A stretch of DNA of 64,000 bases from Legionella tucsonensis. GTDB taxonomy: Bacteria > Pseudomonadota > Gammaproteobacteria > Legionellales > Legionellaceae. The first letter of the stretch is position 1. Every line of letters starts with the position of its first letter. Of the stretch, positions 1 to 64,000 are shown piece by piece. The stretch is taken from assembly GCF_001468035.1 (NCBI RefSeq), contig NZ_LNZA01000001.1:2430328-2494327 (forward strand). The letters run 5' to 3'. The position numbers were made by a program, and so were the translations under genes. Under the pieces are notes generated by a model. That model searched no databases, was not told the DNA's origin, and saw nothing but the letters and a program-made list of their open reading frames with translations.

Positions 1-2
1 GG

Positions 3-1595
3 GATGAAATCAGTTGTGGCGTCCATAGTTCCGCAAATATTGTTGAAGTAATCACTGAAAGTATTCAACCTGAAGATGGACATAAATTACCCGAGCGGTC
101 TGAGGAAGAAGTAATTAGGTTAACTGGCTTACTGAGCACTGCAAATGATGATGAAGCAGCAGATAGACAAAAACATGAAAAAGAATCCGCAATTGCTTAC
201 CGCCAAAAAAATATTTTAAAATCTATATTATTAAAGCAGAAACCAACAGCAGATCTGAACGTATTATTGAGAGAATTAAATAAAGAAATACCTCCTGATA
301 GTGAATTTACACAAAGATCTTTGTATGATTTTTTAGACGATTTCAAAAAAAATTTCCCCAATAACAAGTTAAATGCAGAATTCAAAAAACCGAAATTTAT
401 TAACTTAATAAATAAATATCCCCCCTTAGATGGAAGATTGCAAGATTTACTAGAACGGGAAATGACTCAATTTTTTCACAAAAAAACCAATTTAGAAAAA
501 TTAAAAGATCTTTTTAATCGATCCACTTCGAGTAAAGAAACTAATGCAGAAAAAGAAGCCAGGAAACAAATCAAAGCCGAAATCGAAACAGCAAACTCCA
601 TCATGCAAAAAGAGAAAGAAGGAGGTGATCAAGTTCGTATCAAAAAATTAAAAGAAATCGCTGAGGATTGTAAAAAAAATGGAATTACTCATTTTCCTTG
701 TTTAGAAGCTATAAAAGAACTGGCAGAAAATAAAAAAATCTATACTGGCATGGGATATGAATTTATAATGAGTAATCTCTCTCAACCTAATTTATTATCC
801 ATTAATAACATAGATCTACACATTGATCCCTATGCTCCTCTTAATCATGCTTATTCTCATGTTAGCTTATATAATGGTTTAAATAGTATTATTGATTCAT
901 TCATTTCCCAATATGAAAGGGCAAAAAATGCAGATTTACTCTATGAATGGAGTGGCAATTTTTTAGGTTATTGTCTTGATGGACAACTGGAGTCTGCTTT
1001 TCATTTTTTACAACTAAGAGATCAACCTAAAATGCCACTTCATAAAGGAATGGAAGTTTTTCTATCTGAATATGCTAAAGACTTTGCGGCGAGTAAATGG
1101 ATAGGATTTGTTAAAACCTGGAGCGATCTTGGTAATCTTTATGAAGAGTATCAAACAGCCCTTGCTAAAGTAAACGAAGGTCAAACATATCTAATGAAAC
1201 GTTCCGATATAAAAGATGAAGAATATTCACAGGAAAATATTCGACTCTTAAAACGGGTAATGTCTGGTATAGGGACAGCTTTCAACTCATCTCGTATAGC
1301 AGCGTTTATACTTGAGAAACATCCTGATTATGAGTTTAGTGATGGACAGAAATTAACTGAACAATTGATTAAAGACTATTTAAAAAATGTTCTAAACATG
1401 GAAGAACCTGCCTGTAATACCGAATCGACTAGCTCATATAAAAGCGTATTGACTCAACTCGATAGCGACCAAGTCCATGAGATAAAAAGTGCCAAAATAA
1501 AAACTCCAACAGAGACTATCACTCCAACTGTAAAAAAAGAAACACCTGCCTCTCCTCCTGAATCGGACACAGAAATCCATTCACCGCGCCTTTAA
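3..1595 (+). CDS. Hypothetical coiled-coil protein, 5' partial; Dot/Icm effector candidate
   Basis: The reading frame is open from the first bases of the window, so the gene begins upstream; a TTG at 267 is only an internal codon. The visible 530 residues are hydrophilic, rich in Lys, Glu and Asn, with charged helical stretches around codons 90-200 and no signal peptide or membrane segment. The C-terminal 60 residues are Ser/Thr/Pro/Glu rich and look disordered. I recognise no enzyme domain. Large, low-GC, soluble orphan proteins of this kind in Legionella are often substrates of the Dot/Icm type IV secretion system, but that is inference from style only. No terminator is obvious before dps. 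Confidence 0.8.
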   Translation, partial: DEISCGVHSSANIVEVITESIQPEDGHKLPERSEEEVIRLTGLLSTANDDEAADRQKHEKESAIAYRQKNILKSILLKQKPTADLNVLLRELNKEIPPDSEFTQRSLYDFLDDFKKNFPNNKLNAEFKKPKFINLINKYPPLDGRLQDLLEREMTQFFHKKTNLEKLKDLFNRSTSSKETNAEKEARKQIKAEIETANSIMQKEKEGGDQVRIKKLKEIAEDCKKNGITHFPCLEAIKELAENKKIYTGMGYEFIMSNLSQPNLLSINNIDLHIDPYAPLNHAYSHVSLYNGLNSIIDSFISQYERAKNADLLYEWSGNFLGYCLDGQLESAFHFLQLRDQPKMPLHKGMEVFLSEYAKDFAASKWIGFVKTWSDLGNLYEEYQTALAKVNEGQTYLMKRSDIKDEEYSQENIRLLKRVMSGIGTAFNSSRIAAFILEKHPDYEFSDGQKLTEQLIKDYLKNVLNMEEPACNTESTSSYKSVLTQLDSDQVHEIKSAKIKTPTETITPTVKKETPASPPESDTEIHSPRL

Positions 1596-1658
1596 GGATG
1601 ACTGTAAATTATTCAACTCAATTATTTTTTTGCATAAAAAGATGATATTTTTAACAAT

Positions 1659-1693
1659 TTGTTACAAATTAACAATGTTTGGTCTACGCTTAT
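1659..1693 (+). promoter_or_regulatory. Putative sigma-S-type promoter of dps
   Basis: The sequence TCTACGCTTA at 1683-1692 matches the sigma-S -10 consensus KCTAYRCTTAA at all but the last base. It lies about 30 bases before the dps start codon. A TTGTTA at 1659-1664 is too far upstream for an ideal -35, which sigma-S tolerates. Stationary-phase control of dps is known in other Gammaproteobacteria. Confidence 0.45.
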
Positions 1694-1722
1694 AAAAACA
1701 AATTAATTTAACAGGAGTTAAA

Positions 1723-2220
1723 ATGAAAAAACTGGCACTTTATAGGCTTGAAACACCCAATGACCTTGATATAAAAGATCGTCGTAAAATTGCTGAGGCT
1801 ATTAACCCACTTTTGGCAGATACATTTGCATTATTCGTTAAAACCAAAAATTTCCATTGGCATATGACGGGACCCCATTATCGTGATTATCATCTCTTAT
1901 TAGATGAGCAAAGCGAACAAATTCTTGCAATGATAGATGTTTTAGCAGAACGTGTACGCAAACTTGGAGAAAGAACAATCCATTCTATTGGGCAGATCAA
2001 AGAATTGCAAACACTTCAAGATGTCAATGAAACCTTGTCAGCAGATGATATGTTGCATAACCTCCTGGAAGATAATAAGAGTTTTTTAAAAAATATGAGA
2101 AAAGTTCATGAAGTGTGCAGTAAGCGAGATGATTTTGCCACAACCAGCCTCTTGGAAGTTTATATTGATGAAACAGAACGACGAATTTGGTTTTTATTTG
2201 AAACGTTACAAAATAAATAA
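1723..2220 (+). CDS. dps: Dps family DNA-binding ferritin-like protein
   Basis: A 165-residue Dps-type miniferritin. Dodecamers of this family oxidise Fe(II) with hydrogen peroxide, store the iron and protect DNA in starved or stressed cells. The diagnostic stretch around residues 43-63 (FHWHMTGPHYRDYH) carries the ferroxidase His45, and Asp72 and Glu76 in the D-x-x-A-E-R motif supply the partner ligands across the dimer interface. The basic N terminus could contribute to DNA binding. An AGGAGTT ribosome site sits just before the ATG. It is a single-gene unit, preceded by a sigma-S-like promoter and convergent with the exonuclease genes. Confidence 0.93.
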   Translation: MKKLALYRLETPNDLDIKDRRKIAEAINPLLADTFALFVKTKNFHWHMTGPHYRDYHLLLDEQSEQILAMIDVLAERVRKLGERTIHSIGQIKELQTLQDVNETLSADDMLHNLLEDNKSFLKNMRKVHEVCSKRDDFATTSLLEVYIDETERRIWFLFETLQNK

Positions 2221-2295
2221 TGAATTTCAAGCAAGCGCTTAGGTAAGGGCTCGTGGGGAATGTTGAATCTTGGTCGAACAGGAATGGTAATGCGT

Positions 2296-2348
2296 GCGGA
2301 GCAGAACGGAAAAACCAAAACCGATATATTTTTTTCTTCCGACTCCGC
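2296..2348. terminator. Imperfect hairpin between convergent dps and exonuclease gene
   Basis: GCGGAG at 2296-2301 pairs with CTCCGC at 2343-2348, with a second pairing block CGGAA/TTCCG inside and a T-run in the loop. It lies between two convergent genes, so it may end transcription from either side. The stem is interrupted, so this is tentative. Confidence 0.3.
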
Positions 2349-2363
2349 CCGCTTCATCTCAAG

Positions 2364-3146
2364 CTATAAACTTACATTAAAATCCAATTCAACCCAAACA
2401 GGTGCATGATCAGAAGGTCTTTCTACTTTACGTGGTTCTTTATCAATAACTGATTGCCTGCATAATCCATTAAGTGCTTTACTCAGCAAAATATGATCAA
2501 TACGCAAGCCCCGATTACGCCTGAAAGCTCCTGCACGATAATCCCACCAACTGAACACCTGCTCATCCTGCATAAAACTTCTAAAACTGTCATGCAATCC
2601 AAGTTGTAATAATTGCGTAAAAGCTTCTCGTTCAGCGGGACTAACTAATACCGAACCTACCCATTCAGCAGGATCATGCACATCACGATCTTCAGGAGCG
2701 ATATTAAAATCGCCTACTACAGCCACATTAGGAAAAACACTCATTTGTAATTGAATAAATGCTGTAACCTTTTGCAACCAATTCAGCTTGTATTGATATT
2801 TATCTGAAGTGAGCTCAGAGCCATTGGGAACATATAAATTGATCAGGCGAATACCTGCAACAGTAACAACTAAAATACGTCGTTGAGGATCATCAAAATC
2901 AGGGATGTCGGTTAGAACATTAGAAAAAGGATATCGACTTATTACGGCAACACCGTTGTAAGTCTTCTGTCCTGAAAATGCCACATAGTAACCTTTCTCT
3001 GTAAACGCGGCCACAGGAAAATTTTCATCAAGCAGCTTCGTTTCCTGCATGGCAAGAACATCCATCTGGGTAGAATCAAACCATTCTAATACTTGCTCCA
3101 GTCTTATCTTCAATGAATTCACATTCCAGCTTGCTAATTTAAGCAC
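2364..3146 (-). CDS. xthA: Exodeoxyribonuclease III family protein (XthA-like), copy 1
   Basis: A 260-residue member of the exonuclease III/AP endonuclease fold, which cuts DNA 5' of abasic sites and trims 3' ends in base excision repair. Metal and catalytic residues are visible: Asn8-Val-Asn, QETK (Glu35), GDFNIAPED mid-protein and SDHAPVW near the C terminus. The GTG at 3146 is chosen as the start because AAGGGAG lies seven bases before it; the longer frame to 3182 adds residues unlike the family. It overlaps the end of the upstream exonuclease gene by eight bases, so the two are translationally coupled. This copy is closer to E. coli XthA than its partner. Confidence 0.88.
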   Translation of the reverse strand: MLKLASWNVNSLKIRLEQVLEWFDSTQMDVLAMQETKLLDENFPVAAFTEKGYYVAFSGQKTYNGVAVISRYPFSNVLTDIPDFDDPQRRILVVTVAGIRLINLYVPNGSELTSDKYQYKLNWLQKVTAFIQLQMSVFPNVAVVGDFNIAPEDRDVHDPAEWVGSVLVSPAEREAFTQLLQLGLHDSFRSFMQDEQVFSWWDYRAGAFRRNRGLRIDHILLSKALNGLCRQSVIDKEPRKVERPSDHAPVWVELDFNVSL

Positions 3147-3921
3147 ACCAATCTCCCTTATATTCAATAAGCAAAGGAGCATGATCAGACAAGCGTGCTT
3201 CTCGAAAAATACGACTGTCCACTACATCCCCAGTAAAACCAGGAGTTACTATCTGATAGTCAATTCTCCATCCTACATTTTTTTCCCATGCACGTCCTCT
3301 AAAAGACCACCATGTATATTGGTCTTCTTCCTGATTATGTACACGAAACGCATCAACAAACCCCATAGCCCCAAACAAATCATCCATCCATGCTCGCTCT
3401 TCAGGTAAAAATCCTGAATTCTTCTGATTACCGCGCCAATTTTTCAAATCGATTTTTTTATGAGCAATATTATAATCCCCACACAAAATTAACTCTCGTC
3501 CCTCATTTTTTAATCGCATTAAATGTTCGGCAAACTGTTCGAGAAAACTGTACTTCACCATCTGACGTTCATCGCCACTAGTACCTGAAGGTAAATAAAG
3601 GGAGATAATACTGAATTTAGGATAATCAAATTGAATATATCGTCCTTCATTATCACAATAATCAAATCCCATACCTTTTACGATACGACTTGGTTTCTGG
3701 CGAGCATAAATTGCCACTCCGCTGTATCCTTTTTTTTGAGCTGAATAATACTCACAAAAATAATCACGAGGATAATATAACTCTTCTGGAATTAACTGCT
3801 CAGGTTGAGCCTTCGTTTCTTGAATACAAACAAAATCAGCATCTTGCATTGCAAGCCACTCGTAGAATCCGTTACGTGCTGCTGAACGTATACCATTGGC
3901 ATTAAAACTAATTACTTTCAT
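3139..3921 (-). CDS. xth: Exodeoxyribonuclease III family AP endonuclease, copy 2 (NApe-like)
   Basis: A second 260-residue exonuclease III-fold protein, first in the pair. It has NANGIRSA at the N terminus, QETKAQ (Glu35), GDYNIAH and SDHAPL. The long stretch around GNQKNSGFLPEERAW and WRIDYQ matches the NApe type of AP endonuclease described in Neisseria, as opposed to the more exonucleolytic paralogue. ATG 3921 is preferred over an in-frame GTG nine bases upstream. Having one of each type overlapping suggests a split of AP-endonuclease and 3'-end-cleaning tasks. The division of labour is inferred by analogy with Neisseria. Confidence 0.88.
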   Translation of the reverse strand: MKVISFNANGIRSAARNGFYEWLAMQDADFVCIQETKAQPEQLIPEELYYPRDYFCEYYSAQKKGYSGVAIYARQKPSRIVKGMGFDYCDNEGRYIQFDYPKFSIISLYLPSGTSGDERQMVKYSFLEQFAEHLMRLKNEGRELILCGDYNIAHKKIDLKNWRGNQKNSGFLPEERAWMDDLFGAMGFVDAFRVHNQEEDQYTWWSFRGRAWEKNVGWRIDYQIVTPGFTGDVVDSRIFREARLSDHAPLLIEYKGDWCA

Positions 3922-4020
3922 TTTTTTCACTTAATTTTATTATAGTCAGAATGAATATGTACTTTGGAAATCATCGCAAATATTCTTGGATTTCGCTTTG
4001 ACCAGACTCAATAAAATCGC

Positions 4021-4638
<618 letters not shown>

Positions 4639-4717
4639 TTATCTTAAGCCTAAAAAAGCAATGGGTTCTACCAAGCAAGCTAAGGTGGCCGCTACGAACT
4701 CAACTGCTTCTTTTAAG

Positions 4718-5197
4718 TTAAAATTTAAAATTATACTTTAATTGGTCTTCCAATTTTTTTTCAATAAATTTAATTCGTTGATATAAAGATCCTCCTTTTT
4801 CAGGTTTTAGTGTCTTCAAATCAGAAACAATGTCATCAGCAGAATCATAATAATTCTTAACTGATATATTCGCGATAATTTTACTTACTGCCCTGACATT
4901 ATGCCTATTCCAATGTCTTGAAATCATCCGCCCAATAAACGAGCCGAATAAACAATTTTCTTTGGTATAATCTATAAGCAGCGCTTTGATTCTTCTTTGA
5001 TTAGAATTCCCTTTGATTTTATTCCAAATCTTTGCATAAGTATCTGGAAAATCTAAAGTAGATTTTGAACGATTAAAAAAGGAATATAATTTTATCCCAA
5101 CATGAGAACCAGAAGTTACTGAATCATCTACTCCTTCCTCTATAAGCTCAAGCTCCTCACTTATCATTGTAATAATAGAACTCGAATTATGTGACAT
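4718..5197 (-). CDS. Small hypothetical protein, Legionella-type
   Basis: A 159-residue soluble protein with no signal peptide. The first 30 residues are Ser- and Glu-rich; the rest is basic and helical, with a striking central motif RMISRHWNRHNV around residues 90-101. The motif recalls a repeated small helical domain of Legionella proteins (possibly the DUF5617 group), an assignment I make from memory and hold loosely. A strong GGAGGAG ribosome site lies ahead of the ATG. It stands alone between wrbA and hslU. It could be a small effector or a free copy of an effector C-terminal domain; function unknown. Confidence 0.75.
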   Translation of the reverse strand: MSHNSSSIITMISEELELIEEGVDDSVTSGSHVGIKLYSFFNRSKSTLDFPDTYAKIWNKIKGNSNQRRIKALLIDYTKENCLFGSFIGRMISRHWNRHNVRAVSKIIANISVKNYYDSADDIVSDLKTLKPEKGGSLYQRIKFIEKKLEDQLKYNFKF

Positions 5198-5309
5198 TTT
5201 TTTCTCCTCCGTGAGAACATCTGTTCTTATAACCTACAGTTTAATCACATACCAAAATTCCAGTTGAATCAAGCCCCATCAAATTGAATGAGAGAGAGTA
5301 AATTGTCAT

Positions 5310-6674
5310 TTAAAGAATATAGCGAGCTAAATCTTCATCCGCTACGAGCTGTCCGAGATTTTTTTCAACATATGCTTTATCAACATGGACAGACTCGCCT
5401 GATTTGTCTGTTGCTTCAAATGAAACAACTTCTAATAATCGCTCCATAACTGTATAAAGCCTACGTGCACCAATATTTTCTGTACGCTCGTTCACCTGCC
5501 ATGCTACTTCAGCAATACGTCTAATTCCTGTCTCATCAAAAGTCAACGTTAGACCTTCAGTAGCCATTAAAGCACTATACTGCAACGTCAGTGAAGCAGT
5601 AGGCTCAGTAAGAATACGTACAAAATCATCGACAGAAAGAGCGGATAACTCAACACGTATCGGCAATCTACCTTGCAATTCTGCAATCAGATCAGACGGC
5701 TTAGCTACATGGAACGCTCCAGATGCAATAAATAAAATATGATCTGAACGAATCATACCGTATTTGGTAGTAACCGTTGTTCCTTCGACTAAAGGCAATA
5801 AATCTCTTTGTACGCCTTCACGAGATACATCCCCGCCTCCCCCATTTTCAGCACGTCGTGCTACTTTATCCAACTCATCAATAAAGACAATACCATTTTG
5901 TTCCACATTCTCTATGGCACGAACCTTAATATCATCTTCATTAATCAGTTTAGCCGCTTCCTCTTCACGTAAAATTTGCATGGCCTTACCAATAGTCATT
6001 TTACGGGTTTTCGTTCGATGACTACCCACTTGTTGAAACATGGACTGTAATTGGCTTGTCATTTCTTCCATGCCTGGAGGAGCCATAATTTCGATGCCTA
6101 TTGGCGTTGTTGAAACTTCTATTTCAATTTCGTTCTCATTGAGAATTCCCTCACGCAATTGCTTACGAAAGACTTGTCTGGCTGTACTGTCTTTTTCACT
6201 TGGTGTTAAGCTGCCCCGTGCAGGAGGAAGTAATACATCAAGAATACGCTCTTCAGCTGCATCTTCAGCCAAATGCCCCACCTTCTTCATCGCAAATTCA
6301 CGTTCTTGTTTTACTGCAATATCCGCTAAATCACGAAGAATAGAGTCCACATCCCGTCCAACATATCCTACTTCGGTAAACTTTGTTGCTTCCACTTTGA
6401 TAAATGGAGCACGAGCCAATTTAGCCAAACGCCGAGCAATTTCTGTTTTACCAACACCAGTTGGCCCAATCATGAGAATATTTTTGGGCATGATTTCATT
6501 GCGTAAAGCGGGATCTTTAATATTCATACGCCGCCAACGATTACGCAATGCAATTGCTACCGCTCTTTTTGCATCATCCTGGGCAATAATATATTTATCC
6601 AATTCCTGGACAATTTCACGAGGCGTCATCACCTCTCGGATAATCTCACTCGCCTTGTTGTTATTTGTTGCCAT
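5310..6674 (-). CDS. hslU: ATP-dependent protease ATPase subunit HslU
   Basis: A 454-residue AAA+ unfoldase that feeds substrates into the HslV peptidase. The Walker A motif GPTGVGKT is at residues 70-77, Walker B is [10 protein letters not shown], the I-domain lies between them, and the C-terminal tail ends in RYIL, the peptide that docks into HslV and activates it. Its start overlaps the end of hslV by 14 bases, giving the standard hslVU operon. Expression is likely from the heat-shock promoter upstream of hslV. It is about ten residues longer than the E. coli protein, which is within family range. Confidence 0.97.
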
Positions 6675-7209
6675 GATTTAATTCTTCTATAGTTAAATTG
6701 TTATTGGTATAAATACAGATGTCTCCAGCAATAGCTAATGCTTTACGCACTATCTCCACAGCAGATAATTTTGTATTTTCCATCAATGCTCGCGCAGCTG
6801 CTTGTGCAAAAGGACCACCCGAACCAATAGCAATTAAGCTATGCTCAGGCTCGATTACATCACCATTACCTGTAATAATTAGGGAAGATTTGATGTCTGC
6901 TACAGCAAGCACTGCTTCAAGTCGGCGTAACATTCTGTCTGTTCGCCAATCTTTAGCAAGCTCAACCGCAGCACGGACCAAATGGCCTTGATGCATTTCC
7001 AGCTTACTCTCAAAACGCTCGAAAAGAGTAAACGCATCCGCAGTACCACCAGCAAAGCCAGCAATCACTTGATCTTTATAGAGGCGTCGCACCTTACGCG
7101 CATTACCCTTCATCACAGTATTACCTAAAGTTACCTGGCCATCTCCGCCGATAACTACTTGATTTCCGCGTCTTACTGAAAGTATGGTTGTCCCACGAAA
7201 TTGTTCCAA
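6661..7209 (-). CDS. hslV: ATP-dependent protease proteolytic subunit HslV
   Basis: A 182-residue Thr-dependent peptidase of the proteasome beta-subunit fold. The catalytic Thr is in GTTILSVRR at residue 7, so six residues (MEQFRG) must be removed, whereas E. coli HslV carries only the initiator Met before it. The start codon is TTG, with GAGG eight bases upstream, and no ATG lies nearby. Conserved [14 protein letters not shown] and GSGG motifs are present. It is the first gene of hslVU and follows a sigma-32-type promoter at 7242-7269. Confidence 0.95.
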
Positions 7210-7241
7210 AATTAAATCCTCAAATCAAACTGTAACCACAT

Positions 7242-7269
7242 ACATGGGGATGATAAACAAAAAAACAAG
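7242..7269 (-). promoter_or_regulatory. Heat-shock (sigma-32 type) promoter of hslVU
   Basis: On the minus strand CTTGTTT (7269-7263) and CCCCATGT (7249-7242) are separated by 13 bases. The second box is a perfect match to the sigma-32 -10 consensus CCCCATNT and the first shares CTTG with CTTGAAA. The expected start of transcription is about 25 bases before the hslV TTG. HslVU is a classic heat-shock operon, so the position and function agree. Confidence 0.75.
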
Positions 7270-7340
7270 GGACTCAAAATGAATAATTACCCATTGAAAC
7301 AATCCCCTGGTCTATACATTATTGGGGATATCCATAGAAA

Positions 7341-8564
7341 TTAGATGAAAAAGGATACCCCGTGGGATAAATTTGCTAATCCAAGATGTTGTGCAATGCT
7401 TTGACCAACATCAGCAAAGCTATCGCGACGTCCAATAAAGCGGCTTTTAAGACTTGGACCATATACTAATACGGGAATATGTTCCCTTGTATGATCTGAG
7501 CCAGGAAAAGTAGGATCACAACCATGATCTGCAACAATAACAACCAGATCATCTGGCTTTAATAACGCATTAAGCTCTGGAAGACGTGCATCAAACACCT
7601 CAAGCGCATGTGCATAACCAGTTACATCACGCCGATGACCGTACGAGGAATCAAAATCTACAAAATTAGTAAAAACCAAACTCCCATCAGGTGCAGTCTT
7701 CATCGCGGTTAAAGTAGCATCAAATAAGCTCATATTACTGTCTGCCTTAATGACTTGAGTGATACCTTGATGCGCATAAATATCAGCAATTTTCCCTAAA
7801 GCAATAACTTCACGACCTGCTTCTTTCAAGTAATCAAGTAAGGTTTTTTCAGGGGGTAGTGTTGCATAATCCTTACGATTTGCTGTTCGTTTGAACGTTC
7901 CTGATTGACCAATAAATGGTCGAGCAATCACACGGCCAATCTGATATTCATCTACTAAAGTACGAGCAATTTCACAAACATCATACAAACGCTGCAAACC
8001 AAAACTTTCTTCATGAGCTGCAATTTGAAATACACTGTCTGCAGAAGTATAAACAATAGGCTTACCACTTCGCATATGTTCTTCGCCTAATTCTTCAAGA
8101 ATGATAGTCCCAGATGCATGTTTCTCACCAAGTACTCCTGGTAAACCAGCACGTTGAATTAATGCATCAATTAATTTTTTTGGAAAACAAAATGGTTGCT
8201 CGGGAAAATAACCCCATTCAAAAGTAACTGGGACCCCTGCTAACTCCCAATGCCCACTTGGAGTATCCTTACCTAAACTCTGTTCTACTGCATAACCATA
8301 ATAACCTATAGGTTCAGGAAAAGTGGACAATTCAACAAAACGCAAGCCGCTACTGGCTAAAGCCGCATGATAAAGCCCTAATTTAGCCAGATTGGGCAAA
8401 GTTAATGGGCCTTGACGCAGACCTACCCTGTCACTTTCACCGCGCTCACATGCTTGATGGATATGAACAAAAGTATTAGCACCAGCATCTCCATAACGAG
8501 ATGCATCCAGACTCGCACCGATACCAAATGAATCCATGAGTAATATACAAACTCTACCTATCAT
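7341..8564 (-). CDS. deoB: Phosphopentomutase
   Basis: A 407-residue alkaline-phosphatase-superfamily mutase that interconverts ribose or deoxyribose 1-phosphate and 5-phosphate, channelling nucleoside sugars into central metabolism. The metal ligands are visible in [14 protein letters not shown] (Asp11), in [10 protein letters not shown] (phospho-acceptor Thr), and in ADHGCDPT followed by SDHTREHIP. Full length for the family. Its ATG begins one base after the stop of the upstream transporter gene, with GAGGG inside that gene's end, so it is translated from the same message as the two Pht-like transporters. The grouping points to nucleoside salvage. Confidence 0.96.
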
Positions 8565-8565
8565 C

Positions 8566-9846
8566 TTAGCCCTCAGTATGTTCGCAACGTGTTTCTTTTA
8601 AACCCAAAAGCATGAGAAAAGCGATTAATAAACCTACAGGTAAAATAATTGCAGCATATTGATATGCACTGAGTAGATATACGGGAGTACCGTTTATCAT
8701 ATGCATCCCACCATGGCTTGTTAGTAAATAACTGAACATATTTTGATACACAATATAACCGCCTTGAGTCAATATTGAAATGACACTTACAGCAGTTGCA
8801 GTCATTGCAGGCGAACTACTTTCAGCCACCAAAGCATAACTAATTACTTGTGCGGAAGTAAAGAAACCAAGCAGAAAAAACAAAAAGGCCATCACACTAT
8901 AAGAAACTGGAAGATACAGTATTGCAAACAAAGTCAATAAAGAAGCAATCACTCCGATTTTCATGGGCATTACCCGTAAACCGATTCTATCAGATATCCA
9001 ACCCACTAGAGGTGAACCAATAATCGCCCCCAAAAATAACATGCCATTCACCATAGATGCTTGAGCAGCGCTGATGTCTAACCTTTGCACCAGGTATAAG
9101 GTACCCATCATGGCACCAAATACAGCGATGGCCATATTCATTAAACTGGCATAGAATGCTGCACGCAAATATTGGGTATTTAAATAAGCTTTTTTAGCAG
9201 CTGAGATTACATTTATTGGATTTACGTCGTGTTTCAGTGCAGCCTGCGGTCTTTCTTTTATCCAGAAAAACATAACAATCAACATAGTAAAACCAAGGAC
9301 CCCCACATCCTGTACTGCCTGACGCCATCCCACCAAAATCACTAATTGAGTCAAAGGATATTGTGCCAGCATACCTCCTGCCATTGCCATAGTTACAATA
9401 GCACCGGTTACTAAAGCCATACGCTTTGGTGGGAACCAATGTGATGCCAAACGCACCGGACCTAAGAAGCAGAATGCACTACCAATGCCTGTAACAAAAC
9501 GACAAAACAATGCCATATAAAATGAATGGGAATAAGCCAAAAGAAAAGTGCTGGCTACACATAAAAACATGGCAATCAACAATGTATTTTTAATTGAGAA
9601 TCGATCAAGCATCATTCCTGCGATAAAAAGAAACAATACATTAGATAAATAGTAAATGCTTGATAGCCAAGCCATTTTATCTGCTTGTATTTGAAAGTCC
9701 TGCATGATATTTGCAGCGATGGATGCAAACATATTCCCCTGAATAAACTCATAAAAAAAGAATAAAGTCGCAGCAAAACATACCATCCAGGGCAACAATG
9801 ACGATTTAATCTCATTATATCCTTGAAACTCATCCACCACTTGCAT
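8566..9846 (-). CDS. phtD: MFS transporter, Pht family (PhtD-like nucleoside transporter)
   Basis: A 426-residue major facilitator protein with twelve predicted membrane segments. The N-terminal [10 protein letters not shown] element and GxGxxxxxLGP stretch resemble the Pht transporters that Legionella uses for nutrient uptake in the vacuole. In L. pneumophila the phtC-phtD pair supports thymidine and pyrimidine nucleoside salvage, and here the gene sits directly ahead of deoB. GAGGAGT precedes the ATG. It is similar to the adjacent upstream transporter, so the pair probably arose by duplication. Which copy is phtC and which phtD is assigned by order only. Confidence 0.8.
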
Positions 9847-9861
9847 TTTTACTCCTCAGCT

Positions 9862-11130
9862 TTACCGCTTGCAATTTGTTTCGCGGGTTAATAATACCGC
9901 GATTAAAGCCAACGCTGTAGTTATAGGGAACATCCACATGGCATATTGGAAATCTGCCACAGAATAAGTTGTCACTGCCGTCTCAGCATGATGTGCGATT
10001 AACCAACCATAGAGCACTTGTCCCACGCCGCCGCCGCCCATAATAATTACTGAGGCAATACCAGTTGAAGCACCTGTGTTTTCAGCAGAATTGCTTTCAG
10101 CGATTAAAGGGTAGGAAATTACCTGTGTGCTTGTAAAAAAGCCTAAGGCAAAAAATATAATGCTCAAAGTAGTTTGTGATAAAGCCACATTCAAGAATAA
10201 CGGAATGACTGTGATAAATGTCGCAATAGCTCCTAGTATCATCAAGGGCTTACGTCGGCCTTGAGTGTCAGATAACCATCCTGCTAAAGGACAGCCCACG
10301 ACACTACCCATAAAAATTAAACTGACGACATTGCTGGCAGCCATTTCAGGCAAGTGATGTACTGCTTGTAGGTAACTAGCCCCCCATAATGCACATAAAA
10401 CCATTATCGGCAAATTAAGAAAGGAAGTATAAAATCCTGCTAACCAATTTTGTGAATTAGATAATGCCTTGATAAATCCAGAAATTACTTGTTCCCGATT
10501 GATACATGCTTTCATTGGTGAGTCTTCAGGTTTATCGCGAACTATCCAGTAAATCCAAAGTAATAATCCAGCACCTACTGCACCATCGATTAATAAAGCC
10601 TTGCGCCATCCAAACAATTCATAGAGATAAGCAAAAGGAGTATGAGCCATCATACCGCCAACAAAAGCCATAGTCACTAAAGAACCAATTACTAGAGCCT
10701 GCCTTCTTGGTGGAAACCAATGTGATACTAATACCACGCAGGATAAAAAGCAAAATGCATTACCTATCCCTGAAAGAAAATGGCAAAATGAAGCGACAAT
10801 AAATGAATGGGTTAAAGCAAAACCTACTGTACCTAAAACACAAATAAACATCGCACTTAAAATAACTGTACGCGTAGAAAAACGATCCAGGATAATCCCT
10901 GCAGGAAGAAGAAATAGAATATCTGCCCACAAATAAGTACTGGACATCCAGCTTAATTGAGTAGCATCAATATGGAAATCATCCCGCAAGGGTTGATTGA
11001 TTACATCAAAAATATTGAGCTGAAAAAATTCATAGAAAAAAAATAGTCCGGCTGATAAACACACTATCCACGCCATGAAGTCACCACGAGGCACAAAAGT
11101 TCTCGAATCCACTGCAAGAGATTGTGACAC
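9862..11130 (-). CDS. phtC: MFS transporter, Pht family (PhtC-like nucleoside transporter)
   Basis: A 422-residue major facilitator protein with about twelve membrane helices, first in a three-gene operon with the second transporter and deoB. The N terminus (FFFYEFFQLN) and the FLSCVVLVSHWFPPRR loop are shared with its neighbour. The start codon is GTG, preceded by AAGGAGT. Only 15 bases separate it from the next gene. Family knowledge suggests proton-driven uptake of pyrimidine nucleosides from the host; the exact substrate cannot be read from the sequence. Confidence 0.8.
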   Translation of the reverse strand: MSQSLAVDSRTFVPRGDFMAWIVCLSAGLFFFYEFFQLNIFDVINQPLRDDFHIDATQLSWMSSTYLWADILFLLPAGIILDRFSTRTVILSAMFICVLGTVGFALTHSFIVASFCHFLSGIGNAFCFLSCVVLVSHWFPPRRQALVIGSLVTMAFVGGMMAHTPFAYLYELFGWRKALLIDGAVGAGLLLWIYWIVRDKPEDSPMKACINREQVISGFIKALSNSQNWLAGFYTSFLNLPIMVLCALWGASYLQAVHHLPEMAASNVVSLIFMGSVVGCPLAGWLSDTQGRRKPLMILGAIATFITVIPLFLNVALSQTTLSIIFFALGFFTSTQVISYPLIAESNSAENTGASTGIASVIIMGGGGVGQVLYGWLIAHHAETAVTTYSVADFQYAMWMFPITTALALIAVLLTRETNCKR

Positions 11131-11279
11131 AGTTACTCCTTATGGCATAAAAAATTGCGCCCAAGTATATCAAAATTCCAAATGAATTGGTATCTTTATT
11201 GAACAGACCGAGAACCTAAGTACAGCAAACAGAAATTCATGCAAAGCAATCATATTCTGTTTATGATTATTCAACTGTC

Positions 11280-12794
11280 TTACATACTCTTCCTACAAAA
11301 GTTCTTTACAAAAGCCGGGATACGCATCAATAAATAAGGCTTGTCACCAGAATACACGCGTTGAATGAAGATCATTTTGGAAAACAAATCAGGCGAAACC
11401 TCATGTGTATCTTGCGGCTTAATTGCTAAATAATTTTCTCGGTTATTGTCCAATACCTTACAAAGTTCTTCATTATTGAAAGCAAATTTTCCTCGACCTC
11501 TTGAATAAAATTGGGCCGAGAATTCAACTTTGAAATTCCAATAAATAAGATAACTTCCTGAAGCTGGATTTTGTTTCAACCATGCAGTAACTACAGACTT
11601 TTCCGTTTTGGAAACCACTTTGGGGACTATATTAAATGCAAGGGTTATCCCAAGGGCAAATACACCAACAATAATAGAAAGTCCTGTGATGAGCTGCTTT
11701 GCTTTTGCTATAGTACCAACACGCTCCCAGTATTCTACGAAAAACACTGAAAAAGCAGGAAGACTAGGAAAAATATAAGTGTAAATAATGTTTCTGGAAA
11801 AAGTAAAAAAGAACAGCGGAATTACCGTACAAAGAAAGAAAAAACTCAGCCACCCATCTTTGTCGATAAATACTTTACATGGATTATGTCTGTACTTTAG
11901 AAACCAAGCAGCGCCTAGCAGACACCAAGGGAAAATGCCAACCACTGCATAAACCCAAATCATCCCCCAAAGCTCCTGATGTGCATAGCCATACTTATCG
12001 CCCGTCCATCCTGGTTTTAAAAATCGATTTAAATTCTCACCAACAATAAAGTAATTTAAAAACCCAGGCGTGCGTATTTCTGCCCAAATATACCAGGGAA
12101 GCGCAATAATAAGCATCAGTAAGACACCTTTTATCCAAGGTAATCTTTCCCATAAATTACGCCATTGATTCCGTAATAAAACCCAAAAAAATATCGGCAT
12201 TCCTGATAAAACAACAGCAACAGGACCTTTTGCTAATAACCCTAATCCCAAACCTATAAAAAAAACATAAGACCAGAGTTTGCTCCCATCAACGATTGCC
12301 CGCCAAAAAGCAACTAAGACTAATGTAATGCAAAATACTAAAGACGGATCGGTCATCACAGTTCCTGCATCAACGAAAAAATCCAAAGCTCCTGCGAGAA
12401 CTAAAATTGTGATCATTGCAATCACAGATCCACTACGCTTTTTAGTTAAATCCCAAATAAGCCACAATGTTGCCAAAGATAAGAGTAAACCAGGCAACCG
12501 AACTGCAAACTCATTAATGCCAAAAAGCTTCATTGAAAAAGCAGACAACCAGGTAGACAAAGGCGGTTTTGCCCAAAAAGGAACTCCGTAATCATGCAGC
12601 GGAGTCACCCAATTCCCGGTTTCCAACATCTTGCGAGCAATCTCTGCATAACGTGCCTCGGATACATCGTTTATAGGGATAAAACACATGGAAATAATAC
12701 GACAGATAAGAAGAAAGATTAATGCAAATTGTGCGTTATTAAAAAATTGGTATTTCAACTGTTTATCGTTTTCAATTTTCAAAACAGACCTCAT
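11280..12794 (-). CDS. GT39/ArnT-like membrane glycosyltransferase
   Basis: A 504-residue integral membrane protein of the dolichyl-phosphate-mannose mannosyltransferase (PMT/ArnT) group. It has about a dozen hydrophobic segments and the hallmark first periplasmic loop with INDVSEARYAEIARKM near residue 42, followed by PFWAKPPLSTW. These enzymes transfer a sugar from a polyprenyl phosphate to lipid A, a protein or another glycan on the outer face of the inner membrane. The acceptor is unknown; L-Ara4N transfer by ArnT is one option, but no arn genes lie nearby. The ribosome site is poor. It is a separate transcription unit. Confidence 0.88.
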   Translation of the reverse strand: MRSVLKIENDKQLKYQFFNNAQFALIFLLICRIISMCFIPINDVSEARYAEIARKMLETGNWVTPLHDYGVPFWAKPPLSTWLSAFSMKLFGINEFAVRLPGLLLSLATLWLIWDLTKKRSGSVIAMITILVLAGALDFFVDAGTVMTDPSLVFCITLVLVAFWRAIVDGSKLWSYVFFIGLGLGLLAKGPVAVVLSGMPIFFWVLLRNQWRNLWERLPWIKGVLLMLIIALPWYIWAEIRTPGFLNYFIVGENLNRFLKPGWTGDKYGYAHQELWGMIWVYAVVGIFPWCLLGAAWFLKYRHNPCKVFIDKDGWLSFFFLCTVIPLFFFTFSRNIIYTYIFPSLPAFSVFFVEYWERVGTIAKAKQLITGLSIIVGVFALGITLAFNIVPKVVSKTEKSVVTAWLKQNPASGSYLIYWNFKVEFSAQFYSRGRGKFAFNNEELCKVLDNNRENYLAIKPQDTHEVSPDLFSKMIFIQRVYSGDKPYLLMRIPAFVKNFCRKSM

Positions 12795-13112
12795 TTAAAA
12801 AATTTCCCCTCTTGCACGCATGCAAGGTATGCGAACTACATGCGCTTATCCGGGCTTTCTTAATGAAGCCCTTATCAAAAATGAAAGAATATTACCCATT
12901 ATTTAAATTAATACAATTTTTTTATGTTTTTTGATAAAAAATAAACCAATTGTAGTATTCAATAAAACGGTTAACATAATGAATTTTCTTGCGTTTTATT
13001 AAAAGACTAAAATGTATAATGAAAATACATGACGCGCGGTTTACTTTAGTTTACACTGAGGCCTTGTAAGAAGAACTTACATAATCTATCCATTGGAAAT
13101 TTGGAGGCTAAC
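12795..13112. other. Intergenic region between divergent genes
   Basis: About 318 bases between the glycosyltransferase (minus) and an effector-like gene (plus). It holds a short hairpin (GGGCTT...AAGCCC near 12855-12875), a perfect TATAAT at 13015-13020 about 90 bases before the plus-strand gene, and a CpxR-like repeat at 13040-13054. No additional coding frame is convincing. Confidence 0.5.
13040..13054 (-). promoter_or_regulatory. CpxR-like binding box
   Basis: Read on the minus strand this is GTAAA-N5-GTAAA, the consensus for the CpxR response regulator. It lies about 60 bases ahead of the start codon and just downstream of a TATAAT box. CpxR is known to control many Dot/Icm genes and effectors in Legionella. 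A 15-base match can occur by chance in AT-rich DNA. Confidence 0.4.
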
Positions 13113-14420
13113 ATGACGTTTGTATTAAAGGACCTAATTGAATTAAGAAGACATTTTGACGATACCGTTCAAATCATATTAAAACGTGAACATAAAGGAA
13201 AAATTGAAGACCTTATCAACCCCCAAAGAAAATTTGAACTTCAATTCCTTCGTTCCATACTTGATAAAGTAGAAGAGCAAGCAAAAGAAAAACCCCCCCA
13301 AGCCACTACAAATCTTATCAATGTGTTTTATGGTGCCATGCTCACTGTAGTGCAAGATATTGAAAATAATCGTGGGGTGATGGAATCATCAGGACTGCTT
13401 AACGACCGTCTAACCGATGCAATAGGAATCGGAGATGATGTCAAAGCAGAAGATAAGCCTGATTTATATCAAATTTCTAAATTCTATACTTCTCTAAATG
13501 CATTTTTGAATCAAGTTTTCATAGAGAACGATTCTCGTAAAGGCTTTGCAAAAGACCATATGCTGACCGAGGTTCCAACTGGGAACCTAAGTAAATTGAT
13601 TCAGACCGCTTATAAACTGGAAAATGAAGCTCAGAAGAAAATAGTTGCTTCGTTTGCTGCTGATGGACAGACCACCGCTAACCTTACTAAATACAAGGCA
13701 TCTAAGAAATCTCCAGCCTCGGCAACAGATCGCTTTGGTGGTTGGGATAAGCTCAATGCTGATCTTGATGAATTAATCAAAGACGAACTTGCTGATAAAA
13801 ACGTTTCTAAGATTGAAAAGTTAAAATCAAAAGAGCGTATTGCTCAACTTCATTCTATGAATGCTATAAGAAACACACTGCAAACATCTACGCTCGATGA
13901 GGCTGAAAAAGTTGCCATTCTAGCGGGAGCAATGCATTTGGTTCGTCAGCAAATTATTAATGAGTATGCTGGTTCGTACGTTTCAAGTTTGGATAAATCA
14001 GTTATCTATAAAGGGTTAAACAAGATTCTTGCTGTCGATGTAGTAAACCAACAAGATGTTGAATCATTGGTTACCTCAGCAACCCAATTTGTACAATTTA
14101 TGACAGTTGATCCGAAAAACAGCGGCAAAAAAGCAATCCGTAGTAATCATATTTTTTCAGCGATTGCAGACTTTAACTTAAAAGCTACTTTTAATTTATT
14201 GATTGACATGATCTATGCTTGTCGTACTGAAGCATTACATGATGTTGTTGAGGAATTTAAGAAAGAAACCAAAGGACCTGAAAAAGTTACTAAAGGATAC
14301 TTAGGATTAGGTAGACTCTCCTCAGCTTTAGGTTATTTCAAAGCCAAGAAAGAAGATGATTCAGAAGAGGATGAGGAAGTTCTAGAACATAAAAGTGGTA
14401 CCCCTACTGTAAACCACTGA
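13113..14420 (+). CDS. Hypothetical alpha-helical protein; Dot/Icm effector candidate
   Basis: A 435-residue soluble, strongly helical protein without signal peptide or membrane segment. The ATG at 13113 is chosen because GGAGG lies five bases upstream; a TTG at 13101 is in frame but falls inside that ribosome site. The sequence is Lys- and Asp-rich, with a very acidic C-terminal tail (EDDSEEDEEVLEH) near residues 413-425, the kind of Glu-rich end seen in Dot/Icm translocation signals. I recognise no catalytic domain. A CpxR-like box upstream and a strong hairpin downstream mark it as its own transcription unit. Effector status is inference. Confidence 0.85.
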   Translation: MTFVLKDLIELRRHFDDTVQIILKREHKGKIEDLINPQRKFELQFLRSILDKVEEQAKEKPPQATTNLINVFYGAMLTVVQDIENNRGVMESSGLLNDRLTDAIGIGDDVKAEDKPDLYQISKFYTSLNAFLNQVFIENDSRKGFAKDHMLTEVPTGNLSKLIQTAYKLENEAQKKIVASFAADGQTTANLTKYKASKKSPASATDRFGGWDKLNADLDELIKDELADKNVSKIEKLKSKERIAQLHSMNAIRNTLQTSTLDEAEKVAILAGAMHLVRQQIINEYAGSYVSSLDKSVIYKGLNKILAVDVVNQQDVESLVTSATQFVQFMTVDPKNSGKKAIRSNHIFSAIADFNLKATFNLLIDMIYACRTEALHDVVEEFKKETKGPEKVTKGYLGLGRLSSALGYFKAKKEDDSEEDEEVLEHKSGTPTVNH

Positions 14421-14456
14421 TGCTAATCCGCACACTTTTTAACTTGACCTTCCGAT

Positions 14457-14488
14457 AAGACGGCAAATTATTTTTATTTTGCCGTCTT
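14457..14488 (+). terminator. Rho-independent-type terminator
   Basis: AAGACGGCAAA (14457-14467) and TTTGCCGTCTT (14478-14488) form a perfect 11-bp stem with a T-rich 10-base loop, 36 bases after the stop codon of the effector-like gene. Confidence 0.75.
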
Positions 14489-14527
14489 ATCTTCGTTAAA
14501 GATTTTAATAAGTACATCGCTTTAGAT

Positions 14528-14548
14528 AAGCCATTTAGGCTTTTTTTT
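14528..14548 (+). terminator. Second short hairpin with T-run
   Basis: AAGCC (14528-14532) pairs with GGCTT (14538-14542), followed by an eight-T run. The stem is only five base pairs, so it is a weak back-up terminator at best, lying before the polysaccharide deacetylase gene. Confidence 0.4.
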
Positions 14549-14588
14549 GTTACAATATCATTTTTTCCAATTTGTTTTACCTTGACTA

Positions 14589-15584
14589 ATGAAAATTAAA
14601 TTAATTAAAGAGATATCGTTCGTCCTAATGCTTTTAATAGTAAGTCAAAGTATCAGTTTCGCGTATGGGCATAGCTTTTCTGGGAACACGGCTAACAACA
14701 GCAAGAGTATTACAATCTCAAAAAATCAATCTCAAAAAGAGCACAACGATAGAAAAAGAGAATCCTCTAAAAATTTACCTTTTGTACTCAAAAAAACGGT
14801 ATCTATAACCATTGATGATCTCCCTTTTGTGGGGGAGTCTCGAAACTTTCATTTGAATATGATGATCGATACCATGACCAAGGAGCAAGTTCCTGCTACT
14901 GGATTTATTATTGCCAGTGAAGTGCGCAAAAATAACTGGGAGATATTACACAAATTTCGCGATGCCGGCTTCGGTTTAGGTAATCACACCCTCACCCACG
15001 CTAATCTAAATAAAGTAGATACTGAAGGGTACATTCAGGAAATTCAAGAAGCAGACAACATTTTGCTTCCTGTTTTAACTGAGCCTAAATATTTTCGTTA
15101 TCCTTATTTAGCCATGAGTTCCGGACAAAAAAAAGAAGACATTCTCTGTTTTCTTGCGCAAAAAAATTATCATGTTGCTCCTATTACTATAGACTCCAAA
15201 GATTTTGTCTTTAATCAACGGCTGTTATCAGTATCCGAGATAAAAAGACGCGCCTATCTTGAAGAATTGAAACCCTTTTATCTTGATTTTATTTGGCAAC
15301 AAACACTTCGTGCCGAAGAACACAATCAATTTCATCAAAATCCCGAGCAAGCGCAAATTTTGCTGATCCATGCCAATTTACTTAATGCCTATGTTTTACC
15401 AGATATTATCAATTTATATAAACAAAATGGGTATGAATTTGTTCACTTAGAAGAAGCATTGAAAACATTTAAATCTTCAGTTCAATGTTCCCGATCTCAT
15501 ATACTTGCACAAAACAAAGAACGACATCAGCAACAAAAGATTGCCCGTGATGCTGATATTGAGACTTTTATTGAATGGGATTAA
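14589..15584 (+). CDS. Secreted polysaccharide deacetylase family protein
   Basis: A 331-residue protein with an N-terminal signal peptide (hydrophobic residues 9-26, then FAYGHS). The NodB homology domain follows: VSITIDDLPF near residue 75 supplies the metal-binding/base Asp pair, GNHTLTHANL near residue 138 the two zinc His, and FRYPYL the third conserved motif. Such enzymes remove N- or O-acetyl groups from peptidoglycan, chitin-like or exopolysaccharide substrates in the periplasm. The substrate cannot be told. No clear ribosome site precedes the ATG. It is not obviously linked to the pilin operon that follows 65 bases later. Confidence 0.85.
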   Translation: MKIKLIKEISFVLMLLIVSQSISFAYGHSFSGNTANNSKSITISKNQSQKEHNDRKRESSKNLPFVLKKTVSITIDDLPFVGESRNFHLNMMIDTMTKEQVPATGFIIASEVRKNNWEILHKFRDAGFGLGNHTLTHANLNKVDTEGYIQEIQEADNILLPVLTEPKYFRYPYLAMSSGQKKEDILCFLAQKNYHVAPITIDSKDFVFNQRLLSVSEIKRRAYLEELKPFYLDFIWQQTLRAEEHNQFHQNPEQAQILLIHANLLNAYVLPDIINLYKQNGYEFVHLEEALKTFKSSVQCSRSHILAQNKERHQQQKIARDADIETFIEWD

Positions 15585-15649
15585 ATCTTAACCTAAACTA
15601 AATATGCAGGCTTAAAAACGGATTTGTTCTAAAAAACAGGGACGAAACT

Positions 15650-16183
15650 TTGAAATTCATGCTAGCTAGAAAGACGGCGTTCACCTTAGTTGAACTTTTG
15701 GTGACCTTATTGGTACTTTGCGTCGCTTTGGTTTTAGCAGTTCCCTTCTTAAACAATATACTTATGAATAATCGCCAAACAGCTTACACAGATATGTTTG
15801 TGAATGCGCTCAATTATGCACGCAACAGCGCTCTTAGTGGATCAATGAACATCATGGTTTGTCCCTTTGTGGCCGCACAATCTACCACTTGTGGCGGAAA
15901 TTGGAGCGCTGGATGGATAGTGGTAACTCAACCGACAGTAGGTACAATTACCTTATTGCAAAGCCAACAACTTTCACCATCAGATCCTGTACTTTCAGGT
16001 AACGTTGCAAGTGTAGTTTTCGATCCACACGGTGTGACCACTTCCCCAAGTAATTTCAAATTTTGTGACCGTAGAGGAGGAGCATTTGCGCGTTCTATAG
16101 AAGTATTAGCGACTGGGTATGTTCAATCAAGTACAACGCCCGGACAAGCTGTTTGGGATAACAGCACACTTACATGTCCTTAA
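15650..16183 (+). CDS. fimT: Type IV pilus minor pilin FimT/GspH-like
   Basis: A 177-residue pseudopilin with a class III leader and N-terminal methylation segment (FTLVELLVTLLVL), followed by a GspH/FimT globular domain. The TTG at 15650 is preferred as start because CAGGGA lies seven bases upstream; the in-frame ATG at 15659 is too far. The residue before the cleavage site is Ala (KTA then FTLVELL), not the usual Gly. FimT proteins belong to the pilus priming tip, and in Legionella FimT has been linked to DNA binding during transformation. First gene of the minor pilin operon. Confidence 0.9.
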   Translation: MKFMLARKTAFTLVELLVTLLVLCVALVLAVPFLNNILMNNRQTAYTDMFVNALNYARNSALSGSMNIMVCPFVAAQSTTCGGNWSAGWIVVTQPTVGTITLLQSQQLSPSDPVLSGNVASVVFDPHGVTTSPSNFKFCDRRGGAFARSIEVLATGYVQSSTTPGQAVWDNSTLTCP

Positions 16184-16195
16184 TGGAGATAACTC

Positions 16196-16735
16196 ATGAA
16201 TTCCCGGAAATACGGTGCCCAACAAAAAGGAATGTCACTAATCGAAGTTCTCATTGCATTTGTGATCTTGGCTATTGGTTTGTTAGGTATAGCAAGTATG
16301 TTAATCATATCGAGCAAAGCAAATAATTCGAGTTATGCGAAACAAGCCGCCGTACAGTGTATTTATGACATATTTGAAAAAATTCGGGCTAACTATCAGG
16401 CTGCAATTAATGGTAACTACAATATCAGTAATATCAACAGCAGCGGTACACCGACTCTCCCTCCCTCACCTGGAGTTATGTGCAATCAATCCCCTTGTTC
16501 GAGTACTCAATTAGCTGCATATGATACATGGTATTGGCTTACGTATGATGTAAATAAATTACCCAGTGGCAGTGGCTCAATCACTTCATCCCCTGCACCT
16601 GGAGCGGGTGGAAATACACTTATTACGGTAACCGTGCAATGGGATGACAGCCTGGCACAAAATCTTGTTGGCGCAAGCAGTGCTCCTGCCCCCAACCCGA
16701 ACTATGTCCAACTTATCGTACAAAGCCAATTATGA
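16196..16735 (+). CDS. pilV: Type IV pilus minor pilin PilV
   Basis: A 179-residue prepilin with leader ending QQKG, then MSLIEVLIAFVILAIGLLG, the PilV N-terminal signature. The Glu at position 5 of the mature protein, needed for pilin assembly, is present. The remainder is a small globular domain with Cys pairs. PilV takes part in the minor pilin complex that primes pilus assembly. It follows fimT by 12 bases with a GGAG ribosome site and overlaps pilW by four bases, so it is translationally coupled. Confidence 0.92.
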   Translation: MNSRKYGAQQKGMSLIEVLIAFVILAIGLLGIASMLIISSKANNSSYAKQAAVQCIYDIFEKIRANYQAAINGNYNISNINSSGTPTLPPSPGVMCNQSPCSSTQLAAYDTWYWLTYDVNKLPSGSGSITSSPAPGAGGNTLITVTVQWDDSLAQNLVGASSAPAPNPNYVQLIVQSQL

Positions 16736-17799
16736 ACAATGATAAAACACATCAGTATGGTTTTTCCTTAGTCGAATTAATGATTGCCACAGTCATTGGT
16801 CTTTTACTCAGTTATGCTGTGATACAAATTTATGTGACACAAACTCAAATCTATAAAGTAACAAACTCACAAGCTCTTATCCAAAGTACAGAAAATGCTA
16901 TTGCCAATCTAGTCACACCTATTATTCGCTCTGCAGGATTTATGGGTTGTGGTTCTCTTGGTACCTCTGTATCTCATTTAAATGGTGGTGGCTCAGCCCC
17001 TATTGGCTCACTGAATTCCAATTCAATCTTACTCACTGGTTACAACCGAAATGGAACAACAATTACAATGAATCAAGGTAATCCTGCCAATGACAGCAAT
17101 CCAGGTAATTGGACGCCCTCATTGGATTCATCATTGGCAGGAAATGTTCAAAATACGAGTGATGTCTTGGTTGTTCTCGGTGCAACTCCCGGTAGTTTTC
17201 CTGTCTCAATCACAGCGATTGATTCAAGTAGCGACTCATTCACAGTGCAAAGCATGAGCAGCATTAATCTTGCTGCAGGACAGTTCGCTGCAATATCTGA
17301 TTGTGTTAAATCCTCTGTTTTTCTCGTAACCAATATAGCGGGAACAACGATTAGCCATGGAGCAGGTGTAGGACAATATGAAAACTCTTCTTCTACTTTT
17401 AGTTTAAACTATCAGGCAGGAGCCCAATTCATTCCTCTACAACAAACCACTTTTTTTGTGGGACAAGGACAAGGTGGACAAAGAGCATTGATGAGGGGAA
17501 TTTTAACTGGGACAGGATGGACCATCCAACCTCTTGTTCCAGGAGTTGAAGTAATGAAAGTACAGTATGGCATAGGAGGTAGTGGCACAATTTCTCAGTA
17601 TGTCACTGCCGATGCTGTCCCAAACTGGGCGCAAGTTTATTCGATTCGCCTTGGTTTTTTAATTGCAGGACAAGTTGCTTCCGGAAATCTGAATACTACT
17701 CAATATAATGTATTAGATACTTCAGTTACCGTCCCAAATGACAATCGACTTCGTCATGTATATGAAATCAATATTGCTTTAAGGAACGCGAGCTCATGA
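16732..17799 (+). CDS. pilW: Type IV pilus minor pilin PilW
   Basis: A 355-residue protein with a short prepilin leader (HQYG) and FSLVELMIATVIGLLLSYAV, followed by a long PilW-type domain with many beta-rich, Ser/Gly/Asn segments and a few Cys. PilW is the largest minor pilin and bridges the tip complex. The ATG overlaps the pilV stop by four bases, and its own stop overlaps the pilX start by four. Family length and order agree with other gammaproteobacterial minor pilin operons. Confidence 0.92.
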   Translation: MNNDKTHQYGFSLVELMIATVIGLLLSYAVIQIYVTQTQIYKVTNSQALIQSTENAIANLVTPIIRSAGFMGCGSLGTSVSHLNGGGSAPIGSLNSNSILLTGYNRNGTTITMNQGNPANDSNPGNWTPSLDSSLAGNVQNTSDVLVVLGATPGSFPVSITAIDSSSDSFTVQSMSSINLAAGQFAAISDCVKSSVFLVTNIAGTTISHGAGVGQYENSSSTFSLNYQAGAQFIPLQQTTFFVGQGQGGQRALMRGILTGTGWTIQPLVPGVEVMKVQYGIGGSGTISQYVTADAVPNWAQVYSIRLGFLIAGQVASGNLNTTQYNVLDTSVTVPNDNRLRHVYEINIALRNASS

Positions 17800-18440
17800 A
17801 TTCTATTTCTCAAAATACAAAGTCTGATCGCTTATTCCACAGCAATAAATCTATTTCGAACTTCGTTGCAGAGAGAGAAGTACAAGAAGAAAGGAAGTGC
17901 CAAACTGCAGGGATATACATGCCCATGTATAAGAACTCTCAGGAAAAAGTAATTTCAGTACAACAAAAAGGGTATGTCCTGATAATGACCATGATTTTGC
18001 TTCTTACTCTCATAGCATTAGCACTTACAACGGTATCACTAAATACAACGCAAACACGAATTGCAGCCAATGCTACTGATACCGAAATCAGTTTGGAAAA
18101 AACTGAAGGGGCTTTAAACGAAGCGATTAATATTCTGATCAAGGGAACCTACAATACAACAAATTTTCTGCAGAATAGTAATGGATTATACATGCTGAAT
18201 CCTACTGACCCACCTTTATGGAGCACCGCTAATTGGTCCAGCTCTTCATCAGTAATTCGCAGCTTCCAAGGATATTCCAATACACAGGCGAGTTATATTA
18301 TTGAGCAGTTACCTTCGATTGTTCAGCCCGGACAAAATATGAAAACACCTACTCGTATATATCGAATTACTGCACGTTCAATAGGTGCCAATGGAAATAC
18401 AATAGTGATGCTACAAAGTACAATACAAATACAACAATAG
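17796..18440 (+). CDS. pilX: Type IV pilus minor pilin PilX
   Basis: A 214-residue PilX-type protein. The hydrophobic assembly helix (YVLIMTMILLLTLIALALTT) begins only around residue 56, so the leader is unusually long if translation starts at the ATG overlapping the pilW stop, which has AAGGA upstream. A later ATG at 17919, giving MPMYKNSQ, would shorten the leader to a more typical length. The mature N terminus follows QQKG. PilX joins the priming complex. In most related operons pilY1 comes next, but here pilE starts eight bases later. Confidence 0.88.
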   Translation: MNSISQNTKSDRLFHSNKSISNFVAEREVQEERKCQTAGIYMPMYKNSQEKVISVQQKGYVLIMTMILLLTLIALALTTVSLNTTQTRIAANATDTEISLEKTEGALNEAINILIKGTYNTTNFLQNSNGLYMLNPTDPPLWSTANWSSSSSVIRSFQGYSNTQASYIIEQLPSIVQPGQNMKTPTRIYRITARSIGANGNTIVMLQSTIQIQQ

Positions 18441-18448
18441 GTAAACTA

Positions 18449-18874
18449 ATGATAAACAACACACGAAAACAAGGATTCACCTTAATTGAATTAATGATAG
18501 CCATACTTATTATGGCCATACTGGCTACAATAGCATATCCTAACTATGTCAGTTTCGTTCTTAAGTCGCGTCGCTCTGATGCTATGGCCACGTTAGCACA
18601 AGATCAGATCACTTTAGAACGGTGTTATTCACAAAACTTTTCTTATAATGCTCCTTGTGGCTCATTACCTTCATTTCCGCAAACATCTGCTCAAGGTTTC
18701 TACAGTATTACCTTATCTAATCTAGGAGCAACAACATATACACTGACAGCAACACCCATTGGGAGCCAGGCTAGAGATACAACCTGTGCCAGCATGACAG
18801 TTGATCAATCTAACGCAAAAACCGCTGTAGATTCATCAGGGACTGCACAAACCATTTGTTGGAATCCGACATAA
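18449..18874 (+). CDS. pilE: Type IV pilus minor pilin PilE
   Basis: A 141-residue pilin with a short leader (MINNTRKQG) and FTLIELMIAILIMAILATIAYPNY, followed by the alpha-beta pilin body and a C-terminal disulfide region (CASMT ... TICW). This is the PilE-type minor pilin found at the end of fimT-pilVWX operons, not the main pilus subunit, judging by context. It is the last gene of the operon; comEC follows after 132 bases, a neighbourhood also known from L. pneumophila. Confidence 0.92.
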   Translation: MINNTRKQGFTLIELMIAILIMAILATIAYPNYVSFVLKSRRSDAMATLAQDQITLERCYSQNFSYNAPCGSLPSFPQTSAQGFYSITLSNLGATTYTLTATPIGSQARDTTCASMTVDQSNAKTAVDSSGTAQTICWNPT

Positions 18875-19006
18875 TAACAAATTGAATCGGAATCCAGACT
18901 TCTATGTCGTGTTACATCGAAGTTACCCAAATAAAAAATTTACTTTACAAAAAATACTCGATTCTCTACTATCCCACTCAACGGAAAGTCCAACTTAAAA
19001 ATAAAA

Positions 19007-21223
19007 ATGGAAATTTTTTGCTTTTTCACAGGCATACTCTATCTATATACCTTTAATCATTGTTTACCCTTAATTGTCCTGCTCTTCTTTTTCCTCAGTC
19101 CAAAGTATTCCTTAATTCTGTTTTTTACTTTAGGGGTTGCGATGGCAGGATTGCATCAAGTTGTTGTTTCACCCAAAGGAATACCTAATGTTACCGTATT
19201 ACCTAAGGTAACAGTGCAAGGAACAATTGCATCGATTCCTAACCAAGATTTTACTAAAACACAATTTTTATTTGCCCTTGAACAATACAATCATCATCCA
19301 GCACAAGGATTTATCCAATTAGCCTGGTATAACAATGCTCCAAAATTACGCGCAGGACAACGCTGGCAATTCACAGTCAAATTAAAAAAACCTCGAAACT
19401 ACCTTAATCCCGGAAGTTCAGATTATGCAGGCATGCTTTCAGCACGACACATTCAGTGGACTGGTTATGTTCTCTCTCCAAACAGCCAATTGTACCCAGA
19501 ATCACAGCCACGTTTTAACTGGCTGCTATTACGTGAACATTTGGGAAATAAACTTGGCCAATTAGCACCAAATCAAGACACTGCAGGAGTTGTTGAAGCA
19601 TTGACCTTAAATTTAACCACTCATATTAGCCAGAAAAATTGGGATTTGTTTAGACGTACGGGCACAACCCATCTTTTTGGGATTTCAGGAGAACATATTG
19701 CATTGGTATCGGGGTTAATTTATTGGCTGGTGCGCCGGCTATGGTCTAAAAGCTCACTATGTTGTTTGTTTATCCCAGCACCCTATGTTGCCAGCATTAG
19801 CGGTCTGTTGGCTGCTTTACTTTATGCCTTTTTAGCAGGATTTGCTCCCCCAGTACAAAGAGCATTAATCGGATGTTTTTTTTATACGCTCTACCGCCTA
19901 GGGAAACAACGTTTTTCCTCTTGGCAAATATGGCGTTACGCCTTGTTTGGTGTTTTATGTATCGAACCACATGCAGTATTTATGCAAGGATTTTATTTTT
20001 CATTTCTTGCGGTAGCCTGTTTGCTTTTAACCCAACAGCGTTGGCGATTAAAGGATTATAAAGGAAATTTGGCCTTACAATTAAGCTGCTTAATTGGGCT
20101 CATGCCTTTAACCCTCTACTGGTATTCTTATGGCTCAATTAATGGTTTTTTTGCAAATTTATTTTCCATTCCTCTTGTTGGTCTTTTGATCGTACCCTTA
20201 GCATTAATCACTATGACACTGTGTTCATGGAGTGTTGCTGCTCTATTAATGAAACTCTTATCCATTTTGATCGACCTGTTATTTAAAGGATTATACTTGA
20301 TTGAACATTTAGCAATCATGAACATTAATTGGTCAATTTCTCATATTTATTTAGTTGTTGTCTTAATGGGAGCTTTACTGATGTGGGTTATATTGCCAAT
20401 GAAACCCTTTCAATGGATCGCACTTTTGTGGATACTACTTCCATTTTTTCCACCCCGTGCTGTACCCACTCCAGGAGAAGCAGTGATTGATATTTTGGAT
20501 GTGGGCCAAGGCTTGGCAGTTGTCATTAGAAGTCAACGCCATACCCTGATTTATGACACTGGAGATCGATTTTTTCAAGGAAGCGATTTAGGGAAGATGG
20601 TGATTTTGCCTTATCTTAAAATCTTAGGAATAAAAAAAATTGACTTTGTGGTCATTAGTCATCCAGATAAAGATCACCGTGGTGGACTCAACTCGCTTGA
20701 AAAAGAAATGCCAGTGGATCAGTTATTAGTCAACGATCTTCATTACTATGATCATGGTGTAACATGCCATGATTACCCACAGTGGGACTGGGATGGTGTT
20801 TCTTTTCGTTTCATGCCGATTAAAACTCACTTTAAGAATAAAAATAATAACTCGTGTATTCTACAAATAAGCACCAAGGCCGGAAAAATATTATTAACAG
20901 GGGATATTGAAAAAATAGCCGAAGATTATTTAATAAAAACTTATGGGACAAAGCTTGCCTCTGATGTTTTAATTGTCCCTCATCATGGCAGTAAAACCTC
21001 CTCTTCTTATCGATTTTTACTTGAAGTAGCGCCACACTATGCCATAGCTTCTTTAGGCTTTGATAATCGTTTTCACTTTCCCCACACTAAAACTTTGGCA
21101 AACATGAAATCATTGAATATTCCCTTTTTCAGAACAGATCAATGCGGCATGATACAACTTGCCTTGCCAGCCCAAGGGGAAATAAAAAAACCTATTTGCT
21201 TTAATGGTCTTGATGTAACCTAA
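19007..21223 (+). CDS. comEC: DNA uptake channel ComEC/Rec2
   Basis: A 738-residue inner-membrane protein that moves single-stranded DNA into the cytoplasm during natural transformation. It shows the three ComEC parts: an N-terminal membrane segment with the DUF4131/OB-like region, the central multi-helix Competence domain, and a C-terminal metallo-beta-lactamase-like domain. In the last, HPDKDHRGG near residue 552, LLTGDIEK and VPHHGSKTSS are the metal-binding motifs, suggesting an active nuclease domain. It lies downstream of the minor pilin operon, which builds the DNA-capturing pilus, so the block serves competence. The ribosome site is weak. Confidence 0.95.
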   Translation: MEIFCFFTGILYLYTFNHCLPLIVLLFFFLSPKYSLILFFTLGVAMAGLHQVVVSPKGIPNVTVLPKVTVQGTIASIPNQDFTKTQFLFALEQYNHHPAQGFIQLAWYNNAPKLRAGQRWQFTVKLKKPRNYLNPGSSDYAGMLSARHIQWTGYVLSPNSQLYPESQPRFNWLLLREHLGNKLGQLAPNQDTAGVVEALTLNLTTHISQKNWDLFRRTGTTHLFGISGEHIALVSGLIYWLVRRLWSKSSLCCLFIPAPYVASISGLLAALLYAFLAGFAPPVQRALIGCFFYTLYRLGKQRFSSWQIWRYALFGVLCIEPHAVFMQGFYFSFLAVACLLLTQQRWRLKDYKGNLALQLSCLIGLMPLTLYWYSYGSINGFFANLFSIPLVGLLIVPLALITMTLCSWSVAALLMKLLSILIDLLFKGLYLIEHLAIMNINWSISHIYLVVVLMGALLMWVILPMKPFQWIALLWILLPFFPPRAVPTPGEAVIDILDVGQGLAVVIRSQRHTLIYDTGDRFFQGSDLGKMVILPYLKILGIKKIDFVVISHPDKDHRGGLNSLEKEMPVDQLLVNDLHYYDHGVTCHDYPQWDWDGVSFRFMPIKTHFKNKNNNSCILQISTKAGKILLTGDIEKIAEDYLIKTYGTKLASDVLIVPHHGSKTSSSYRFLLEVAPHYAIASLGFDNRFHFPHTKTLANMKSLNIPFFRTDQCGMIQLALPAQGEIKKPICFNGLDVT

Positions 21224-21232
21224 GAAAAATAC

Positions 21233-21314
21233 AGCCTGGGTACTGTGGCAAAACCCGAGTTTTCTTGATTGGGACGAACATCTCAATTCCAGATTTCACT
21301 TCATCTCACTCAGG
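21233..21314. repeat. REP-like palindromic element (decayed)
   Basis: The left end AGCCTGGGTACTGTGGCA and AACCCGAG is mirrored by CTTCATCTCACTCAGG at the right end. It resembles the better preserved copy at 53220-53292 and lies directly after the comEC stop codon. Confidence 0.45.
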
Positions 21315-21429
21315 ATATAAAAATACTTGAACTGCAAAAAACTCCCATTAAAATTCAATGCCTGAATTTCGGTCGCACTTTTTTTAAAAAAAGCTATAGT
21401 AACTATTGAAACAACTGATTGAGTGATTC

Positions 21430-22512
21430 ATGTTAACTGATACAGCACAAAAAGAATATTACCAGGCCTTACTTGCTAAAGACTCCAAATATGAAGGTGT
21501 ATTCTATGTTGGAGTTAAATCGACTGGAATATTTTGTCGACCTACCTGTTCTGCAAAAAAACCAAAATTTGAAAATTGTGAATTCTTTCAAACAGCTCAA
21601 GAGGCGCTCCTTGCTTCATATAGACCATGTATGCGCTGCCAGCCATTGTCCTATCCTAATCAAGCTTCCAATTTAATTCAAAAATTGGTTGCGGCTGTAG
21701 AAGCCAACCCTGAAAAGAAATGGAAGGACAGAGACTTTGCAGCATTAGGAGTTGATACATCAACTGCACGCAGGCAATTTAAAAAGCGCTTTGGGATGAC
21801 CTTTGTTGCTTATGCTCGTGCAAGAAGAATGGGCATAGCCATGAAACAAATCCGTGAAGGTACTATAGTGATTGAAACACAACTTAATGTAGGGTACGAA
21901 TCCAGCAGTGGTTTTCGTGATGCTTTTTCTAAAATAATGGGCGCAGCCCCTTCGCAACTGACAAAATACCCCACGATTTTGAAAGCGTCCTGGTTTGATT
22001 CACCTCTTGGTCCAATACTCGCAGTGAGTGATGAAGAGGCTTTATATCTCTTGGAGTTCGTAGACAGAAGAGGTCTGGAGCGTGAAATAGAACGTCTAAG
22101 AAATAAAATGAAAGCAGCCATTATCCCAGGAAGCACTTCACCAATTCATTCAATTGAAAAAGAGCTTAAAGCATATTTTGCAGGAACTCTAAAACAATTT
22201 AGCACCCCAATACATATGCTAGGCAGTCCCTTTCAAAAAATGGCTTGGAATGCTTTAACACTTATTCCTTATGGAGAAACAAGAAGTTATGCAGAACAAG
22301 CTCAGGCATTAGGAAAGCCCACTGCATACAGAGCTGTTGCCAATGCTAATGGTGCAAATTCGCTTGCGATAATTGTTCCCTGTCATCGAATCATTAACTC
22401 CAACGGAAATTTAGGCGGTTATGGCGGAGGGATAGCACGTAAGCAATGGCTTATTGAACATGAACAGAAAAATAAGCAAATATGTTACTCTTTCACTCAG
22501 CAGCCTCGATGA
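21430..22512 (+). CDS. ada: Bifunctional methylphosphotriester/O6-methylguanine-DNA methyltransferase and regulator Ada
   Basis: A 360-residue three-part Ada protein. The N-terminal zinc domain has FCRPTC and RPCMRC, whose first Cys accepts methyl groups from DNA phosphotriesters and switches the protein into an activator. A central AraC-type helix-turn-helix follows (residues about 90-175), then the O6-methylguanine methyltransferase domain with the acceptor Cys in IIVPCHRII and the GGYGGG loop. All key residues are present. It responds to alkylation damage, probably controlling itself. It stands alone, with no alkB next to it. Confidence 0.96.
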   Translation: MLTDTAQKEYYQALLAKDSKYEGVFYVGVKSTGIFCRPTCSAKKPKFENCEFFQTAQEALLASYRPCMRCQPLSYPNQASNLIQKLVAAVEANPEKKWKDRDFAALGVDTSTARRQFKKRFGMTFVAYARARRMGIAMKQIREGTIVIETQLNVGYESSSGFRDAFSKIMGAAPSQLTKYPTILKASWFDSPLGPILAVSDEEALYLLEFVDRRGLEREIERLRNKMKAAIIPGSTSPIHSIEKELKAYFAGTLKQFSTPIHMLGSPFQKMAWNALTLIPYGETRSYAEQAQALGKPTAYRAVANANGANSLAIIVPCHRIINSNGNLGGYGGGIARKQWLIEHEQKNKQICYSFTQQPR

Positions 22513-22531
22513 AGTAGAGTAGAACCCGAGG
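22501..22531 (+). repeat. Possible half of a REP-like element overlapping the ada stop
   Basis: GATGAAGTAGAGTAGAACCCGAGGG has the spacing and AACCCGAG end of the left half of the repeat family seen at 53220, and overlaps the last codons of ada. No right half is clear. Confidence 0.25.
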
Positions 22532-22634
22532 GATGACATCAACGCACCACTATGTTCTAGCTGTCTCTTGATCTCATCTCTGCCTACTCCCCACACGGGT
22601 TTATCCGCGAGGCCCAGTGCCTTCTGGATCCAAA

Positions 22635-23423
22635 CTAGGAGCGTCCGCCAAAAAGTTTGCTCAATGAAAGAGAAAAAGAAAATGGAGATGGATTAAAGTC
22701 ATTTTTTTCTTCTGATTCATGTCTTGTTTCCTTCTCTTCCACATATTTTTCTTCTTTTTCTTTTTCATCTCTACTACGTAATGATGGTTTTGGTGTTGTA
22801 GTAAAAGGAGTCAATCGAGTGGGTTGGTTCTCTAGCTTCAGATTAGGGGCATATGCTTTAGGAAGTAAGTTTCTGCTAACCAGCTCTTTAATAAAAGTAT
22901 CGCGAACAATTAATTCATTTTTATTAAGTGTTATCGTAAAATCATCCACCGGAACACCTTCTTTTTCCAAAGCAATTTTAAATTGTTCAAACGCCTTTTT
23001 CAGTGTCTGAATAAGCTCCCTCATTTCTTTTTCATCTAATAAAAGGCTGGGGTTAGGACGAATCGTTATTACCCCTCGTTTACTATCATGACTAAACAAT
23101 AAAAACTCAGTCATTTCTTCCAGTTCAAATAAATCAATTGATAAGGAATCGTGTACTGTTAGTAGTCCGTCATCCGCGTACAAATCCAACGGGACACTAT
23201 CAACAATATCCTGTTTTTGCATACTCATGATGTTTTGCATAGGTGCTACGACTTGAATTTCAAGGCGCTCCTCACTACTTGAGCCACCACCTCCAGAGCC
23301 ACCCGGCCCTTTGCACTTACACACCGGAAATTTGGCAGCCCTACACCTACTGCAAGGATTCTTTTCGATGAGGGCTTGTAGATCATCTTGTGCAACTTCG
23401 CGTACTGGTTGTAAGTCGGGCAT
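22635..23423 (-). CDS. Hypothetical protein with Cys cluster; effector candidate
   Basis: A 262-residue soluble protein. Near the N terminus CSRCRAAKFPVCKC gives a C-x2-C-x8-C-x-C pattern that may bind zinc, followed at once by a Gly/Ser linker. The middle (residues about 60-190) is a mixed alpha/beta globular part. The C-terminal 70 residues are Pro/Thr, then Lys/Glu, then Ser-rich and look disordered. ATG 23423 is preferred to a GTG fifteen bases upstream because GGTGGA precedes it, although closely. I do not recognise the family. Shape and composition would suit a secreted effector, but nothing proves it. Confidence 0.75.
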   Translation of the reverse strand: MPDLQPVREVAQDDLQALIEKNPCSRCRAAKFPVCKCKGPGGSGGGGSSSEERLEIQVVAPMQNIMSMQKQDIVDSVPLDLYADDGLLTVHDSLSIDLFELEEMTEFLLFSHDSKRGVITIRPNPSLLLDEKEMRELIQTLKKAFEQFKIALEKEGVPVDDFTITLNKNELIVRDTFIKELVSRNLLPKAYAPNLKLENQPTRLTPFTTTPKPSLRSRDEKEKEEKYVEEKETRHESEEKNDFNPSPFSFSLSLSKLFGGRS

Positions 23424-23516
23424 ATTCCACCAAATCACTTATCATAATGTTCAGGAACTTATGATAGCAGCAGGGAAACATCCCTTTAAACATCGGTAAC
23501 TATTATTTACATTTTC

Positions 23517-23798
23517 TTAACCATTTACTTCCTCCATAGACACTACGGTTTCCGCCGCACCATGATTAAGAGCGCAGAAAGTACCTCTTTTTATTTCAAA
23601 AATCCGATATAAGTTCAACGGTAATAATAACGAATGCAAAACAAAAATCGGGTAGAGTGTGCTCCCAAGAGCATAAAGAATAAATGCTACATTAGAGCAG
23701 ATTGCGATAAGACGTAATGTCAAAATCCTTTTGACATAGAAAGTCGCTAAAACAAGACAACAGGCAACATAGCCAATAATTTCGATCGTTGATTCCAT
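23517..23798 (-). CDS. Small inner-membrane protein
   Basis: A 93-residue protein with three hydrophobic segments (roughly residues 5-20, 26-46 and 50-66) and a short cytoplasmic tail. It resembles the small CBU_0592-type/YgjV-like membrane protein families of Legionella and Coxiella, whose role is unknown. ATG 23798 is chosen over an upstream TTG because GGGAG lies six bases before it. It is read in the same direction as the Cys-cluster protein downstream, 93 bases away, and may share its transcript. Confidence 0.7.
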   Translation of the reverse strand: MESTIEIIGYVACCLVLATFYVKRILTLRLIAICSNVAFILYALGSTLYPIFVLHSLLLPLNLYRIFEIKRGTFCALNHGAAETVVSMEEVNG

Positions 23799-23953
23799 TT
23801 CAACTCCCAACTTTACAATCCATTCCTATTCAACATACACCTAGTATGCATGACTCGCAAGTAGCATTGATATTGGAACTTGATAAAACGAGGCAAAATA
23901 TGATTGTAAAATAAACAGTCAGAAGAAGGGAGTAGGATTCTACCGTTCTTTAA

Positions 23954-24271
23954 TTAATAACAGGACTCTTGTAACCAACAATGTCCATATCGATTACATA
24001 CACGAACAGTTTGGCACTCAGGATAGTAATAATTGTCGTAGTAGTAAGGTGCCCCAACAACAACACCAACACTAGAACCCCGCCAACCGCTACCCCAGCC
24101 ACCATAGTAACCACCGTGCCAACCGCCGCCATGATAATAGCCGCCATGCCAGCCGCCACCATGATAATAACCACCATGCCAGCCGCCATGTGTAAAACTC
24201 GCTCCAGCAACCAATAGACCGAGAGCAAAAACTGCAGTACGTAGGATACTACTTATAGAATTTCTGCTCAT
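23954..24271 (-). CDS. Secreted Gly/His/Tyr-rich repeat protein
   Basis: A 105-residue protein with a signal peptide (hydrophobic residues 10-26) followed by two and a half copies of a ten-residue unit GGGWHGGYYH, then a short C-terminal region with four Cys (ECQTVRVCNRYGHCWLQESC) likely to form disulfides. His-, Gly- and Tyr-rich repeats can bind metals or associate with the cell surface. Similar short proteins are common in Legionella, without known function. The overlapping frame at 23950-24228 is a shadow of the repeats. Confidence 0.75.
   Translation of the reverse strand: MSRNSISSILRTAVFALGLLVAGASFTHGGWHGGYYHGGGWHGGYYHGGGWHGGYYGGWGSGWRGSSVGVVVGAPYYYDNYYYPECQTVRVCNRYGHCWLQESCY
24113..24190 (-). 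repeat. 30-bp tandem repeat inside the Gly/His/Tyr-rich gene
   Basis: Two full 30-base units (24113-24142 and 24143-24172) and a partial third (24173-24190) differ at only a few positions. They encode the GGGWHGGYYH repeats, so copy number could vary by slippage while keeping frame. Confidence 0.7.
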
Positions 24272-24360
24272 AATATTTCCTGTTTTCTAATACTTATAAG
24301 CTTAATTATAACGTAAATTCGCTTCAAAAATAGTAGGATTGCCAATTTTTTGTCACCTAA

Positions 24361-24383
24361 AATCAGCATTTGAAATACATCTA
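24361..24383. promoter_or_regulatory. Putative NsrR operator in front of nsrR
   Basis: The 23 bases AATCAGCATTTGAAATACATCTA share GCATTT, AAAT and CATCT with the NsrR site consensus (AAGATGCATTTAAAATGCATCTT), matching about 16 of 23 positions. It lies 45 bases before the nsrR start, suggesting autoregulation. Confidence 0.5.
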
Positions 24384-24427
24384 ATAAAAAGAAATAATAA
24401 GTTTCTATTTCATGTTTAGGGTACTTA

Positions 24428-24904
24428 ATGCAGTTGACTCAATTTACTGATTATTCATTACGCGCTTTAATTTATATTGCGATAAAAAAAAATACATGCA
24501 CCATTAATGACATTGCTACAGCTTATGCTATTTCACACAATCATCTAATAAAAATAATCCATAATTTATCTAAATTAGGAATTATTAAAACAATTAGAGG
24601 AAAAAATGGCGGCATTATCCTGGCTGAAAATCCCGCAGAAATTAACCTCAAAGCACTTGTTTTAAAGCTTGAGCCCCACTTTGATTTAGTACCCTGTTTT
24701 AATAAAGAAGCAAATTGTTGCATCGCCCCAACCTGTAAATTACGAAAAATTCTCATTGATGCACAAAGTGCCTTTTTCACGATTTTGGAACAATTTAGCT
24801 TGGCAGATATTATTCAAAACAAAGTGGAACTCTACTCATTACTCAATCTTACTCATAAAGGCGAAAAGCTCGATGCACAAAATAAAAATCAAACGAATTT
24901 ATGA
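24428..24904 (+). CDS. nsrR: Rrf2-family nitric-oxide-sensing repressor NsrR
   Basis: A 158-residue Rrf2 regulator. The N-terminal winged helix ([18 protein letters not shown], then the recognition helix around residues 36-50) is followed by an iron-sulfur segment with Cys90, Cys97, Cys98 and Cys103, the three-Cys spacing of NsrR. NsrR holds a [4Fe-4S] or [2Fe-2S] cluster and releases DNA when the cluster reacts with NO. The gene faces a truncated haemoglobin and cytochrome bd operon, and NsrR-like sites lie before both units. The C terminus runs 15-20 residues past the usual family end and overlaps the decayed DUF488 gene. Confidence 0.9.
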
Positions 24905-25080
24905 AAAACCTGATTCCTCAGACGGCTATAGAATATTGGTAGACAGGTTATGGCCTCGCGGAGTGAACAGAGAGACAGCGTTAAAGATGTAAAACATAGT
25001 AACGCTCAGGCCTTACTTGAGTTAATTCATGCAGGAAAAATAATCAGATTTAGTACTATTTTAAAGTTGTATTTAAAATG
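24873..25080 (+). pseudogene. Decayed DUF488 family gene
   Basis: From ATG 24873 the frame reads a normal DUF488 N terminus ([17 protein letters not shown], then [12 protein letters not shown]) and stops at 24992 after 39 codons. About ten bases further on another frame encodes NAQALLELIHAGKI, resembling a piece from the middle of the same family (usual length about 115-120 residues). The part between and the C-terminal third are missing. So an internal deletion plus frame loss has broken the gene. The start overlaps nsrR, suggesting it was once co-transcribed with it. Its tail now carries an NsrR-like operator. Confidence 0.7.
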
Positions 25081-25086
25081 AAACTT
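25064..25086. promoter_or_regulatory. Putative NsrR operator before the haemoglobin-cyd operon
   Basis: AAGTTGTATTTAAAATGAAACTT is a 23-base imperfect inverted repeat whose halves agree at 9 of 11 positions. It matches the NsrR consensus at 19 of 23 positions, including the central ATTTAAAAT. It lies 41 bases before the start of the truncated haemoglobin gene, inside the remains of the DUF488 pseudogene. Confidence 0.65.
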
Positions 25087-25126
25087 TATTATCATAATTT
25101 CATTTGTATCAGCAGATAGCAGTGAT

Positions 25127-25519
25127 ATGACTGAGCTGAATAAAACACATATCGAAAAGCTTGTGACTCATTTTTATCAAAAAGTACAAAAAGATGAGCT
25201 CCTTGGCCCAATTTTCAATGATGCAGCACAGGTTGATTGGGATGAACATATCCCCTTGCTTTGCCAGTTTTGGAATAGCATTATGTTGAAAACTAATGAG
25301 TATCATGGTAATGCCTACCAAAAACATACCCTATTAAACCAACTCACCCAAATTGAGGAAGCACATTTTGCCCGTTGGCTTAATTTATTCCAAGAAGAAA
25401 CGGTGAATCATTTGCCTATAGATGCTGCCAAAGAAATTTTTCAAAAGGCCTCATTCATCGCAAAATCTTTAAAGTATGGGATGTTAGGCCTAGAAAAAAG
25501 GGGTAAAGAACATGATTAA
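25127..25519 (+). CDS. Group III truncated haemoglobin
   Basis: A 130-residue globin of the 2-over-2 fold, group III, recognisable from LLGPIFNDAAQVDWDEHIP, then FWNSIMLKTNEYHGNAYQKH, the block that carries the proximal His region and haem contacts of this class. These proteins bind oxygen or NO and are thought to help with NO and redox stress, for example in Campylobacter Ctb. It sits directly behind an NsrR-like operator and its stop overlaps the cydP start, so it is co-transcribed with cytochrome bd genes. An NO-handling role is therefore well supported by context. Confidence 0.9.
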   Translation: MTELNKTHIEKLVTHFYQKVQKDELLGPIFNDAAQVDWDEHIPLLCQFWNSIMLKTNEYHGNAYQKHTLLNQLTQIEEAHFARWLNLFQEETVNHLPIDAAKEIFQKASFIAKSLKYGMLGLEKRGKEHD

Positions 25520-25685
25520 ACCACTGAGGCGTGATATCCTCATAACCTTAATTATTAAGTTTAGCTTATTGATTTTATTATGGATAATTTGCTTTAAGGA
25601 TGTGGAAAGATCACACCAAAGCAATGAACAATGGCTGTTAGGTACCAGCCAACAAAAAGAATATCTTCTTTCTAAAGAAAAATAA
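25512..25685 (+). CDS. cydP: Small cytochrome bd-associated protein CydP
   Basis: A 57-residue protein. It starts MIKPLRRDILITLIIK, then has one hydrophobic helix (about residues 10-28) and a polar tail. The basic RRD motif before a single helix and the place directly upstream of cydAB are the marks of the putative oxidase small subunit CydP. It overlaps the haemoglobin stop by eight bases, with a GGGG/AAAG-rich ribosome site inside that gene. CydP probably sits in the inner membrane beside the oxidase; its exact job is not settled. Confidence 0.75.
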   Translation: MIKPLRRDILITLIIKFSLLILLWIICFKDVERSHQSNEQWLLGTSQQKEYLLSKEK

Positions 25686-25692
25686 ACTAAGG

Positions 25693-25727
25693 AAATCCCC
25701 AGTACACTCTTAAAAACTGGGGGATTT
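25693..25727 (+). other. Stable hairpin between cydP and cydA
   Basis: AAATCCCCAGT (25693-25703) pairs with ACTGGGGGATTT (25716-25727), with one bulged G. No T-run follows, so it is not a typical terminator. It may protect or separate the cydAB part of the message, or act as a partial attenuator. Confidence 0.5.
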
Positions 25728-25771
25728 AGCAAGGATTTTATCAATACAGTATATGACATGTGAGGTAAGCA

Positions 25772-27301
25772 ATGATTCCTGGTAGTGACCTGGTTGATCT
25801 TTCCCGTTTACAATTTGCTCTAACAGCGCTTTATCATTTCCTTTTTGTCCCGCTCACATTGGGCTTATCGCTCATTTTAGCGATTATGGAAACAATCTAT
25901 GTTATGACAGGCCACGATATTTGGCGACAGATGGTCAAATATTGGGGAATACTCTTTGGCATTAATTTCGTTTTAGGTGTTGCCACTGGGCTGACTATGG
26001 AGTTTCAATTTGGTACCAATTGGGCCTATTACTCCCATTATGTTGGCGATGTTTTTGGTGCTCCACTGGCTATTGAAGGACTTATGGCTTTCTTTTTAGA
26101 AGCCACTTTTGTCGGTTTATTTTTTTTCGGCTGGGAAAGATTAAGTCGCTTGCAACATATGTTTTGTACCTGGTTGCTTGCTTTAGGCACAAATCTTTCC
26201 GCATTATGGATTTTGATTGCTAATGGTTGGATGCAAAATCCAGTTGGAGCGGAATTTAATTTCCATACGATGCGCATGGAAGTTACCGATTTTGTTGCAG
26301 TGATGTTTAATCCGGTTGCTCAAGCCAAATTTGTTCATACTATTAGTGCTGGTTATGTCACAGGTTCAATTTTTGTCTTATCCATTAGTGCTTACTTTTT
26401 ATTACGCGGCAGAAACATCCACTTTGCCAAGCGCTCAATAACTGTAGCCGCAAGCTTTGGACTTGCATCTGCTCTAGCTGTAGTCGTATTAGGTGATGAA
26501 AGTGGCCATCTTGACAATAAAAATCAAAAAATGAAATTCGCAGCAATTGAAGCCATGTGGCATACGGAAAAGGCTCCTGCTGGCCTTACAGTTTTTGGTA
26601 TTCCTAATGAAAAAACAATGAGAACTGATTATGCAGTAAACATTCCCTATGCGTTGGGATTAATTGCAACACGTTCATTCACGGAGCCCCTACAAGGTAT
26701 TTCTGAATTGATCGATCAAGGAAAAGAGCGAATCAAAGATGGCATGCTTGCTTATGAAGCCTTAAGCCGATTACAAAAAAATCCTAATGACGAGCAAGCA
26801 AAAGCTGATTTTACTGCACACAATAAATATTTAGGTTACGGTCTGCTCTTAAAGAAATATACTGAAAACGTAGTTGATGCAACTGAAGAGCAAATTAACC
26901 AGGCAGCTCATGATCTAAAGCCTCGAGTCACTCCTTTATTTTTTTCATTCCGTATCATGGTCGCCTGCGGATTTTTCTTCGTTTTCTTATTTGCAACAGG
27001 CTTTTACTTATCGATGAAACGTAAATTACATACTACCCGTTGGTATTTGCATATTGCATTTTATGCATTACCATTGCCTTGGGTTGCTGCAGAGCTGGGC
27101 TGGATAGTGGCAGAATATGGACGTCAACCCTGGGTAGTCCAGGATATCTTACCTACGGCGATGGGTACATCCAGCCTAAGCACTGCTCAAGTACTAACCT
27201 CAATATCCGGATTCATCCTCTTTTATACAATTCTTGCCGTAGTTGAAGTGTTCTTGATGGTTAAGTACATCCGTCTTGGCCCTGATAATATGGCGCACTA
27301 G
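25772..27301 (+). CDS. cydA: Cytochrome bd ubiquinol oxidase subunit I
   Basis: A 509-residue subunit I of cytochrome bd, the quinol oxidase that reduces oxygen to water without pumping protons and is relatively resistant to NO. N-terminal DLSRLQFALTALYHFLFVPL includes the haem-b595 His of the first helix. The periplasmic Q-loop between helices 6 and 7 is long (residues about 250-385), the E. coli type, and the GRQPWVVQ motif near residue 450 is intact. It is followed by cydB ten bases after its stop. Expression likely depends on the NsrR-controlled promoter in front of the haemoglobin gene, perhaps with an additional start after the hairpin. Confidence 0.96.
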   Translation: MIPGSDLVDLSRLQFALTALYHFLFVPLTLGLSLILAIMETIYVMTGHDIWRQMVKYWGILFGINFVLGVATGLTMEFQFGTNWAYYSHYVGDVFGAPLAIEGLMAFFLEATFVGLFFFGWERLSRLQHMFCTWLLALGTNLSALWILIANGWMQNPVGAEFNFHTMRMEVTDFVAVMFNPVAQAKFVHTISAGYVTGSIFVLSISAYFLLRGRNIHFAKRSITVAASFGLASALAVVVLGDESGHLDNKNQKMKFAAIEAMWHTEKAPAGLTVFGIPNEKTMRTDYAVNIPYALGLIATRSFTEPLQGISELIDQGKERIKDGMLAYEALSRLQKNPNDEQAKADFTAHNKYLGYGLLLKKYTENVVDATEEQINQAAHDLKPRVTPLFFSFRIMVACGFFFVFLFATGFYLSMKRKLHTTRWYLHIAFYALPLPWVAAELGWIVAEYGRQPWVVQDILPTAMGTSSLSTAQVLTSISGFILFYTILAVVEVFLMVKYIRLGPDNMAH

Positions 27302-27311
27302 GAGATTCATT

Positions 27312-28448
27312 ATGCCTTTGGATTATGAAATATTACGAATTATATGGTGGATCCTACTCGGTGTATTATTGATTGGTTTTGCGATCATGGATGGTTTTGA
27401 CCTGGGTGTTGCTATGTGGCTGCCCTGGCTTGCAAAGAAAGATATAGAAAGACGTATACTAATTAATAGTATTGGCGCAACCTGGGAAGGAAATCAAGTC
27501 TGGTTTATTCTCGGTGGCGGCGCCATCTTTGCTGCCTGGCCAGCCTTATATGCGCTCTCTTTCTCAGGTTTTTATTTTGCGATGCTTCTGATTTTGTTGG
27601 CCCTAATCTTGCGTCCCGTTGGTTTTAAATACCGTTCAAAATTAGCGAATCCTCGGTGGCGTTCATTTTGGGATTATGCTTTATTTGTTGGTGGCTTTGT
27701 CCCCGCACTCATTTTTGGTGTTGCCATTGGCAATGTATTACAAGGAGTTCCTTTTTATTTTGATCAATATTTACGACCATTCTACACTGGCAGCTTTCTT
27801 GATTTATTGAATCCTTTTGCCCTGCTGTGTGGTTTGTTGTCTGTGTTGATGCTTGCCATGCATGGCGCTTTTTTTCTTAACTTAAGAACCGAGGATCGCA
27901 TCCAAAAACGAGCCAGAACTGCAGGAAAAATATCCGCTCTCCTGAGCATATTGATTTTTATAAGCGCTGGAATTTGGCTTCATTATGGTATTGATGGTTA
28001 CAGTGTAACCGGAGTTTTAGCTCATAATGGCCCATCGAACCCACATTACAAGACGGCTATTCGACTTGCAAATGCTTGGTTTTTTAACTACCGCGAACTG
28101 CCCATAACTTTATTTGCTCCAGGAATCGGCATTATTGCGGCATTATTAGCTTTCATAGTTGCAAAACATGTTAAGACAGCTTTTATTTGCAGCGCCCTTT
28201 CGGTTGCCGGCATTATCGCCACTGTAGGCGTCAGTATGTTTCCATTTATACTGCCTTCTTCGTCTAATCCTGAACAAAGCTTGCTGGTCTGGGATAGTTC
28301 CTCAAGTCAGTTAACTTTGTTTATCATGTTAGTAGCAACTGTTATTTTATTACCGCTAGTTTTGCTTTATACCGCTTGGGTTTATCATGTATTACGAGGA
28401 AAAATAACAGAGCAAACAATTGCTAAAAATCAAGATACAGCTTATTAG
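27312..28448 (+). CDS. cydB: Cytochrome bd ubiquinol oxidase subunit II
   Basis: A 378-residue membrane protein, the partner of CydA. The start ATG at 27312 follows GGAG and gives MPLDYEILRIIWWILLG, matching the family N terminus; the longer frame into cydA is not used. The FAIMDGFDLGV motif and GNQVWFILGGGAIFAAWP are characteristic. Length equals the E. coli protein. The operon continues to cydX after nine bases. Confidence 0.96.
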   Translation: MPLDYEILRIIWWILLGVLLIGFAIMDGFDLGVAMWLPWLAKKDIERRILINSIGATWEGNQVWFILGGGAIFAAWPALYALSFSGFYFAMLLILLALILRPVGFKYRSKLANPRWRSFWDYALFVGGFVPALIFGVAIGNVLQGVPFYFDQYLRPFYTGSFLDLLNPFALLCGLLSVLMLAMHGAFFLNLRTEDRIQKRARTAGKISALLSILIFISAGIWLHYGIDGYSVTGVLAHNGPSNPHYKTAIRLANAWFFNYRELPITLFAPGIGIIAALLAFIVAKHVKTAFICSALSVAGIIATVGVSMFPFILPSSSNPEQSLLVWDSSSSQLTLFIMLVATVILLPLVLLYTAWVYHVLRGKITEQTIAKNQDTAY

Positions 28449-28457
28449 GAGGTGATT

Positions 28458-28562
28458 ATGTGGTATTTTTCCTGGATATTAGGTACTGGTCTGGCTTGTT
28501 GTTTTGCCATCTTAAATGCAATGTGGCTTGAGCTGAACGACTCGAAAAATGAGTCAAAGTAA
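28458..28562 (+). CDS. cydX: Cytochrome bd small subunit CydX
   Basis: A 34-residue single-helix peptide beginning MWYFSWILGTGLACCFAILN and ending in a charged tail with the conserved Trp-Leu-Glu (MWLELN). This is the CydX/YbgT pattern; CydX binds CydA and keeps the haem groups in place. A very strong GGAGGTGATT ribosome site overlaps the cydB end. It completes the cyd operon and is followed by a terminator. Confidence 0.93.
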   Translation: MWYFSWILGTGLACCFAILNAMWLELNDSKNESK

Positions 28563-28582
28563 ACCTGGTACTTATATCGTGT

Positions 28583-28606
28583 CCCGAGAAATAATATGCT
28601 CTCGGG
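28583..28606 (+). terminator. Terminator of the cyd operon
   Basis: CCCGAGA (28583-28589) pairs with TCTCGGG (28600-28606), followed by a pyrimidine-rich run. It lies 20 bases after the cydX stop, before the convergent L,D-transpeptidase gene. Confidence 0.65.
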
Positions 28607-28640
28607 CTTCTCTTCACTTCTTCAATAACATACGACAATC

Positions 28641-29912
28641 CTATAATCCTACCCAACGAATAAACTCATTATGTGCATTTAAATTAACTGATGAGTCTCC
28701 CTCAAAATAAACAGTGAAACTATTCGCAAGAGAATTGTCTCTGGCTAAATCACCATTGATTTTAACTGACTTGATTTTACCTAAATTGACAAATTGCATT
28801 TGCGTCTCATAATAACCACCTCGGACTACTTTGAGAACAGGTATTACAAAGCGAATGGCATTAATACCATCTTCTTGACCTGTACTCTCTGGATTGGTGT
28901 TATGAGACAAATAAAAAAGTTCTCGTCCATTCAGTGCAATGTATTCCGCATTATTAATCTGTCGTCGTAGCATTCGCGTCAATGGTGCTGTGGTATGAAA
29001 TACTCGTTCATATGTATCTGCTGAAATGACTGTAACAGGTTTAGTTTCTGCCTGTTTGCTGCCTTTATATCCCTTACCTACAAATAAAATAGCATCACGT
29101 TGTTCATCAGTTGCAGTATCAGGTATTTGTATGGTCAAAGAATTCATATATTGAGATGTGGAAGTTTTATCACAATTTAAAAATTTTGATTTGGCAAACC
29201 ATGCGTCACTAGGATAATAAATAACCAATAAAGATTTATCCTTTATGGTGTTAATGATTCCTTGGGAGTTCGCCAAAGGAAGTGCTGGACATCCCCAGCT
29301 TCGTCCAGGTCTTCCATATCTTTTAATAAAGCCTTCTTCTACATACCACCCAGAATGCATTACGATAGCTCTTCCCGATGCATTATCATTAAAATTACGA
29401 TCCAAACCATCCAAACGCAATGAAAGACCATCTCGGCCATAATATGCCTGCTGTGTTTGATAAACTCCAATACTACTGGCTTTACTATTGTGTTTATTAG
29501 AAAAGAAATTGGTCAATAAAGCACCTGATTTGATACCATGCGACACGTAAGTATGAAACAATAATTTTTTTGCTTTTAAATCAAAAACCCAAAAACGCTT
29601 TTCATTTGATGGTAAAGAATAATCGATAATCGTTAAAATATTATTATGATCCACATTATATTCAGTCGCACACTTTAGAGTAGTGAGTACCTTGTCAATC
29701 ACTAACGGATTTAAGTGAGGAGCTTCATGAGTTAACAGCATCTTAATAACATTTAATGATTGGTCATTAATTTGTTCTGGCGCCGAAAACGGTGTGATTT
29801 CGCTGATGAAACGAATATCACTCTTAATTGCTTGTGTATGGGGAAACGCTAATGGCAATTGCGGAAAAGAGGTTACAGTTACTGCTAAAAATAATAGCAG
29901 GAGAGCACTCAT
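28641..29912 (-). CDS. Murein L,D-transpeptidase catalytic domain protein
   Basis: A 423-residue exported protein with a hydrophobic N-terminal signal segment. The middle (residues about 120-230) has the YkuD_2-type L,D-transpeptidase core: HSGWYVEEGF supplies the conserved His and GRSWGCPALPL the catalytic Cys. These periplasmic enzymes remodel peptidoglycan by 3-3 cross-links or attach proteins to it. The final 180 residues form a second, unrecognised beta-rich part that is longer than in minimal family members. Single gene, convergent with the cyd operon. Confidence 0.85.
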   Translation of the reverse strand: MSALLLLFLAVTVTSFPQLPLAFPHTQAIKSDIRFISEITPFSAPEQINDQSLNVIKMLLTHEAPHLNPLVIDKVLTTLKCATEYNVDHNNILTIIDYSLPSNEKRFWVFDLKAKKLLFHTYVSHGIKSGALLTNFFSNKHNSKASSIGVYQTQQAYYGRDGLSLRLDGLDRNFNDNASGRAIVMHSGWYVEEGFIKRYGRPGRSWGCPALPLANSQGIINTIKDKSLLVIYYPSDAWFAKSKFLNCDKTSTSQYMNSLTIQIPDTATDEQRDAILFVGKGYKGSKQAETKPVTVISADTYERVFHTTAPLTRMLRRQINNAEYIALNGRELFYLSHNTNPESTGQEDGINAIRFVIPVLKVVRGGYYETQMQFVNLGKIKSVKINGDLARDNSLANSFTVYFEGDSSVNLNAHNEFIRWVGL

Positions 29913-30068
29913 GATTTGTCCTTTTTTCTAATTGTTCAAATCCTGTATTTTTAATATAGCTCAAATTTTTTATTACATCTGATAATCTTAAGAGACAAGA
30001 GGTGATTTATTTTTAAATTGTTTGACTGCTTGAAGAGGCGACGGGCTTTGCAGCCCAGACGAAATTGA

Positions 30069-30452
30069 TTACATTGCTTTTACTGGAAATCCTTGGGACT
30101 TTTCCTGATTTGCATCATATTTGTAACAAATACTCGTTACCGCATTGGTCAGATGCAACAGGGAATTCCCTACATTCTCTGCGAGCGAATTCGAAGAACA
30201 ACCCAATGTCGCTCCTGCATAAGCAGTGCCCAAACCCGTAAAATTAAGAGCAGCATTTCCTATGCTCATCAATGCATTATCATTTCTACTGAAGGTTACT
30301 ACATTAAGTGCAAGCATTGCTATCTCAAAACCATTTTCCCAAGCAGATTCCGGATCAGAAAATATCTTAAACGCGTTCAACATGAGAAAAAAACCATTTG
30401 TGACTTGCATAGCAGCACGCCATTTATTTTCCTTATTAAAAAAACCTGACAT
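30069..30452 (-). CDS. Hypothetical protein with hydrophobic segments
   Basis: A 127-residue protein of unknown family. It has several moderately hydrophobic helical stretches (about residues 15-30, 40-55 and 60-85) rich in Ala, Asn and Gly, with two Cys, and no clear signal peptide. AGGAGG precedes the ATG, so translation is likely. It may be membrane-associated. It has no functional neighbours; a short GGGCT/AGCCC hairpin follows the stop. Confidence 0.65.
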   Translation of the reverse strand: MSGFFNKENKWRAAMQVTNGFFLMLNAFKIFSDPESAWENGFEIAMLALNVVTFSRNDNALMSIGNAALNFTGLGTAYAGATLGCSSNSLAENVGNSLLHLTNAVTSICYKYDANQEKSQGFPVKAM

Positions 30453-30791
30453 TATTAATCCTCCTGAGATTAGTTAGGCTTGATCGAACTTTAAACATGT
30501 CGTCCAGAAAAATCAAGCACTTTATCTCATTGATTACTCAGGAAATTCAATAACACTTGAAACTCAGTTTCTTGACAAACAAAACAAAAATTAGTGACAA
30601 AATGCAGCTGAATGAAAGTCAAATTTAATCTGGAAAATATTCTTCTCTTCCACTAAACTTTATCCTGCGTTGCAAGCTCACTCGGCTTCAGTCATGTATA
30701 TATACACTCCTTCTCCTCATTCACTTGAGCGCCTTGTCTAAAGCTTAGTGGCTAATGACTCTATGAATTTTAGACACAAAATATCAAACAA
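30453..30791. other. Intergenic stretch without a recognised gene
   Basis: About 339 bases, AT-rich, with no supported reading frame. The part from 30660 to 30760 (GTTGCAAGCTCACTCGGC, then several palindromic TATATA and TTCACTTGAGCGCC pieces) looks like worn repeat DNA rather than a promoter. The first 60 bases hold the ribosome site of the minus-strand gene. Confidence 0.4.
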
Positions 30792-32705
30792 TTAAAGACA
30801 GAATAAAATGGATTGCTCTTCATTGAGTTCTTTTTCATCCGTTTGCTCTCTAAGAGGTTGAGTTTTTGCAGCAAACAAATGAGATAAATTATTCATTAAC
30901 AAACGTACGGTACGTTTGTTGGGATTTATATAATTTGATTTTTCTCGACGTATCTGCTGTTCTTCTGCAATAAATTGGCTTTTTATTTGAATTTTAATCG
31001 CATCATCCAAATTTGGAATAAACTCAATTTGGCGTATTCCCCCATCCACAATATTTTGATACTCCTCAATTAATCCATCCACTTTAATTTTCCAAGCAGT
31101 GGCATCATCTATCATTTTTGCAGTCTTAGATTTAAAGAAGGAAAAGTACTGAGCAAGGAAATTAGAAATTTTCACGAAAAAACCATCATGTAATTTGATA
31201 AATGCGCTCAAGGTCTGGCTTTTTGCCTGAAGACCTTGCAAGAAAAATGAATTTTCTTTTACAGTAGTAAGCAACCTAGAACTCGCTTGCACAGACTCTT
31301 TCATTAGCTCATTTGCGTTTTGTAACGCAGCGAGTCGCTCAGAACTTTCCTTTGCGATTAAGAGTTTCAACTCTTCGTCTTGATTAAAAAAACGATTATT
31401 TATGGCAGTAATTTGGTTCTCTTTTTTCTTCAGTTTTTCTCGTAAGTCCAACAAACATGTTTTTGTCAGATCTTTAAGTTCCGCTTTACAGGTGCCATCT
31501 AGGGTAGTTGGGAGAGTGGATGCAATCCTGGTTTGCAATGCATTGGGTGTAGCAGTTCGATAAACAAGCGTTATTGGTGAAGTCACCCAACTCACCCCCT
31601 GAAGCACTCCTGAAGTCAGATCAGGAGAATCAGCAATAGTTTTTAACTGCTTTATGTTTTCAAGCAATTGTTGTTTTGGACCTTCTTCTGCTATTTCTAA
31701 AAGAACTTGAAATAACGGCGCATGCTCTTTTATAAAATCTAAAAAATCTTTTCTTCCGGTGATTTTCTTATCATTTTCTTCTGCAAATAAAAGTAGTTTA
31801 TTTACTGCCTCTATTTTAGTTTCAAAGCCTACCTTTTTACTCCGTTGTTCAATGAGACTGAAAATACCTGATGAAACTTTTTCTATATCTGCTTCAAGTG
31901 CAGCAAGGCTGTCATGAATGCTTCGTTTTATAGGTTTCACTTCCAGATGAAACCTAGCTCCTCCTGGAGTAGGTCGTTTGTTATTATGTAAACCTCTTTG
32001 AGGTTTTGCGCTCCTCAAAGGGCTAATACCTAGTACTTTAAGATAACGTTCACTCAAGAGATCTTTAAAAGGCTTTAAAGGATCAGCTACAATATCACTC
32101 ATTTCTTTTGCTGATCGTTCTGACTTTAACTGCTCCATTCTTTTTTCTACTTGTAATAAAAAAAGAGCTATCTTGGGCTTGATTTGTTCAAGATCCAAAA
32201 AAAGAGAAATCACAATTTTTGTCTTCCAATCCTTCTCTATTTGGGTAACTGCTATTTGGATAATATGGAATAGCATGTATGAAGAAAGAAGAAACTTTTT
32301 ATATTGATTTTTATCAATAAAAGGAAGGCTATTTAAAGTGAATAGTTTTTCAATATTTCCAATTAAAGCTAAAATATTGCCTCTAGTATTGTCTTTCCAG
32401 TCATCATATAACGAAGATATAACCTCGCTGGAATGAGTCAATAATGCTATTTCTTTATCAGCCGTCTCAGGTAGTTGGGCAATTGCTTCATCAATAAATA
32501 GCTTAACAAAAACGGCTGTTCCCCATGAGCGTGAATTATATTGATTAAAATCGTTATATTTTTTCTGGGCATTCGCTTTGATGACTTCAAGATTATCTAC
32601 TGAGTTAACGTAATTGCTAATAAGCAACGCTGAGTTCAAAGCGTGTTGCTCGGTATGGAATTTGATACCACGCCATAGTTTGAAACGTTCCTCTTTACTC
32701 AGCAT
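30792..32705 (-). CDS. Large coiled-coil protein; Dot/Icm effector candidate
   Basis: A 637-residue soluble protein, almost wholly helical and rich in Lys, Glu, Leu and Asn, without signal peptide. Coiled-coil-like heptads are likely around residues 260-300, 405-470 and 560-600. The segment near residues 235-260 is basic with Arg/Lys-Pro pairs. The last 20 residues contain EQTDEKELNEEQS, a Glu-rich end like the E-block seen in Dot/Icm signals. No enzyme motif is recognised. Such genes in Legionella are usually secreted effectors or effector-like orphans. It is a single gene facing away from the DUF4153-like membrane gene. Confidence 0.82.
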   Translation of the reverse strand: MLSKEERFKLWRGIKFHTEQHALNSALLISNYVNSVDNLEVIKANAQKKYNDFNQYNSRSWGTAVFVKLFIDEAIAQLPETADKEIALLTHSSEVISSLYDDWKDNTRGNILALIGNIEKLFTLNSLPFIDKNQYKKFLLSSYMLFHIIQIAVTQIEKDWKTKIVISLFLDLEQIKPKIALFLLQVEKRMEQLKSERSAKEMSDIVADPLKPFKDLLSERYLKVLGISPLRSAKPQRGLHNNKRPTPGGARFHLEVKPIKRSIHDSLAALEADIEKVSSGIFSLIEQRSKKVGFETKIEAVNKLLLFAEENDKKITGRKDFLDFIKEHAPLFQVLLEIAEEGPKQQLLENIKQLKTIADSPDLTSGVLQGVSWVTSPITLVYRTATPNALQTRIASTLPTTLDGTCKAELKDLTKTCLLDLREKLKKKENQITAINNRFFNQDEELKLLIAKESSERLAALQNANELMKESVQASSRLLTTVKENSFFLQGLQAKSQTLSAFIKLHDGFFVKISNFLAQYFSFFKSKTAKMIDDATAWKIKVDGLIEEYQNIVDGGIRQIEFIPNLDDAIKIQIKSQFIAEEQQIRREKSNYINPNKRTVRLLMNNLSHLFAAKTQPLREQTDEKELNEEQSILFCL

Positions 32706-32885
32706 AGTGAGCTCAATGCATTAGTTAATCGATCCTTAAAATCCATTCTACAAAAATGCAAATTAAAATAAAACCATAATGTTCTAATAAAGCTAAAATT
32801 GAGAAAAACGAATAATATCAGCAAAATAAATGCGAGTGTTTTTAAAATCAGCTATTCTAAATTTATATACCTAAGGAGAAGTAGC

Positions 32886-33974
32886 ATGCCATCAAAAAAA
32901 GGAATCTATCTTTTTACTTTAATTGGCTTACTCCTTGGATTCGCACTTGATGGATTAATTCGCAATGAAATTACCAAGCTCTTTGATTATAGCTTAATCA
33001 GTCTTTTTGCCCTTTTGTATGGGTTGGCTTATAACGAAAAAAATTCTTTTCGCTTAGTTGCCAGCAGTTTCATTATCGCGCTGTTCCTGTCTTTACCCTT
33101 GCTTCCTATAGAAGCTCGTTATACATCCTTACATCTCGAGCATTGGATTACATTTCTGAGCGCCTTTCCACTATTTGTCTATGTGGGGCATTCATTTCAC
33201 TATGCATTCCATCATGATAATACATGGCGTATCAGTTATAACAGCTTATTTGCTGCTGTATGGAATACTATTCTTCTGCTTTTTGTTGCTTCTTTGTTTT
33301 CATCTTTAGCCAATGTACTTATCCTGTTAGGCGCTTTTATTTTTAAAACTGTAGGTAATGATTTTTTATGGAATTTATATTCCAATAATATCCATTTTCA
33401 ATTGATTTCTCATGTTACTTTATTTTTTATAGGATTAGGGGTCGGTCAGCAAAACATCAAAATTATCTATAGCTTGCGCTTTTTACTGCTAAGAATGATG
33501 TACTATTTATTTCCTTTCTTGGCCTTGATTAGTATCGTGTATTTTATTCTTTATCTAAGCCATTTTCTCAGTGGTGGTGAAGAATACGTCAATCCCCTGA
33601 TTATTTTAATTCCATTAACTGCACTAGGAATTATATTTTATAATGCATACTTTCAAGATGGAAGTACGGAATCAGGAGCCGCATCCTGGCTTAAGTTATC
33701 ATTACGTATTTATCGAGTGATTTTATTCTTTTTGGTTTTAATGATGACTTATAAAATTTTCCAATCCTACTCTGTGGACGTTAATGTCGTCATTTATATC
33801 ATCACGGGGATTTTATACAGTCTAACTTATGCAATTACGGCCTGGCTCCCTGAAAATCTAGAGAAAAAATGGGTGCGAATAGGTAACATTAGTTCTGCAT
33901 TATATTTTATAATCGTTCTCTTTTTATTCAATCTGCCTTATATGCCAATAATATTTCAGGTGGGGTCTCAATAA
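32886..33974 (+). CDS. Polytopic membrane protein (DUF4153-like)
   Basis: A 362-residue protein with about ten hydrophobic helices and short loops. Overall pattern and length suit the DUF4153 group, sometimes seen as sensors or scaffolds, but the assignment is weak. ATG 32886 is used because AAGGAGA lies upstream; the frame open from 32799 has no ribosome site. Charged residues are few apart from the ends. It stands between the coiled-coil gene and the lipid biosynthesis cluster, convergent with the latter; no functional tie is visible. Confidence 0.75.
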   Translation: MPSKKGIYLFTLIGLLLGFALDGLIRNEITKLFDYSLISLFALLYGLAYNEKNSFRLVASSFIIALFLSLPLLPIEARYTSLHLEHWITFLSAFPLFVYVGHSFHYAFHHDNTWRISYNSLFAAVWNTILLLFVASLFSSLANVLILLGAFIFKTVGNDFLWNLYSNNIHFQLISHVTLFFIGLGVGQQNIKIIYSLRFLLLRMMYYLFPFLALISIVYFILYLSHFLSGGEEYVNPLIILIPLTALGIIFYNAYFQDGSTESGAASWLKLSLRIYRVILFFLVLMMTYKIFQSYSVDVNVVIYIITGILYSLTYAITAWLPENLEKKWVRIGNISSALYFIIVLFLFNLPYMPIIFQVGSQ

Positions 33975-34004
33975 CAAATTGTCAAGAAAAGATTCATATC
34001 TTTT

Positions 34005-34721
34005 TTATTCTATATCAGGAGTAGGTCTGATATTACCAAATCGCGTATTTTCCTCAACCACCTGATTGACAAAGGTATTTCCGTAACCAATCCAGCATCC
34101 CTTTTTAATGGTCGTTCCTGGACCAATAGTGGTCGACATACCTATAAAAACATTATCTTCAATAATTACAGGAGCAAGGAAGAGTAAACTGCCTACATCA
34201 GAGTGACAACTAATTGACGTACCACTCCCAATAGTGACATTTTTTCCGATAGTGATTAATGGGCAATCAACAAAATCTATGTCAAAAGAATTTATAATTT
34301 GAAAGGAAACTTTAGCGCCTAATGCACGCCAATAAAAAAACTTAATCACATTGAATGTTTGCAATAAGGGAGTTAGACCTACCACTTTAGCAGAACGAGC
34401 AAGAGCAAAATGACAAAACCAGGCAATAGTCATTTGATTCATTTCACGTTTATACCGGCCCGGTTTTAAGCGGGGCAAACACAACCTAATTGCTGCAATA
34501 ATCATAATAAAAGAAGCAAATAAAACAAAAGGAGCCATCGGAAGAACCAGCCAAGTGCATACATAGCCATGATAAATAAATAAACCCATTAAGCTAAAAG
34601 CAAAAACACTAGGCATCAAACTAAATAAGATGGATACCAGGTCAATAATAAGAAGCATAGAGGTAGTTAACTCAGCTTTTACCGGAGTTTTTTTTGACTT
34701 GGTTTTATTCTTCTCGGTCAT
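34005..34721 (-). CDS. Membrane-anchored hexapeptide-repeat acyltransferase
   Basis: A 238-residue protein. The N-terminal part has a basic leader and two membrane helices (about residues 22-45 and 52-78). The C-terminal half is a left-handed beta-helix built from hexapeptide repeats, with IGKNVTIGSGTSIS, then VIIEDNVFIGMSTTIGPGTTI and KKGCWIGYG. Such LbH domains transfer acyl groups; this layout resembles the C-terminal transferase module found with nonribosomal or lipid adenylating enzymes. It is the last gene of the minus-strand arm of the lipid cluster, 54 bases after the GH3 gene, and could release or esterify the product at the membrane. Confidence 0.85.
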   Translation of the reverse strand: MTEKNKTKSKKTPVKAELTTSMLLIIDLVSILFSLMPSVFAFSLMGLFIYHGYVCTWLVLPMAPFVLFASFIMIIAAIRLCLPRLKPGRYKREMNQMTIAWFCHFALARSAKVVGLTPLLQTFNVIKFFYWRALGAKVSFQIINSFDIDFVDCPLITIGKNVTIGSGTSISCHSDVGSLLFLAPVIIEDNVFIGMSTTIGPGTTIKKGCWIGYGNTFVNQVVEENTRFGNIRPTPDIE

Positions 34722-34775
34722 AACATGATGCTCCCTTTTTTATAATAGTTTGGCATAGACGCGAGACATCGAAAC

Positions 34776-36302
34776 TCATTTTTCCGTAATTACTTGCTGA
34801 GAAATAAGCTTTGGTTTAGTCTGCGCATGACTATCTGCTAATAATTCATCTCTTGGCAATTGGAATAAAACCATAGGCAGCACTTCTTTAGTACTCACAC
34901 CATGGGCATAAGGCTCATTAATTTGCATTAAACGCTCATGCATCTGCCCTAATATGGAATCAGATATTTGAGTTGTATCGTCGGTAACAAAAACAATCCT
35001 ATTTCCCAAGCTATTTCGTGCAAAATACCAGTGCGGCGCTAAATCAAAAGAAATACCACATAACATTTCCTGTAATTCTTGGCCAGAAATAGAACAACTC
35101 TCCAATTTAAGCATTTGTGTCTTGTAACAAAATTCAAGCCTTGGTGCTTTATTTAAAAAGTCGATACATTTCACTACATCCTTTAGTTGATAACGGACAA
35201 AGCCCATAGCCGTAGTTAAAAACACTTCATAATTTTTGCCTTGCTCTAACTCCCAGGATTGTAAAAGGTTCTCTTTTTTAATGGGCTTACCTTCTTCAAT
35301 AAACTCAGTAATATGTGCACCAGGATGCAAAAAACCTCCACGTTGATTGTCAATTGGAACAGTAAGCCATCCTTCTGTAGCGGAAAAAGTACCATCAACC
35401 ATCTCAACCCCAGGTCCTAACAATTTTTTTAATTGTCGTGCAGGATATTCACAAAGACTTGAAATCCAACATCCAACTACAGTCAATGATGGCCAAAAAT
35501 CTTTGAATGAGCCTGAATCTTGCTGTGACAATTGACGCAAATAACGCTGACGTTTCTTCGTCACTTGAAGTGGCGGCAAAAAGTCAGGAACAACTTTTTC
35601 ACCTAATAAATAGGGTAAAAAATAATTAAAATTTTTAAGGCAGCGCTCAAAAAGAGCATCAATAACCATGGGCGTGACTGCAAATATAGCGCTAAGATCA
35701 GACGCTAAGGCATACAAAGCGGACCATTGAGTATAGACTTCCGTGCTGTCGAGTACTTCATCAGGCATAGCATAAAAACGTTTAATAAAAGAAGGTAAAG
35801 TACGATAATTAAAATTGCTAATCCAACCCGAAGGGATGCCGGCAGGTGACGTTCTATGAGAATCTATCGCGGCCAAATACAGTATTTTTTCTTGAAACAA
35901 GCCGGGGTAGTTCTGAGCCAGATTATAAATATAAGGAGGCATGGTACGCTGAAACTGTGCTCGAAAAGATTCAGTAATCGGAAAAAATTTTCGAACACCA
36001 GCTGTTCCTGAAGTTTCTGACCAAAAAATCAATTTTTCCCCATTAAAGGGTTGAATAAGACCGTGTTGTGCAGCCAAAAGATCTTTTTCATAATCTTCAT
36101 AAGTTGTAATTGGAAAATTATTCAGACTTAAAGTTTGGCGATTTTGTAATAAAGGAGACCAATAAGCAGATTTTTTTAATAAAGGTACAATTTCTTGATT
36201 CCACAGCCTTTCACGAGAACGTTCGGGGTATTGGGTATCTTTAATAAAAGTCAGATATTTTTTTCGGGTAATTGCCGCAATTAATCTTCTTTTCCAATTC
36301 AT
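34776..36302 (-). CDS. GH3-family acyl-adenylating enzyme
   Basis: A 508-residue protein of the GH3 superfamily, named after plant enzymes that join amino acids to hormones such as jasmonate or auxin through an acyl-adenylate. The ATP motifs are visible: WSETSGTAGVRKFFP near residue 100, DGTFSATEG near residue 305 and LTTAMGFVRYQLKDVV near residue 365. ATG 36302 is chosen over a TTG fifteen bases upstream; neither has a good ribosome site. Located in the minus-strand arm of the lipid cluster, directly behind a 144-bp inverted-repeat element. Likely forms an amide or ester between a fatty or keto acid and an unknown acceptor. Confidence 0.88.
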   Translation of the reverse strand: MNWKRRLIAAITRKKYLTFIKDTQYPERSRERLWNQEIVPLLKKSAYWSPLLQNRQTLSLNNFPITTYEDYEKDLLAAQHGLIQPFNGEKLIFWSETSGTAGVRKFFPITESFRAQFQRTMPPYIYNLAQNYPGLFQEKILYLAAIDSHRTSPAGIPSGWISNFNYRTLPSFIKRFYAMPDEVLDSTEVYTQWSALYALASDLSAIFAVTPMVIDALFERCLKNFNYFLPYLLGEKVVPDFLPPLQVTKKRQRYLRQLSQQDSGSFKDFWPSLTVVGCWISSLCEYPARQLKKLLGPGVEMVDGTFSATEGWLTVPIDNQRGGFLHPGAHITEFIEEGKPIKKENLLQSWELEQGKNYEVFLTTAMGFVRYQLKDVVKCIDFLNKAPRLEFCYKTQMLKLESCSISGQELQEMLCGISFDLAPHWYFARNSLGNRIVFVTDDTTQISDSILGQMHERLMQINEPYAHGVSTKEVLPMVLFQLPRDELLADSHAQTKPKLISQQVITEK

Positions 36303-36320
36303 CCCATTGCCAGCCAAAAT

Positions 36321-36464
36321 AGAGTTCTTGCATAACCGGTGAATTTTTCTTTAGTGCAAGGCGTAACCGTTTCGAGGAGCGGAGTTTACATGGAGTAAAT
36401 GAGCACCGGAGAAACGGTTGCAACGCAGCAATAAAGTAAAAGGTTCCGGTTATGCAAGAACTCT
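36321..36464. mobile_element. MITE-like inverted-repeat element, 144 bp
   Basis: Perfect 19-bp terminal inverted repeats (36321-36339 and 36446-36464, AGAGTTCTTGCATAACCGG and its complement). Nested inside is a second palindrome, AACCGTTTC at 36365-36373 with GAAACGGTT at 36411-36419, and a small inner stem TTTAC/GTAAA. The flanks repeat AAT on both sides, a possible 3-bp target duplication. There is no coding frame. The whole RNA would fold into one long interrupted hairpin. It lies between two genes of one operon, 18 bases before the GH3 start. Confidence 0.8.
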
Positions 36465-36520
36465 AATGAATACGATACGAAATGATAACTTCAAAAACCA
36501 AAGTTGGCGAGGTGATTTTT

Positions 36521-38212
36521 CTAGACGGGTATTTTAATTGGAACTACAGAGAACATTTTATGTTGCTCATAAAACAGAACTAAATGCTCTGCCATAGATT
36601 CTTGCAACTCAGGTTCAATGTTTACGTGCCCATTTAATTTATTAAGAATAAATTGAATTGCCAAATTAAGCCAGTCCAAACCCCGTAATTCTTTATCCAT
36701 TAACTCCTGATTATGATGCCAAAGATGAACACAACAACTCGCTGCAAAAATCCAGCAATAGTGTTCTGCCAATCGAAAAGCGGTCAGACTGCGCGGGTCA
36801 AATTGTTTTTGCTCATGCAAAGCAATTACTTGTCGATCCAAACGCTTTAGTTCACTACGAATCATTCTGATTAATGGTCTGATTTTTTTTGATTTCAGCA
36901 CAGATAAACCAGCCAGAATATCGTCTTCGGCAAAAGTAAAAAGACCCAGGCGGTTCAGAGAAAACTCAGGACAAATACATTTGAGATTAAAAATATGCTC
37001 CATTTTTTGTAACTGACTTGGGGAACAACTCCCTCTCATCCCGGCCTGGGGTACTAAATTACCCGCAATCACCGATAAATTGACCTGGCTGCTTCCGTCA
37101 AATAAACCCACCACAGAAATATCACGTCTGATTTTTTGAAACATAGCCCACTCTGTTGTGCGTAAATAAGCACGTGCACCCATCACTACGCTGCATTCTT
37201 CAACGATTCCTTCAGTTATTTTGGGAATGAGAAATTTAATAATGGCAGACCAAAAAGATAATTTTTCAGGGATTACTGAGGCGGCACGCACCACTGTAAA
37301 AGCGGTACAATCCGCTATGAGTAACTGAGCAAACTGCTCCCCCAAACGCTGTTTTACCACGGGAATTTCATAGGCAGTCTTCCCATACAACTTCCTGTGT
37401 AAACTAAAAGAAAGGGTTAATCGCAAAGCAGTATCTGCAGCACCAAGAGAAAAAGAAGCACATAGAGTTCTTGAAACCTGTAGCGTTTTATGAATGATTT
37501 CTAAACCACGTTTTTCTTCCCCAATCAATGCATCATGAGGCAAAAAAACCTTATCCAAAGAAAAGCCGCTGATATCCAACCCCCTGACCCCAAGTGTAGG
37601 AAGTTTGGGCGTTGGCATAAAGCCTGATTGAATTGTCGATTTATCCAGAAAAAAAACAGAAAAACCTAAAGGGCCTCCTCGATCATGAGTACGGCAAAGA
37701 AGAGTTACGCTCTGCCCCTGAGTAGCAAAATTAATGCACCATTTTTTCCCGGATAGCTCCCACCCATTCTTACAAGGTTGTGCTACTACTTCATTCGCCA
37801 TGATATCAGAACCATGCTCTTCTTCGGTCAAAGCACATGCTGTAATTCCACCCCTGCGTAGAGAATCTGCCAAAGCTTTTTTCTGACGCTCATTTCCTGC
37901 TATCCAAAGAGGTAAGGAACCTAAAAATGACAAGCCCAAAGCAATGCCAGTAGTTAAATCACGTCTACAAAGTGATTTTGCTAAAAAAAACGCGACATCA
38001 AGTGAAACAAACTTCCCACTAAGATGTTGAGGGATTAAGTACTCCATCACCCCCCACTGCTGAATGAATTTGATTTGCGGCCAGGCAAGTTCCTCTTGCT
38101 CATCATAGTGCAAGATTTCTTGAAAATTGACTGGTCCATCCTGTTTTGCAGGATTACCTAAATAAGCTTCGAATGAATGAATTAATTGCAACAAATCATG
38201 GTAAGAAGCCAT
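36521..38212 (-). CDS. Acyl-CoA dehydrogenase family protein
   Basis: A 563-residue flavoenzyme of the acyl-CoA dehydrogenase fold. ACALTEEEHGSDI near residue 150 is the FAD-contact motif, GWELSGKKWCINFATQG the middle-domain signature, and the region around ASFSLGAADTAL begins the C-terminal helical domain. About 150 further residues follow the usual end of the fold, as in some lipid-pathway members. ATG 38212 is taken as start because AAAGGA lies five bases ahead; the longer frame runs into the previous gene. It is 31 bases behind the carboxyltransferase gene, so the enzymes probably act in sequence, introducing a double bond in an acyl chain. Confidence 0.88.
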   Translation of the reverse strand: MASYHDLLQLIHSFEAYLGNPAKQDGPVNFQEILHYDEQEELAWPQIKFIQQWGVMEYLIPQHLSGKFVSLDVAFFLAKSLCRRDLTTGIALGLSFLGSLPLWIAGNERQKKALADSLRRGGITACALTEEEHGSDIMANEVVAQPCKNGWELSGKKWCINFATQGQSVTLLCRTHDRGGPLGFSVFFLDKSTIQSGFMPTPKLPTLGVRGLDISGFSLDKVFLPHDALIGEEKRGLEIIHKTLQVSRTLCASFSLGAADTALRLTLSFSLHRKLYGKTAYEIPVVKQRLGEQFAQLLIADCTAFTVVRAASVIPEKLSFWSAIIKFLIPKITEGIVEECSVVMGARAYLRTTEWAMFQKIRRDISVVGLFDGSSQVNLSVIAGNLVPQAGMRGSCSPSQLQKMEHIFNLKCICPEFSLNRLGLFTFAEDDILAGLSVLKSKKIRPLIRMIRSELKRLDRQVIALHEQKQFDPRSLTAFRLAEHYCWIFAASCCVHLWHHNQELMDKELRGLDWLNLAIQFILNKLNGHVNIEPELQESMAEHLVLFYEQHKMFSVVPIKIPV

Positions 38213-38243
38213 AATAATCCTTTTACTTGAGGAGAACGTATTT

Positions 38244-39662
38244 CTATACAATAGAATGTCGCGCAATCGCCAGATCATCCATTTTGCGATATAAATACTC
38301 CAAATATTGGGCCAATCTTCCTCGTATTTGTTGAGGAGCAATAATTTCATCAATTAAACCAGACCTATATGCATCCACTAAAGAAGGATCAAGATTCTGC
38401 GCATCAGTTACCTGATGCTTTATCTCTCCAAATACTTGTCCATCAGTACTTTGAACTTTTTTCGTTGTCTCTTTGCCCATCACTCCAAGAATCGCGGTCT
38501 CTAAAGCCAAAACCAAGTCTCCTTGTTGCGATGCAGTTTGCATCATCAGAAATGCTGCGGCTCCATAACATTTACGAACAATCACGCTCATCCTAGGTAC
38601 ACGGGTTTGCATCGCAGCACATAATCGGGCTCCATGCTGTAATAATCCTTTTTGCTCTTCGCGTTTTCCAGGCATAAATCCAGGAACATCAATTAAAGTA
38701 AGTACTGGAATACGATATGCATCACAGATTCGAATAAATTTAGCTGCTTTTTGTGCTGCATCTGAATCAATAGCTCCACTAAAACGAATACTCTGATTTG
38801 CAACAATACCCACTGCATACCCATGAATATGAGCAAAAGCACAAATCATGGCCTGCCCGTAAACACTTTTGTATTGCCATACTTCAGAGTTATCCACAAT
38901 CGCTTGCATCAATTCGAGCATATTAAATGGCACTCTGGGGTCAGTCGGTACATTAGGCAAGGGATGTAAAGGCTCCTGAGTGGAGTGTACAGGAGGACAT
39001 TCTCCGCTATGCGACGGAAAAAAGTTGAGCATGGTTTTAACATGATTGATTTGCGCGCTGATACTGTCATCAACAAAATCAGCAATGCCTGTAGTACTCG
39101 CGTGCATCGCTGTACCACCTAATTCACTCATACTGACCTTTTCACCGATTGCTTGTTGTACTACCATAGGGCTGGTTACCATCAGATAACTACGATGCTT
39201 GTTAAAAAAAAGCAAATCCATCAACACAGCAGAATAAGCAGGCGCACCAAGAGTTGGGGCAACGAGCACCGCAAATTGTGGAACTATACCTGATAAGTTG
39301 ATATTCTGGGCGATAATTTTCGTGTATTCATCGCCACTTAATAAGTTTTCTTCTAAAGAAATACCAGGAGACGCTAAAAAAGCGATAATTGGAATCTTTA
39401 ACTCTTTGGCTCTATCCATGAGACGCAGAATTTTTTTTGCGCCCTGGCTGGTAATGTATCCTCGGTTCACTGAATTATTATGAGCATATATTGCTACTGG
39501 TCTTTGATTTACCTTAGCTAAACCCGTAATCACTTCAGCCCCAAATTGCAAATGAGACTGATTATTCATGGCATAATCTGTAAGTAACGGAAGAAAACTG
39601 TGCTCATCAATAAGATTTTCTATCCATTTCATCGTGGTTTTATCAACAGACGATGAAGACAT
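38244..39662 (-). CDS. Acyl-CoA carboxylase carboxyltransferase (beta) subunit
   Basis: A 472-residue protein of the carboxyltransferase family (PccB/AccD5-like), with two crotonase-type halves. The first half carries NNSVNRGYITSQGAKKI and the second GYAVGIVANQ, TLIDVPGFMPGKREEQKG and YGAAAFLM. These enzymes move carboxybiotin onto an acyl-CoA to make malonyl-, methylmalonyl- or longer dicarboxyl-CoA. The subunit is shorter than typical propionyl-CoA carboxylase beta (about 510). No biotin carboxylase or biotin carrier gene lies nearby, so it must borrow one. It is first in the minus-strand arm and is divergent from the KAS operon; it may supply the extender unit. Confidence 0.88.
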   Translation of the reverse strand: MSSSSVDKTTMKWIENLIDEHSFLPLLTDYAMNNQSHLQFGAEVITGLAKVNQRPVAIYAHNNSVNRGYITSQGAKKILRLMDRAKELKIPIIAFLASPGISLEENLLSGDEYTKIIAQNINLSGIVPQFAVLVAPTLGAPAYSAVLMDLLFFNKHRSYLMVTSPMVVQQAIGEKVSMSELGGTAMHASTTGIADFVDDSISAQINHVKTMLNFFPSHSGECPPVHSTQEPLHPLPNVPTDPRVPFNMLELMQAIVDNSEVWQYKSVYGQAMICAFAHIHGYAVGIVANQSIRFSGAIDSDAAQKAAKFIRICDAYRIPVLTLIDVPGFMPGKREEQKGLLQHGARLCAAMQTRVPRMSVIVRKCYGAAAFLMMQTASQQGDLVLALETAILGVMGKETTKKVQSTDGQVFGEIKHQVTDAQNLDPSLVDAYRSGLIDEIIAPQQIRGRLAQYLEYLYRKMDDLAIARHSIV

Positions 39663-39815
39663 ATTGCACTCAACTTTTAATTAAAATTTATATAAAATAT
39701 ACACTTCGTCATTACCAGGGTCAATTTTTCCTAAAAAACAGCTATAATTTAGGCTCATTGAATTCATAGTGTAATCGAAATACAAGCAAACAAAAAAACA
39801 ATTTAAAGGTAATGT
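39663..39815. promoter_or_regulatory. Divergent promoter region of the lipid biosynthesis cluster
   Basis: The 153 bases between the carboxyltransferase gene (minus) and the KAS gene (plus) are strongly AT-rich. A TATAAT at 39743-39748 suits the plus-strand operon, 68 bases before its start, though no good -35 is seen. On the minus strand TATATTTTATA (39690s) could serve the other arm. One short region feeding both arms suggests joint control. Confidence 0.5.
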
Positions 39816-40868
39816 ATGGAAATTTTGCATCCCCACATCCGTTTTGATATTACAGCTGCAACTCGTGTTCTTCCTGATTCTCCACCGGTTACGAATCTGG
39901 AAATTTTACAAAACTTCCCACGAACATCAGGTCACTCTTTATCCTTTTTAGAAAAATTTGCTGAAAAAATCGGTGAAGAATTTGGTTTTTATTCCCGTTA
40001 TTGGTGCCATAAGCCTTGGGAGTCGTTAGATAATTCCAGGGAATTGACTGCTGAATCATTAGCCACTGAAGCAGTACAAAAATTGCTTGTGGATTATGAC
40101 TCAAAAAAAATACATGCTCTTTTATTAGGCTCTACTACCAATAAACGATTTACGGGCTCACAAGCCGCAGCAGTACTTGGAAATTTAGGAATAGATGCCC
40201 TTGCTTATGATTTAAAAACCGGCTGCTCCACTTCTTTATCAACACTTCATCTTGCCTATGCCTTAATGGCTTTAGGTTATACTAATGTGATAGTCAGTTG
40301 TGCCGAAACTTTATCCAAAGTAATCGATCCTGGAAATGAAAAAACATGGATAGGATTAGCCGATGGTGCAGCAGCCTTGCTCATGGAAAAAAAAGAAAAG
40401 GGTGCATTCACTGTTGAAAAAACCTTTTTTTCTACTGATGGGAAATACGTTGAAGCTTTTACCACTCAAGGTGTTTTTCCACCTACTAAAGAGCAAATCG
40501 ACACTATAGGCTATCATTTGATTGGTGATGAATCACTGATGAAAGAATTGGCCTATGCTAAGTACAAGCAAATACTGAATCATTTATTACCAACAGAAGA
40601 AGACAGAGAAAACATCACATGGATTATTCCTCATCAAGTGAATCGCAAATTAATTACTCAACTCCTTCAAGAGTACCAAATGAGTCATAAGGCAATTATT
40701 TGGGATTCAGATACGATTGGAAATATTGGCGGCGCTTCTGTTCTTTATTCGCTGGCAAGAGCAGTCGAGGAAAAAATTTTTGATAGGCCTGGAAAAATAC
40801 TCATGATGAGTGTAGGAGGCGGTCTCTCTTATGCGGGACAAGTCCTGCAATTCCATAAGGATGTTTAA
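39816..40868 (+). CDS. 3-oxoacyl-ACP synthase III-like ketosynthase
   Basis: A 350-residue thiolase-fold ketosynthase of the FabH type. The catalytic triad is complete: Cys137 in KTGCSTS, His273 in IPHQVN and Asn303 in GNIGG. The N-terminal 60 residues differ from housekeeping FabH. It probably condenses an acyl group with an ACP- or CoA-bound extender, or transfers an acyl chain to a hydroxyl or amine as some secondary-metabolism KAS III enzymes do. First gene of the six-gene plus-strand arm; its stop overlaps the next start. AAAGGTAATGT precedes the ATG. Confidence 0.9.
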   Translation: MEILHPHIRFDITAATRVLPDSPPVTNLEILQNFPRTSGHSLSFLEKFAEKIGEEFGFYSRYWCHKPWESLDNSRELTAESLATEAVQKLLVDYDSKKIHALLLGSTTNKRFTGSQAAAVLGNLGIDALAYDLKTGCSTSLSTLHLAYALMALGYTNVIVSCAETLSKVIDPGNEKTWIGLADGAAALLMEKKEKGAFTVEKTFFSTDGKYVEAFTTQGVFPPTKEQIDTIGYHLIGDESLMKELAYAKYKQILNHLLPTEEDRENITWIIPHQVNRKLITQLLQEYQMSHKAIIWDSDTIGNIGGASVLYSLARAVEEKIFDRPGKILMMSVGGGLSYAGQVLQFHKDV

Positions 40869-42613
40869 TGAGTAAGGAGATTTTCAACTGCGTATCGCTA
40901 ATTGATGCTGTTCATTACAGAGCCTCACATACACCAAAAAAAGTAAGTTGTACTTTTATAAATAGAAATCTAGAAGAAAAAATGACTTATGCTGAATTGG
41001 ATGAACGGGCGAGAGCCATTGCAGCGCAATTACAAGTACAAGGAGCAAAACCTGGGGATAGGATCTTATTACTATTTTCTCCCGGACTTCACCTAATCCA
41101 AGCTTTTTTTGGCTGTCTTTACGCAGGTTGCATTGCTGTACCTATTTATCCTCCAGCCCAAGCCAAATTATTAGATAAAGCGCATCGCATTATCCGGAAT
41201 GCAAAACCCGTATTGGTGATTATGATTGCTGATCATCTAGCGAAGTTTGCTACCCTGGATCACCAAGGAAAACCGTATTTAGATAAAGTTCCATGCTTAG
41301 CCATAGACAATATGAAACTGCAAATAAGTGCTTTTTGGCAACCGCCTTCTATTCGCGAACATCACATTGCTTTCCTACAGTACACATCAGGATCCACAAT
41401 GCATCCAAAAGGAGTCATTATCACGCATAGCAATTTACTGGATAATATCCAAAAAATATACACTGCGTTTGAATTAAATGAAGAAACCATATCTTTCAGC
41501 TGGCTCCCTCCCCATCATGATATGGGATTAATAGGCTATATTTTGACTCCTATTTATGCGGGCATACCAACCTATCTGATGTCTCCTTTTTCTTTTTTAC
41601 AAAATCCCCTTTCCTGGTTACAAAACATTAGCAAATACCGAGCAACCATAAGTGGCAGCCCCAATTTTGCTTACGATTATTGTGTGAAACGGATTAAGGA
41701 AGAAAAAAAACAAGGATTGGATTTAAGCTGCTGGCGAATTGCCTCGAATGGAGCAGAACCCATTAGAAAAGAAACATTAGAACATTTTTATCAGGCGTTT
41801 AAAAATTATGGGTTTCGCAAAGAAGCCTTTTACCCATGTTATGGTTTGGCTGAAGCTACATTATTAGTAACAGGAACTACTCCAGACACTCCCTACCGCT
41901 CGCTCCCCTTGGCTAAAGAACAATATCAGGATCATCGAGTCCATTTTTCTCAGGAGGAAAACTCACAGAGTCACAGTTTAGTCAGTTGTGGTCAATTTAT
42001 TCAAACAGTAAAAATTGTGGATCCAGAAACACTTATGCTTTGTAATAACGATCAAATTGGTGAAATTTGGGTGCACAGTAACAGTGTAGCTCAGGGATAC
42101 TGGCAACAAGATGAAGAAACACTCCAGGCATTTCATGGTAAAATTTCTAATGATCCAAGCAATCAATTGTATTTAAGAACCGGCGATTTGGGGTTTGTGC
42201 ATGAAGAGGAACTCTATGTGACGGGTCGCATTAAAGATTTGATTATTCTCTATGGAAAAAACCATTATCCACAAGACATAGAGTATTCTATTCTCCATGC
42301 CCCAGTTCATGAGTCTCTAGGTAAATGCGCTGCTTTTGTCATTCAAACAGATCATGAATACGAACTCACTGTCATGTGTGAGATAAAAAACCGTTTCATG
42401 TCACCTGAAGAGCAAGATACCTTATTCAATACCATTTTTGAACTGGTTTATCAGACACATCAACTCGAAATTCATTATATTATTCTTATCCCGCTTAAAG
42501 CCATGCCGCATACAACCAGCGGTAAAATTCGTCGAAATTTCTGTCGAAAACATGTATTGGATAATACACTTCCTATAATAGCTACGTGGCGGTTGAATAA
42601 GGTTGAGGATTAA
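40868..42613 (+). CDS. Fatty acyl-AMP ligase (FAAL)
   Basis: A 581-residue ANL-superfamily enzyme of the FAAL branch, which activates a fatty acid as acyl-AMP and loads it on an acyl carrier protein instead of CoA. Family marks include VPIYPPAQ, the P-loop TSGSTMHPKGV, SWLPPHHDMGLIG, YLRTGDLGF and GRIKDLIILYGKNHYPQDIE. The C-terminal Lys lies in TTSGKIRRN. FAALs are typical starters of lipopeptide and polyketide-lipid pathways. Its ATG overlaps the ketosynthase stop by one base, and the ACP gene lies two genes downstream. Confidence 0.93.
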   Translation: MSKEIFNCVSLIDAVHYRASHTPKKVSCTFINRNLEEKMTYAELDERARAIAAQLQVQGAKPGDRILLLFSPGLHLIQAFFGCLYAGCIAVPIYPPAQAKLLDKAHRIIRNAKPVLVIMIADHLAKFATLDHQGKPYLDKVPCLAIDNMKLQISAFWQPPSIREHHIAFLQYTSGSTMHPKGVIITHSNLLDNIQKIYTAFELNEETISFSWLPPHHDMGLIGYILTPIYAGIPTYLMSPFSFLQNPLSWLQNISKYRATISGSPNFAYDYCVKRIKEEKKQGLDLSCWRIASNGAEPIRKETLEHFYQAFKNYGFRKEAFYPCYGLAEATLLVTGTTPDTPYRSLPLAKEQYQDHRVHFSQEENSQSHSLVSCGQFIQTVKIVDPETLMLCNNDQIGEIWVHSNSVAQGYWQQDEETLQAFHGKISNDPSNQLYLRTGDLGFVHEEELYVTGRIKDLIILYGKNHYPQDIEYSILHAPVHESLGKCAAFVIQTDHEYELTVMCEIKNRFMSPEEQDTLFNTIFELVYQTHQLEIHYIILIPLKAMPHTTSGKIRRNFCRKHVLDNTLPIIATWRLNKVED

Positions 42614-42617
42614 AAAA

Positions 42618-43973
42618 ATGCAATTTCTAGCTCAAGATTCGCCAAATAAAATTGCACTAAGCGTTGAAAATCAGATTTTAAGCTTTGCTGAATTAGAAAC
42701 AGCAGTCCACAAAATGTCGTTACAATTAAAAAAATTGCCCAAAGGTCTATTGGTTTTATATGCAACAGCACAACCTCTATTTGTGATTCAATTATTAGCT
42801 GCTTTACACATCGGAAAACCGATTGCACTCCTTACCCATCACGAATCAGAGCAGGAAAAACGAGTCATTTTAAGTACCAGCATGACCGTTGATGCACAAG
42901 GTGAGCTCCTGGAAATTCAAGAAAATAATCAGATAAAGCATCATCCTGAACTCGCTTTAGTACTCTTTACATCAGGGAGCACAGGCCAAATGAAAGCGGT
43001 ACAGCTTTCTCTAAAAAATATCATTGCAAATTGTCATGCTGTCATTAATGCGCTGGAGTTTTCTCGAGTTGTCGATCAATTATTGTTTTTACCTTTATCG
43101 TACTCTTTTGGCCTTCTTGGGCAGTTACTCCCTGGGTTAAGCGCAGGAATAAAAACACAACTAATCACACAATTTACTGACATTAAAACAGTGTTTGAAA
43201 CTCGCGCTATTCCGCAAATGTGGAGTGGGGTCCCTTCTCATTGGGTCGCGATTAATAAAATGGCAACACTTTTTCCAGAAGCAGCAGCAAAAATAAAAGC
43301 GATTGTCTCAGCTGGAGCTCCTTTGAGTATTATATTGCGTGACAGCTTAATGCATTCTTTTCCTAATGCAATAATTTATAATAATTATGGTCTCACAGAA
43401 GCCTCCCCACGCGTCCTGACTTACTCCAGCAAAGATCCATTGTTCCTTGAGGATTTTGCCGGTCATCCAGTTGGTGATTGGCAGATACGTTTATCTGCGA
43501 ACAATGAGTTGCTCATTAAAGGCAGTCAACTCATGTTGGGTTATCTAGGTGAAGAAAAACAAAGCCGAATGCACGATGGTTGGTTTTATACTGGAGATTT
43601 GGCAGAGCAATTACCCTCAGGTTTGGTAGCAATTAAAGGACGATCGGATCACATCGTCAATATTGGTGGTGAAAAAGTTAATTTAATTGATATAGAGCAT
43701 AAAATTTGCCAAATTAAAGAAATTAAAGAAGTGATTGTCATACCTGTTCCTGATGAATTGTACGGTATCCGTTTACTTGCGTGTCTGGAACGAGATGGAT
43801 TCAGCACTACCACCACAGAACAAATGCTTTGTGAACAGTTAAAACACCATTTTTTACCTAGAAAACTTCCAATTAAAGTGCAATTATTGGATAAATTGCC
43901 ACGTAATCAACACGGAAAACTTGATAGAAAAGCACTGCTTCTAAGCCCAAAGGAAAAAAAACATGCACACTGA
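42618..43973 (+). CDS. AMP-dependent acyl/aryl acid or amino acid ligase (ANL superfamily)
   Basis: A 451-residue adenylating enzyme, shorter than the FAAL. The core motifs are present: LFTSGSTGQMKAVQLS, NNYGLTEASPR, GWFYTGDLAEQ, IKGRSDHIVNIGGEKVN and the catalytic Lys in RNQHGKLDRK. ATG 42618 is chosen because GAGGAT lies before it. The trimmed N terminus resembles stand-alone adenylation enzymes that load a carrier protein. Its stop overlaps the ACP start by eleven bases, so the ACP is the probable partner. The substrate is not predictable by eye. Confidence 0.9.
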   Translation: MQFLAQDSPNKIALSVENQILSFAELETAVHKMSLQLKKLPKGLLVLYATAQPLFVIQLLAALHIGKPIALLTHHESEQEKRVILSTSMTVDAQGELLEIQENNQIKHHPELALVLFTSGSTGQMKAVQLSLKNIIANCHAVINALEFSRVVDQLLFLPLSYSFGLLGQLLPGLSAGIKTQLITQFTDIKTVFETRAIPQMWSGVPSHWVAINKMATLFPEAAAKIKAIVSAGAPLSIILRDSLMHSFPNAIIYNNYGLTEASPRVLTYSSKDPLFLEDFAGHPVGDWQIRLSANNELLIKGSQLMLGYLGEEKQSRMHDGWFYTGDLAEQLPSGLVAIKGRSDHIVNIGGEKVNLIDIEHKICQIKEIKEVIVIPVPDELYGIRLLACLERDGFSTTTTEQMLCEQLKHHFLPRKLPIKVQLLDKLPRNQHGKLDRKALLLSPKEKKHAH

Positions 43974-44196
43974 ACGAATTCGCAATACATTAGCAAAAAT
44001 TGGACTTGCCTATCCATATCAAGATACATCCGCCTCACTAGAGCAAGGGGGTCTAGACAGCTTAATGTTAGCCTTACTCATTATCGAGTTAGAGCGAGAA
44101 TTCAAAATTAAGATCCCTGTCATGCCTTTAGTAAAAGAGCATTATGAATCGATAAACAGTATTGAAAAACACTTAATTGAGCTGGGGGCACAATGA
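43963..44196 (+). CDS. Acyl carrier protein of the lipid cluster
   Basis: A 77-residue carrier protein. The phosphopantetheine attachment site is Ser33 in GGLDSLM, in the family's usual place at the start of the second helix. The protein is acidic and four-helical in pattern. It differs strongly from the housekeeping AcpP motif (DSLDTVE), consistent with a dedicated carrier. It overlaps the ligase by eleven bases and the reductase by four. It probably carries the growing chain made by the flanking enzymes. Confidence 0.9.
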   Translation: MHTERIRNTLAKIGLAYPYQDTSASLEQGGLDSLMLALLIIELEREFKIKIPVMPLVKEHYESINSIEKHLIELGAQ

Positions 44197-44948
44197 ATAT
44201 TTTGATTACTGGTGGATCATCAGATATAGCTCAAGCCATAGCCAAGCGACGACTGCAATTAGGCGACACGATTATCATTACCAGCTCCAGCAAGGAAAGT
44301 CTAAACAAAACCTTGGAACATTATAAACAACAAAAAATGCAGGTTCGTGGTTTGGTATATAATTTTTCCAATCCAGAGGCCAGTAAGGAAGAACTGCAAA
44401 ATCTGCTGCAGAAACCTTTAGATGGTGTCATTCTCAACGCGTTTACACGGGTGAGCCAATTACGAAAATTACACGCGTTATCCTACCCTGCATTACGCAC
44501 TTATATTGATGATAATTTGCATGGCAATATCTGGTTAATTCATCACTTATTACCGGCTTTATTAGCCAATAAATTTGGACGATTGATTCTGATTTCCAGC
44601 CTTTCTGCAATTACAGGAACCAGTCGGTATGGCGCTTATTGTGCAACCAAAGCAGCGCTCGAAGGATTATTTTTAAATCTTGCAGTTGATTACAGTGCCA
44701 ACGATATTTTATCCAATATTGTGCGTGTTGGTTTGATTAAAACATCAAGAACTGAACAATTCTGGAAAAAGCCTGCTTATCAAGAAAAAATGGCACAAAT
44801 TATTCCTCAAGGCATGATGGGAGAAACAACACAAATAGCAGAGGCCATGGATCCCTTATTATCAAGAACCTCATTTATGACAGGCTCTGTCATTACTGTT
44901 AGTGGAGGTTTACCGCTAATGCGTTCTGAAGGAATATTATCATCATGA
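44193..44948 (+). CDS. Short-chain dehydrogenase/reductase (FabG-like ketoreductase)
   Basis: A 251-residue SDR enzyme. The Rossmann nucleotide loop is TGGSSDIAQAIA near residue 7, the catalytic Ser lies in LISSLSAI, and Tyr and Lys in YCATK. The C terminus ends in TGSVITVSGGLP, as in FabG. It most likely reduces a beta-keto group on an ACP-bound chain with NADPH. The start overlaps the ACP stop by four bases, and its own stop overlaps the next ketosynthase by four. Confidence 0.9.
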   Translation: MNILITGGSSDIAQAIAKRRLQLGDTIIITSSSKESLNKTLEHYKQQKMQVRGLVYNFSNPEASKEELQNLLQKPLDGVILNAFTRVSQLRKLHALSYPALRTYIDDNLHGNIWLIHHLLPALLANKFGRLILISSLSAITGTSRYGAYCATKAALEGLFLNLAVDYSANDILSNIVRVGLIKTSRTEQFWKKPAYQEKMAQIIPQGMMGETTQIAEAMDPLLSRTSFMTGSVITVSGGLPLMRSEGILSS

Positions 44949-45955
44949 ATTTGTTACGTGCCGAAAAAGACATATACCTCAAGGGTCCTTTTACCGCGTT
45001 GCCTGAAAGGATTGTGAGTAATCAAGAGGTACTCAATTGGATGAATAGCACACAAAGCCCAACACTGGTCAGCTTTTCAACAGGAATTAGAAACAGACGC
45101 TGGGTCAATGAAAATCAGGCATGTAGTGATTTAGCTGTACTTGCGGCAGAAAAACTGTTTGCAGCAAAGCCGACCGAAAAGAATAAAATCAACCAAATTA
45201 TTTTGGCAACTATATCAGGAGACTACCTTGCACCACCAACCAGTCCATTAGTACAACACCGACTTGGATTACAAAATACAGGGGCTTTTGATATTGGAGC
45301 AGCGTGTGCCGGTTTTGTAGTAGGTTTGCATACAAGTGCTGCTATTACTCAAGCAAGTATGGGTTCCATCTTATTAATCGCCAGCGAGATCCGCTCTAAG
45401 TTTTTAAATAAAAATAATTTTGCTACCAGTGTCCTCTTTGGCGATGGGGCAGCTGCTTGCGTTGTGTCTACCGATAAAAAAAATGCTGAATTTCGTTTTA
45501 TTGCCTCCGCTTTATTTGCTGATGGCGAAGTCAGTGATACGGTATCTATTCCTGCAGGAGGTTCACGACTGCCTGCAGCACATTGCCAAAACCCAGAGTT
45601 GTTTTACATCACGATTAAAGAAAATACCGCTCTATTCGTCAAAGCAGTACATGGTATGGTTGATGGAGCAGAAGAATTCCTCAAAGCATTAAACCTTACT
45701 ACTGCGGATATCCAATGGTTGGTCCCGCATCAAGGAAATAAAAATTTAGTTTTATCTGTTGCAAAACAATTAGGTTTTCCTGAGGAACGTATTGTTAAAA
45801 CCGTGGAAGAAACCGGTAATACTTCTGGTACAAGTGTAGGTATTGCTCTAGATTTTCTTCGCGAACACGCCCCCATCAAAGCAAAAGATAAAGCGTTATT
45901 GGTTGCTGCAGGTGGAGGAGGTATCGCCGCTTGCGCACTTTTGGAAGTGATTTAA
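44945..45955 (+). CDS. 3-oxoacyl-ACP synthase III (FabH-like)
   Basis: A 336-residue ketosynthase III with Cys121 in GAACAGF, His262 in VPHQGN and Asn292 in GNTSGTS, the standard triad. It is closer to normal FabH than the first KAS gene of this operon. It is the last gene of the plus-strand arm. Together with the FAAL, the ligase, the ACP and the reductase it can in principle run one round of chain elongation or a chain-joining step. The housekeeping fab genes are not here, so this is a dedicated copy. Confidence 0.92.
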   Translation: MNLLRAEKDIYLKGPFTALPERIVSNQEVLNWMNSTQSPTLVSFSTGIRNRRWVNENQACSDLAVLAAEKLFAAKPTEKNKINQIILATISGDYLAPPTSPLVQHRLGLQNTGAFDIGAACAGFVVGLHTSAAITQASMGSILLIASEIRSKFLNKNNFATSVLFGDGAAACVVSTDKKNAEFRFIASALFADGEVSDTVSIPAGGSRLPAAHCQNPELFYITIKENTALFVKAVHGMVDGAEEFLKALNLTTADIQWLVPHQGNKNLVLSVAKQLGFPEERIVKTVEETGNTSGTSVGIALDFLREHAPIKAKDKALLVAAGGGGIAACALLEVI

Positions 45956-45957
45956 TG

Positions 45958-45987
45958 CAGCCTGAGGTGCAGCAAAGCAGAACCCAG
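45958..45987 (+). repeat. REP-like half element
   Basis: GCAGCCTGAGGTGCAGCA followed by AAGCAGAACCCAG matches the left half of the repeat family (GCCTGGGTGAAGCGAAGC then GGAACCCGGG) with several changes. It follows the ketosynthase stop codon directly. Confidence 0.4.
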
Positions 45988-46015
45988 ATTATTCACTCCC
46001 TACAGTTTATTCTTA

Positions 46016-47332
46016 TTAAAAACTTAGCTTTGAACTAAACCAAAACTCAGCCAGAGGTGTTCCTTTGTAGTGTGCTAAATAAAAATTGAAAAATTCTTTT
46101 GCTGCCTTTTTTTTATTGCTTTGTAATAAACAAAGCAAATAAGTTTGTGCAATGATTTCTGACTGTGCATCACTGCCACCAATTTCAGTATGCCTGGAGA
46201 TACAAGGGGTCATCAAATCATAGGCTGATTGAAAATCATTATTAACAAAAGCATGAATCCCTTTACTCAAAGGTAAGATAACGGAAAGCCACAGCGATTG
46301 ACAGTATCCCTTCGCCAAAGTCTGAGCATAAGTTTCAATTGATTCTAAGGTTCTCTGAACTGCGTCCTCTTGACCTAAACGAGTTAGACAATATACATAA
46401 TGGACCGTGTTAAAACCGGTATAATGCATAAAAGGATTGTCATCAAGATAACGCGCGAGAAGATTAAATTGCTCTAATTGCGGCAATCCTGCCATATCCA
46501 GACGCCATAATAATGAGATGGCATCTATTTGTTCGGTAATAATTTCTGGACATGTACCAAAAATAGCAGGATATAAATCCATTACCTTATCGCCTTGTCG
46601 TAATGCAAGGTAAAATAAAGCTAAGTGCCAACTGTTATGTCCTCGAAGAAGTGTTGAGATCTGTTCCCAGCTCCCTCGGAACGTTTCTAAAGCCGCTATC
46701 CCTTTTGCACTATTTTTTGTGTTAAGATAGATATGAGCCAGAGTATGATGCGCCCAAGGTGTAAGTGGTTCGATGGTCAATGCCTGTTCTGCCAAACGTT
46801 GCGCATCTGATATATGACCCGACAATTCCGCTGCAAAAGAATACATGGCTAAAAAGTGAGATTCATCCTGATTATGTGCTGCTATCTGTTCACAAAACTT
46901 CAAATAGTGATGACCTTTGTAAGCTTGCCCCGAACAATAAAATAACCATTCAGCAAACTTTGCTGCTAAAGTATCGCGCGGATATAAAGCTGTTAAAGCC
47001 GCTAAAATAGTTAAAGCACTTTCATATTCCAAATTCATCCAAGCTTTAACTGCCTGATAAGTTAATTTTTCTCTTAAATTAACCGAATGCAATAATTTTT
47101 CAGCATGCAATAAATGTTTTTTTGCTAAAGCAGTGGCTGGATCAGTCTGGCCATAAAGATAAAATGCAGCAGTATAAACTTGGAGGAGCAAATTATCAGG
47201 ATTAGTTTTGACTGCATTTAAAATAAAATAAGGCTCCTTGCCCGCTCCTAAGACTTGTTGATGGAAGTGATTGATACTTTCTATAACCTGTACTGACTGA
47301 GTCGTTACTGATAAACCACGATTTGTTTCCAT
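46016..47332 (-). CDS. Tetratricopeptide repeat protein, TTC38-like
   Basis: A 438-residue all-helical protein with TPR-type repeats across most of its length. The segment LRGHNSWHLALFYLALRQGD near residue 228 is the signature of the TTC38 group, a family shared by animals and some bacteria, whose role is unknown. There is no signal peptide. TPR proteins act as binding scaffolds. It is a single minus-strand gene just after the lipid operon; a functional link is possible but not shown. TPR proteins are also frequent among Legionella effectors. Confidence 0.8.
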   Translation of the reverse strand: METNRGLSVTTQSVQVIESINHFHQQVLGAGKEPYFILNAVKTNPDNLLLQVYTAAFYLYGQTDPATALAKKHLLHAEKLLHSVNLREKLTYQAVKAWMNLEYESALTILAALTALYPRDTLAAKFAEWLFYCSGQAYKGHHYLKFCEQIAAHNQDESHFLAMYSFAAELSGHISDAQRLAEQALTIEPLTPWAHHTLAHIYLNTKNSAKGIAALETFRGSWEQISTLLRGHNSWHLALFYLALRQGDKVMDLYPAIFGTCPEIITEQIDAISLLWRLDMAGLPQLEQFNLLARYLDDNPFMHYTGFNTVHYVYCLTRLGQEDAVQRTLESIETYAQTLAKGYCQSLWLSVILPLSKGIHAFVNNDFQSAYDLMTPCISRHTEIGGSDAQSEIIAQTYLLCLLQSNKKKAAKEFFNFYLAHYKGTPLAEFWFSSKLSF

Positions 47333-47481
47333 ATTTTTCCCGACGAAGATTCGTCCTTCCTTCTTTTATTATATATCTTTTTAAAAAATAGAGTTAAAAA
47401 CAACTTGGAAAAATAAGGCCATATGTATAATTTTATTGCATCAATAAGAGTCATCGAATAATCTAGTGACTCAAATAAAAA

Positions 47482-48438
47482 ATGGACAAAAATATGAAGA
47501 GTCAAAAAGAATTATTCGAATTTTTATGTGAGTTAATTGATATTCAAATCAAAAAATATGTTTCATTAGCAAAATTTGGTGTTGGCCCAGATGCGCGTCT
47601 TAATGCAAAACTTGTGTTCGAAGAAGTGAATGAATTATTGACGTTTGCCGAAAAATTAATAGAAGACTTAGAAAACCCTCAACAGGTTTGCGCTGATCCA
47701 GAATATTTTAATGCTCTTTTTTATCAAACGAAATTTTATATTGAACAAGAATATGTAAGAGCTTATGCAGGATGGTTGCTTTCTGAAAATAACATTCACT
47801 CAGGAGTTAAAGGACGGGTAGAAGAGCAATTAAATCAACTCAAGCAAATAGGACAATCAGCCCAAATTGACTGTTCTATACCTTCCAAACCACTAACCGA
47901 CGTACAAAAACAATGTGAGCATGACAGTAGCGCCATTGCTTTTCGTATTTTAGATTTGGCGAAAAACATCAAAGAAAATCCAGAAATGGAACTTCCAAGT
48001 AACATACCTCTACACGCACGGATTATATTAAAACAAAATGCTACAACTCGCTATTGTATAGAAGATTTTGCGAAACCCATCGAAGAACTACACAAAAAAT
48101 ATGATGATTTTTTACAGCAATCAACTCTTGAAAAAAGTAATAATGTGTTATTAAAAGAAGACGCTGAATTACATCAAAAAACTCATAAAGAGAAATGGGA
48201 CAATTTATTTAAACGTTATGAACGCATTGAACCTTCTTCACAATTGTTCTCTCCTAATTACGAATGGCATAAGGTTGCCCTTCCTGAAAAAAAGAAGCCT
48301 GAAGCAAGCTATTGGTCACGAGAGCTTACGCTATTTGGTGGCATTGTTTTAACAGGCGCTGTAGCAATTTATATGCTTACGTCTTATTTCATGCAATTAG
48401 ATGATGAGAATTCTTTAAATTCTACCTTAAAATTCTAA
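47482..48438 (+). CDS. Hypothetical protein with C-terminal membrane anchor
   Basis: A 318-residue, mostly helical, acidic protein with one hydrophobic helix near residues 281-302 (LTLFGGIVLTGAVAIYMLTS) followed by a short polar tail, so it is tail-anchored in layout. The soluble part has no recognised domain. Either the first ATG or one four codons later (MKSQ) may be used; neither has a strong ribosome site. Tail-anchored Legionella proteins are sometimes effectors that insert into host membranes, but a bacterial inner-membrane place is equally possible. Confidence 0.75.
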   Translation: MDKNMKSQKELFEFLCELIDIQIKKYVSLAKFGVGPDARLNAKLVFEEVNELLTFAEKLIEDLENPQQVCADPEYFNALFYQTKFYIEQEYVRAYAGWLLSENNIHSGVKGRVEEQLNQLKQIGQSAQIDCSIPSKPLTDVQKQCEHDSSAIAFRILDLAKNIKENPEMELPSNIPLHARIILKQNATTRYCIEDFAKPIEELHKKYDDFLQQSTLEKSNNVLLKEDAELHQKTHKEKWDNLFKRYERIEPSSQLFSPNYEWHKVALPEKKKPEASYWSRELTLFGGIVLTGAVAIYMLTSYFMQLDDENSLNSTLKF

Positions 48439-48446
48439 TTAGAATT

Positions 48447-48480
48447 GTAGCCTGGGTGAGGGTGTAGCCGTAAACCCAGG
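48447..48480 (+). repeat. REP-like half element
   Basis: GTAGCCTGGGTGAGGGTG then TAGCCGTAAACCCAGG, a variant of the repeat family whose best copy is at 53220-53292. The ends CCTGGGT and ACCCAGG are inverted, so it can fold as a hairpin behind the preceding gene. Confidence 0.45.
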
Positions 48481-48537
48481 TTTAGGATTTATTTATGAGA
48501 AAAGATGTCAAATCCATATGAGCAAAAATAAAAAAGG

Positions 48538-48771
48538 TTACGCCTGAGTAAACGCAAACAAATCTTTATAGGTATGAAAATTCATTGCATCCTCCTCAGT
48601 CACCGTTAAATTATATTCTTCGCTAAGAATAGCCAGTAACTCAACTATTTTTAAGGAATCTAAATACAAGTCTTCTATTAACGCAGTATCATTATGAATG
48701 TCTTCTGCTTTCGTACCTGATAATTTGGATATAATATTTTTTAATTCTGTCTCGGTAATTTTCACGAACAA
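48538..48771 (-). CDS. Second acyl carrier protein
   Basis: A 77-residue carrier protein with the phosphopantetheine Ser39 in YLDSLKIVELLA. It is strongly acidic and differs from both AcpP and the carrier at 43963. Its start lies six bases after the stop of the MFS exporter gene, so the two form an operon. A carrier paired with an exporter, 2.6 kb from a pathway with FAAL and ketosynthases, suggests that it belongs to the same pathway and may hold a different building block. Confidence 0.88.
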   Translation of the reverse strand: MFVKITETELKNIISKLSGTKAEDIHNDTALIEDLYLDSLKIVELLAILSEEYNLTVTEEDAMNFHTYKDLFAFTQA

Positions 48772-48777
48772 TACCTC

Positions 48778-49983
48778 TTAATGATCTCTTGAGGCCAGAT
48801 AATACCATGAAGCTAAAGAACCTAACCCTAAAATAAGTAAGATTATAGCTAAAGAGAGTTGGCCATACCATGCACCTAGAGCAATAATCCCGCTCGACAA
48901 AGCTGCACTTAAGTCTTGCATGCATGCATATAAAGCTCCTACTGTTCCCGCCATATGAGGAAATGGATGAAAAGCGCCAGCAAAGGCATTGATAAAAGTA
49001 AACCCCATTCCCATGCTAAACAAAGACATAGGAATCATGATAGAGAGTACGTTCTGCAATCCTATAAGTGACAAAAACAGCATGGTCCCCCCCCCTATTA
49101 CCATAAAGACAATTCCGATAAATACCATGTAGGACACACCTTTTTTCATCACCATTTGGCTGTTAATTATTCCGCTCACACAAATGGCGCCGGCAATAAA
49201 AATTGTCAATTGACCAAATTCTATAGGACTAAGCCCTAATGTATCCTGAAAAAGAAAAGGAGCAATCGCGAGATAACCAATTATACCTGCGGAAGCAAGA
49301 CAGGCACACAATGCATAGCCTAAAAACACTTTAGATTGTAATAAGGAAAAGTAATTCTCACGCATTACTCTGAATTGAGTTGCATGAGGATTAAGGTTTT
49401 TATTTGTTTCCGGAAGAGTGCATAATGCTAAGATCCATATAACAATACCAAATACGAGTAAAAATAAAAAATTGATACGCCATCCAAAATGCACCTGGAT
49501 ATATCCCCCGAGAACGGGAGATGCCACCATAATAAAAACGCTCACAATCCCTACATAAGAACCTATCTTAGATAAAACTCTGTCAGTAAAAAGATCGCGA
49601 ACTAGAGAGCGCCCTACTGAACCACAACATCCAATGCCAAATCCCTGAATAAAACGACCAATAATCAAAACTAAAACAGAGGGAGCGAGAAAACAGCATA
49701 AGCTGCCTAAGATACTTAGACCGACACCAAACATAAGAGGTGGTTTACGGCCAATTTTATCCGATAAAGGACCATAAAATACGTGGGAAATACCCAAGCC
49801 CAGCATAAAAAGAGATAACGTTAATTGAATGGATGCTTCATTACTGCGAAACTCTTTAGTAATGGCGGGTAATGAAGGAATATACAGATCCGTAGTCATC
49901 TGCATCAATATCATGAGCATTAAAATAACAAAAATCAGCAAAGGTTGTAACGAAACGTGTTGTACATCATTTTTTTTGTGCAT
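48778..49983 (-). CDS. Bcr/CflA-family MFS exporter
   Basis: A 401-residue major facilitator protein with twelve helices. TTDLYIPSLPAI near the N terminus, FYGPLSDKIGRKPP in the first loop and GFGIGCCGSVGRSLVRDLF in helix 5 are the marks of the Bcr/CflA drug-efflux (DHA1) group. ATG 49983 is used, with AAAAGGG upstream, rather than a TTG directly before it. It precedes the second ACP in one operon. Efflux of the product of the nearby lipid cluster is a reasonable guess. Confidence 0.88.
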   Translation of the reverse strand: MHKKNDVQHVSLQPLLIFVILMLMILMQMTTDLYIPSLPAITKEFRSNEASIQLTLSLFMLGLGISHVFYGPLSDKIGRKPPLMFGVGLSILGSLCCFLAPSVLVLIIGRFIQGFGIGCCGSVGRSLVRDLFTDRVLSKIGSYVGIVSVFIMVASPVLGGYIQVHFGWRINFLFLLVFGIVIWILALCTLPETNKNLNPHATQFRVMRENYFSLLQSKVFLGYALCACLASAGIIGYLAIAPFLFQDTLGLSPIEFGQLTIFIAGAICVSGIINSQMVMKKGVSYMVFIGIVFMVIGGGTMLFLSLIGLQNVLSIMIPMSLFSMGMGFTFINAFAGAFHPFPHMAGTVGALYACMQDLSAALSSGIIALGAWYGQLSLAIILLILGLGSLASWYYLASRDH

Positions 49984-50042
49984 CAAAAAGCCCTTTTTAA
50001 CCTGGATTCATGACCTAATCCAAACTCCATCCATGAGTGAAA

Positions 50043-50429
50043 TCACGCCATACATAGCCCTAAAATAATCAAACAACAAATAAAACCAATAAACCAAGTA
50101 GTTGATCGTAAGGAAGCCCTATCCATTAAATAAAAATAGCTATAAATAACCCTGGAAATGATAAAAATAATAGCCAAAATTTGAATTGTTATTCCGATAT
50201 GATGAGTGGCTATTGCGGTTAATGTAGCAGTCGCAAAGACAAGCAATGCCTCAAAACTGTTTTGATGGGCTGCGACTGCTCGCGCACCCATTCCTTGTAA
50301 TCTTGCCTGTTGAGCTCTTGGATAATGATTATCATATTTCCCTTCTTTTTGCATAAAATTAGCCACAACAAGCTTGAGAAGATAAGGGAACAATATCGCA
50401 ATGAATAAACAAATAATTAAAGTGGTCAT
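50043..50429 (-). CDS. MAPEG family membrane protein
   Basis: A 128-residue protein with four membrane helices and the MAPEG core (AQQARLQGMGARAVAAHQNSFEAL, split here as AQQARLQGMG and AVAAHQNSFEAL). Eukaryotic members act on glutathione and eicosanoids; bacterial members are mostly uncharacterised. Length is normal. It is read towards the exporter gene, 59 bases away, and could share its transcript. No further functional evidence. Confidence 0.85.
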   Translation of the reverse strand: MTTLIICLFIAILFPYLLKLVVANFMQKEGKYDNHYPRAQQARLQGMGARAVAAHQNSFEALLVFATATLTAIATHHIGITIQILAIIFIISRVIYSYFYLMDRASLRSTTWFIGFICCLIILGLCMA

Positions 50430-50478
50430 AGGTAATTTTTTCCTGCTAGTAATGGCTCACATCATCTATAAAAATCAT

Positions 50479-50508
50479 AGTCTGAGTGGAGCGAAGCGAA
50501 ACCCGGGG
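50479..50508 (+). repeat. REP-like half element
   Basis: AGTCTGAGTGGAGCGAAGCG then AAACCCGGGG, close to the left half of the copy at 53220-53292. It lies in the divergent region between the MAPEG gene and the uracil-catabolism genes. Confidence 0.5.
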
Positions 50509-50532
50509 TTACAAAAAACTTAAAAAAGGCGT

Positions 50533-50552
50533 CACTCCCATTAATGGGAGTG
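50533..50552. other. Perfect 20-bp palindrome
   Basis: CACTCCCATTAATGGGAGTG reads the same on both strands. It lies 158 bases before the URC1-type gene and 104 before the MAPEG gene. It could be an operator for a dimeric regulator or a hairpin; no T-run follows. Confidence 0.45.
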
Positions 50553-50709
50553 TGACCCTAGGGTAAATCTAAGCATAATAGCGAGAATATTAACTCAGTA
50601 CAATGACTCTATACTTCCTCTATCCAATAGGGAAAATAGTACTTTCTACCAATTAATTTCTTCTGTTATGATGAATTTATCAAGTTGTTATCATTTAAGG
50701 ATTGGTCTT

Positions 50710-51978
50710 ATGGTGCAAGATGGGTCAAAAAAAAAATCGAAAGGACATATTGTTTTATCATCACATCCATCTGGGCATACTGCTGCGCCGTTAAAAATAA
50801 AATGGGGAGCAGAAAACCCTAAAGAACGCGGTCCTGTAATCGCTTCTCTTACGAATATAAAAAATCGCAATGCCGTCGGCACACACTCTGGCTCATATTC
50901 AGTTTATCGAGCACTGGCAGTTGCTGCTGGAGTGTTAGATCCCGAGCATGTACCAGACCTTACTGATACTACACCCCCTGTAGCCATAGGCCCACATCCA
51001 CAATGGAACGATACACAGAAAATCGTCTCCATGGATCCCTGGGGACATCTGGTTGCTAGTGTATTTTCGGAAGAAATTCAAGCAGGATATGATATTCGCC
51101 CTACAATAGCAGTTACCAAAGCACATATTAATATTCCTGAATTGCATACAGCCATCCAAAAAGGCCGCCTCAAACCTGATGGAAAAATATTAAAAGAATC
51201 AGGTGATGTCGCAGTCACTAAAGTCGCTGTGGAACCAGTCTGGTATTTACCTGGAATTGCTGCACGCTTTGAAGTTTCAGAGTCACTTTTACGTCGTACC
51301 TTATTTGAGCAAACAGCTGGAATGTTCCCTGAATTGGTAACCCGCTCTGACCTCGATGTTTTTTTACCCCCTATAGGTGGCTTAACCGCCTATTTTTTTG
51401 GCGACGTAACCACCATCCACAACCCCCAAATTGAGCTTACTTGTCGTATTCATGATGAATGCAATGGTTCGGATGTATTTGGCTCCGATATTTGTACCTG
51501 TCGACCCTATTTGGTACATGGAATTGAATTATCTATTGAGTCTGCCCAGAAAGGTGGGGCTGGCTTGATTGTTTATAATCGAAAAGAGGGAAGAGCTTTA
51601 GGAGAAGTGACCAAATTTTTGGTCTATAATGCCCGCAAAAGGCAAAAAGGTGGAGATACTGCTGCTAAATACTTTGAAAGAACTGAGTGCGTCGCGGGAG
51701 TCCAGGATATGCGTTTCCAAGAACTGATGTCGGATATTTTACATTGGCTTGGCATTACCAAAATTCATCGTTTTGTTTCCATGTCCAATATGAAATATGA
51801 TGCCTTACTCAAATCAGGAATTCATGTTATAGAACGAGTAACCATTCCTGATGAACTCATTCCTCTTGATGCACAAGTAGAAATGAATGCCAAACGTGCG
51901 GCAGGCTATTATTCACCTGATCGAATCGTTGATATTAATGAATTGGCGAAAACCAAAGGACGTGATCTTAATGAGTAA
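50710..51978 (+). CDS. GTP cyclohydrolase II-like protein of uracil catabolism (URC1 type)
   Basis: A 422-residue protein whose C-terminal half is a GTP cyclohydrolase II fold: RIHDECNGSDVFGSDICTC supplies the three zinc Cys, and YNRKEGRALGEVTKF the Arg region. The N-terminal 200 residues are an additional domain found in the URC1/UrcA-type long form and not in RibA. ATG 50710 follows TAAGG and is preferred to an earlier ATG at 50668. Overlap with a DUF1688 gene and a following upp identifies the uracil-catabolism (URC) pathway. Here the enzyme is believed to act on a uracil ribotide rather than to make riboflavin. Confidence 0.88.
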   Translation: MVQDGSKKKSKGHIVLSSHPSGHTAAPLKIKWGAENPKERGPVIASLTNIKNRNAVGTHSGSYSVYRALAVAAGVLDPEHVPDLTDTTPPVAIGPHPQWNDTQKIVSMDPWGHLVASVFSEEIQAGYDIRPTIAVTKAHINIPELHTAIQKGRLKPDGKILKESGDVAVTKVAVEPVWYLPGIAARFEVSESLLRRTLFEQTAGMFPELVTRSDLDVFLPPIGGLTAYFFGDVTTIHNPQIELTCRIHDECNGSDVFGSDICTCRPYLVHGIELSIESAQKGGAGLIVYNRKEGRALGEVTKFLVYNARKRQKGGDTAAKYFERTECVAGVQDMRFQELMSDILHWLGITKIHRFVSMSNMKYDALLKSGIHVIERVTIPDELIPLDAQVEMNAKRAAGYYSPDRIVDINELAKTKGRDLNE

Positions 51979-53209
51979 TAAACAAGAAATTGCCCGAGTA
52001 TTAGCGACATTAAGGGATCTGCGCACTATACGCGTTCGCTCCCAAGCTATTTTAGAACGAGTCAAACAAGACCAATCAGCATACTTTTTCTTAGATCTGG
52101 AGAAAATGACCAGAACAGCCTCATTTGTTATTGAAGTCATTCAGGATAATTATCCAAATCTTGATATTCCCTATCACAGTCGTTGGCGTCATTTTGAAGC
52201 TGGGAATATTAATCGAATAAAAAAAATGCAAGAACAATTGGGTACCTTATCTGCACTTGAATGGGGTAAAATTCTTTACGAACTGGTTATCATTAGTGTA
52301 TTCCTAGATGCGGGCGCTGGCCAATACTGGCGCTATAAAGAGTCTGAAACAGGAGTTGAATATTCGCGCTCTGAAGGCCTCGCTCTTGCAAGCTTATCTC
52401 TTTATCAAAAAGGGATGTTTAGTGCTCATCCATCCCAACCATTGAGAGTGGATGCTGAACGTTTATTGGCTTTTAATGAAACCGAGCTACGTGATATTTT
52501 TCAAGTCACTGCTAGAAATCCTTTAGAGGCTCTTTCTGGACGAGTCGCATTACTGAATCGACTCGGTACATTAATACAACAGGACGAGCATCATTTTGAA
52601 AAAGAAAGGCGCTTAGGTAACTTTTATACATACATGAGTTCTTTAGCATCAAATACCACACTTACTGCATCTCAGATTTTTCATGAGGTGCTTGATACAT
52701 TTAATGAAATATGGCCAACAAGACTGCTATATCATGGAGTCCCGCTTGGAGATGTGTGGCAATATAATGCATTAAAATCAAATGAATCTGGATCGGAATA
52801 CATTCCATTTCATAAATTATCCCAATGGTTAACTTATTCTTTGATTGAACCCCTGGAACAAGCAGGAATTACAGTGACTCATGTGGAAGAACTAACTGGT
52901 TTGCCAGAATATCGAAATGGTGGTTTACTCATCGATTGTGGATTGCTGCAAATTAAAAATAAGAAAATTCTGGAAAAAGCACTCCCAATCGATGCAGAGG
53001 CGATTGTGGAATGGCGTGCATTAACCATTGCGCTATTGGACGAATTAGCCGTATTAATCAGGAAAAAACTGCAAAAAAATACCATAGAACTTCCTTTGGC
53101 TAAAATTTTGCAAGGAGGTACTTGGGAAGCAGGACGACGAATTGCCAAACAAAAACGTTCCCAAGGTATGCCACCGATACAGATTATTAGTGATGGCACA
53201 GTTTTTTAA
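51971..53209 (+). CDS. DUF1688 protein, URC4-type uracil catabolism protein
   Basis: A 412-residue protein of the DUF1688/URC4 family. HSRWRHFEAGNINR in the N-terminal third and SEYIPFHKLSQWLTYSLIEPL further on are conserved blocks. URC4 is required for uracil use as nitrogen source in yeasts and some bacteria, although its reaction has not been settled to my knowledge. ATG 51971 overlaps the stop of the URC1-type gene by eight bases, so both are coupled; the longer frame runs into that gene. upp follows after a REP-like palindrome. Confidence 0.9.
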   Translation: MSNKQEIARVLATLRDLRTIRVRSQAILERVKQDQSAYFFLDLEKMTRTASFVIEVIQDNYPNLDIPYHSRWRHFEAGNINRIKKMQEQLGTLSALEWGKILYELVIISVFLDAGAGQYWRYKESETGVEYSRSEGLALASLSLYQKGMFSAHPSQPLRVDAERLLAFNETELRDIFQVTARNPLEALSGRVALLNRLGTLIQQDEHHFEKERRLGNFYTYMSSLASNTTLTASQIFHEVLDTFNEIWPTRLLYHGVPLGDVWQYNALKSNESGSEYIPFHKLSQWLTYSLIEPLEQAGITVTHVEELTGLPEYRNGGLLIDCGLLQIKNKKILEKALPIDAEAIVEWRALTIALLDELAVLIRKKLQKNTIELPLAKILQGGTWEAGRRIAKQKRSQGMPPIQIISDGTVF

Positions 53210-53219
53210 TTTAACACAA

Positions 53220-53292
53220 GCTTGGGTGAAGCGAAGCGGAACCCGGGAAATCTGTGATAGGAAACCCGGGCTCCGTCTCGCTTCACCCAGGC
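53220..53292. repeat. REP-like palindromic element, best-preserved copy
   Basis: Left arm GCTTGGGTGAAGCGAAGC with GGAACCCGGG, right arm CCCGGGCTCCGTCTCGCTTC with ACCCAGGC. The arms are inverted copies round a short AT-rich centre, giving a long stable hairpin. It lies between the DUF1688 gene and upp, where it may shape or end the transcript. Six other loci in the window carry decayed relatives. Confidence 0.75.
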
Positions 53293-53329
53293 TACATTTT
53301 TTCACATAAAATTGCTGTTTGGAGTTAAA

Positions 53330-53974
53330 ATGAATAATCAACACATTGTTGTAGTACAGCATCCATTAATTCAGCATAAGTTAACCATTATGCGTCGAAA
53401 AGATACCAGTACGGTTAAGTTTCGCACTTTGATGCATGAGATCAGTATGCTGCTCGCCTATGAAGTTACTCGTGATTTGGAAATGGAATATGAAGAAATC
53501 GAAACACCTCTAGCCATAATGCAATCACCCGTTTTAAAAGGTAAAAAAATGGTTTTTGTTTCAATTTTGCGCGCTGGGAATGGTTTAGTCGATGGCATGT
53601 TACAACTTGTACCCACAGCAAGAATTGGTCATATTGGCTTGTACCGTGATCCTAAAACTCTGGAAGCTGTTGAATACTATATTAAGCTCCCAGAACATAC
53701 TCGAGATCGTGATGTGATTGTAGTTGATCCGATGTTGGCAACAGGAAATTCAGCAATTGCTGCAGTCAAGGAAATTAAGGCAATCGAGCCTAAATCAATC
53801 AAATTTCTCTGCATGCTTGCTTCTCCAGAGGGAATAGCATCATTTCATGAAGAGCATCCAGATGTTCCAATTTTCACAGCAGCCATAGACCAGCAGCTCA
53901 ATGAAAAAGGTTATATTATTCCAGGATTAGGTGATGCAGGAGACAGACTTTATGGTACAAAACTGGAGTTTTAG
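53330..53974 (+). CDS. upp: Uracil phosphoribosyltransferase
   Basis: A 214-residue enzyme that joins uracil and PRPP to form UMP. The PRPP-binding loop reads [14 protein letters not shown] near residue 128, and the uracil-binding end is [18 protein letters not shown] 53330 with GGAG five bases upstream is the start; the frame from 53312 is a short extension. The product of this enzyme is the proposed entry point of the URC pathway, which explains its place behind the URC1- and URC4-type genes. It can also serve salvage. Confidence 0.96.
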
Positions 53975-54096
53975 TCACTAAATATTAAGTAAATATACAA
54001 GAGCTTCCTCAGTGTAAGAAGCAAATTTTGTTGAAATATTGGATTTGCAGTGTTAATATTGAACATTGTGTCCGGTATTATATAAAGGATATTTTA

Positions 54097-55392
54097 ATGT
54101 CATCAAATGAATCTGCAGCAATACTTTCACCTCTAGCAGTAAATAAAAAGTATTCATGGACAAAACATGATACCGTTTGGATGTTAAGTCTTTACGGTAC
54201 TGCTGTAGGCGCCGGAACCCTTTTTCTGCCAATAGATGCTGGACTTAATGGGATTTGGCCCTTAATTATAATGGCTGTACTTGCCTTTCCTATGACTTAT
54301 TTTTCACATAGGGCTCTCTGCCGCTTTGTTTTATCAGGCTCTTCTACTCAGAATGACATTACCGATGTAGTTGAAGAACATTTTGGTATCTTTACAGGAA
54401 GGATATTGACCGGTTTATATTTTTTTGCAATTTATCCCATCCTATTAATGTATAGCATAGCAATTACTAATACTACTGAAAGTTTTCTTGTGAATCAGTT
54501 AGGTATGTCCGCCCCCCCAAGAGTACTTTTATCCATAATACTTATCCTTGCACTCATGGCTATAGTGCGTTTTGGACAGGAAATAATTGTCAAATCAATG
54601 TCTTTATTGGTTTATCCTTTTGCAACCATATTATTATTTTTATCTATTTATTTAATTCCCAACTGGAATAATGCCATTTTACAACAAAGCAATTCATTGC
54701 ATGCTAATGGAGGGCATGGACTGTTAATGACCATGTGGCTAATCATTCCAGTCATGGTATTTTCTTTTAATCATTCGCCAATTATTTCTTCTTTTGCTGT
54801 TAATCAAAAACAGCAACATGGAATTGATGCAGAGAATAATAGTGCAGTGATTATGCGCTACAGCCATTTACTCATGGTCTTTTCAGTGATGTTCTTTGTA
54901 TTCAGTTGCGTTTTTAGTCTTTCACCTCAAGACCTTTTGCAAGCGAAACAACAAAACATTTCTATCCTGTCTTATCTAGCAAATCATTTTAAAACACCTC
55001 TGATTGCGTACATCGCTCCTATTATTGCCTTTATTGCGATTTCCAAATCCTTTTTAGGCCATTATTTAGGTGCCAAAGAAGGTTTGAGCAGCATTATTGT
55101 AAACATGTTAAAACCAACAGGAAAAACAATAAGCCAATACAAACTGCAACGCGTCATTGAAATTTTTATGGTTATTACGTGCTGGATTGTAGCCACTATA
55201 AATCCCAACATCTTAAAAATGATAGAAACTCTGGGTGGACCCATTATAGCTATCCTATTGTTTGTTATGCCTATGTATGCAATTGCCAAAATTCCAGCAA
55301 TGAAAAAATATAAAACGGATCGTGTAAGTAATGTATTCACAACAATAATGGGCATTATCGCTATCTCAGCAATATTGTATGGTTTGCTGTAA
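54097..55392 (+). CDS. Hydroxy/aromatic amino acid permease (HAAAP family, SdaC-like)
   Basis: A 431-residue transporter with eleven or so membrane helices. TAVGAGTLFLPIDAG near residue 34 is the family's first-helix signature, and the next stretch (FPMTYFSHRALCRF) matches serine/threonine carriers of the SdaC/TdcC branch. ATG 54097 has AAAGGA upstream. Serine is a main carbon source for Legionella, which fits, but threonine or aromatic substrates are possible. Single gene with no linked deaminase; a REP-like remnant follows. Confidence 0.88.
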   Translation: MSSNESAAILSPLAVNKKYSWTKHDTVWMLSLYGTAVGAGTLFLPIDAGLNGIWPLIIMAVLAFPMTYFSHRALCRFVLSGSSTQNDITDVVEEHFGIFTGRILTGLYFFAIYPILLMYSIAITNTTESFLVNQLGMSAPPRVLLSIILILALMAIVRFGQEIIVKSMSLLVYPFATILLFLSIYLIPNWNNAILQQSNSLHANGGHGLLMTMWLIIPVMVFSFNHSPIISSFAVNQKQQHGIDAENNSAVIMRYSHLLMVFSVMFFVFSCVFSLSPQDLLQAKQQNISILSYLANHFKTPLIAYIAPIIAFIAISKSFLGHYLGAKEGLSSIIVNMLKPTGKTISQYKLQRVIEIFMVITCWIVATINPNILKMIETLGGPIIAILLFVMPMYAIAKIPAMKKYKTDRVSNVFTTIMGIIAISAILYGLL

Positions 55393-55401
55393 ACAGAGCG
55401 C

Positions 55402-55470
55402 TGTCTGAGCGAAGCACAGCAAAACCCAGGAAAACCCAATCATTCCCGGATTTCGCTGTACTTCATCCCT
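55402..55470. repeat. REP-like element (decayed)
   Basis: TGTCTGAGCGAAGCACAGCA then AAACCCAGG on the left and CCCGGATTTCGCTGTACTTC on the right form an interrupted inverted repeat related to the copy at 53220-53292. It lies just after the permease gene. Confidence 0.45.
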
Positions 55471-55560
55471 ACTAGACACAAGTATAACGCTTTAATTCCT
55501 ATTTTCATTACTACCAAAATATGAAACAATTTATAACAGTTTTTATTCAGTACTATTTCG

Positions 55561-56352
55561 ATGCACGTTGAATTTCACCACATACCTATAGAAAACATTC
55601 AAGCGGGGCAATATCAACCCAGACAAGATTTTAATGACACCACATTAAAAGAACTTGCTCAATCAATTGCATCACAAGGTTTAATCGAACCTCTAATCGT
55701 CAGATCAATTGCAAAACAGCGTTATGAAATTATCGCAGGCGAAAGAAGATGGCGCGCTGCCAAAATAGCGGGATTACAAACTGTCCCTTGCCTCGTCGGA
55801 AATTATAGTGATAAACAAGCATGCGCCCTCACTCTAATAGAAAATATTCAACGAGAAGATTTAAACTTGATTGAAGAAGCAAGCGCTTATCGACGTTTGA
55901 TTGATGAATTTAATTATTATCAAGATGAAATAGCTGCTTTAGTAGGGAAATCACGCAGCCATATTGCCAATATTATTCGTTTATTGAGTTTAAGTGAAAA
56001 AATAAAAGATTTAATTCGCAATAAAACATTATCATTTGGTCATGCGCGAGTTCTTATAGGGTTAGAACCAACCCAACAGGAGTATTTAGCGAAACAAGCC
56101 ATAGCGCAACAATGGTCAGTAAGACAGCTAGAACATGCAGTAAAAATACAAAAAAATAAAGACCCTTCTCCGCCGCAAAATGCAAAAAGAGATCGAGACA
56201 TTGAGCGGCTACAATCAGTATTAGGAGAACAATTAGGTGCTCCAGTTCAAATAATAAACGATAATGGTGATGGCGGATGGTTACAAGTTAAATTTTTTGA
56301 TAATGATACGCTTGCGGGACTTTTGGAGCGACTAGGCTTGCGATATGATTAG
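55561..56352 (+). CDS. parB: ParB/Spo0J-family protein, no ParA partner nearby
   Basis: A 263-residue full-length ParB. The CTP-binding N domain has IIAGERRWRAAKIAG near residue 58 and LIENIQREDLNLIEEA near residue 98; a helix-turn-helix (EIAALVGKSRSHIANIIRLL) follows near residue 128; the C-terminal dimer domain (WLQVKFFDNDTLAGLLERL) is intact. ParB loads at parS sites and partners a ParA ATPase in chromosome or plasmid segregation. Here neither parA nor gidAB is adjacent, and no parS-like TGTTTCACGTGAAACA was noticed. No ribosome site is evident. It may be a second, specialised ParB or may work with a distant ParA. Confidence 0.9.
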   Translation: MHVEFHHIPIENIQAGQYQPRQDFNDTTLKELAQSIASQGLIEPLIVRSIAKQRYEIIAGERRWRAAKIAGLQTVPCLVGNYSDKQACALTLIENIQREDLNLIEEASAYRRLIDEFNYYQDEIAALVGKSRSHIANIIRLLSLSEKIKDLIRNKTLSFGHARVLIGLEPTQQEYLAKQAIAQQWSVRQLEHAVKIQKNKDPSPPQNAKRDRDIERLQSVLGEQLGAPVQIINDNGDGGWLQVKFFDNDTLAGLLERLGLRYD

Positions 56353-56406
56353 CGATGGTTATTAATTTTCTATTCGGTATATGATAAAACAAAAGGAACA
56401 ACATCA

Positions 56407-58194
56407 ATGAAAAGGACGTTTACTGGCGCATTTTTATTGGCATTATCCACACTATCATATGGTATCAGTATTCAAGGCGAAGTAGATAAATTAATTAGCC
56501 GTATTAATCCAAAAGTTAATCTTGGAGTTGTCGTTCTTGACCTCACTTCTGGACAAACGCTCTATCGCCGCAATGCTGGACGTTTGTATATCCCTGCAAG
56601 CAACATGAAGCTTTTTTCTGAAGCAGCTGCATTAATGATACTTGGCCCAGATTATCGTTTCGAAAATCGATTAAGTATGAGTGCAGGAACAATACAACAG
56701 GGAATACTCCAAGGAAATGTATATGTGCAACTAAGTGGTGATCCTTCATTTAATCGTAATGATTTAAAAGCACTGCTTTCCTCATTGAAGGAATGGAATA
56801 TCAATACCATTCAAGGTAATGTATACATCGATAGCAGCCTCGCACAAGTTGATCCCTATCCTCCTGGCTGGCTCGCTACCGATTTATCCTATAGCTATGG
56901 CGCACCAAATGCCCCAGTCATGGTTGACTCCAATCGTTTGACTGTTACCGTAAATCCAGGAGCTCAAGCTGGAGACCCTGCGATTGTTGAAGTAGACGAT
57001 GGTGGTGGTGCTATCGCATTAAATAATCAGGCAACAACAAAACCTAATGCCAAAGGTTGTGGCGTGGGCTTTAATTTAGATCAAGACAATCATTTAACTG
57101 TTCGTGGTTGTGTCGGAGTTGGTCAATGGGCAGTACAACAACGTTTGGCTATAAAAAATCCTTTAATGTATGCTCAAAGCATGATCAAAACTCAATTGAA
57201 AAAAGACAATATTCAACTCAATGGCCAGGTACAATTAGGAGAAACTCCAGAGGGTTCTTTATTAATTGCAACACAACACTCTAAACCTGTATCACAACTG
57301 ATGGCAGATACTTTAAAACCATCTGATAATCTCTATGCAGACAGCTTGTATTTGCATGCAGCAAAACAACTCACAGGTGCATCAGTCAATTGGCGAGATG
57401 CTGAACCCTTGATTAAGAATTTTTTACAATCACAGACAGGAATCGATTTTACTAATGCGATTTTTACGGACGGGTCAGGCTTATCACGCTATAGTTTAGT
57501 TACTCCAGAGCAAACCATCTCACTATTAAAATTTTTATATCAACGTTTTCCTTTATCTTATGAATACATATCCGCATTACCTATATCCGGACGGGATGGA
57601 ACCTTGCAAAAAAGATTCCGTATCCCTACACAACAGGGTTTTGTTCGTGCTAAAACAGGTACTATGACTGGAATAAATAGTCTTTCAGGATATTTATATA
57701 CTGCCAATGGCCATACTTTGGCGTTTGCAATGTATGTCAACAGACAGCCAGGTAAAACCTCTGGACCTGGACGTCCTGTATTGGATGCTTTATGCACTTA
57801 TTTCTTGCAAAAGAATCCAGACAGCAATAGTTTAAGTCGAATTTTTTCACCTCATCAACGTATTAGTTTCCAATCAAATCCTACCCAAGCCGACAAACAA
57901 AAAGCACATCAGGCTAAATGGAGGCGTTTGGAATCTGCAATACGAACTGCTTTGAGAGGCCAACCTGTAAATATAATATATCGAGGCAATGAACTTATAG
58001 TAACCGATAACCAGGCTGATCCTGAGAAGGTATGGACCGCACTACAATCCGTGGTAAAAAAATATCCTTTTGGAGTGATGTTATCTTCCAAGATTCTATC
58101 GATTAATCCTTCAGGTAGTCCTTCCCTACTCTGGGTGCAAGCAGATACTCCCAATCAGGTGCAAAGAACATGGAGTATTCGTGAGGCAGCTTAG
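56407..58194 (+). CDS. dacB: D-alanyl-D-alanine carboxypeptidase/endopeptidase, PBP4 type
   Basis: A 595-residue periplasmic protein with a signal peptide (residues 1-19). The penicillin-binding motifs are all present: S65-N-M-K68, S306-D-N308 and K416-T-G418. The family trims or cleaves cross-linked peptidoglycan peptides. Typical PBP4 is about 480 residues; this protein has another 110-120 residues after the catalytic part, ending in a small alpha/beta region (RGNELIVTDNQADPEKVW). The tail may bind a partner or the wall. It follows parB by 54 bases. Confidence 0.94.
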   Translation: MKRTFTGAFLLALSTLSYGISIQGEVDKLISRINPKVNLGVVVLDLTSGQTLYRRNAGRLYIPASNMKLFSEAAALMILGPDYRFENRLSMSAGTIQQGILQGNVYVQLSGDPSFNRNDLKALLSSLKEWNINTIQGNVYIDSSLAQVDPYPPGWLATDLSYSYGAPNAPVMVDSNRLTVTVNPGAQAGDPAIVEVDDGGGAIALNNQATTKPNAKGCGVGFNLDQDNHLTVRGCVGVGQWAVQQRLAIKNPLMYAQSMIKTQLKKDNIQLNGQVQLGETPEGSLLIATQHSKPVSQLMADTLKPSDNLYADSLYLHAAKQLTGASVNWRDAEPLIKNFLQSQTGIDFTNAIFTDGSGLSRYSLVTPEQTISLLKFLYQRFPLSYEYISALPISGRDGTLQKRFRIPTQQGFVRAKTGTMTGINSLSGYLYTANGHTLAFAMYVNRQPGKTSGPGRPVLDALCTYFLQKNPDSNSLSRIFSPHQRISFQSNPTQADKQKAHQAKWRRLESAIRTALRGQPVNIIYRGNELIVTDNQADPEKVWTALQSVVKKYPFGVMLSSKILSINPSGSPSLLWVQADTPNQVQRTWSIREAA

Positions 58195-58257
58195 GAATGC
58201 ATCGCGGTGAAACAAAATAAACTCGGAAGTTTAAAGGTAAACCACTATGGGGTTTCA

Positions 58258-59418
58258 ATGAATTCATTTTTTAAAATTGTTCTACTTATTTTTTGCTTTA
58301 TTCATTCTGCATATACAGCACCTAGCTTTTTAACAATTAGTGATATCCATTACGGCAGCAATAACTTATCACGTGATGGAGAAGATACCGGTACAGAATT
58401 TCTGAAAATCACTATGAAAAAATATGAAAAATTAAGCAAAAAAGTGGACTTTATTCTTTGTTTAGGTGACTTACCCACACATTCTTTATTTAACACACCG
58501 AAAAAAGGAGAATTCGAAAAAACGGTATTTGATCAATTATATGAAAACGATAAAGAGTTAAAGCCTATTTTTTATATTACTGGGAATAATGATTCCTTAC
58601 TTGGTAATTATCAACCCTTTGAGTCAAATGGTGTTTCTCCCTTAAAGTTTGCTACGAATTGGGATGGTGCCTGTGCTCATTGTAAAGGGTTAATTATTGA
58701 TGGCAGGCATATGCATCACGATGGGTATTATTCCAGTTATGTGATACCAGGTAATAAAAAAATTATTTTGATCGCCCTAAATGCCACTCAATGGACAAAT
58801 ACTCCCCTGCTTGCAAAATATCCAAACCAGAAACACGATGCTTTAATCCAGCTTTCTTGGCTGAATCAGCAATTAAAAAAACATCATGCCAAACAACTAT
58901 TAATCGCCATGCATGAACCACCCGGAACTTCATATCAAGGGAAACCTATTTGGCATAAAGCTTACTTGCAGAAATTTATAAAAATATTAAATAACAACAA
59001 AAAATCATATGGAGAAATTACTCTCCTCACATCGCACACACATATGGATGAGATCAGAAAAATCCATCTAGATGATGGGAGCAATGTCTATGCCTTTTCT
59101 ACGCCAGCGATTAGTCGTATCCATCATAACTACCCGGGTATGAAAATTTTTACCATGGATAATAATCTGAAAATTAAAAATTTTACTACTTATTATACGA
59201 GCAATCTCAATAGTTGGAAAAACCAGCAATACCAGGCACTCCACTCACCAAGCGCTATTTTTCCGCATTGTCATCACAAAATATTATCGCAGTGCCTTAA
59301 TACATTAAATACTGAACAAGTATGTAATCACTTAGATAAAGGTTTGTTTTATGGGGTAAAGAGTTCCAAAGTGCCACGTCATGAATGCAACACAATATAT
59401 AAAGTATCTACTCATTGA
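58258..59418 (+). CDS. Secreted metallophosphoesterase, acid-sphingomyelinase-like
   Basis: A 386-residue exported phosphoesterase. ATG 58258 gives a good signal peptide (FFKIVLLIFCFIHSAYT); a GTG at 58207 is in frame but puts residues before it. Metal-binding motifs of the calcineurin-like fold are SDIHYG, CLGDLPTH, TGNND, MHEPPG and TSHTHMDE. The layout resembles the acid sphingomyelinase-like phosphodiesterase branch of eukaryotes. The substrate may be a phospholipid or a nucleotide. The C-terminal 80 residues are rich in Cys and His. In Legionella it may leave by type II secretion, which is conjecture. Confidence 0.85.
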   Translation: MNSFFKIVLLIFCFIHSAYTAPSFLTISDIHYGSNNLSRDGEDTGTEFLKITMKKYEKLSKKVDFILCLGDLPTHSLFNTPKKGEFEKTVFDQLYENDKELKPIFYITGNNDSLLGNYQPFESNGVSPLKFATNWDGACAHCKGLIIDGRHMHHDGYYSSYVIPGNKKIILIALNATQWTNTPLLAKYPNQKHDALIQLSWLNQQLKKHHAKQLLIAMHEPPGTSYQGKPIWHKAYLQKFIKILNNNKKSYGEITLLTSHTHMDEIRKIHLDDGSNVYAFSTPAISRIHHNYPGMKIFTMDNNLKIKNFTTYYTSNLNSWKNQQYQALHSPSAIFPHCHHKILSQCLNTLNTEQVCNHLDKGLFYGVKSSKVPRHECNTIYKVSTH

Positions 59419-59473
59419 CAAATCTGTAAATCAATTCTAACTTTGGTATCAGTTATCATTAAAGGACCCAAAT

Positions 59474-59893
59474 ATGAAACCACTTTATACAGCAACAGCA
59501 CGTACACATGGTGGCCGAAATGGCCATATAGAAACTTCCGATGGATTATTAAGACTGGACCTTGCGAAACCAAAAGAATTAGGCGGCCAAGGTGGTGGTA
59601 CAAATCCGGAAGAATTATTTGCTGCAGGTTATTCCGCGTGTTTTGAGAGCGCTATGCGCCATATTGCCAGCTTACAGAACATTCCTCTGCAAGATGCCTC
59701 AATTCTTTCTCAAGTCTCCTTATATACCACACCCGAAAAAGGATATAAGCTTGGTGTTGAAATGCATGCTCATGTTGTGGGTTTAAGTCAAAAAGATGCA
59801 GAAGATTTAGTGGCCCAAGCGCATCAAGTTTGCCCCTATTCTAATGCAATTCGCGGCAATATGGATGTGGAATTTAAAGTTAGTGTCGAATAA
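59474..59893 (+). CDS. ohr: Organic hydroperoxide resistance protein
   Basis: A 139-residue Ohr-type OsmC-fold peroxidase, which reduces organic and lipid hydroperoxides with dithiol help. The two active Cys are in AGYSACFESAM and HQVCPYSNAIRGN, and the conserved Arg/Glu partners are present (GRNGHIETSDG, NPEELFAAGY). The GGxxGGxNPE motif marks Ohr rather than OsmC. AAAGGACC precedes the ATG. It is monocistronic with a strong terminator; no ohrR regulator gene lies alongside. Confidence 0.95.
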   Translation: MKPLYTATARTHGGRNGHIETSDGLLRLDLAKPKELGGQGGGTNPEELFAAGYSACFESAMRHIASLQNIPLQDASILSQVSLYTTPEKGYKLGVEMHAHVVGLSQKDAEDLVAQAHQVCPYSNAIRGNMDVEFKVSVE

Positions 59894-59896
59894 AAT

Positions 59897-59938
59897 ATTT
59901 TGAATGAAGCAAGGTCTTTTGGTTGCTTCATTCAAAAT
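59897..59938 (+). terminator. Strong terminator of ohr
   Basis: Sixteen-base perfect inverted repeat (ATTTTGAATGAAGCAA at 59897-59912 and its complement at 59923-59938) with a ten-base loop and a T-rich exit. It begins four bases after the ohr stop. Confidence 0.85.
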
Positions 59939-60034
59939 GTTATTTTAATCAGATTGCTAGCTGTTTCTGCGGGAATTTTATGTTGGTTGGTTTGATAGTT
60001 CCTGATAATATAAACTTATTTTTAAAAATTCTCT

Positions 60035-61390
60035 ATGAAAAACAATCAATTTGATCTTATTGTACTAGGTGGAGGCAGCGGCGGCATTGCCAGTGCTGTT
60101 CGAGCTGCTAAATATGGTGCCAAAGTTGCAGTAGTAGAACCCAGCTTTTTGGGTGGTACCTGTGTTAACTTAGGTTGCGTCCCCAAAAAAGTTATGTTCA
60201 ATGCATCCATGATTAATGAAATGATGCATCATGCGCCTGAATATAGTTTTTCACACACATCGCCAACCCTTGATTGGAGTACTCTGGTTAATAAGCGTAA
60301 TGCCTATATACAGCGACTCAGAGAAAACTATGCAAAGCGTTTTACTCAGTTTAATATCACTTTAATTCAAGGTACTGGCGCGTTCTATGATGCACATTCA
60401 ATCAAAGTAAATGATATTCTTTATCAGGCACAACATATTATCATTGCAACAGGCGGCGAACCTTCTCAACCAACAATTCATGGGGGGCAACATGCGATTG
60501 ATTCAGATGGCTTCTTTGCCTTGACCAAGCAACCTGAAAAAGTGGCAATTATCGGGAGCGGATATATCGGGGTAGAGTTAGCGGGAGTATTAAACAGTTT
60601 AGGCAGTGAAACTCATCTATTAATGAGAGGCACGCGGCCATTATCCCGCTTTGACAATGTCCTGGGAGATACCTTAATGGAAATCATGCAACAACAAGGT
60701 ATTCATATCCACCAAAATCATAAAGCAAAAGAGATAAATTTACATAGTGATGGCAGAAAATCTATAGTATGCTCCAGCGGTTCAATTCTTCAGGATATCG
60801 ACGTAATTATTACTGCAGTGGGAAGAAAACCAAGAACGTCTGAATTAAACCTGGAGAAGGTAAGTGTTACTACTAATGAACAGGGATTGATTTTGGTCGA
60901 TGCTTTTCAAAATACCAGTACTCAAGGTATTTATGCTCTAGGTGATGTGACGAATGCGCCACCCCTTACTCCTGTAGCAATTGCTGCAGGACGACGTTTG
61001 GCAGATCGTCTGTTTGGTCAGCAACCAGACGCGTGCCTTAACTATGACAATATCTGCACCGTAGTCTTTAGTCATCCACCTGTAGGAACAGTTGGACTTA
61101 GTGAACAAGCAGCCATTGAGCAACATGGTAAGGATCAAATTAAAATTTATCAAACCCGTTTTACACCAATGTTTAATGCATTTGCTGACGTAAAAACACC
61201 TACAGTCATGAAACTGGTTACTCTAGGAAAAGAAGAGAAAATTATTGGTTTGCACGTCATCGGATTAGGGGCTGATGAAATGCTGCAAGGTTTTGGTGTG
61301 GCAGTAAAAATGGGAGCCTGTAAAAATGATTTTGATAATACAGTTGCCATTCATCCCACAAGCGCAGAAGAATTCGTTACTATGGTTTAA
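60035..61390 (+). CDS. gor: Glutathione-disulfide reductase
   Basis: A 451-residue FAD-dependent disulfide oxidoreductase. It starts with the FAD loop [14 protein letters not shown], followed by the redox pair in [13 protein letters not shown], the NADPH loop [13 protein letters not shown], the second FAD motif GIYALGDV and the C-terminal [11 protein letters not shown] that places the catalytic His of the partner subunit. Length and motifs match glutathione reductase rather than thioredoxin or lipoamide enzymes. It forms a unit with the carbonic anhydrase-like gene six bases later, and lies next to ohr in a redox-defence block. Confidence 0.95.
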
Positions 61391-61396
61391 ATAAAT

Positions 61397-61936
61397 ATGA
61401 ATGATGCCATTCGCAGTTTTCAAGGTAAATCTCCTTCGATGGGTCAACGAGTCTATGTTGATCCTAAGTCAGTAATCATCGGTGATGTATCTTTGGGTGA
61501 TGATGTATCTGTTTGGCCGATGGCTGTTCTGCGTGGAGATGTAAACTCAATTAAAATAGGCAATGCCTGCAGCATTCAAGATGGTGCAGTTTTGCACGTT
61601 ACTCATGATGGACCTTATACTTCAGGCGGACAACCATTAATTTTAGGCCAAGGAATTACAATTGGACATCAAGCTGTATTACATGGTTGCATCGTTGATG
61701 ACTTCTGTCTTATTGGTATGGGAGCATTAATTTTAGATGCTGTACATGTTCAGCATCATGTAATGGTTGGTGCAGGGACATTAGTCACCCCAGGAAAAAT
61801 TCTGGAAAGTGGCTATTTATATCTTGGAAACCCTGCTAAAGCAATCAGGAAATTAACAGATCAAGAACTCGAGATGTTAGAATACTCGGCACAACATTAT
61901 GTGCGGCTCAAAGATAAACATTTGGCATCATTGTAG
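61397..61936 (+). CDS. Gamma-carbonic anhydrase family protein (YrdA-like)
   Basis: A 179-residue left-handed beta-helix protein of the gamma-carbonic anhydrase/YrdA group. Hexapeptide repeats run from residue 20 to 150. Likely zinc ligands are the His in LHVTHDG and the two in IGHQAVLHGC. Close relatives have not always shown carbonic anhydrase activity, so the reaction is left open. It follows gor by six bases with the ATG immediately after the gor stop, suggesting co-transcription. Confidence 0.9.
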   Translation: MNDAIRSFQGKSPSMGQRVYVDPKSVIIGDVSLGDDVSVWPMAVLRGDVNSIKIGNACSIQDGAVLHVTHDGPYTSGGQPLILGQGITIGHQAVLHGCIVDDFCLIGMGALILDAVHVQHHVMVGAGTLVTPGKILESGYLYLGNPAKAIRKLTDQELEMLEYSAQHYVRLKDKHLASL

Positions 61937-62303
61937 CTTGGTAGAAAATTGTAGTGATGCCATGAAGAGGCTGTCTGAAATTAAAGCTGAATTTGTTGAT
62001 AACGCCACTCTAAAACATCGTGACAATCCGATAAATTATACAAACTGGTTTACTTTCCCCTTTATATATTTGCTTGAAAATTTTTGATAATAGGGAAATA
62101 GATTACTAACTTAGTTATATGATTTTCATAATTTTTTCAAAGATATTAAGAATCGTATCCTTTTGGACAAAGAAAAACCTACCTTTTATCATAAGAAAAC
62201 CAAACAACAGTCGCATTTATTCTGATACATCAAATAATCAGTATAAATACCAAACATATTTCATTTTCTATTTCCCTTACCATAGTGCGACTTAATTTAA
62301 ATT
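61937..62303. other. Intergenic stretch without a recognised gene
   Basis: About 367 AT-rich bases between converging genes. A 42-codon frame from ATG 61962 (MKRLSEIKAEFVDNATL) lacks a ribosome site and is not called. No tRNA, hairpin terminator or repeat of note was seen. Confidence 0.4.
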
Positions 62304-62552
62304 TCAGAGAGTAGGTTTTGTGGATAACTCATAGGATCCAACTTCTTGCTTTGGCGGTTTCATGATGCCATATGTTCTAAGCAACTCACCTTGATTCACT
62401 TCAGGATCCACAGAACGCTCAAATTGATTTAGTTGTTGTTCCATAAGTTCTATAAGGCGTTGTAAACGAGCACTTTTTTCAGCCAACTCTAATTGCATTA
62501 ACTTAACCTCTTGTATCCCACCTTCTAGCTCCACAAGCCTTTTTTCAATCAT
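62304..62552 (-). CDS. Small coiled-coil protein
   Basis: An 82-residue protein. Residues 3-48 form a heptad pattern rich in Leu, Glu and Gln, so a dimeric or trimeric coiled coil is likely; the remaining 34 residues are polar with Pro. The overall shape recalls SlyX, but the C-terminal SlyX motif is not evident. AAGGAGTATATA ahead of the ATG is a strong ribosome site, supporting a real gene. Function unknown. Confidence 0.7.
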   Translation of the reverse strand: MIEKRLVELEGGIQEVKLMQLELAEKSARLQRLIELMEQQLNQFERSVDPEVNQGELLRTYGIMKPPKQEVGSYELSTKPTL

Positions 62553-62665
62553 TATATACTCCTTATACTTTTTAAAAATATTTTTTAATCATCAATCACT
62601 CCTTGGCTATAAAAATATTTTTTACATGATATTCTCAAGCCTGAAAATCAGGTGAATACTAACAA

Positions 62666-63739
62666 TTATTGAATCATAACTCGAGTCACTTCAGGAATTT
62701 TCATGATTAAATCTTCCGTATATGCGCTAGAAGGTGTTTGAAAACCAATTGGAGCATTTTCTGATAGAATGTGTTGTACAATCATCAGTGTGGATAAAGC
62801 GGTCAGGGTATAACCATTAGGCGTAGTCATCAGTGCAGCAATTTTTTTTCCTGCTTCATTGCTTACTTCACCATAGATTTTTACAACTGAATTTTGTCTT
62901 TGCTTCTCAGTAGGGCCAGCGGGTAATTGATTAATTTTATGCATTATATATTTTTTAATTGGAGCCCACCCCAGAACTTTTTTAATAGGATTAATAAGAC
63001 TTCTAAGTTGAATTATCTTTTTAGGCAATGCCATATATATTTCTATATGAGGAATCTGAGTAGACCACCATGCTGACGCCAAATCTCCCCATGAAATGGT
63101 GGCACATAAGAGTTTCTTTGAGATGCCAAAATCAAAAAATTGGGTTTTCCAGCAGAAAGGAACTTTTTTTAAAGCTCCATCATCACGAATCAGAGTACCT
63201 TCAGGAATATCTTCCATCATTGTTTTAGCAGTTCCGTGTGAAATAGTTAAACCATTACCTTTATTAAATGTTCCAATAGCAAGAACTAAATGGTTCGCAT
63301 CAGGCAAACATTGCTTTAAATAAGCAGCCAAACAATCGCTAGGTACTACATCAAATCCAGATCCAGGTAATAACATAATGCCGGCTGCTTGAGCTTGTTC
63401 ATTCATTTTCATCAGTTGCTCTATTACTCTGACTTCACCGGTAATGTCCACGTAATGAGTTTTTACAGCAAGACAAGCTAATACCATGTTTCTATAGGTA
63501 TATTTGAATGGGCCAGCACAATGAATTACGGCGATAAGATCTTTCAGAGCATTTTTAGTTTGTTCCAGATCATTAACATCAAACACTCTATATTCCAAAT
63601 TTAGCGTATTGGCTTGAAGCTTTAATTTTTCTTTATCTCTGCCTGCTAATACCGGTTTTAATCCTTGCTGCACACTTAATTGAGTAATTAAATTACCGGT
63701 ATATCCATATGAGCCATAAATTAAGAAATTTTCTTTCAT
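62666..63739 (-). CDS. Saccharopine dehydrogenase-like NADP-dependent reductase (trans-acting enoyl reductase family)
   Basis: A 357-residue protein with an N-terminal NAD(P)-binding Rossmann loop (IYGSYGYTGNLI), then AGRDKEKL and the AVIHCAGPF segment. MLLPGSGFDVVPSDC is the family signature shared with saccharopine dehydrogenase-like oxidoreductases and mycobacterial trans-acting enoyl reductases. ATG 63739 is preferred; the frame reaches 63892 but the added N terminus is an unlikely hydrophobic stretch. Members reduce double bonds in lipids made by other enzymes. It lies 17 kb from the lipid cluster, so a shared pathway is only a thought. It may follow the rRNA operon but has its own start. 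Confidence 0.82.
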   Translation of the reverse strand: MKENFLIYGSYGYTGNLITQLSVQQGLKPVLAGRDKEKLKLQANTLNLEYRVFDVNDLEQTKNALKDLIAVIHCAGPFKYTYRNMVLACLAVKTHYVDITGEVRVIEQLMKMNEQAQAAGIMLLPGSGFDVVPSDCLAAYLKQCLPDANHLVLAIGTFNKGNGLTISHGTAKTMMEDIPEGTLIRDDGALKKVPFCWKTQFFDFGISKKLLCATISWGDLASAWWSTQIPHIEIYMALPKKIIQLRSLINPIKKVLGWAPIKKYIMHKINQLPAGPTEKQRQNSVVKIYGEVSNEAGKKIAALMTTPNGYTLTALSTLMIVQHILSENAPIGFQTPSSAYTEDLIMKIPEVTRVMIQ

Positions 63740-63926
63740 CAACTCCATCCGAATGATTTTTAATTCAGTGTAGCTCGAGAATTGGTCTTTATCGAGATAA
63801 GTTATTCTTTTATTACAATTAGAACAAAAAAACAGAAAACCTAAAAGAAATACAAAAAGAAGACTAAGAATCTGAAAATTGGCAATTAGCAAATAAAATA
63901 CTGAACAAGCAATTTATGTTAAAAAA

Positions 63927-63948
63927 AAAGCGGCTTTGAAGCCGCTTT
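63927..63948 (-). terminator. rRNA operon terminator
   Basis: AAAGCGGCTT and AAGCCGCTTT form a ten-base perfect stem with a two-base centre; on the minus strand it is followed by a T-run. It lies about ten bases after the predicted 3' end of the 5S gene, so it ends the rRNA operon. Confidence 0.8.
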
Positions 63949-63957
63949 CTAAGAATA

Positions 63958-64000
63958 AAACCCTGGCGATGACCTACTTTCACATGAGGAGACCTCACAC
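63958..64000 (-). rRNA. rrf: 5S ribosomal RNA, 3' end only
   Basis: On the minus strand the last bases of the window read GTGTGAGGTCTCCTCATG, then TGAAAGTAGGTCATCGCCAG, which match the 3' third of bacterial 5S rRNA. The gene continues past the right edge. Its 3' end is placed near 63958 by comparison with E. coli; the exact base is uncertain. Confidence 0.85.

What the first reader, a model, noticed from the sequence alone, without database searches (positions are those of the whole stretch)
34005..45955. Divergent lipid-type biosynthetic gene cluster with FAAL, two KAS III enzymes, ACP and GH3 adenylase
Two tightly packed operons leave a common 153-bp region. Plus arm: KAS III-like, fatty acyl-AMP ligase, second ANL ligase, ACP, SDR, KAS III, with overlaps of 1, 11, 4 and 4 bases. 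Minus arm: acyl-CoA carboxyltransferase, acyl-CoA dehydrogenase, GH3 adenylase, hexapeptide acyltransferase. All catalytic residues checked are intact. FAAL plus ACP plus ketosynthase is how bacteria start dedicated lipids; a carboxylase could supply the extender unit and the GH3/ANL enzymes an amide or ester bond. I infer a small secreted fatty-acyl product (surfactant, signal or toxin) whose structure I cannot name. This is the best candidate for an undescribed system here.
Basis: partly seen in the sequence, partly recalled or inferred. Interest (0 to 1): 0.88.

Follow-up and report, generated by a model that had tools for sequence, protein, structure and literature searches.

The report
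Legionella surfactant (bbc/legionellol) gene cluster
This is very probably another species' copy of a known Legionella gene cluster that makes the lipid-like surfactant these bacteria use to slide over surfaces; it is real and well conserved, but not an undescribed system.

Summary
The gene content is as described: a plus arm of KAS III-like, FAAL, second ANL ligase, ACP, SDR and KAS III, divergent from carboxyltransferase, acyl-CoA dehydrogenase, GH3 and a hexapeptide protein. It is very probably the orthologue of the L. pneumophila surfactant locus bbc (product: legionellol). The six-gene arm ends in a KAS III, as bbcF is (PMC12952804); bbcB and bbcF mutants lack surfactant or spreading. The FAAL is a close orthologue of the solved FAAL 3kxw. 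Legionellol is assigned to lpg2223-41, a range with a KAS III (lpg2228) and an ACP (lpg2233). Nine core genes are syntenic in 19 of 19 named loci. GH3 is in 31 of 45 genus genomes: the 30 with KAS1 plus one with a contig break. No close KAS1 relative appeared in the genomes sampled outside the genus. 'Surfactant' was a good guess; 'undescribed system' was not. Not shown: the chemistry, the minus arm's role, the product in this species. The primary papers were not held.

The parts
39816..40868 (+). Divergent KAS III-like ketosynthase (KAS1), first gene of the plus arm; probable bbcA position
   Evidence: PF08541/PF08545; motifs TGCST/PHQVN/GNIGG, with the Cys, His and Asn kept in 20 of 20; orthologue E<=2.7e-140 in 30 of 45 genus genomes; no close relative in the genomes sampled outside the genus
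40868..42613 (+). Fatty acyl-AMP ligase (FAAL); probable bbcB position
   Evidence: NCBIfam FAAL models, all below their cut-offs; orthologue of solved FAAL 3kxw/3lnv, E 1.6e-296
42603..43973 (+). Second ANL adenylate-forming enzyme, MenE-like by best NCBIfam hit but below cut-off
   Evidence: PF00501/PF13193; TIGR01923 170.3 bits against a cut-off of 330.15; P-loop in 19 of 20, the exception being a split frame in L037
43963..44196 (+). Acyl carrier protein with LDSL phosphopantetheine site
   Evidence: PF00550; LDSLM in 20 of 20
44193..44948 (+). SDR, FabG-like ketoreductase
   Evidence: PF13561/PF00106; YxxxK in 20 of 20
44945..45955 (+). KAS III ketosynthase (KAS2), sixth gene; probable bbcF
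   Evidence: PF08541/PF08545; AACAG/PHQGN/GNTSG in 20 of 20; bbcF is a KAS III (PMC12952804)
39663..39815 (.). 153-bp divergent intergenic region
   Evidence: alignment with 19 loci shows two clade types and only short conserved AT-rich stretches; one minus-strand sigma-70-like match at 39724-39696, but promoter-like matches in 33900-50100 are not above shuffles
38244..39662 (-). Carboxyltransferase (MmdA/propionyl-CoA carboxylase beta-like), no biotin carboxylase partner in the window
   Evidence: PF01039; PDB carboxylase beta chains; the genome's two Biotin_carb_C matches lie outside the window
36521..38215 (-). Acyl-CoA dehydrogenase-like flavoprotein with Asp at the usual catalytic Glu position and a C-terminal extension
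   Evidence: PF02770/PF00441, domains end at residue 386 of 564; FDGSS or FDGST in 20 of 20; alignment to 2dvl
34776..36317 (-). GH3-family acyl-adenylating ligase
   Evidence: PF03321/PF23571; remote to plant GH3 structures, best E 1.2e-12; in 31 of 45 genus genomes
34005..34721 (-). Hexapeptide (left-handed beta-helix) acyltransferase-like protein; looser member
   Evidence: PF00132/PF14602, NCBIfam TIGR02353 below cut-off; in 17 of 19 named loci, but 1.4-2.9 kb from GH3 in L032, L034, L035, L037 and L038 and not found near GH3 in G001
48538..48771 (-). Second ACP, next to the MFS gene; optional satellite of the cluster
   Evidence: PF00550; LDSLK in 17 of 17; in 16 of 19 named loci; no meaningful similarity to the first ACP
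48778..49986 (-). MFS transporter paired with the second ACP; optional satellite
   Evidence: PF07690; within 12 kb of KAS1 in 27 of 30 genomes with KAS1; matches at E<=1e-60 also in 6 of 14 genomes without the cluster

Best explanation
This is the orthologue, in another Legionella species, of the L. pneumophila bbc surfactant locus (legionellol cluster). Likely mechanism: the FAAL activates a free fatty acid as acyl-AMP and loads it on the holo-ACP (family knowledge, and FAAL orthology shown here). One or both KAS III enzymes extend or join the chain with a malonyl-type unit, and the SDR reduces the new keto group to a hydroxyl, which makes the chain amphiphilic (inferred). The second ANL ligase and the GH3 enzyme activate a second acid or form an ester or amide, while the carboxyltransferase and acyl-CoA dehydrogenase supply or tailor an extender unit (inferred, weak). 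The product is exported, lowers surface tension and lets cells slide. In L. pneumophila the loss of surfactant or spreading in bbcB and bbcF mutants is published; in the window's species it is inferred from orthology.
For: Gene set and motifs. bbcF is a KAS III needed for surfactant (PMC12952804); bbcB null mutants lack surfactant. Legionellol is assigned to lpg2223-41, a range that holds lpg2228 = KAS III and lpg2233 = putative ACP. lpg2222 is a Sel1/TPR-repeat gene, and an 8-repeat Sel1 gene lies between GH3 and the hexapeptide gene in L. norrlandica L037, with an apparent homologue (by eye, from the N-terminal letters) in L032, L034, L035 and L038. Nine core genes in order in 19 of 19 named loci. 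GH3 and KAS1 lie under 7 kb apart on one contig in 29 of 31 genomes; in the other two, G026 and G030, they lie on different contigs or KAS1 is missing at a contig edge.
Against: I had no annotated L. pneumophila genome, and L. pneumophila is not among the 19 named loci, so the match of bbc and lpg names to these genes is a chain of indirect anchors. The primary papers (Stewart 2011, Johnston 2016) were not held; the two-operon description bbcABCDEF plus bbcGHIJK is recalled. bbcGHIJK would have five genes, while the window's minus arm has four, one of them loosely linked. In G001 no Sel1 or hexapeptide gene was found in the 3.4 kb fetched beyond GH3, and an extra 287-aa ORF lies between CT and KAS1. 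PMC5126622 shows the legionellol cluster in a supplement headed 'Unique BGCs in Legionella' and once calls the compound hydrophilic, which sits oddly with a widely held surfactant locus; I did not see that supplement. No surfactant phenotype is known to me for this species.
Confidence: 0.87

Rival explanations
1. Same locus, different end product: in the bozemanae-type clade the adjacent hexapeptide acyltransferase and its minus-arm neighbours decorate the lipid, so the species makes a legionellol variant with perhaps another role.
For: The hexapeptide gene is directly next to GH3 in 12 of 19 named loci (L022-L031, L039, L040), but 1.4-2.9 kb away in five and not found in L033 and L036. In L032-L038, identity to the window falls to 58-66% for ANL2 and 58-63% for ACAD while KAS2 stays at 79-83%.
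Against: The nine core genes are the same in all 19 loci; ANL2 and ACAD are also under purifying selection. No product structure was seen.
Confidence: 0.25
2. A dedicated membrane or storage lipid pathway, not a secreted product; the surfactant phenotype would be a side effect of altered lipids.
For: The ten genes of the finding look like lipid enzymes by Pfam, and no transporter family is hit among them.
Against: Published bbcB and bbcF mutants lack surfactant or spreading, and PMC5126622 reports a solved polyketide, legionellol A, involved in sliding motility that might act as a surfactant.
Confidence: 0.07
3. An undescribed signal or toxin pathway unrelated to bbc.
For: The divergent KAS1 has no match at E<=1e-25 in 98 genomes of the order outside the genus, only weak matches in 5 of 368 others of a class sample, and none at E<=1e-30 in 397 others of a phylum sample.
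Against: FAAL orthology with 3kxw, synteny and the bbcF identity.
Confidence: 0.05

Closest known systems
bbc surfactant locus / legionellol cluster (lpg2223-41) of Legionella pneumophila
   Same: FAAL orthologue, six-gene arm ending in a KAS III, same genus, conserved order in relatives
   Different: Hexapeptide gene directly next to GH3, with no Sel1 gene between them as in L037; a TPR gene and a 318-aa protein without a Pfam hit lie between KAS2 and the ACP-MFS pair
Stand-alone FAAL plus ACP initiation as in jamaicamide (JamA; PMC11837247 passages)
   Same: Separate FAAL gene near its ACP
   Different: No modular PKS or NRPS here; discrete KAS III and SDR enzymes instead
FabH/BioZ-type KAS III enzymes
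   Same: KAS2 aligns over most of its length with FabH and BioZ structures
   Different: KAS1 matches FabH structures only remotely (best 2.1e-22 with a profile), is 21% identical to KAS2 over 265 aligned columns, and comes on top of two further KAS III matches elsewhere in the genome

Membership tests
bbc/legionellol surfactant locus | Six-gene operon with a KAS III as sixth gene (bbcF) | tested here: met
   Window 39816-45955, KAS III last; bbcF = KAS III (PMC12952804); the operon's six-gene size is recalled from the name bbcABCDEF
bbc/legionellol surfactant locus | Orthology of the FAAL to the L. pneumophila FAAL | tested here: met
   3kxw, E 1.6e-296 over residues 2-581; that 3kxw is L. 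pneumophila lpg2229 is recalled, the call prints no organism
bbc/legionellol surfactant locus | Second adjacent operon (bbcGHIJK, five genes; recalled) | tested here: inconclusive
   A divergent second arm exists with three core genes plus a looser fourth; gene-by-gene identity not tested
bbc/legionellol surfactant locus | Chromosomal place beside the lpg2222 Sel1-repeat gene in the pneumophila clade | tested here: inconclusive
   Sel1 gene between GH3 and the hexapeptide gene in L037 (8 Sel1 repeats), apparent homologues in L032, L034, L035, L038; not found in the 3.4 kb fetched beyond GH3 in G001
bbc/legionellol surfactant locus | Needed for surfactant and sliding in the bearer | not testable with these tools
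   Published for L. pneumophila only in what I read
bbc/legionellol surfactant locus | Product is legionellol | not testable with these tools
   The structure paper was not held
Fatty acyl-AMP ligase (FAAL) | FAAL models and FAAL structures score far above CoA ligases | tested here: met
   NCBIfam bits: PRK05850 425.8, PRK09192 409.9, FadD32 380.5, FadD21 354.9, FadD28 305.1, MbtM 199, against 152.4 for the acyl-CoA ligase PRK06187; PRK07768, labelled a CoA ligase, scores 318.2; the top model is PRK05691, a synthase with such a domain, 506.5; none of these reaches its curated cut-off. 3kxw: 987.6 bits
Modular PKS/NRPS cluster | Multidomain KS-AT or C-A-T synthases | tested here: not met
   Only discrete proteins in 34005-45955
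Biotin-dependent acyl-CoA carboxylase | Biotin carboxylase partner encoded with the carboxyltransferase | tested here: not met
   The genome's two Biotin_carb_C matches lie outside the window; a partner shared from elsewhere is possible; no separate search for a biotin carrier protein was made

The most novel reading that the evidence does not exclude
The bozemanae-type clade of Legionella makes a chemically distinct, acyl-decorated relative of legionellol. KAS1 is a genus-specific branch of KAS III that condenses two ACP- or CoA-bound long chains, and the Asp-type dehydrogenase and the orphan carboxyltransferase form an extender unit with few parallels.
Probability: 0.15. Interest if true: 0.45.

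Novelty: new member of a known kind. Interest (0 to 1): 0.22.

Why it matters
It turns an 'unknown' cluster into a named one. Judged by two marker genes from its two arms (KAS1 and GH3), the locus is a present-or-absent block in the genus, in 31 of 45 genomes, with no close KAS1 relative in the genomes sampled outside it. That gives a testable prediction about which species can slide. It also flags parts whose chemistry I could not find explained in the passages I read: a genus-specific KAS III, an Asp-type acyl-CoA dehydrogenase and a carboxyltransferase without a local partner.

Tried and rejected
Considered and rejected: modular PKS/NRPS (no multidomain genes); a housekeeping fatty-acid operon (the genome has two further KAS III matches elsewhere, and KAS1 has no close relative in the order outside the genus); a chance cluster (synteny and dN/dS); MFS/second ACP as a core part (the MFS has matches at E<=1e-60 in 6 of 14 genomes without the cluster: one 90%, three 73-74%, one 48%, one 39% identical; several genomes also hold a second copy). 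Led nowhere: the promoter/terminator scan (38 promoter-like matches against 49.1 expected, 11 terminator-like against 13.6); the intergenic alignment (two clade types); a paper search for lpg2229 (none). A positional identity count was uninformative because it did not align the sequences; one search replaced it (83%). No structure prediction was run, because the folds are plain from sequence. The annotated collections offered (phages, plasmids, E. coli) were not searched.

Full report
Observation. Ten ORFs fill the stated span. Pfam gives the stated families for all ten; NCBIfam agrees for nine and lists nothing for GH3. The divergent gap is 153 bp. Plus-arm overlaps are 1, 11, 11, 4 and 4 bases. 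Minus-arm gaps are 28, 203 and 54 bp (with the ACAD start taken at 38215), so that arm is looser than described. In the window the motifs of both KAS III proteins, both ANL enzymes, the ACP and the SDR are intact. The acyl-CoA dehydrogenase has Asp at the position of the first Glu in the YEGTSE motif of 2dvl, and so do all 19 relatives (20 of 20). The hexapeptide protein is the weakest member.

More than chance. One scan of named genomes with a KAS1 alignment returned 19 loci, all Legionella or Fluoribacter. Its two peptide patterns came from Legionella sequences, so it reaches close relatives only, and L. pneumophila itself is not in the list. The nine core genes (CT, ACAD, GH3, KAS1, FAAL, ANL2, ACP, SDR, KAS2) are found in order in 19 of 19. 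In L. norrlandica (L037), CT and ANL2 are each split into two ORFs. The hexapeptide gene is in 17 of 19, the second ACP and the MFS in 16 of 19, and the TPR gene in 11 of 19, within the fetched flanks. dN/dS of 13 window genes against five of these loci is 0.028-0.202 in 60 computable comparisons; 5 of 65 cells are not computable, and dS is near or beyond saturation for L030 and L036.

Distribution. Among 45 genomes of the genus, KAS1 orthologues (E 2.7e-140 or better) are in 30, and the best hit of the other 15 is no better than 1.4e-17. GH3 is in 31 of 45: those 30 plus G030, whose FAAL begins at a contig edge, so that KAS1 there is cut off. GH3 and KAS1 lie within 7 kb on one contig in 29 of 31; G026 and G030 are the exceptions. 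In the order, KAS1 (E<=1e-25) is in one genus of 33: 30 of 143 genomes, none of the 98 outside the genus. In a class sample, 5 of 368 other genomes have hits of 5.9e-26 to 1.0e-29, which I take for ordinary KAS III. In a phylum sample with a stricter limit, none of 397 others reaches 1e-30. In those two samples at most five candidates per genome were scored, so very divergent relatives could be missed, and other phyla were not searched.

What it is. The FAAL is the orthologue of 3kxw/3lnv; the call names the molecule 'Saframycin Mx1 synthetase B', and that it is L. pneumophila lpg2229 is recalled. Papers, passages read: PMC12952804 says that bbcF encodes a ketoacyl-ACP synthase III for surfactant production and that the bbcF mutant does not spread. 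PMC6598767 says that a bbcB deletion makes no surfactant, and PMC3503961 says that the bbcB mutant lacks surfactant. PMC5126622 says that legionellol is ascribed to small discrete genes lpg2223-41 and that legionellol A is involved in sliding and might act as a surfactant. lpg2228 is annotated as a KAS III (PMC4273665; PMC5928044), lpg2233 as a putative ACP (PMC13200437) and lpg2222 as a TPR protein of a Sel1/TPR family (PMC2639597). In L. norrlandica a gene with 8 Sel1 repeats sits between GH3 and the hexapeptide gene. If KAS1 is lpg2228, counting along the G001 order puts the second ACP close to lpg2233; this is a consistency check, not a proof. From memory of the Stewart 2011 abstract, the locus is two adjacent operons, bbcABCDEF and bbcGHIJK, and secretion needs TolC (the paper's title, seen in reference lists, says TolC-dependent). 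Neither that paper nor Johnston 2016 was held.

How it likely works. Shown here by homology: a FAAL, an ACP, two KAS III and a ketoreductase in one tightly overlapping gene row. From family knowledge: FAALs move activated fatty acids to holo-ACP (PMC11837247 passages), and the Legionella genomes surveyed in PMC5126622 have a single Sfp-like PPTase. Inferred: KAS III extension or joining, then reduction to a hydroxylated chain; a second activated acid through ANL2 or GH3; supply or tailoring by CT and ACAD. CT has no biotin carboxylase beside it: the genome's two such matches lie outside the window, so it would borrow a partner or do another reaction. No transporter family is hit in 34005-45955. 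The neighbouring MFS is linked to KAS1 in 27 of 30 genomes (not in G026, G033 and G058), but it also has matches in 6 of 14 genomes without the cluster, so it is a neighbour, not a proven part.

Negative evidence. I had no annotated L. pneumophila genome. The fourth minus-arm gene does not stay in place across the genus. G001 has an extra 287-aa ORF between CT and KAS1, and no Sel1 or hexapeptide gene in the 3.4 kb fetched beyond GH3. PMC5126622 shows the legionellol cluster in a supplement on unique BGCs, not seen by me, and once calls the compound hydrophilic. Nothing I read tests this species. The surfactant's proposed antagonism was contradicted by a bbcB mutant that inhibits nearly as wild type does.

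Verdict. A real, conserved locus that looks functional and very probably belongs to a known system. Paper searches made for prior description.

Noticed in passing
window 50668-53974 (+): GTP cyclohydrolase II-like gene, DUF1688 gene and uracil phosphoribosyltransferase in a row, which looks like a URC-type uracil catabolism set (pathway name recalled).
   Followed up: no
window 48538-49986 (-): A second ACP paired with an MFS transporter, beside the cluster in 16 of 19 named loci; MFS matches also occur in 6 of 14 genus genomes without the cluster.
   Followed up: partly
window 36521-38215 (-), residues 372-377: Acyl-CoA dehydrogenase with Asp in place of the usual Glu in the motif, in 20 of 20 sequences compared.
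   Followed up: partly
L037 8406-9838 and 12822-14194: In L. norrlandica the carboxyltransferase and the second ANL gene are each split into two ORFs; assembly error and decay were not told apart.
   Followed up: no
L029 18792-20965: Where the ACP-MFS pair usually lies, this locus has other ORFs, two of which look by eye like an IS3-type transposase pair.
   Followed up: no
G000:C8:101800-118853 (outside the window): The same genome has two more FAAL-like matches close together, one in an open frame of 4872 aa and one in a frame of 1073 aa; similar frames recur in several genus genomes.
   Followed up: no
G034 (unnamed genus genome): Has no KAS1 or GH3 orthologue but keeps a 90% identical MFS gene, which suggests loss of the cluster or an assembly gap.
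   Followed up: no
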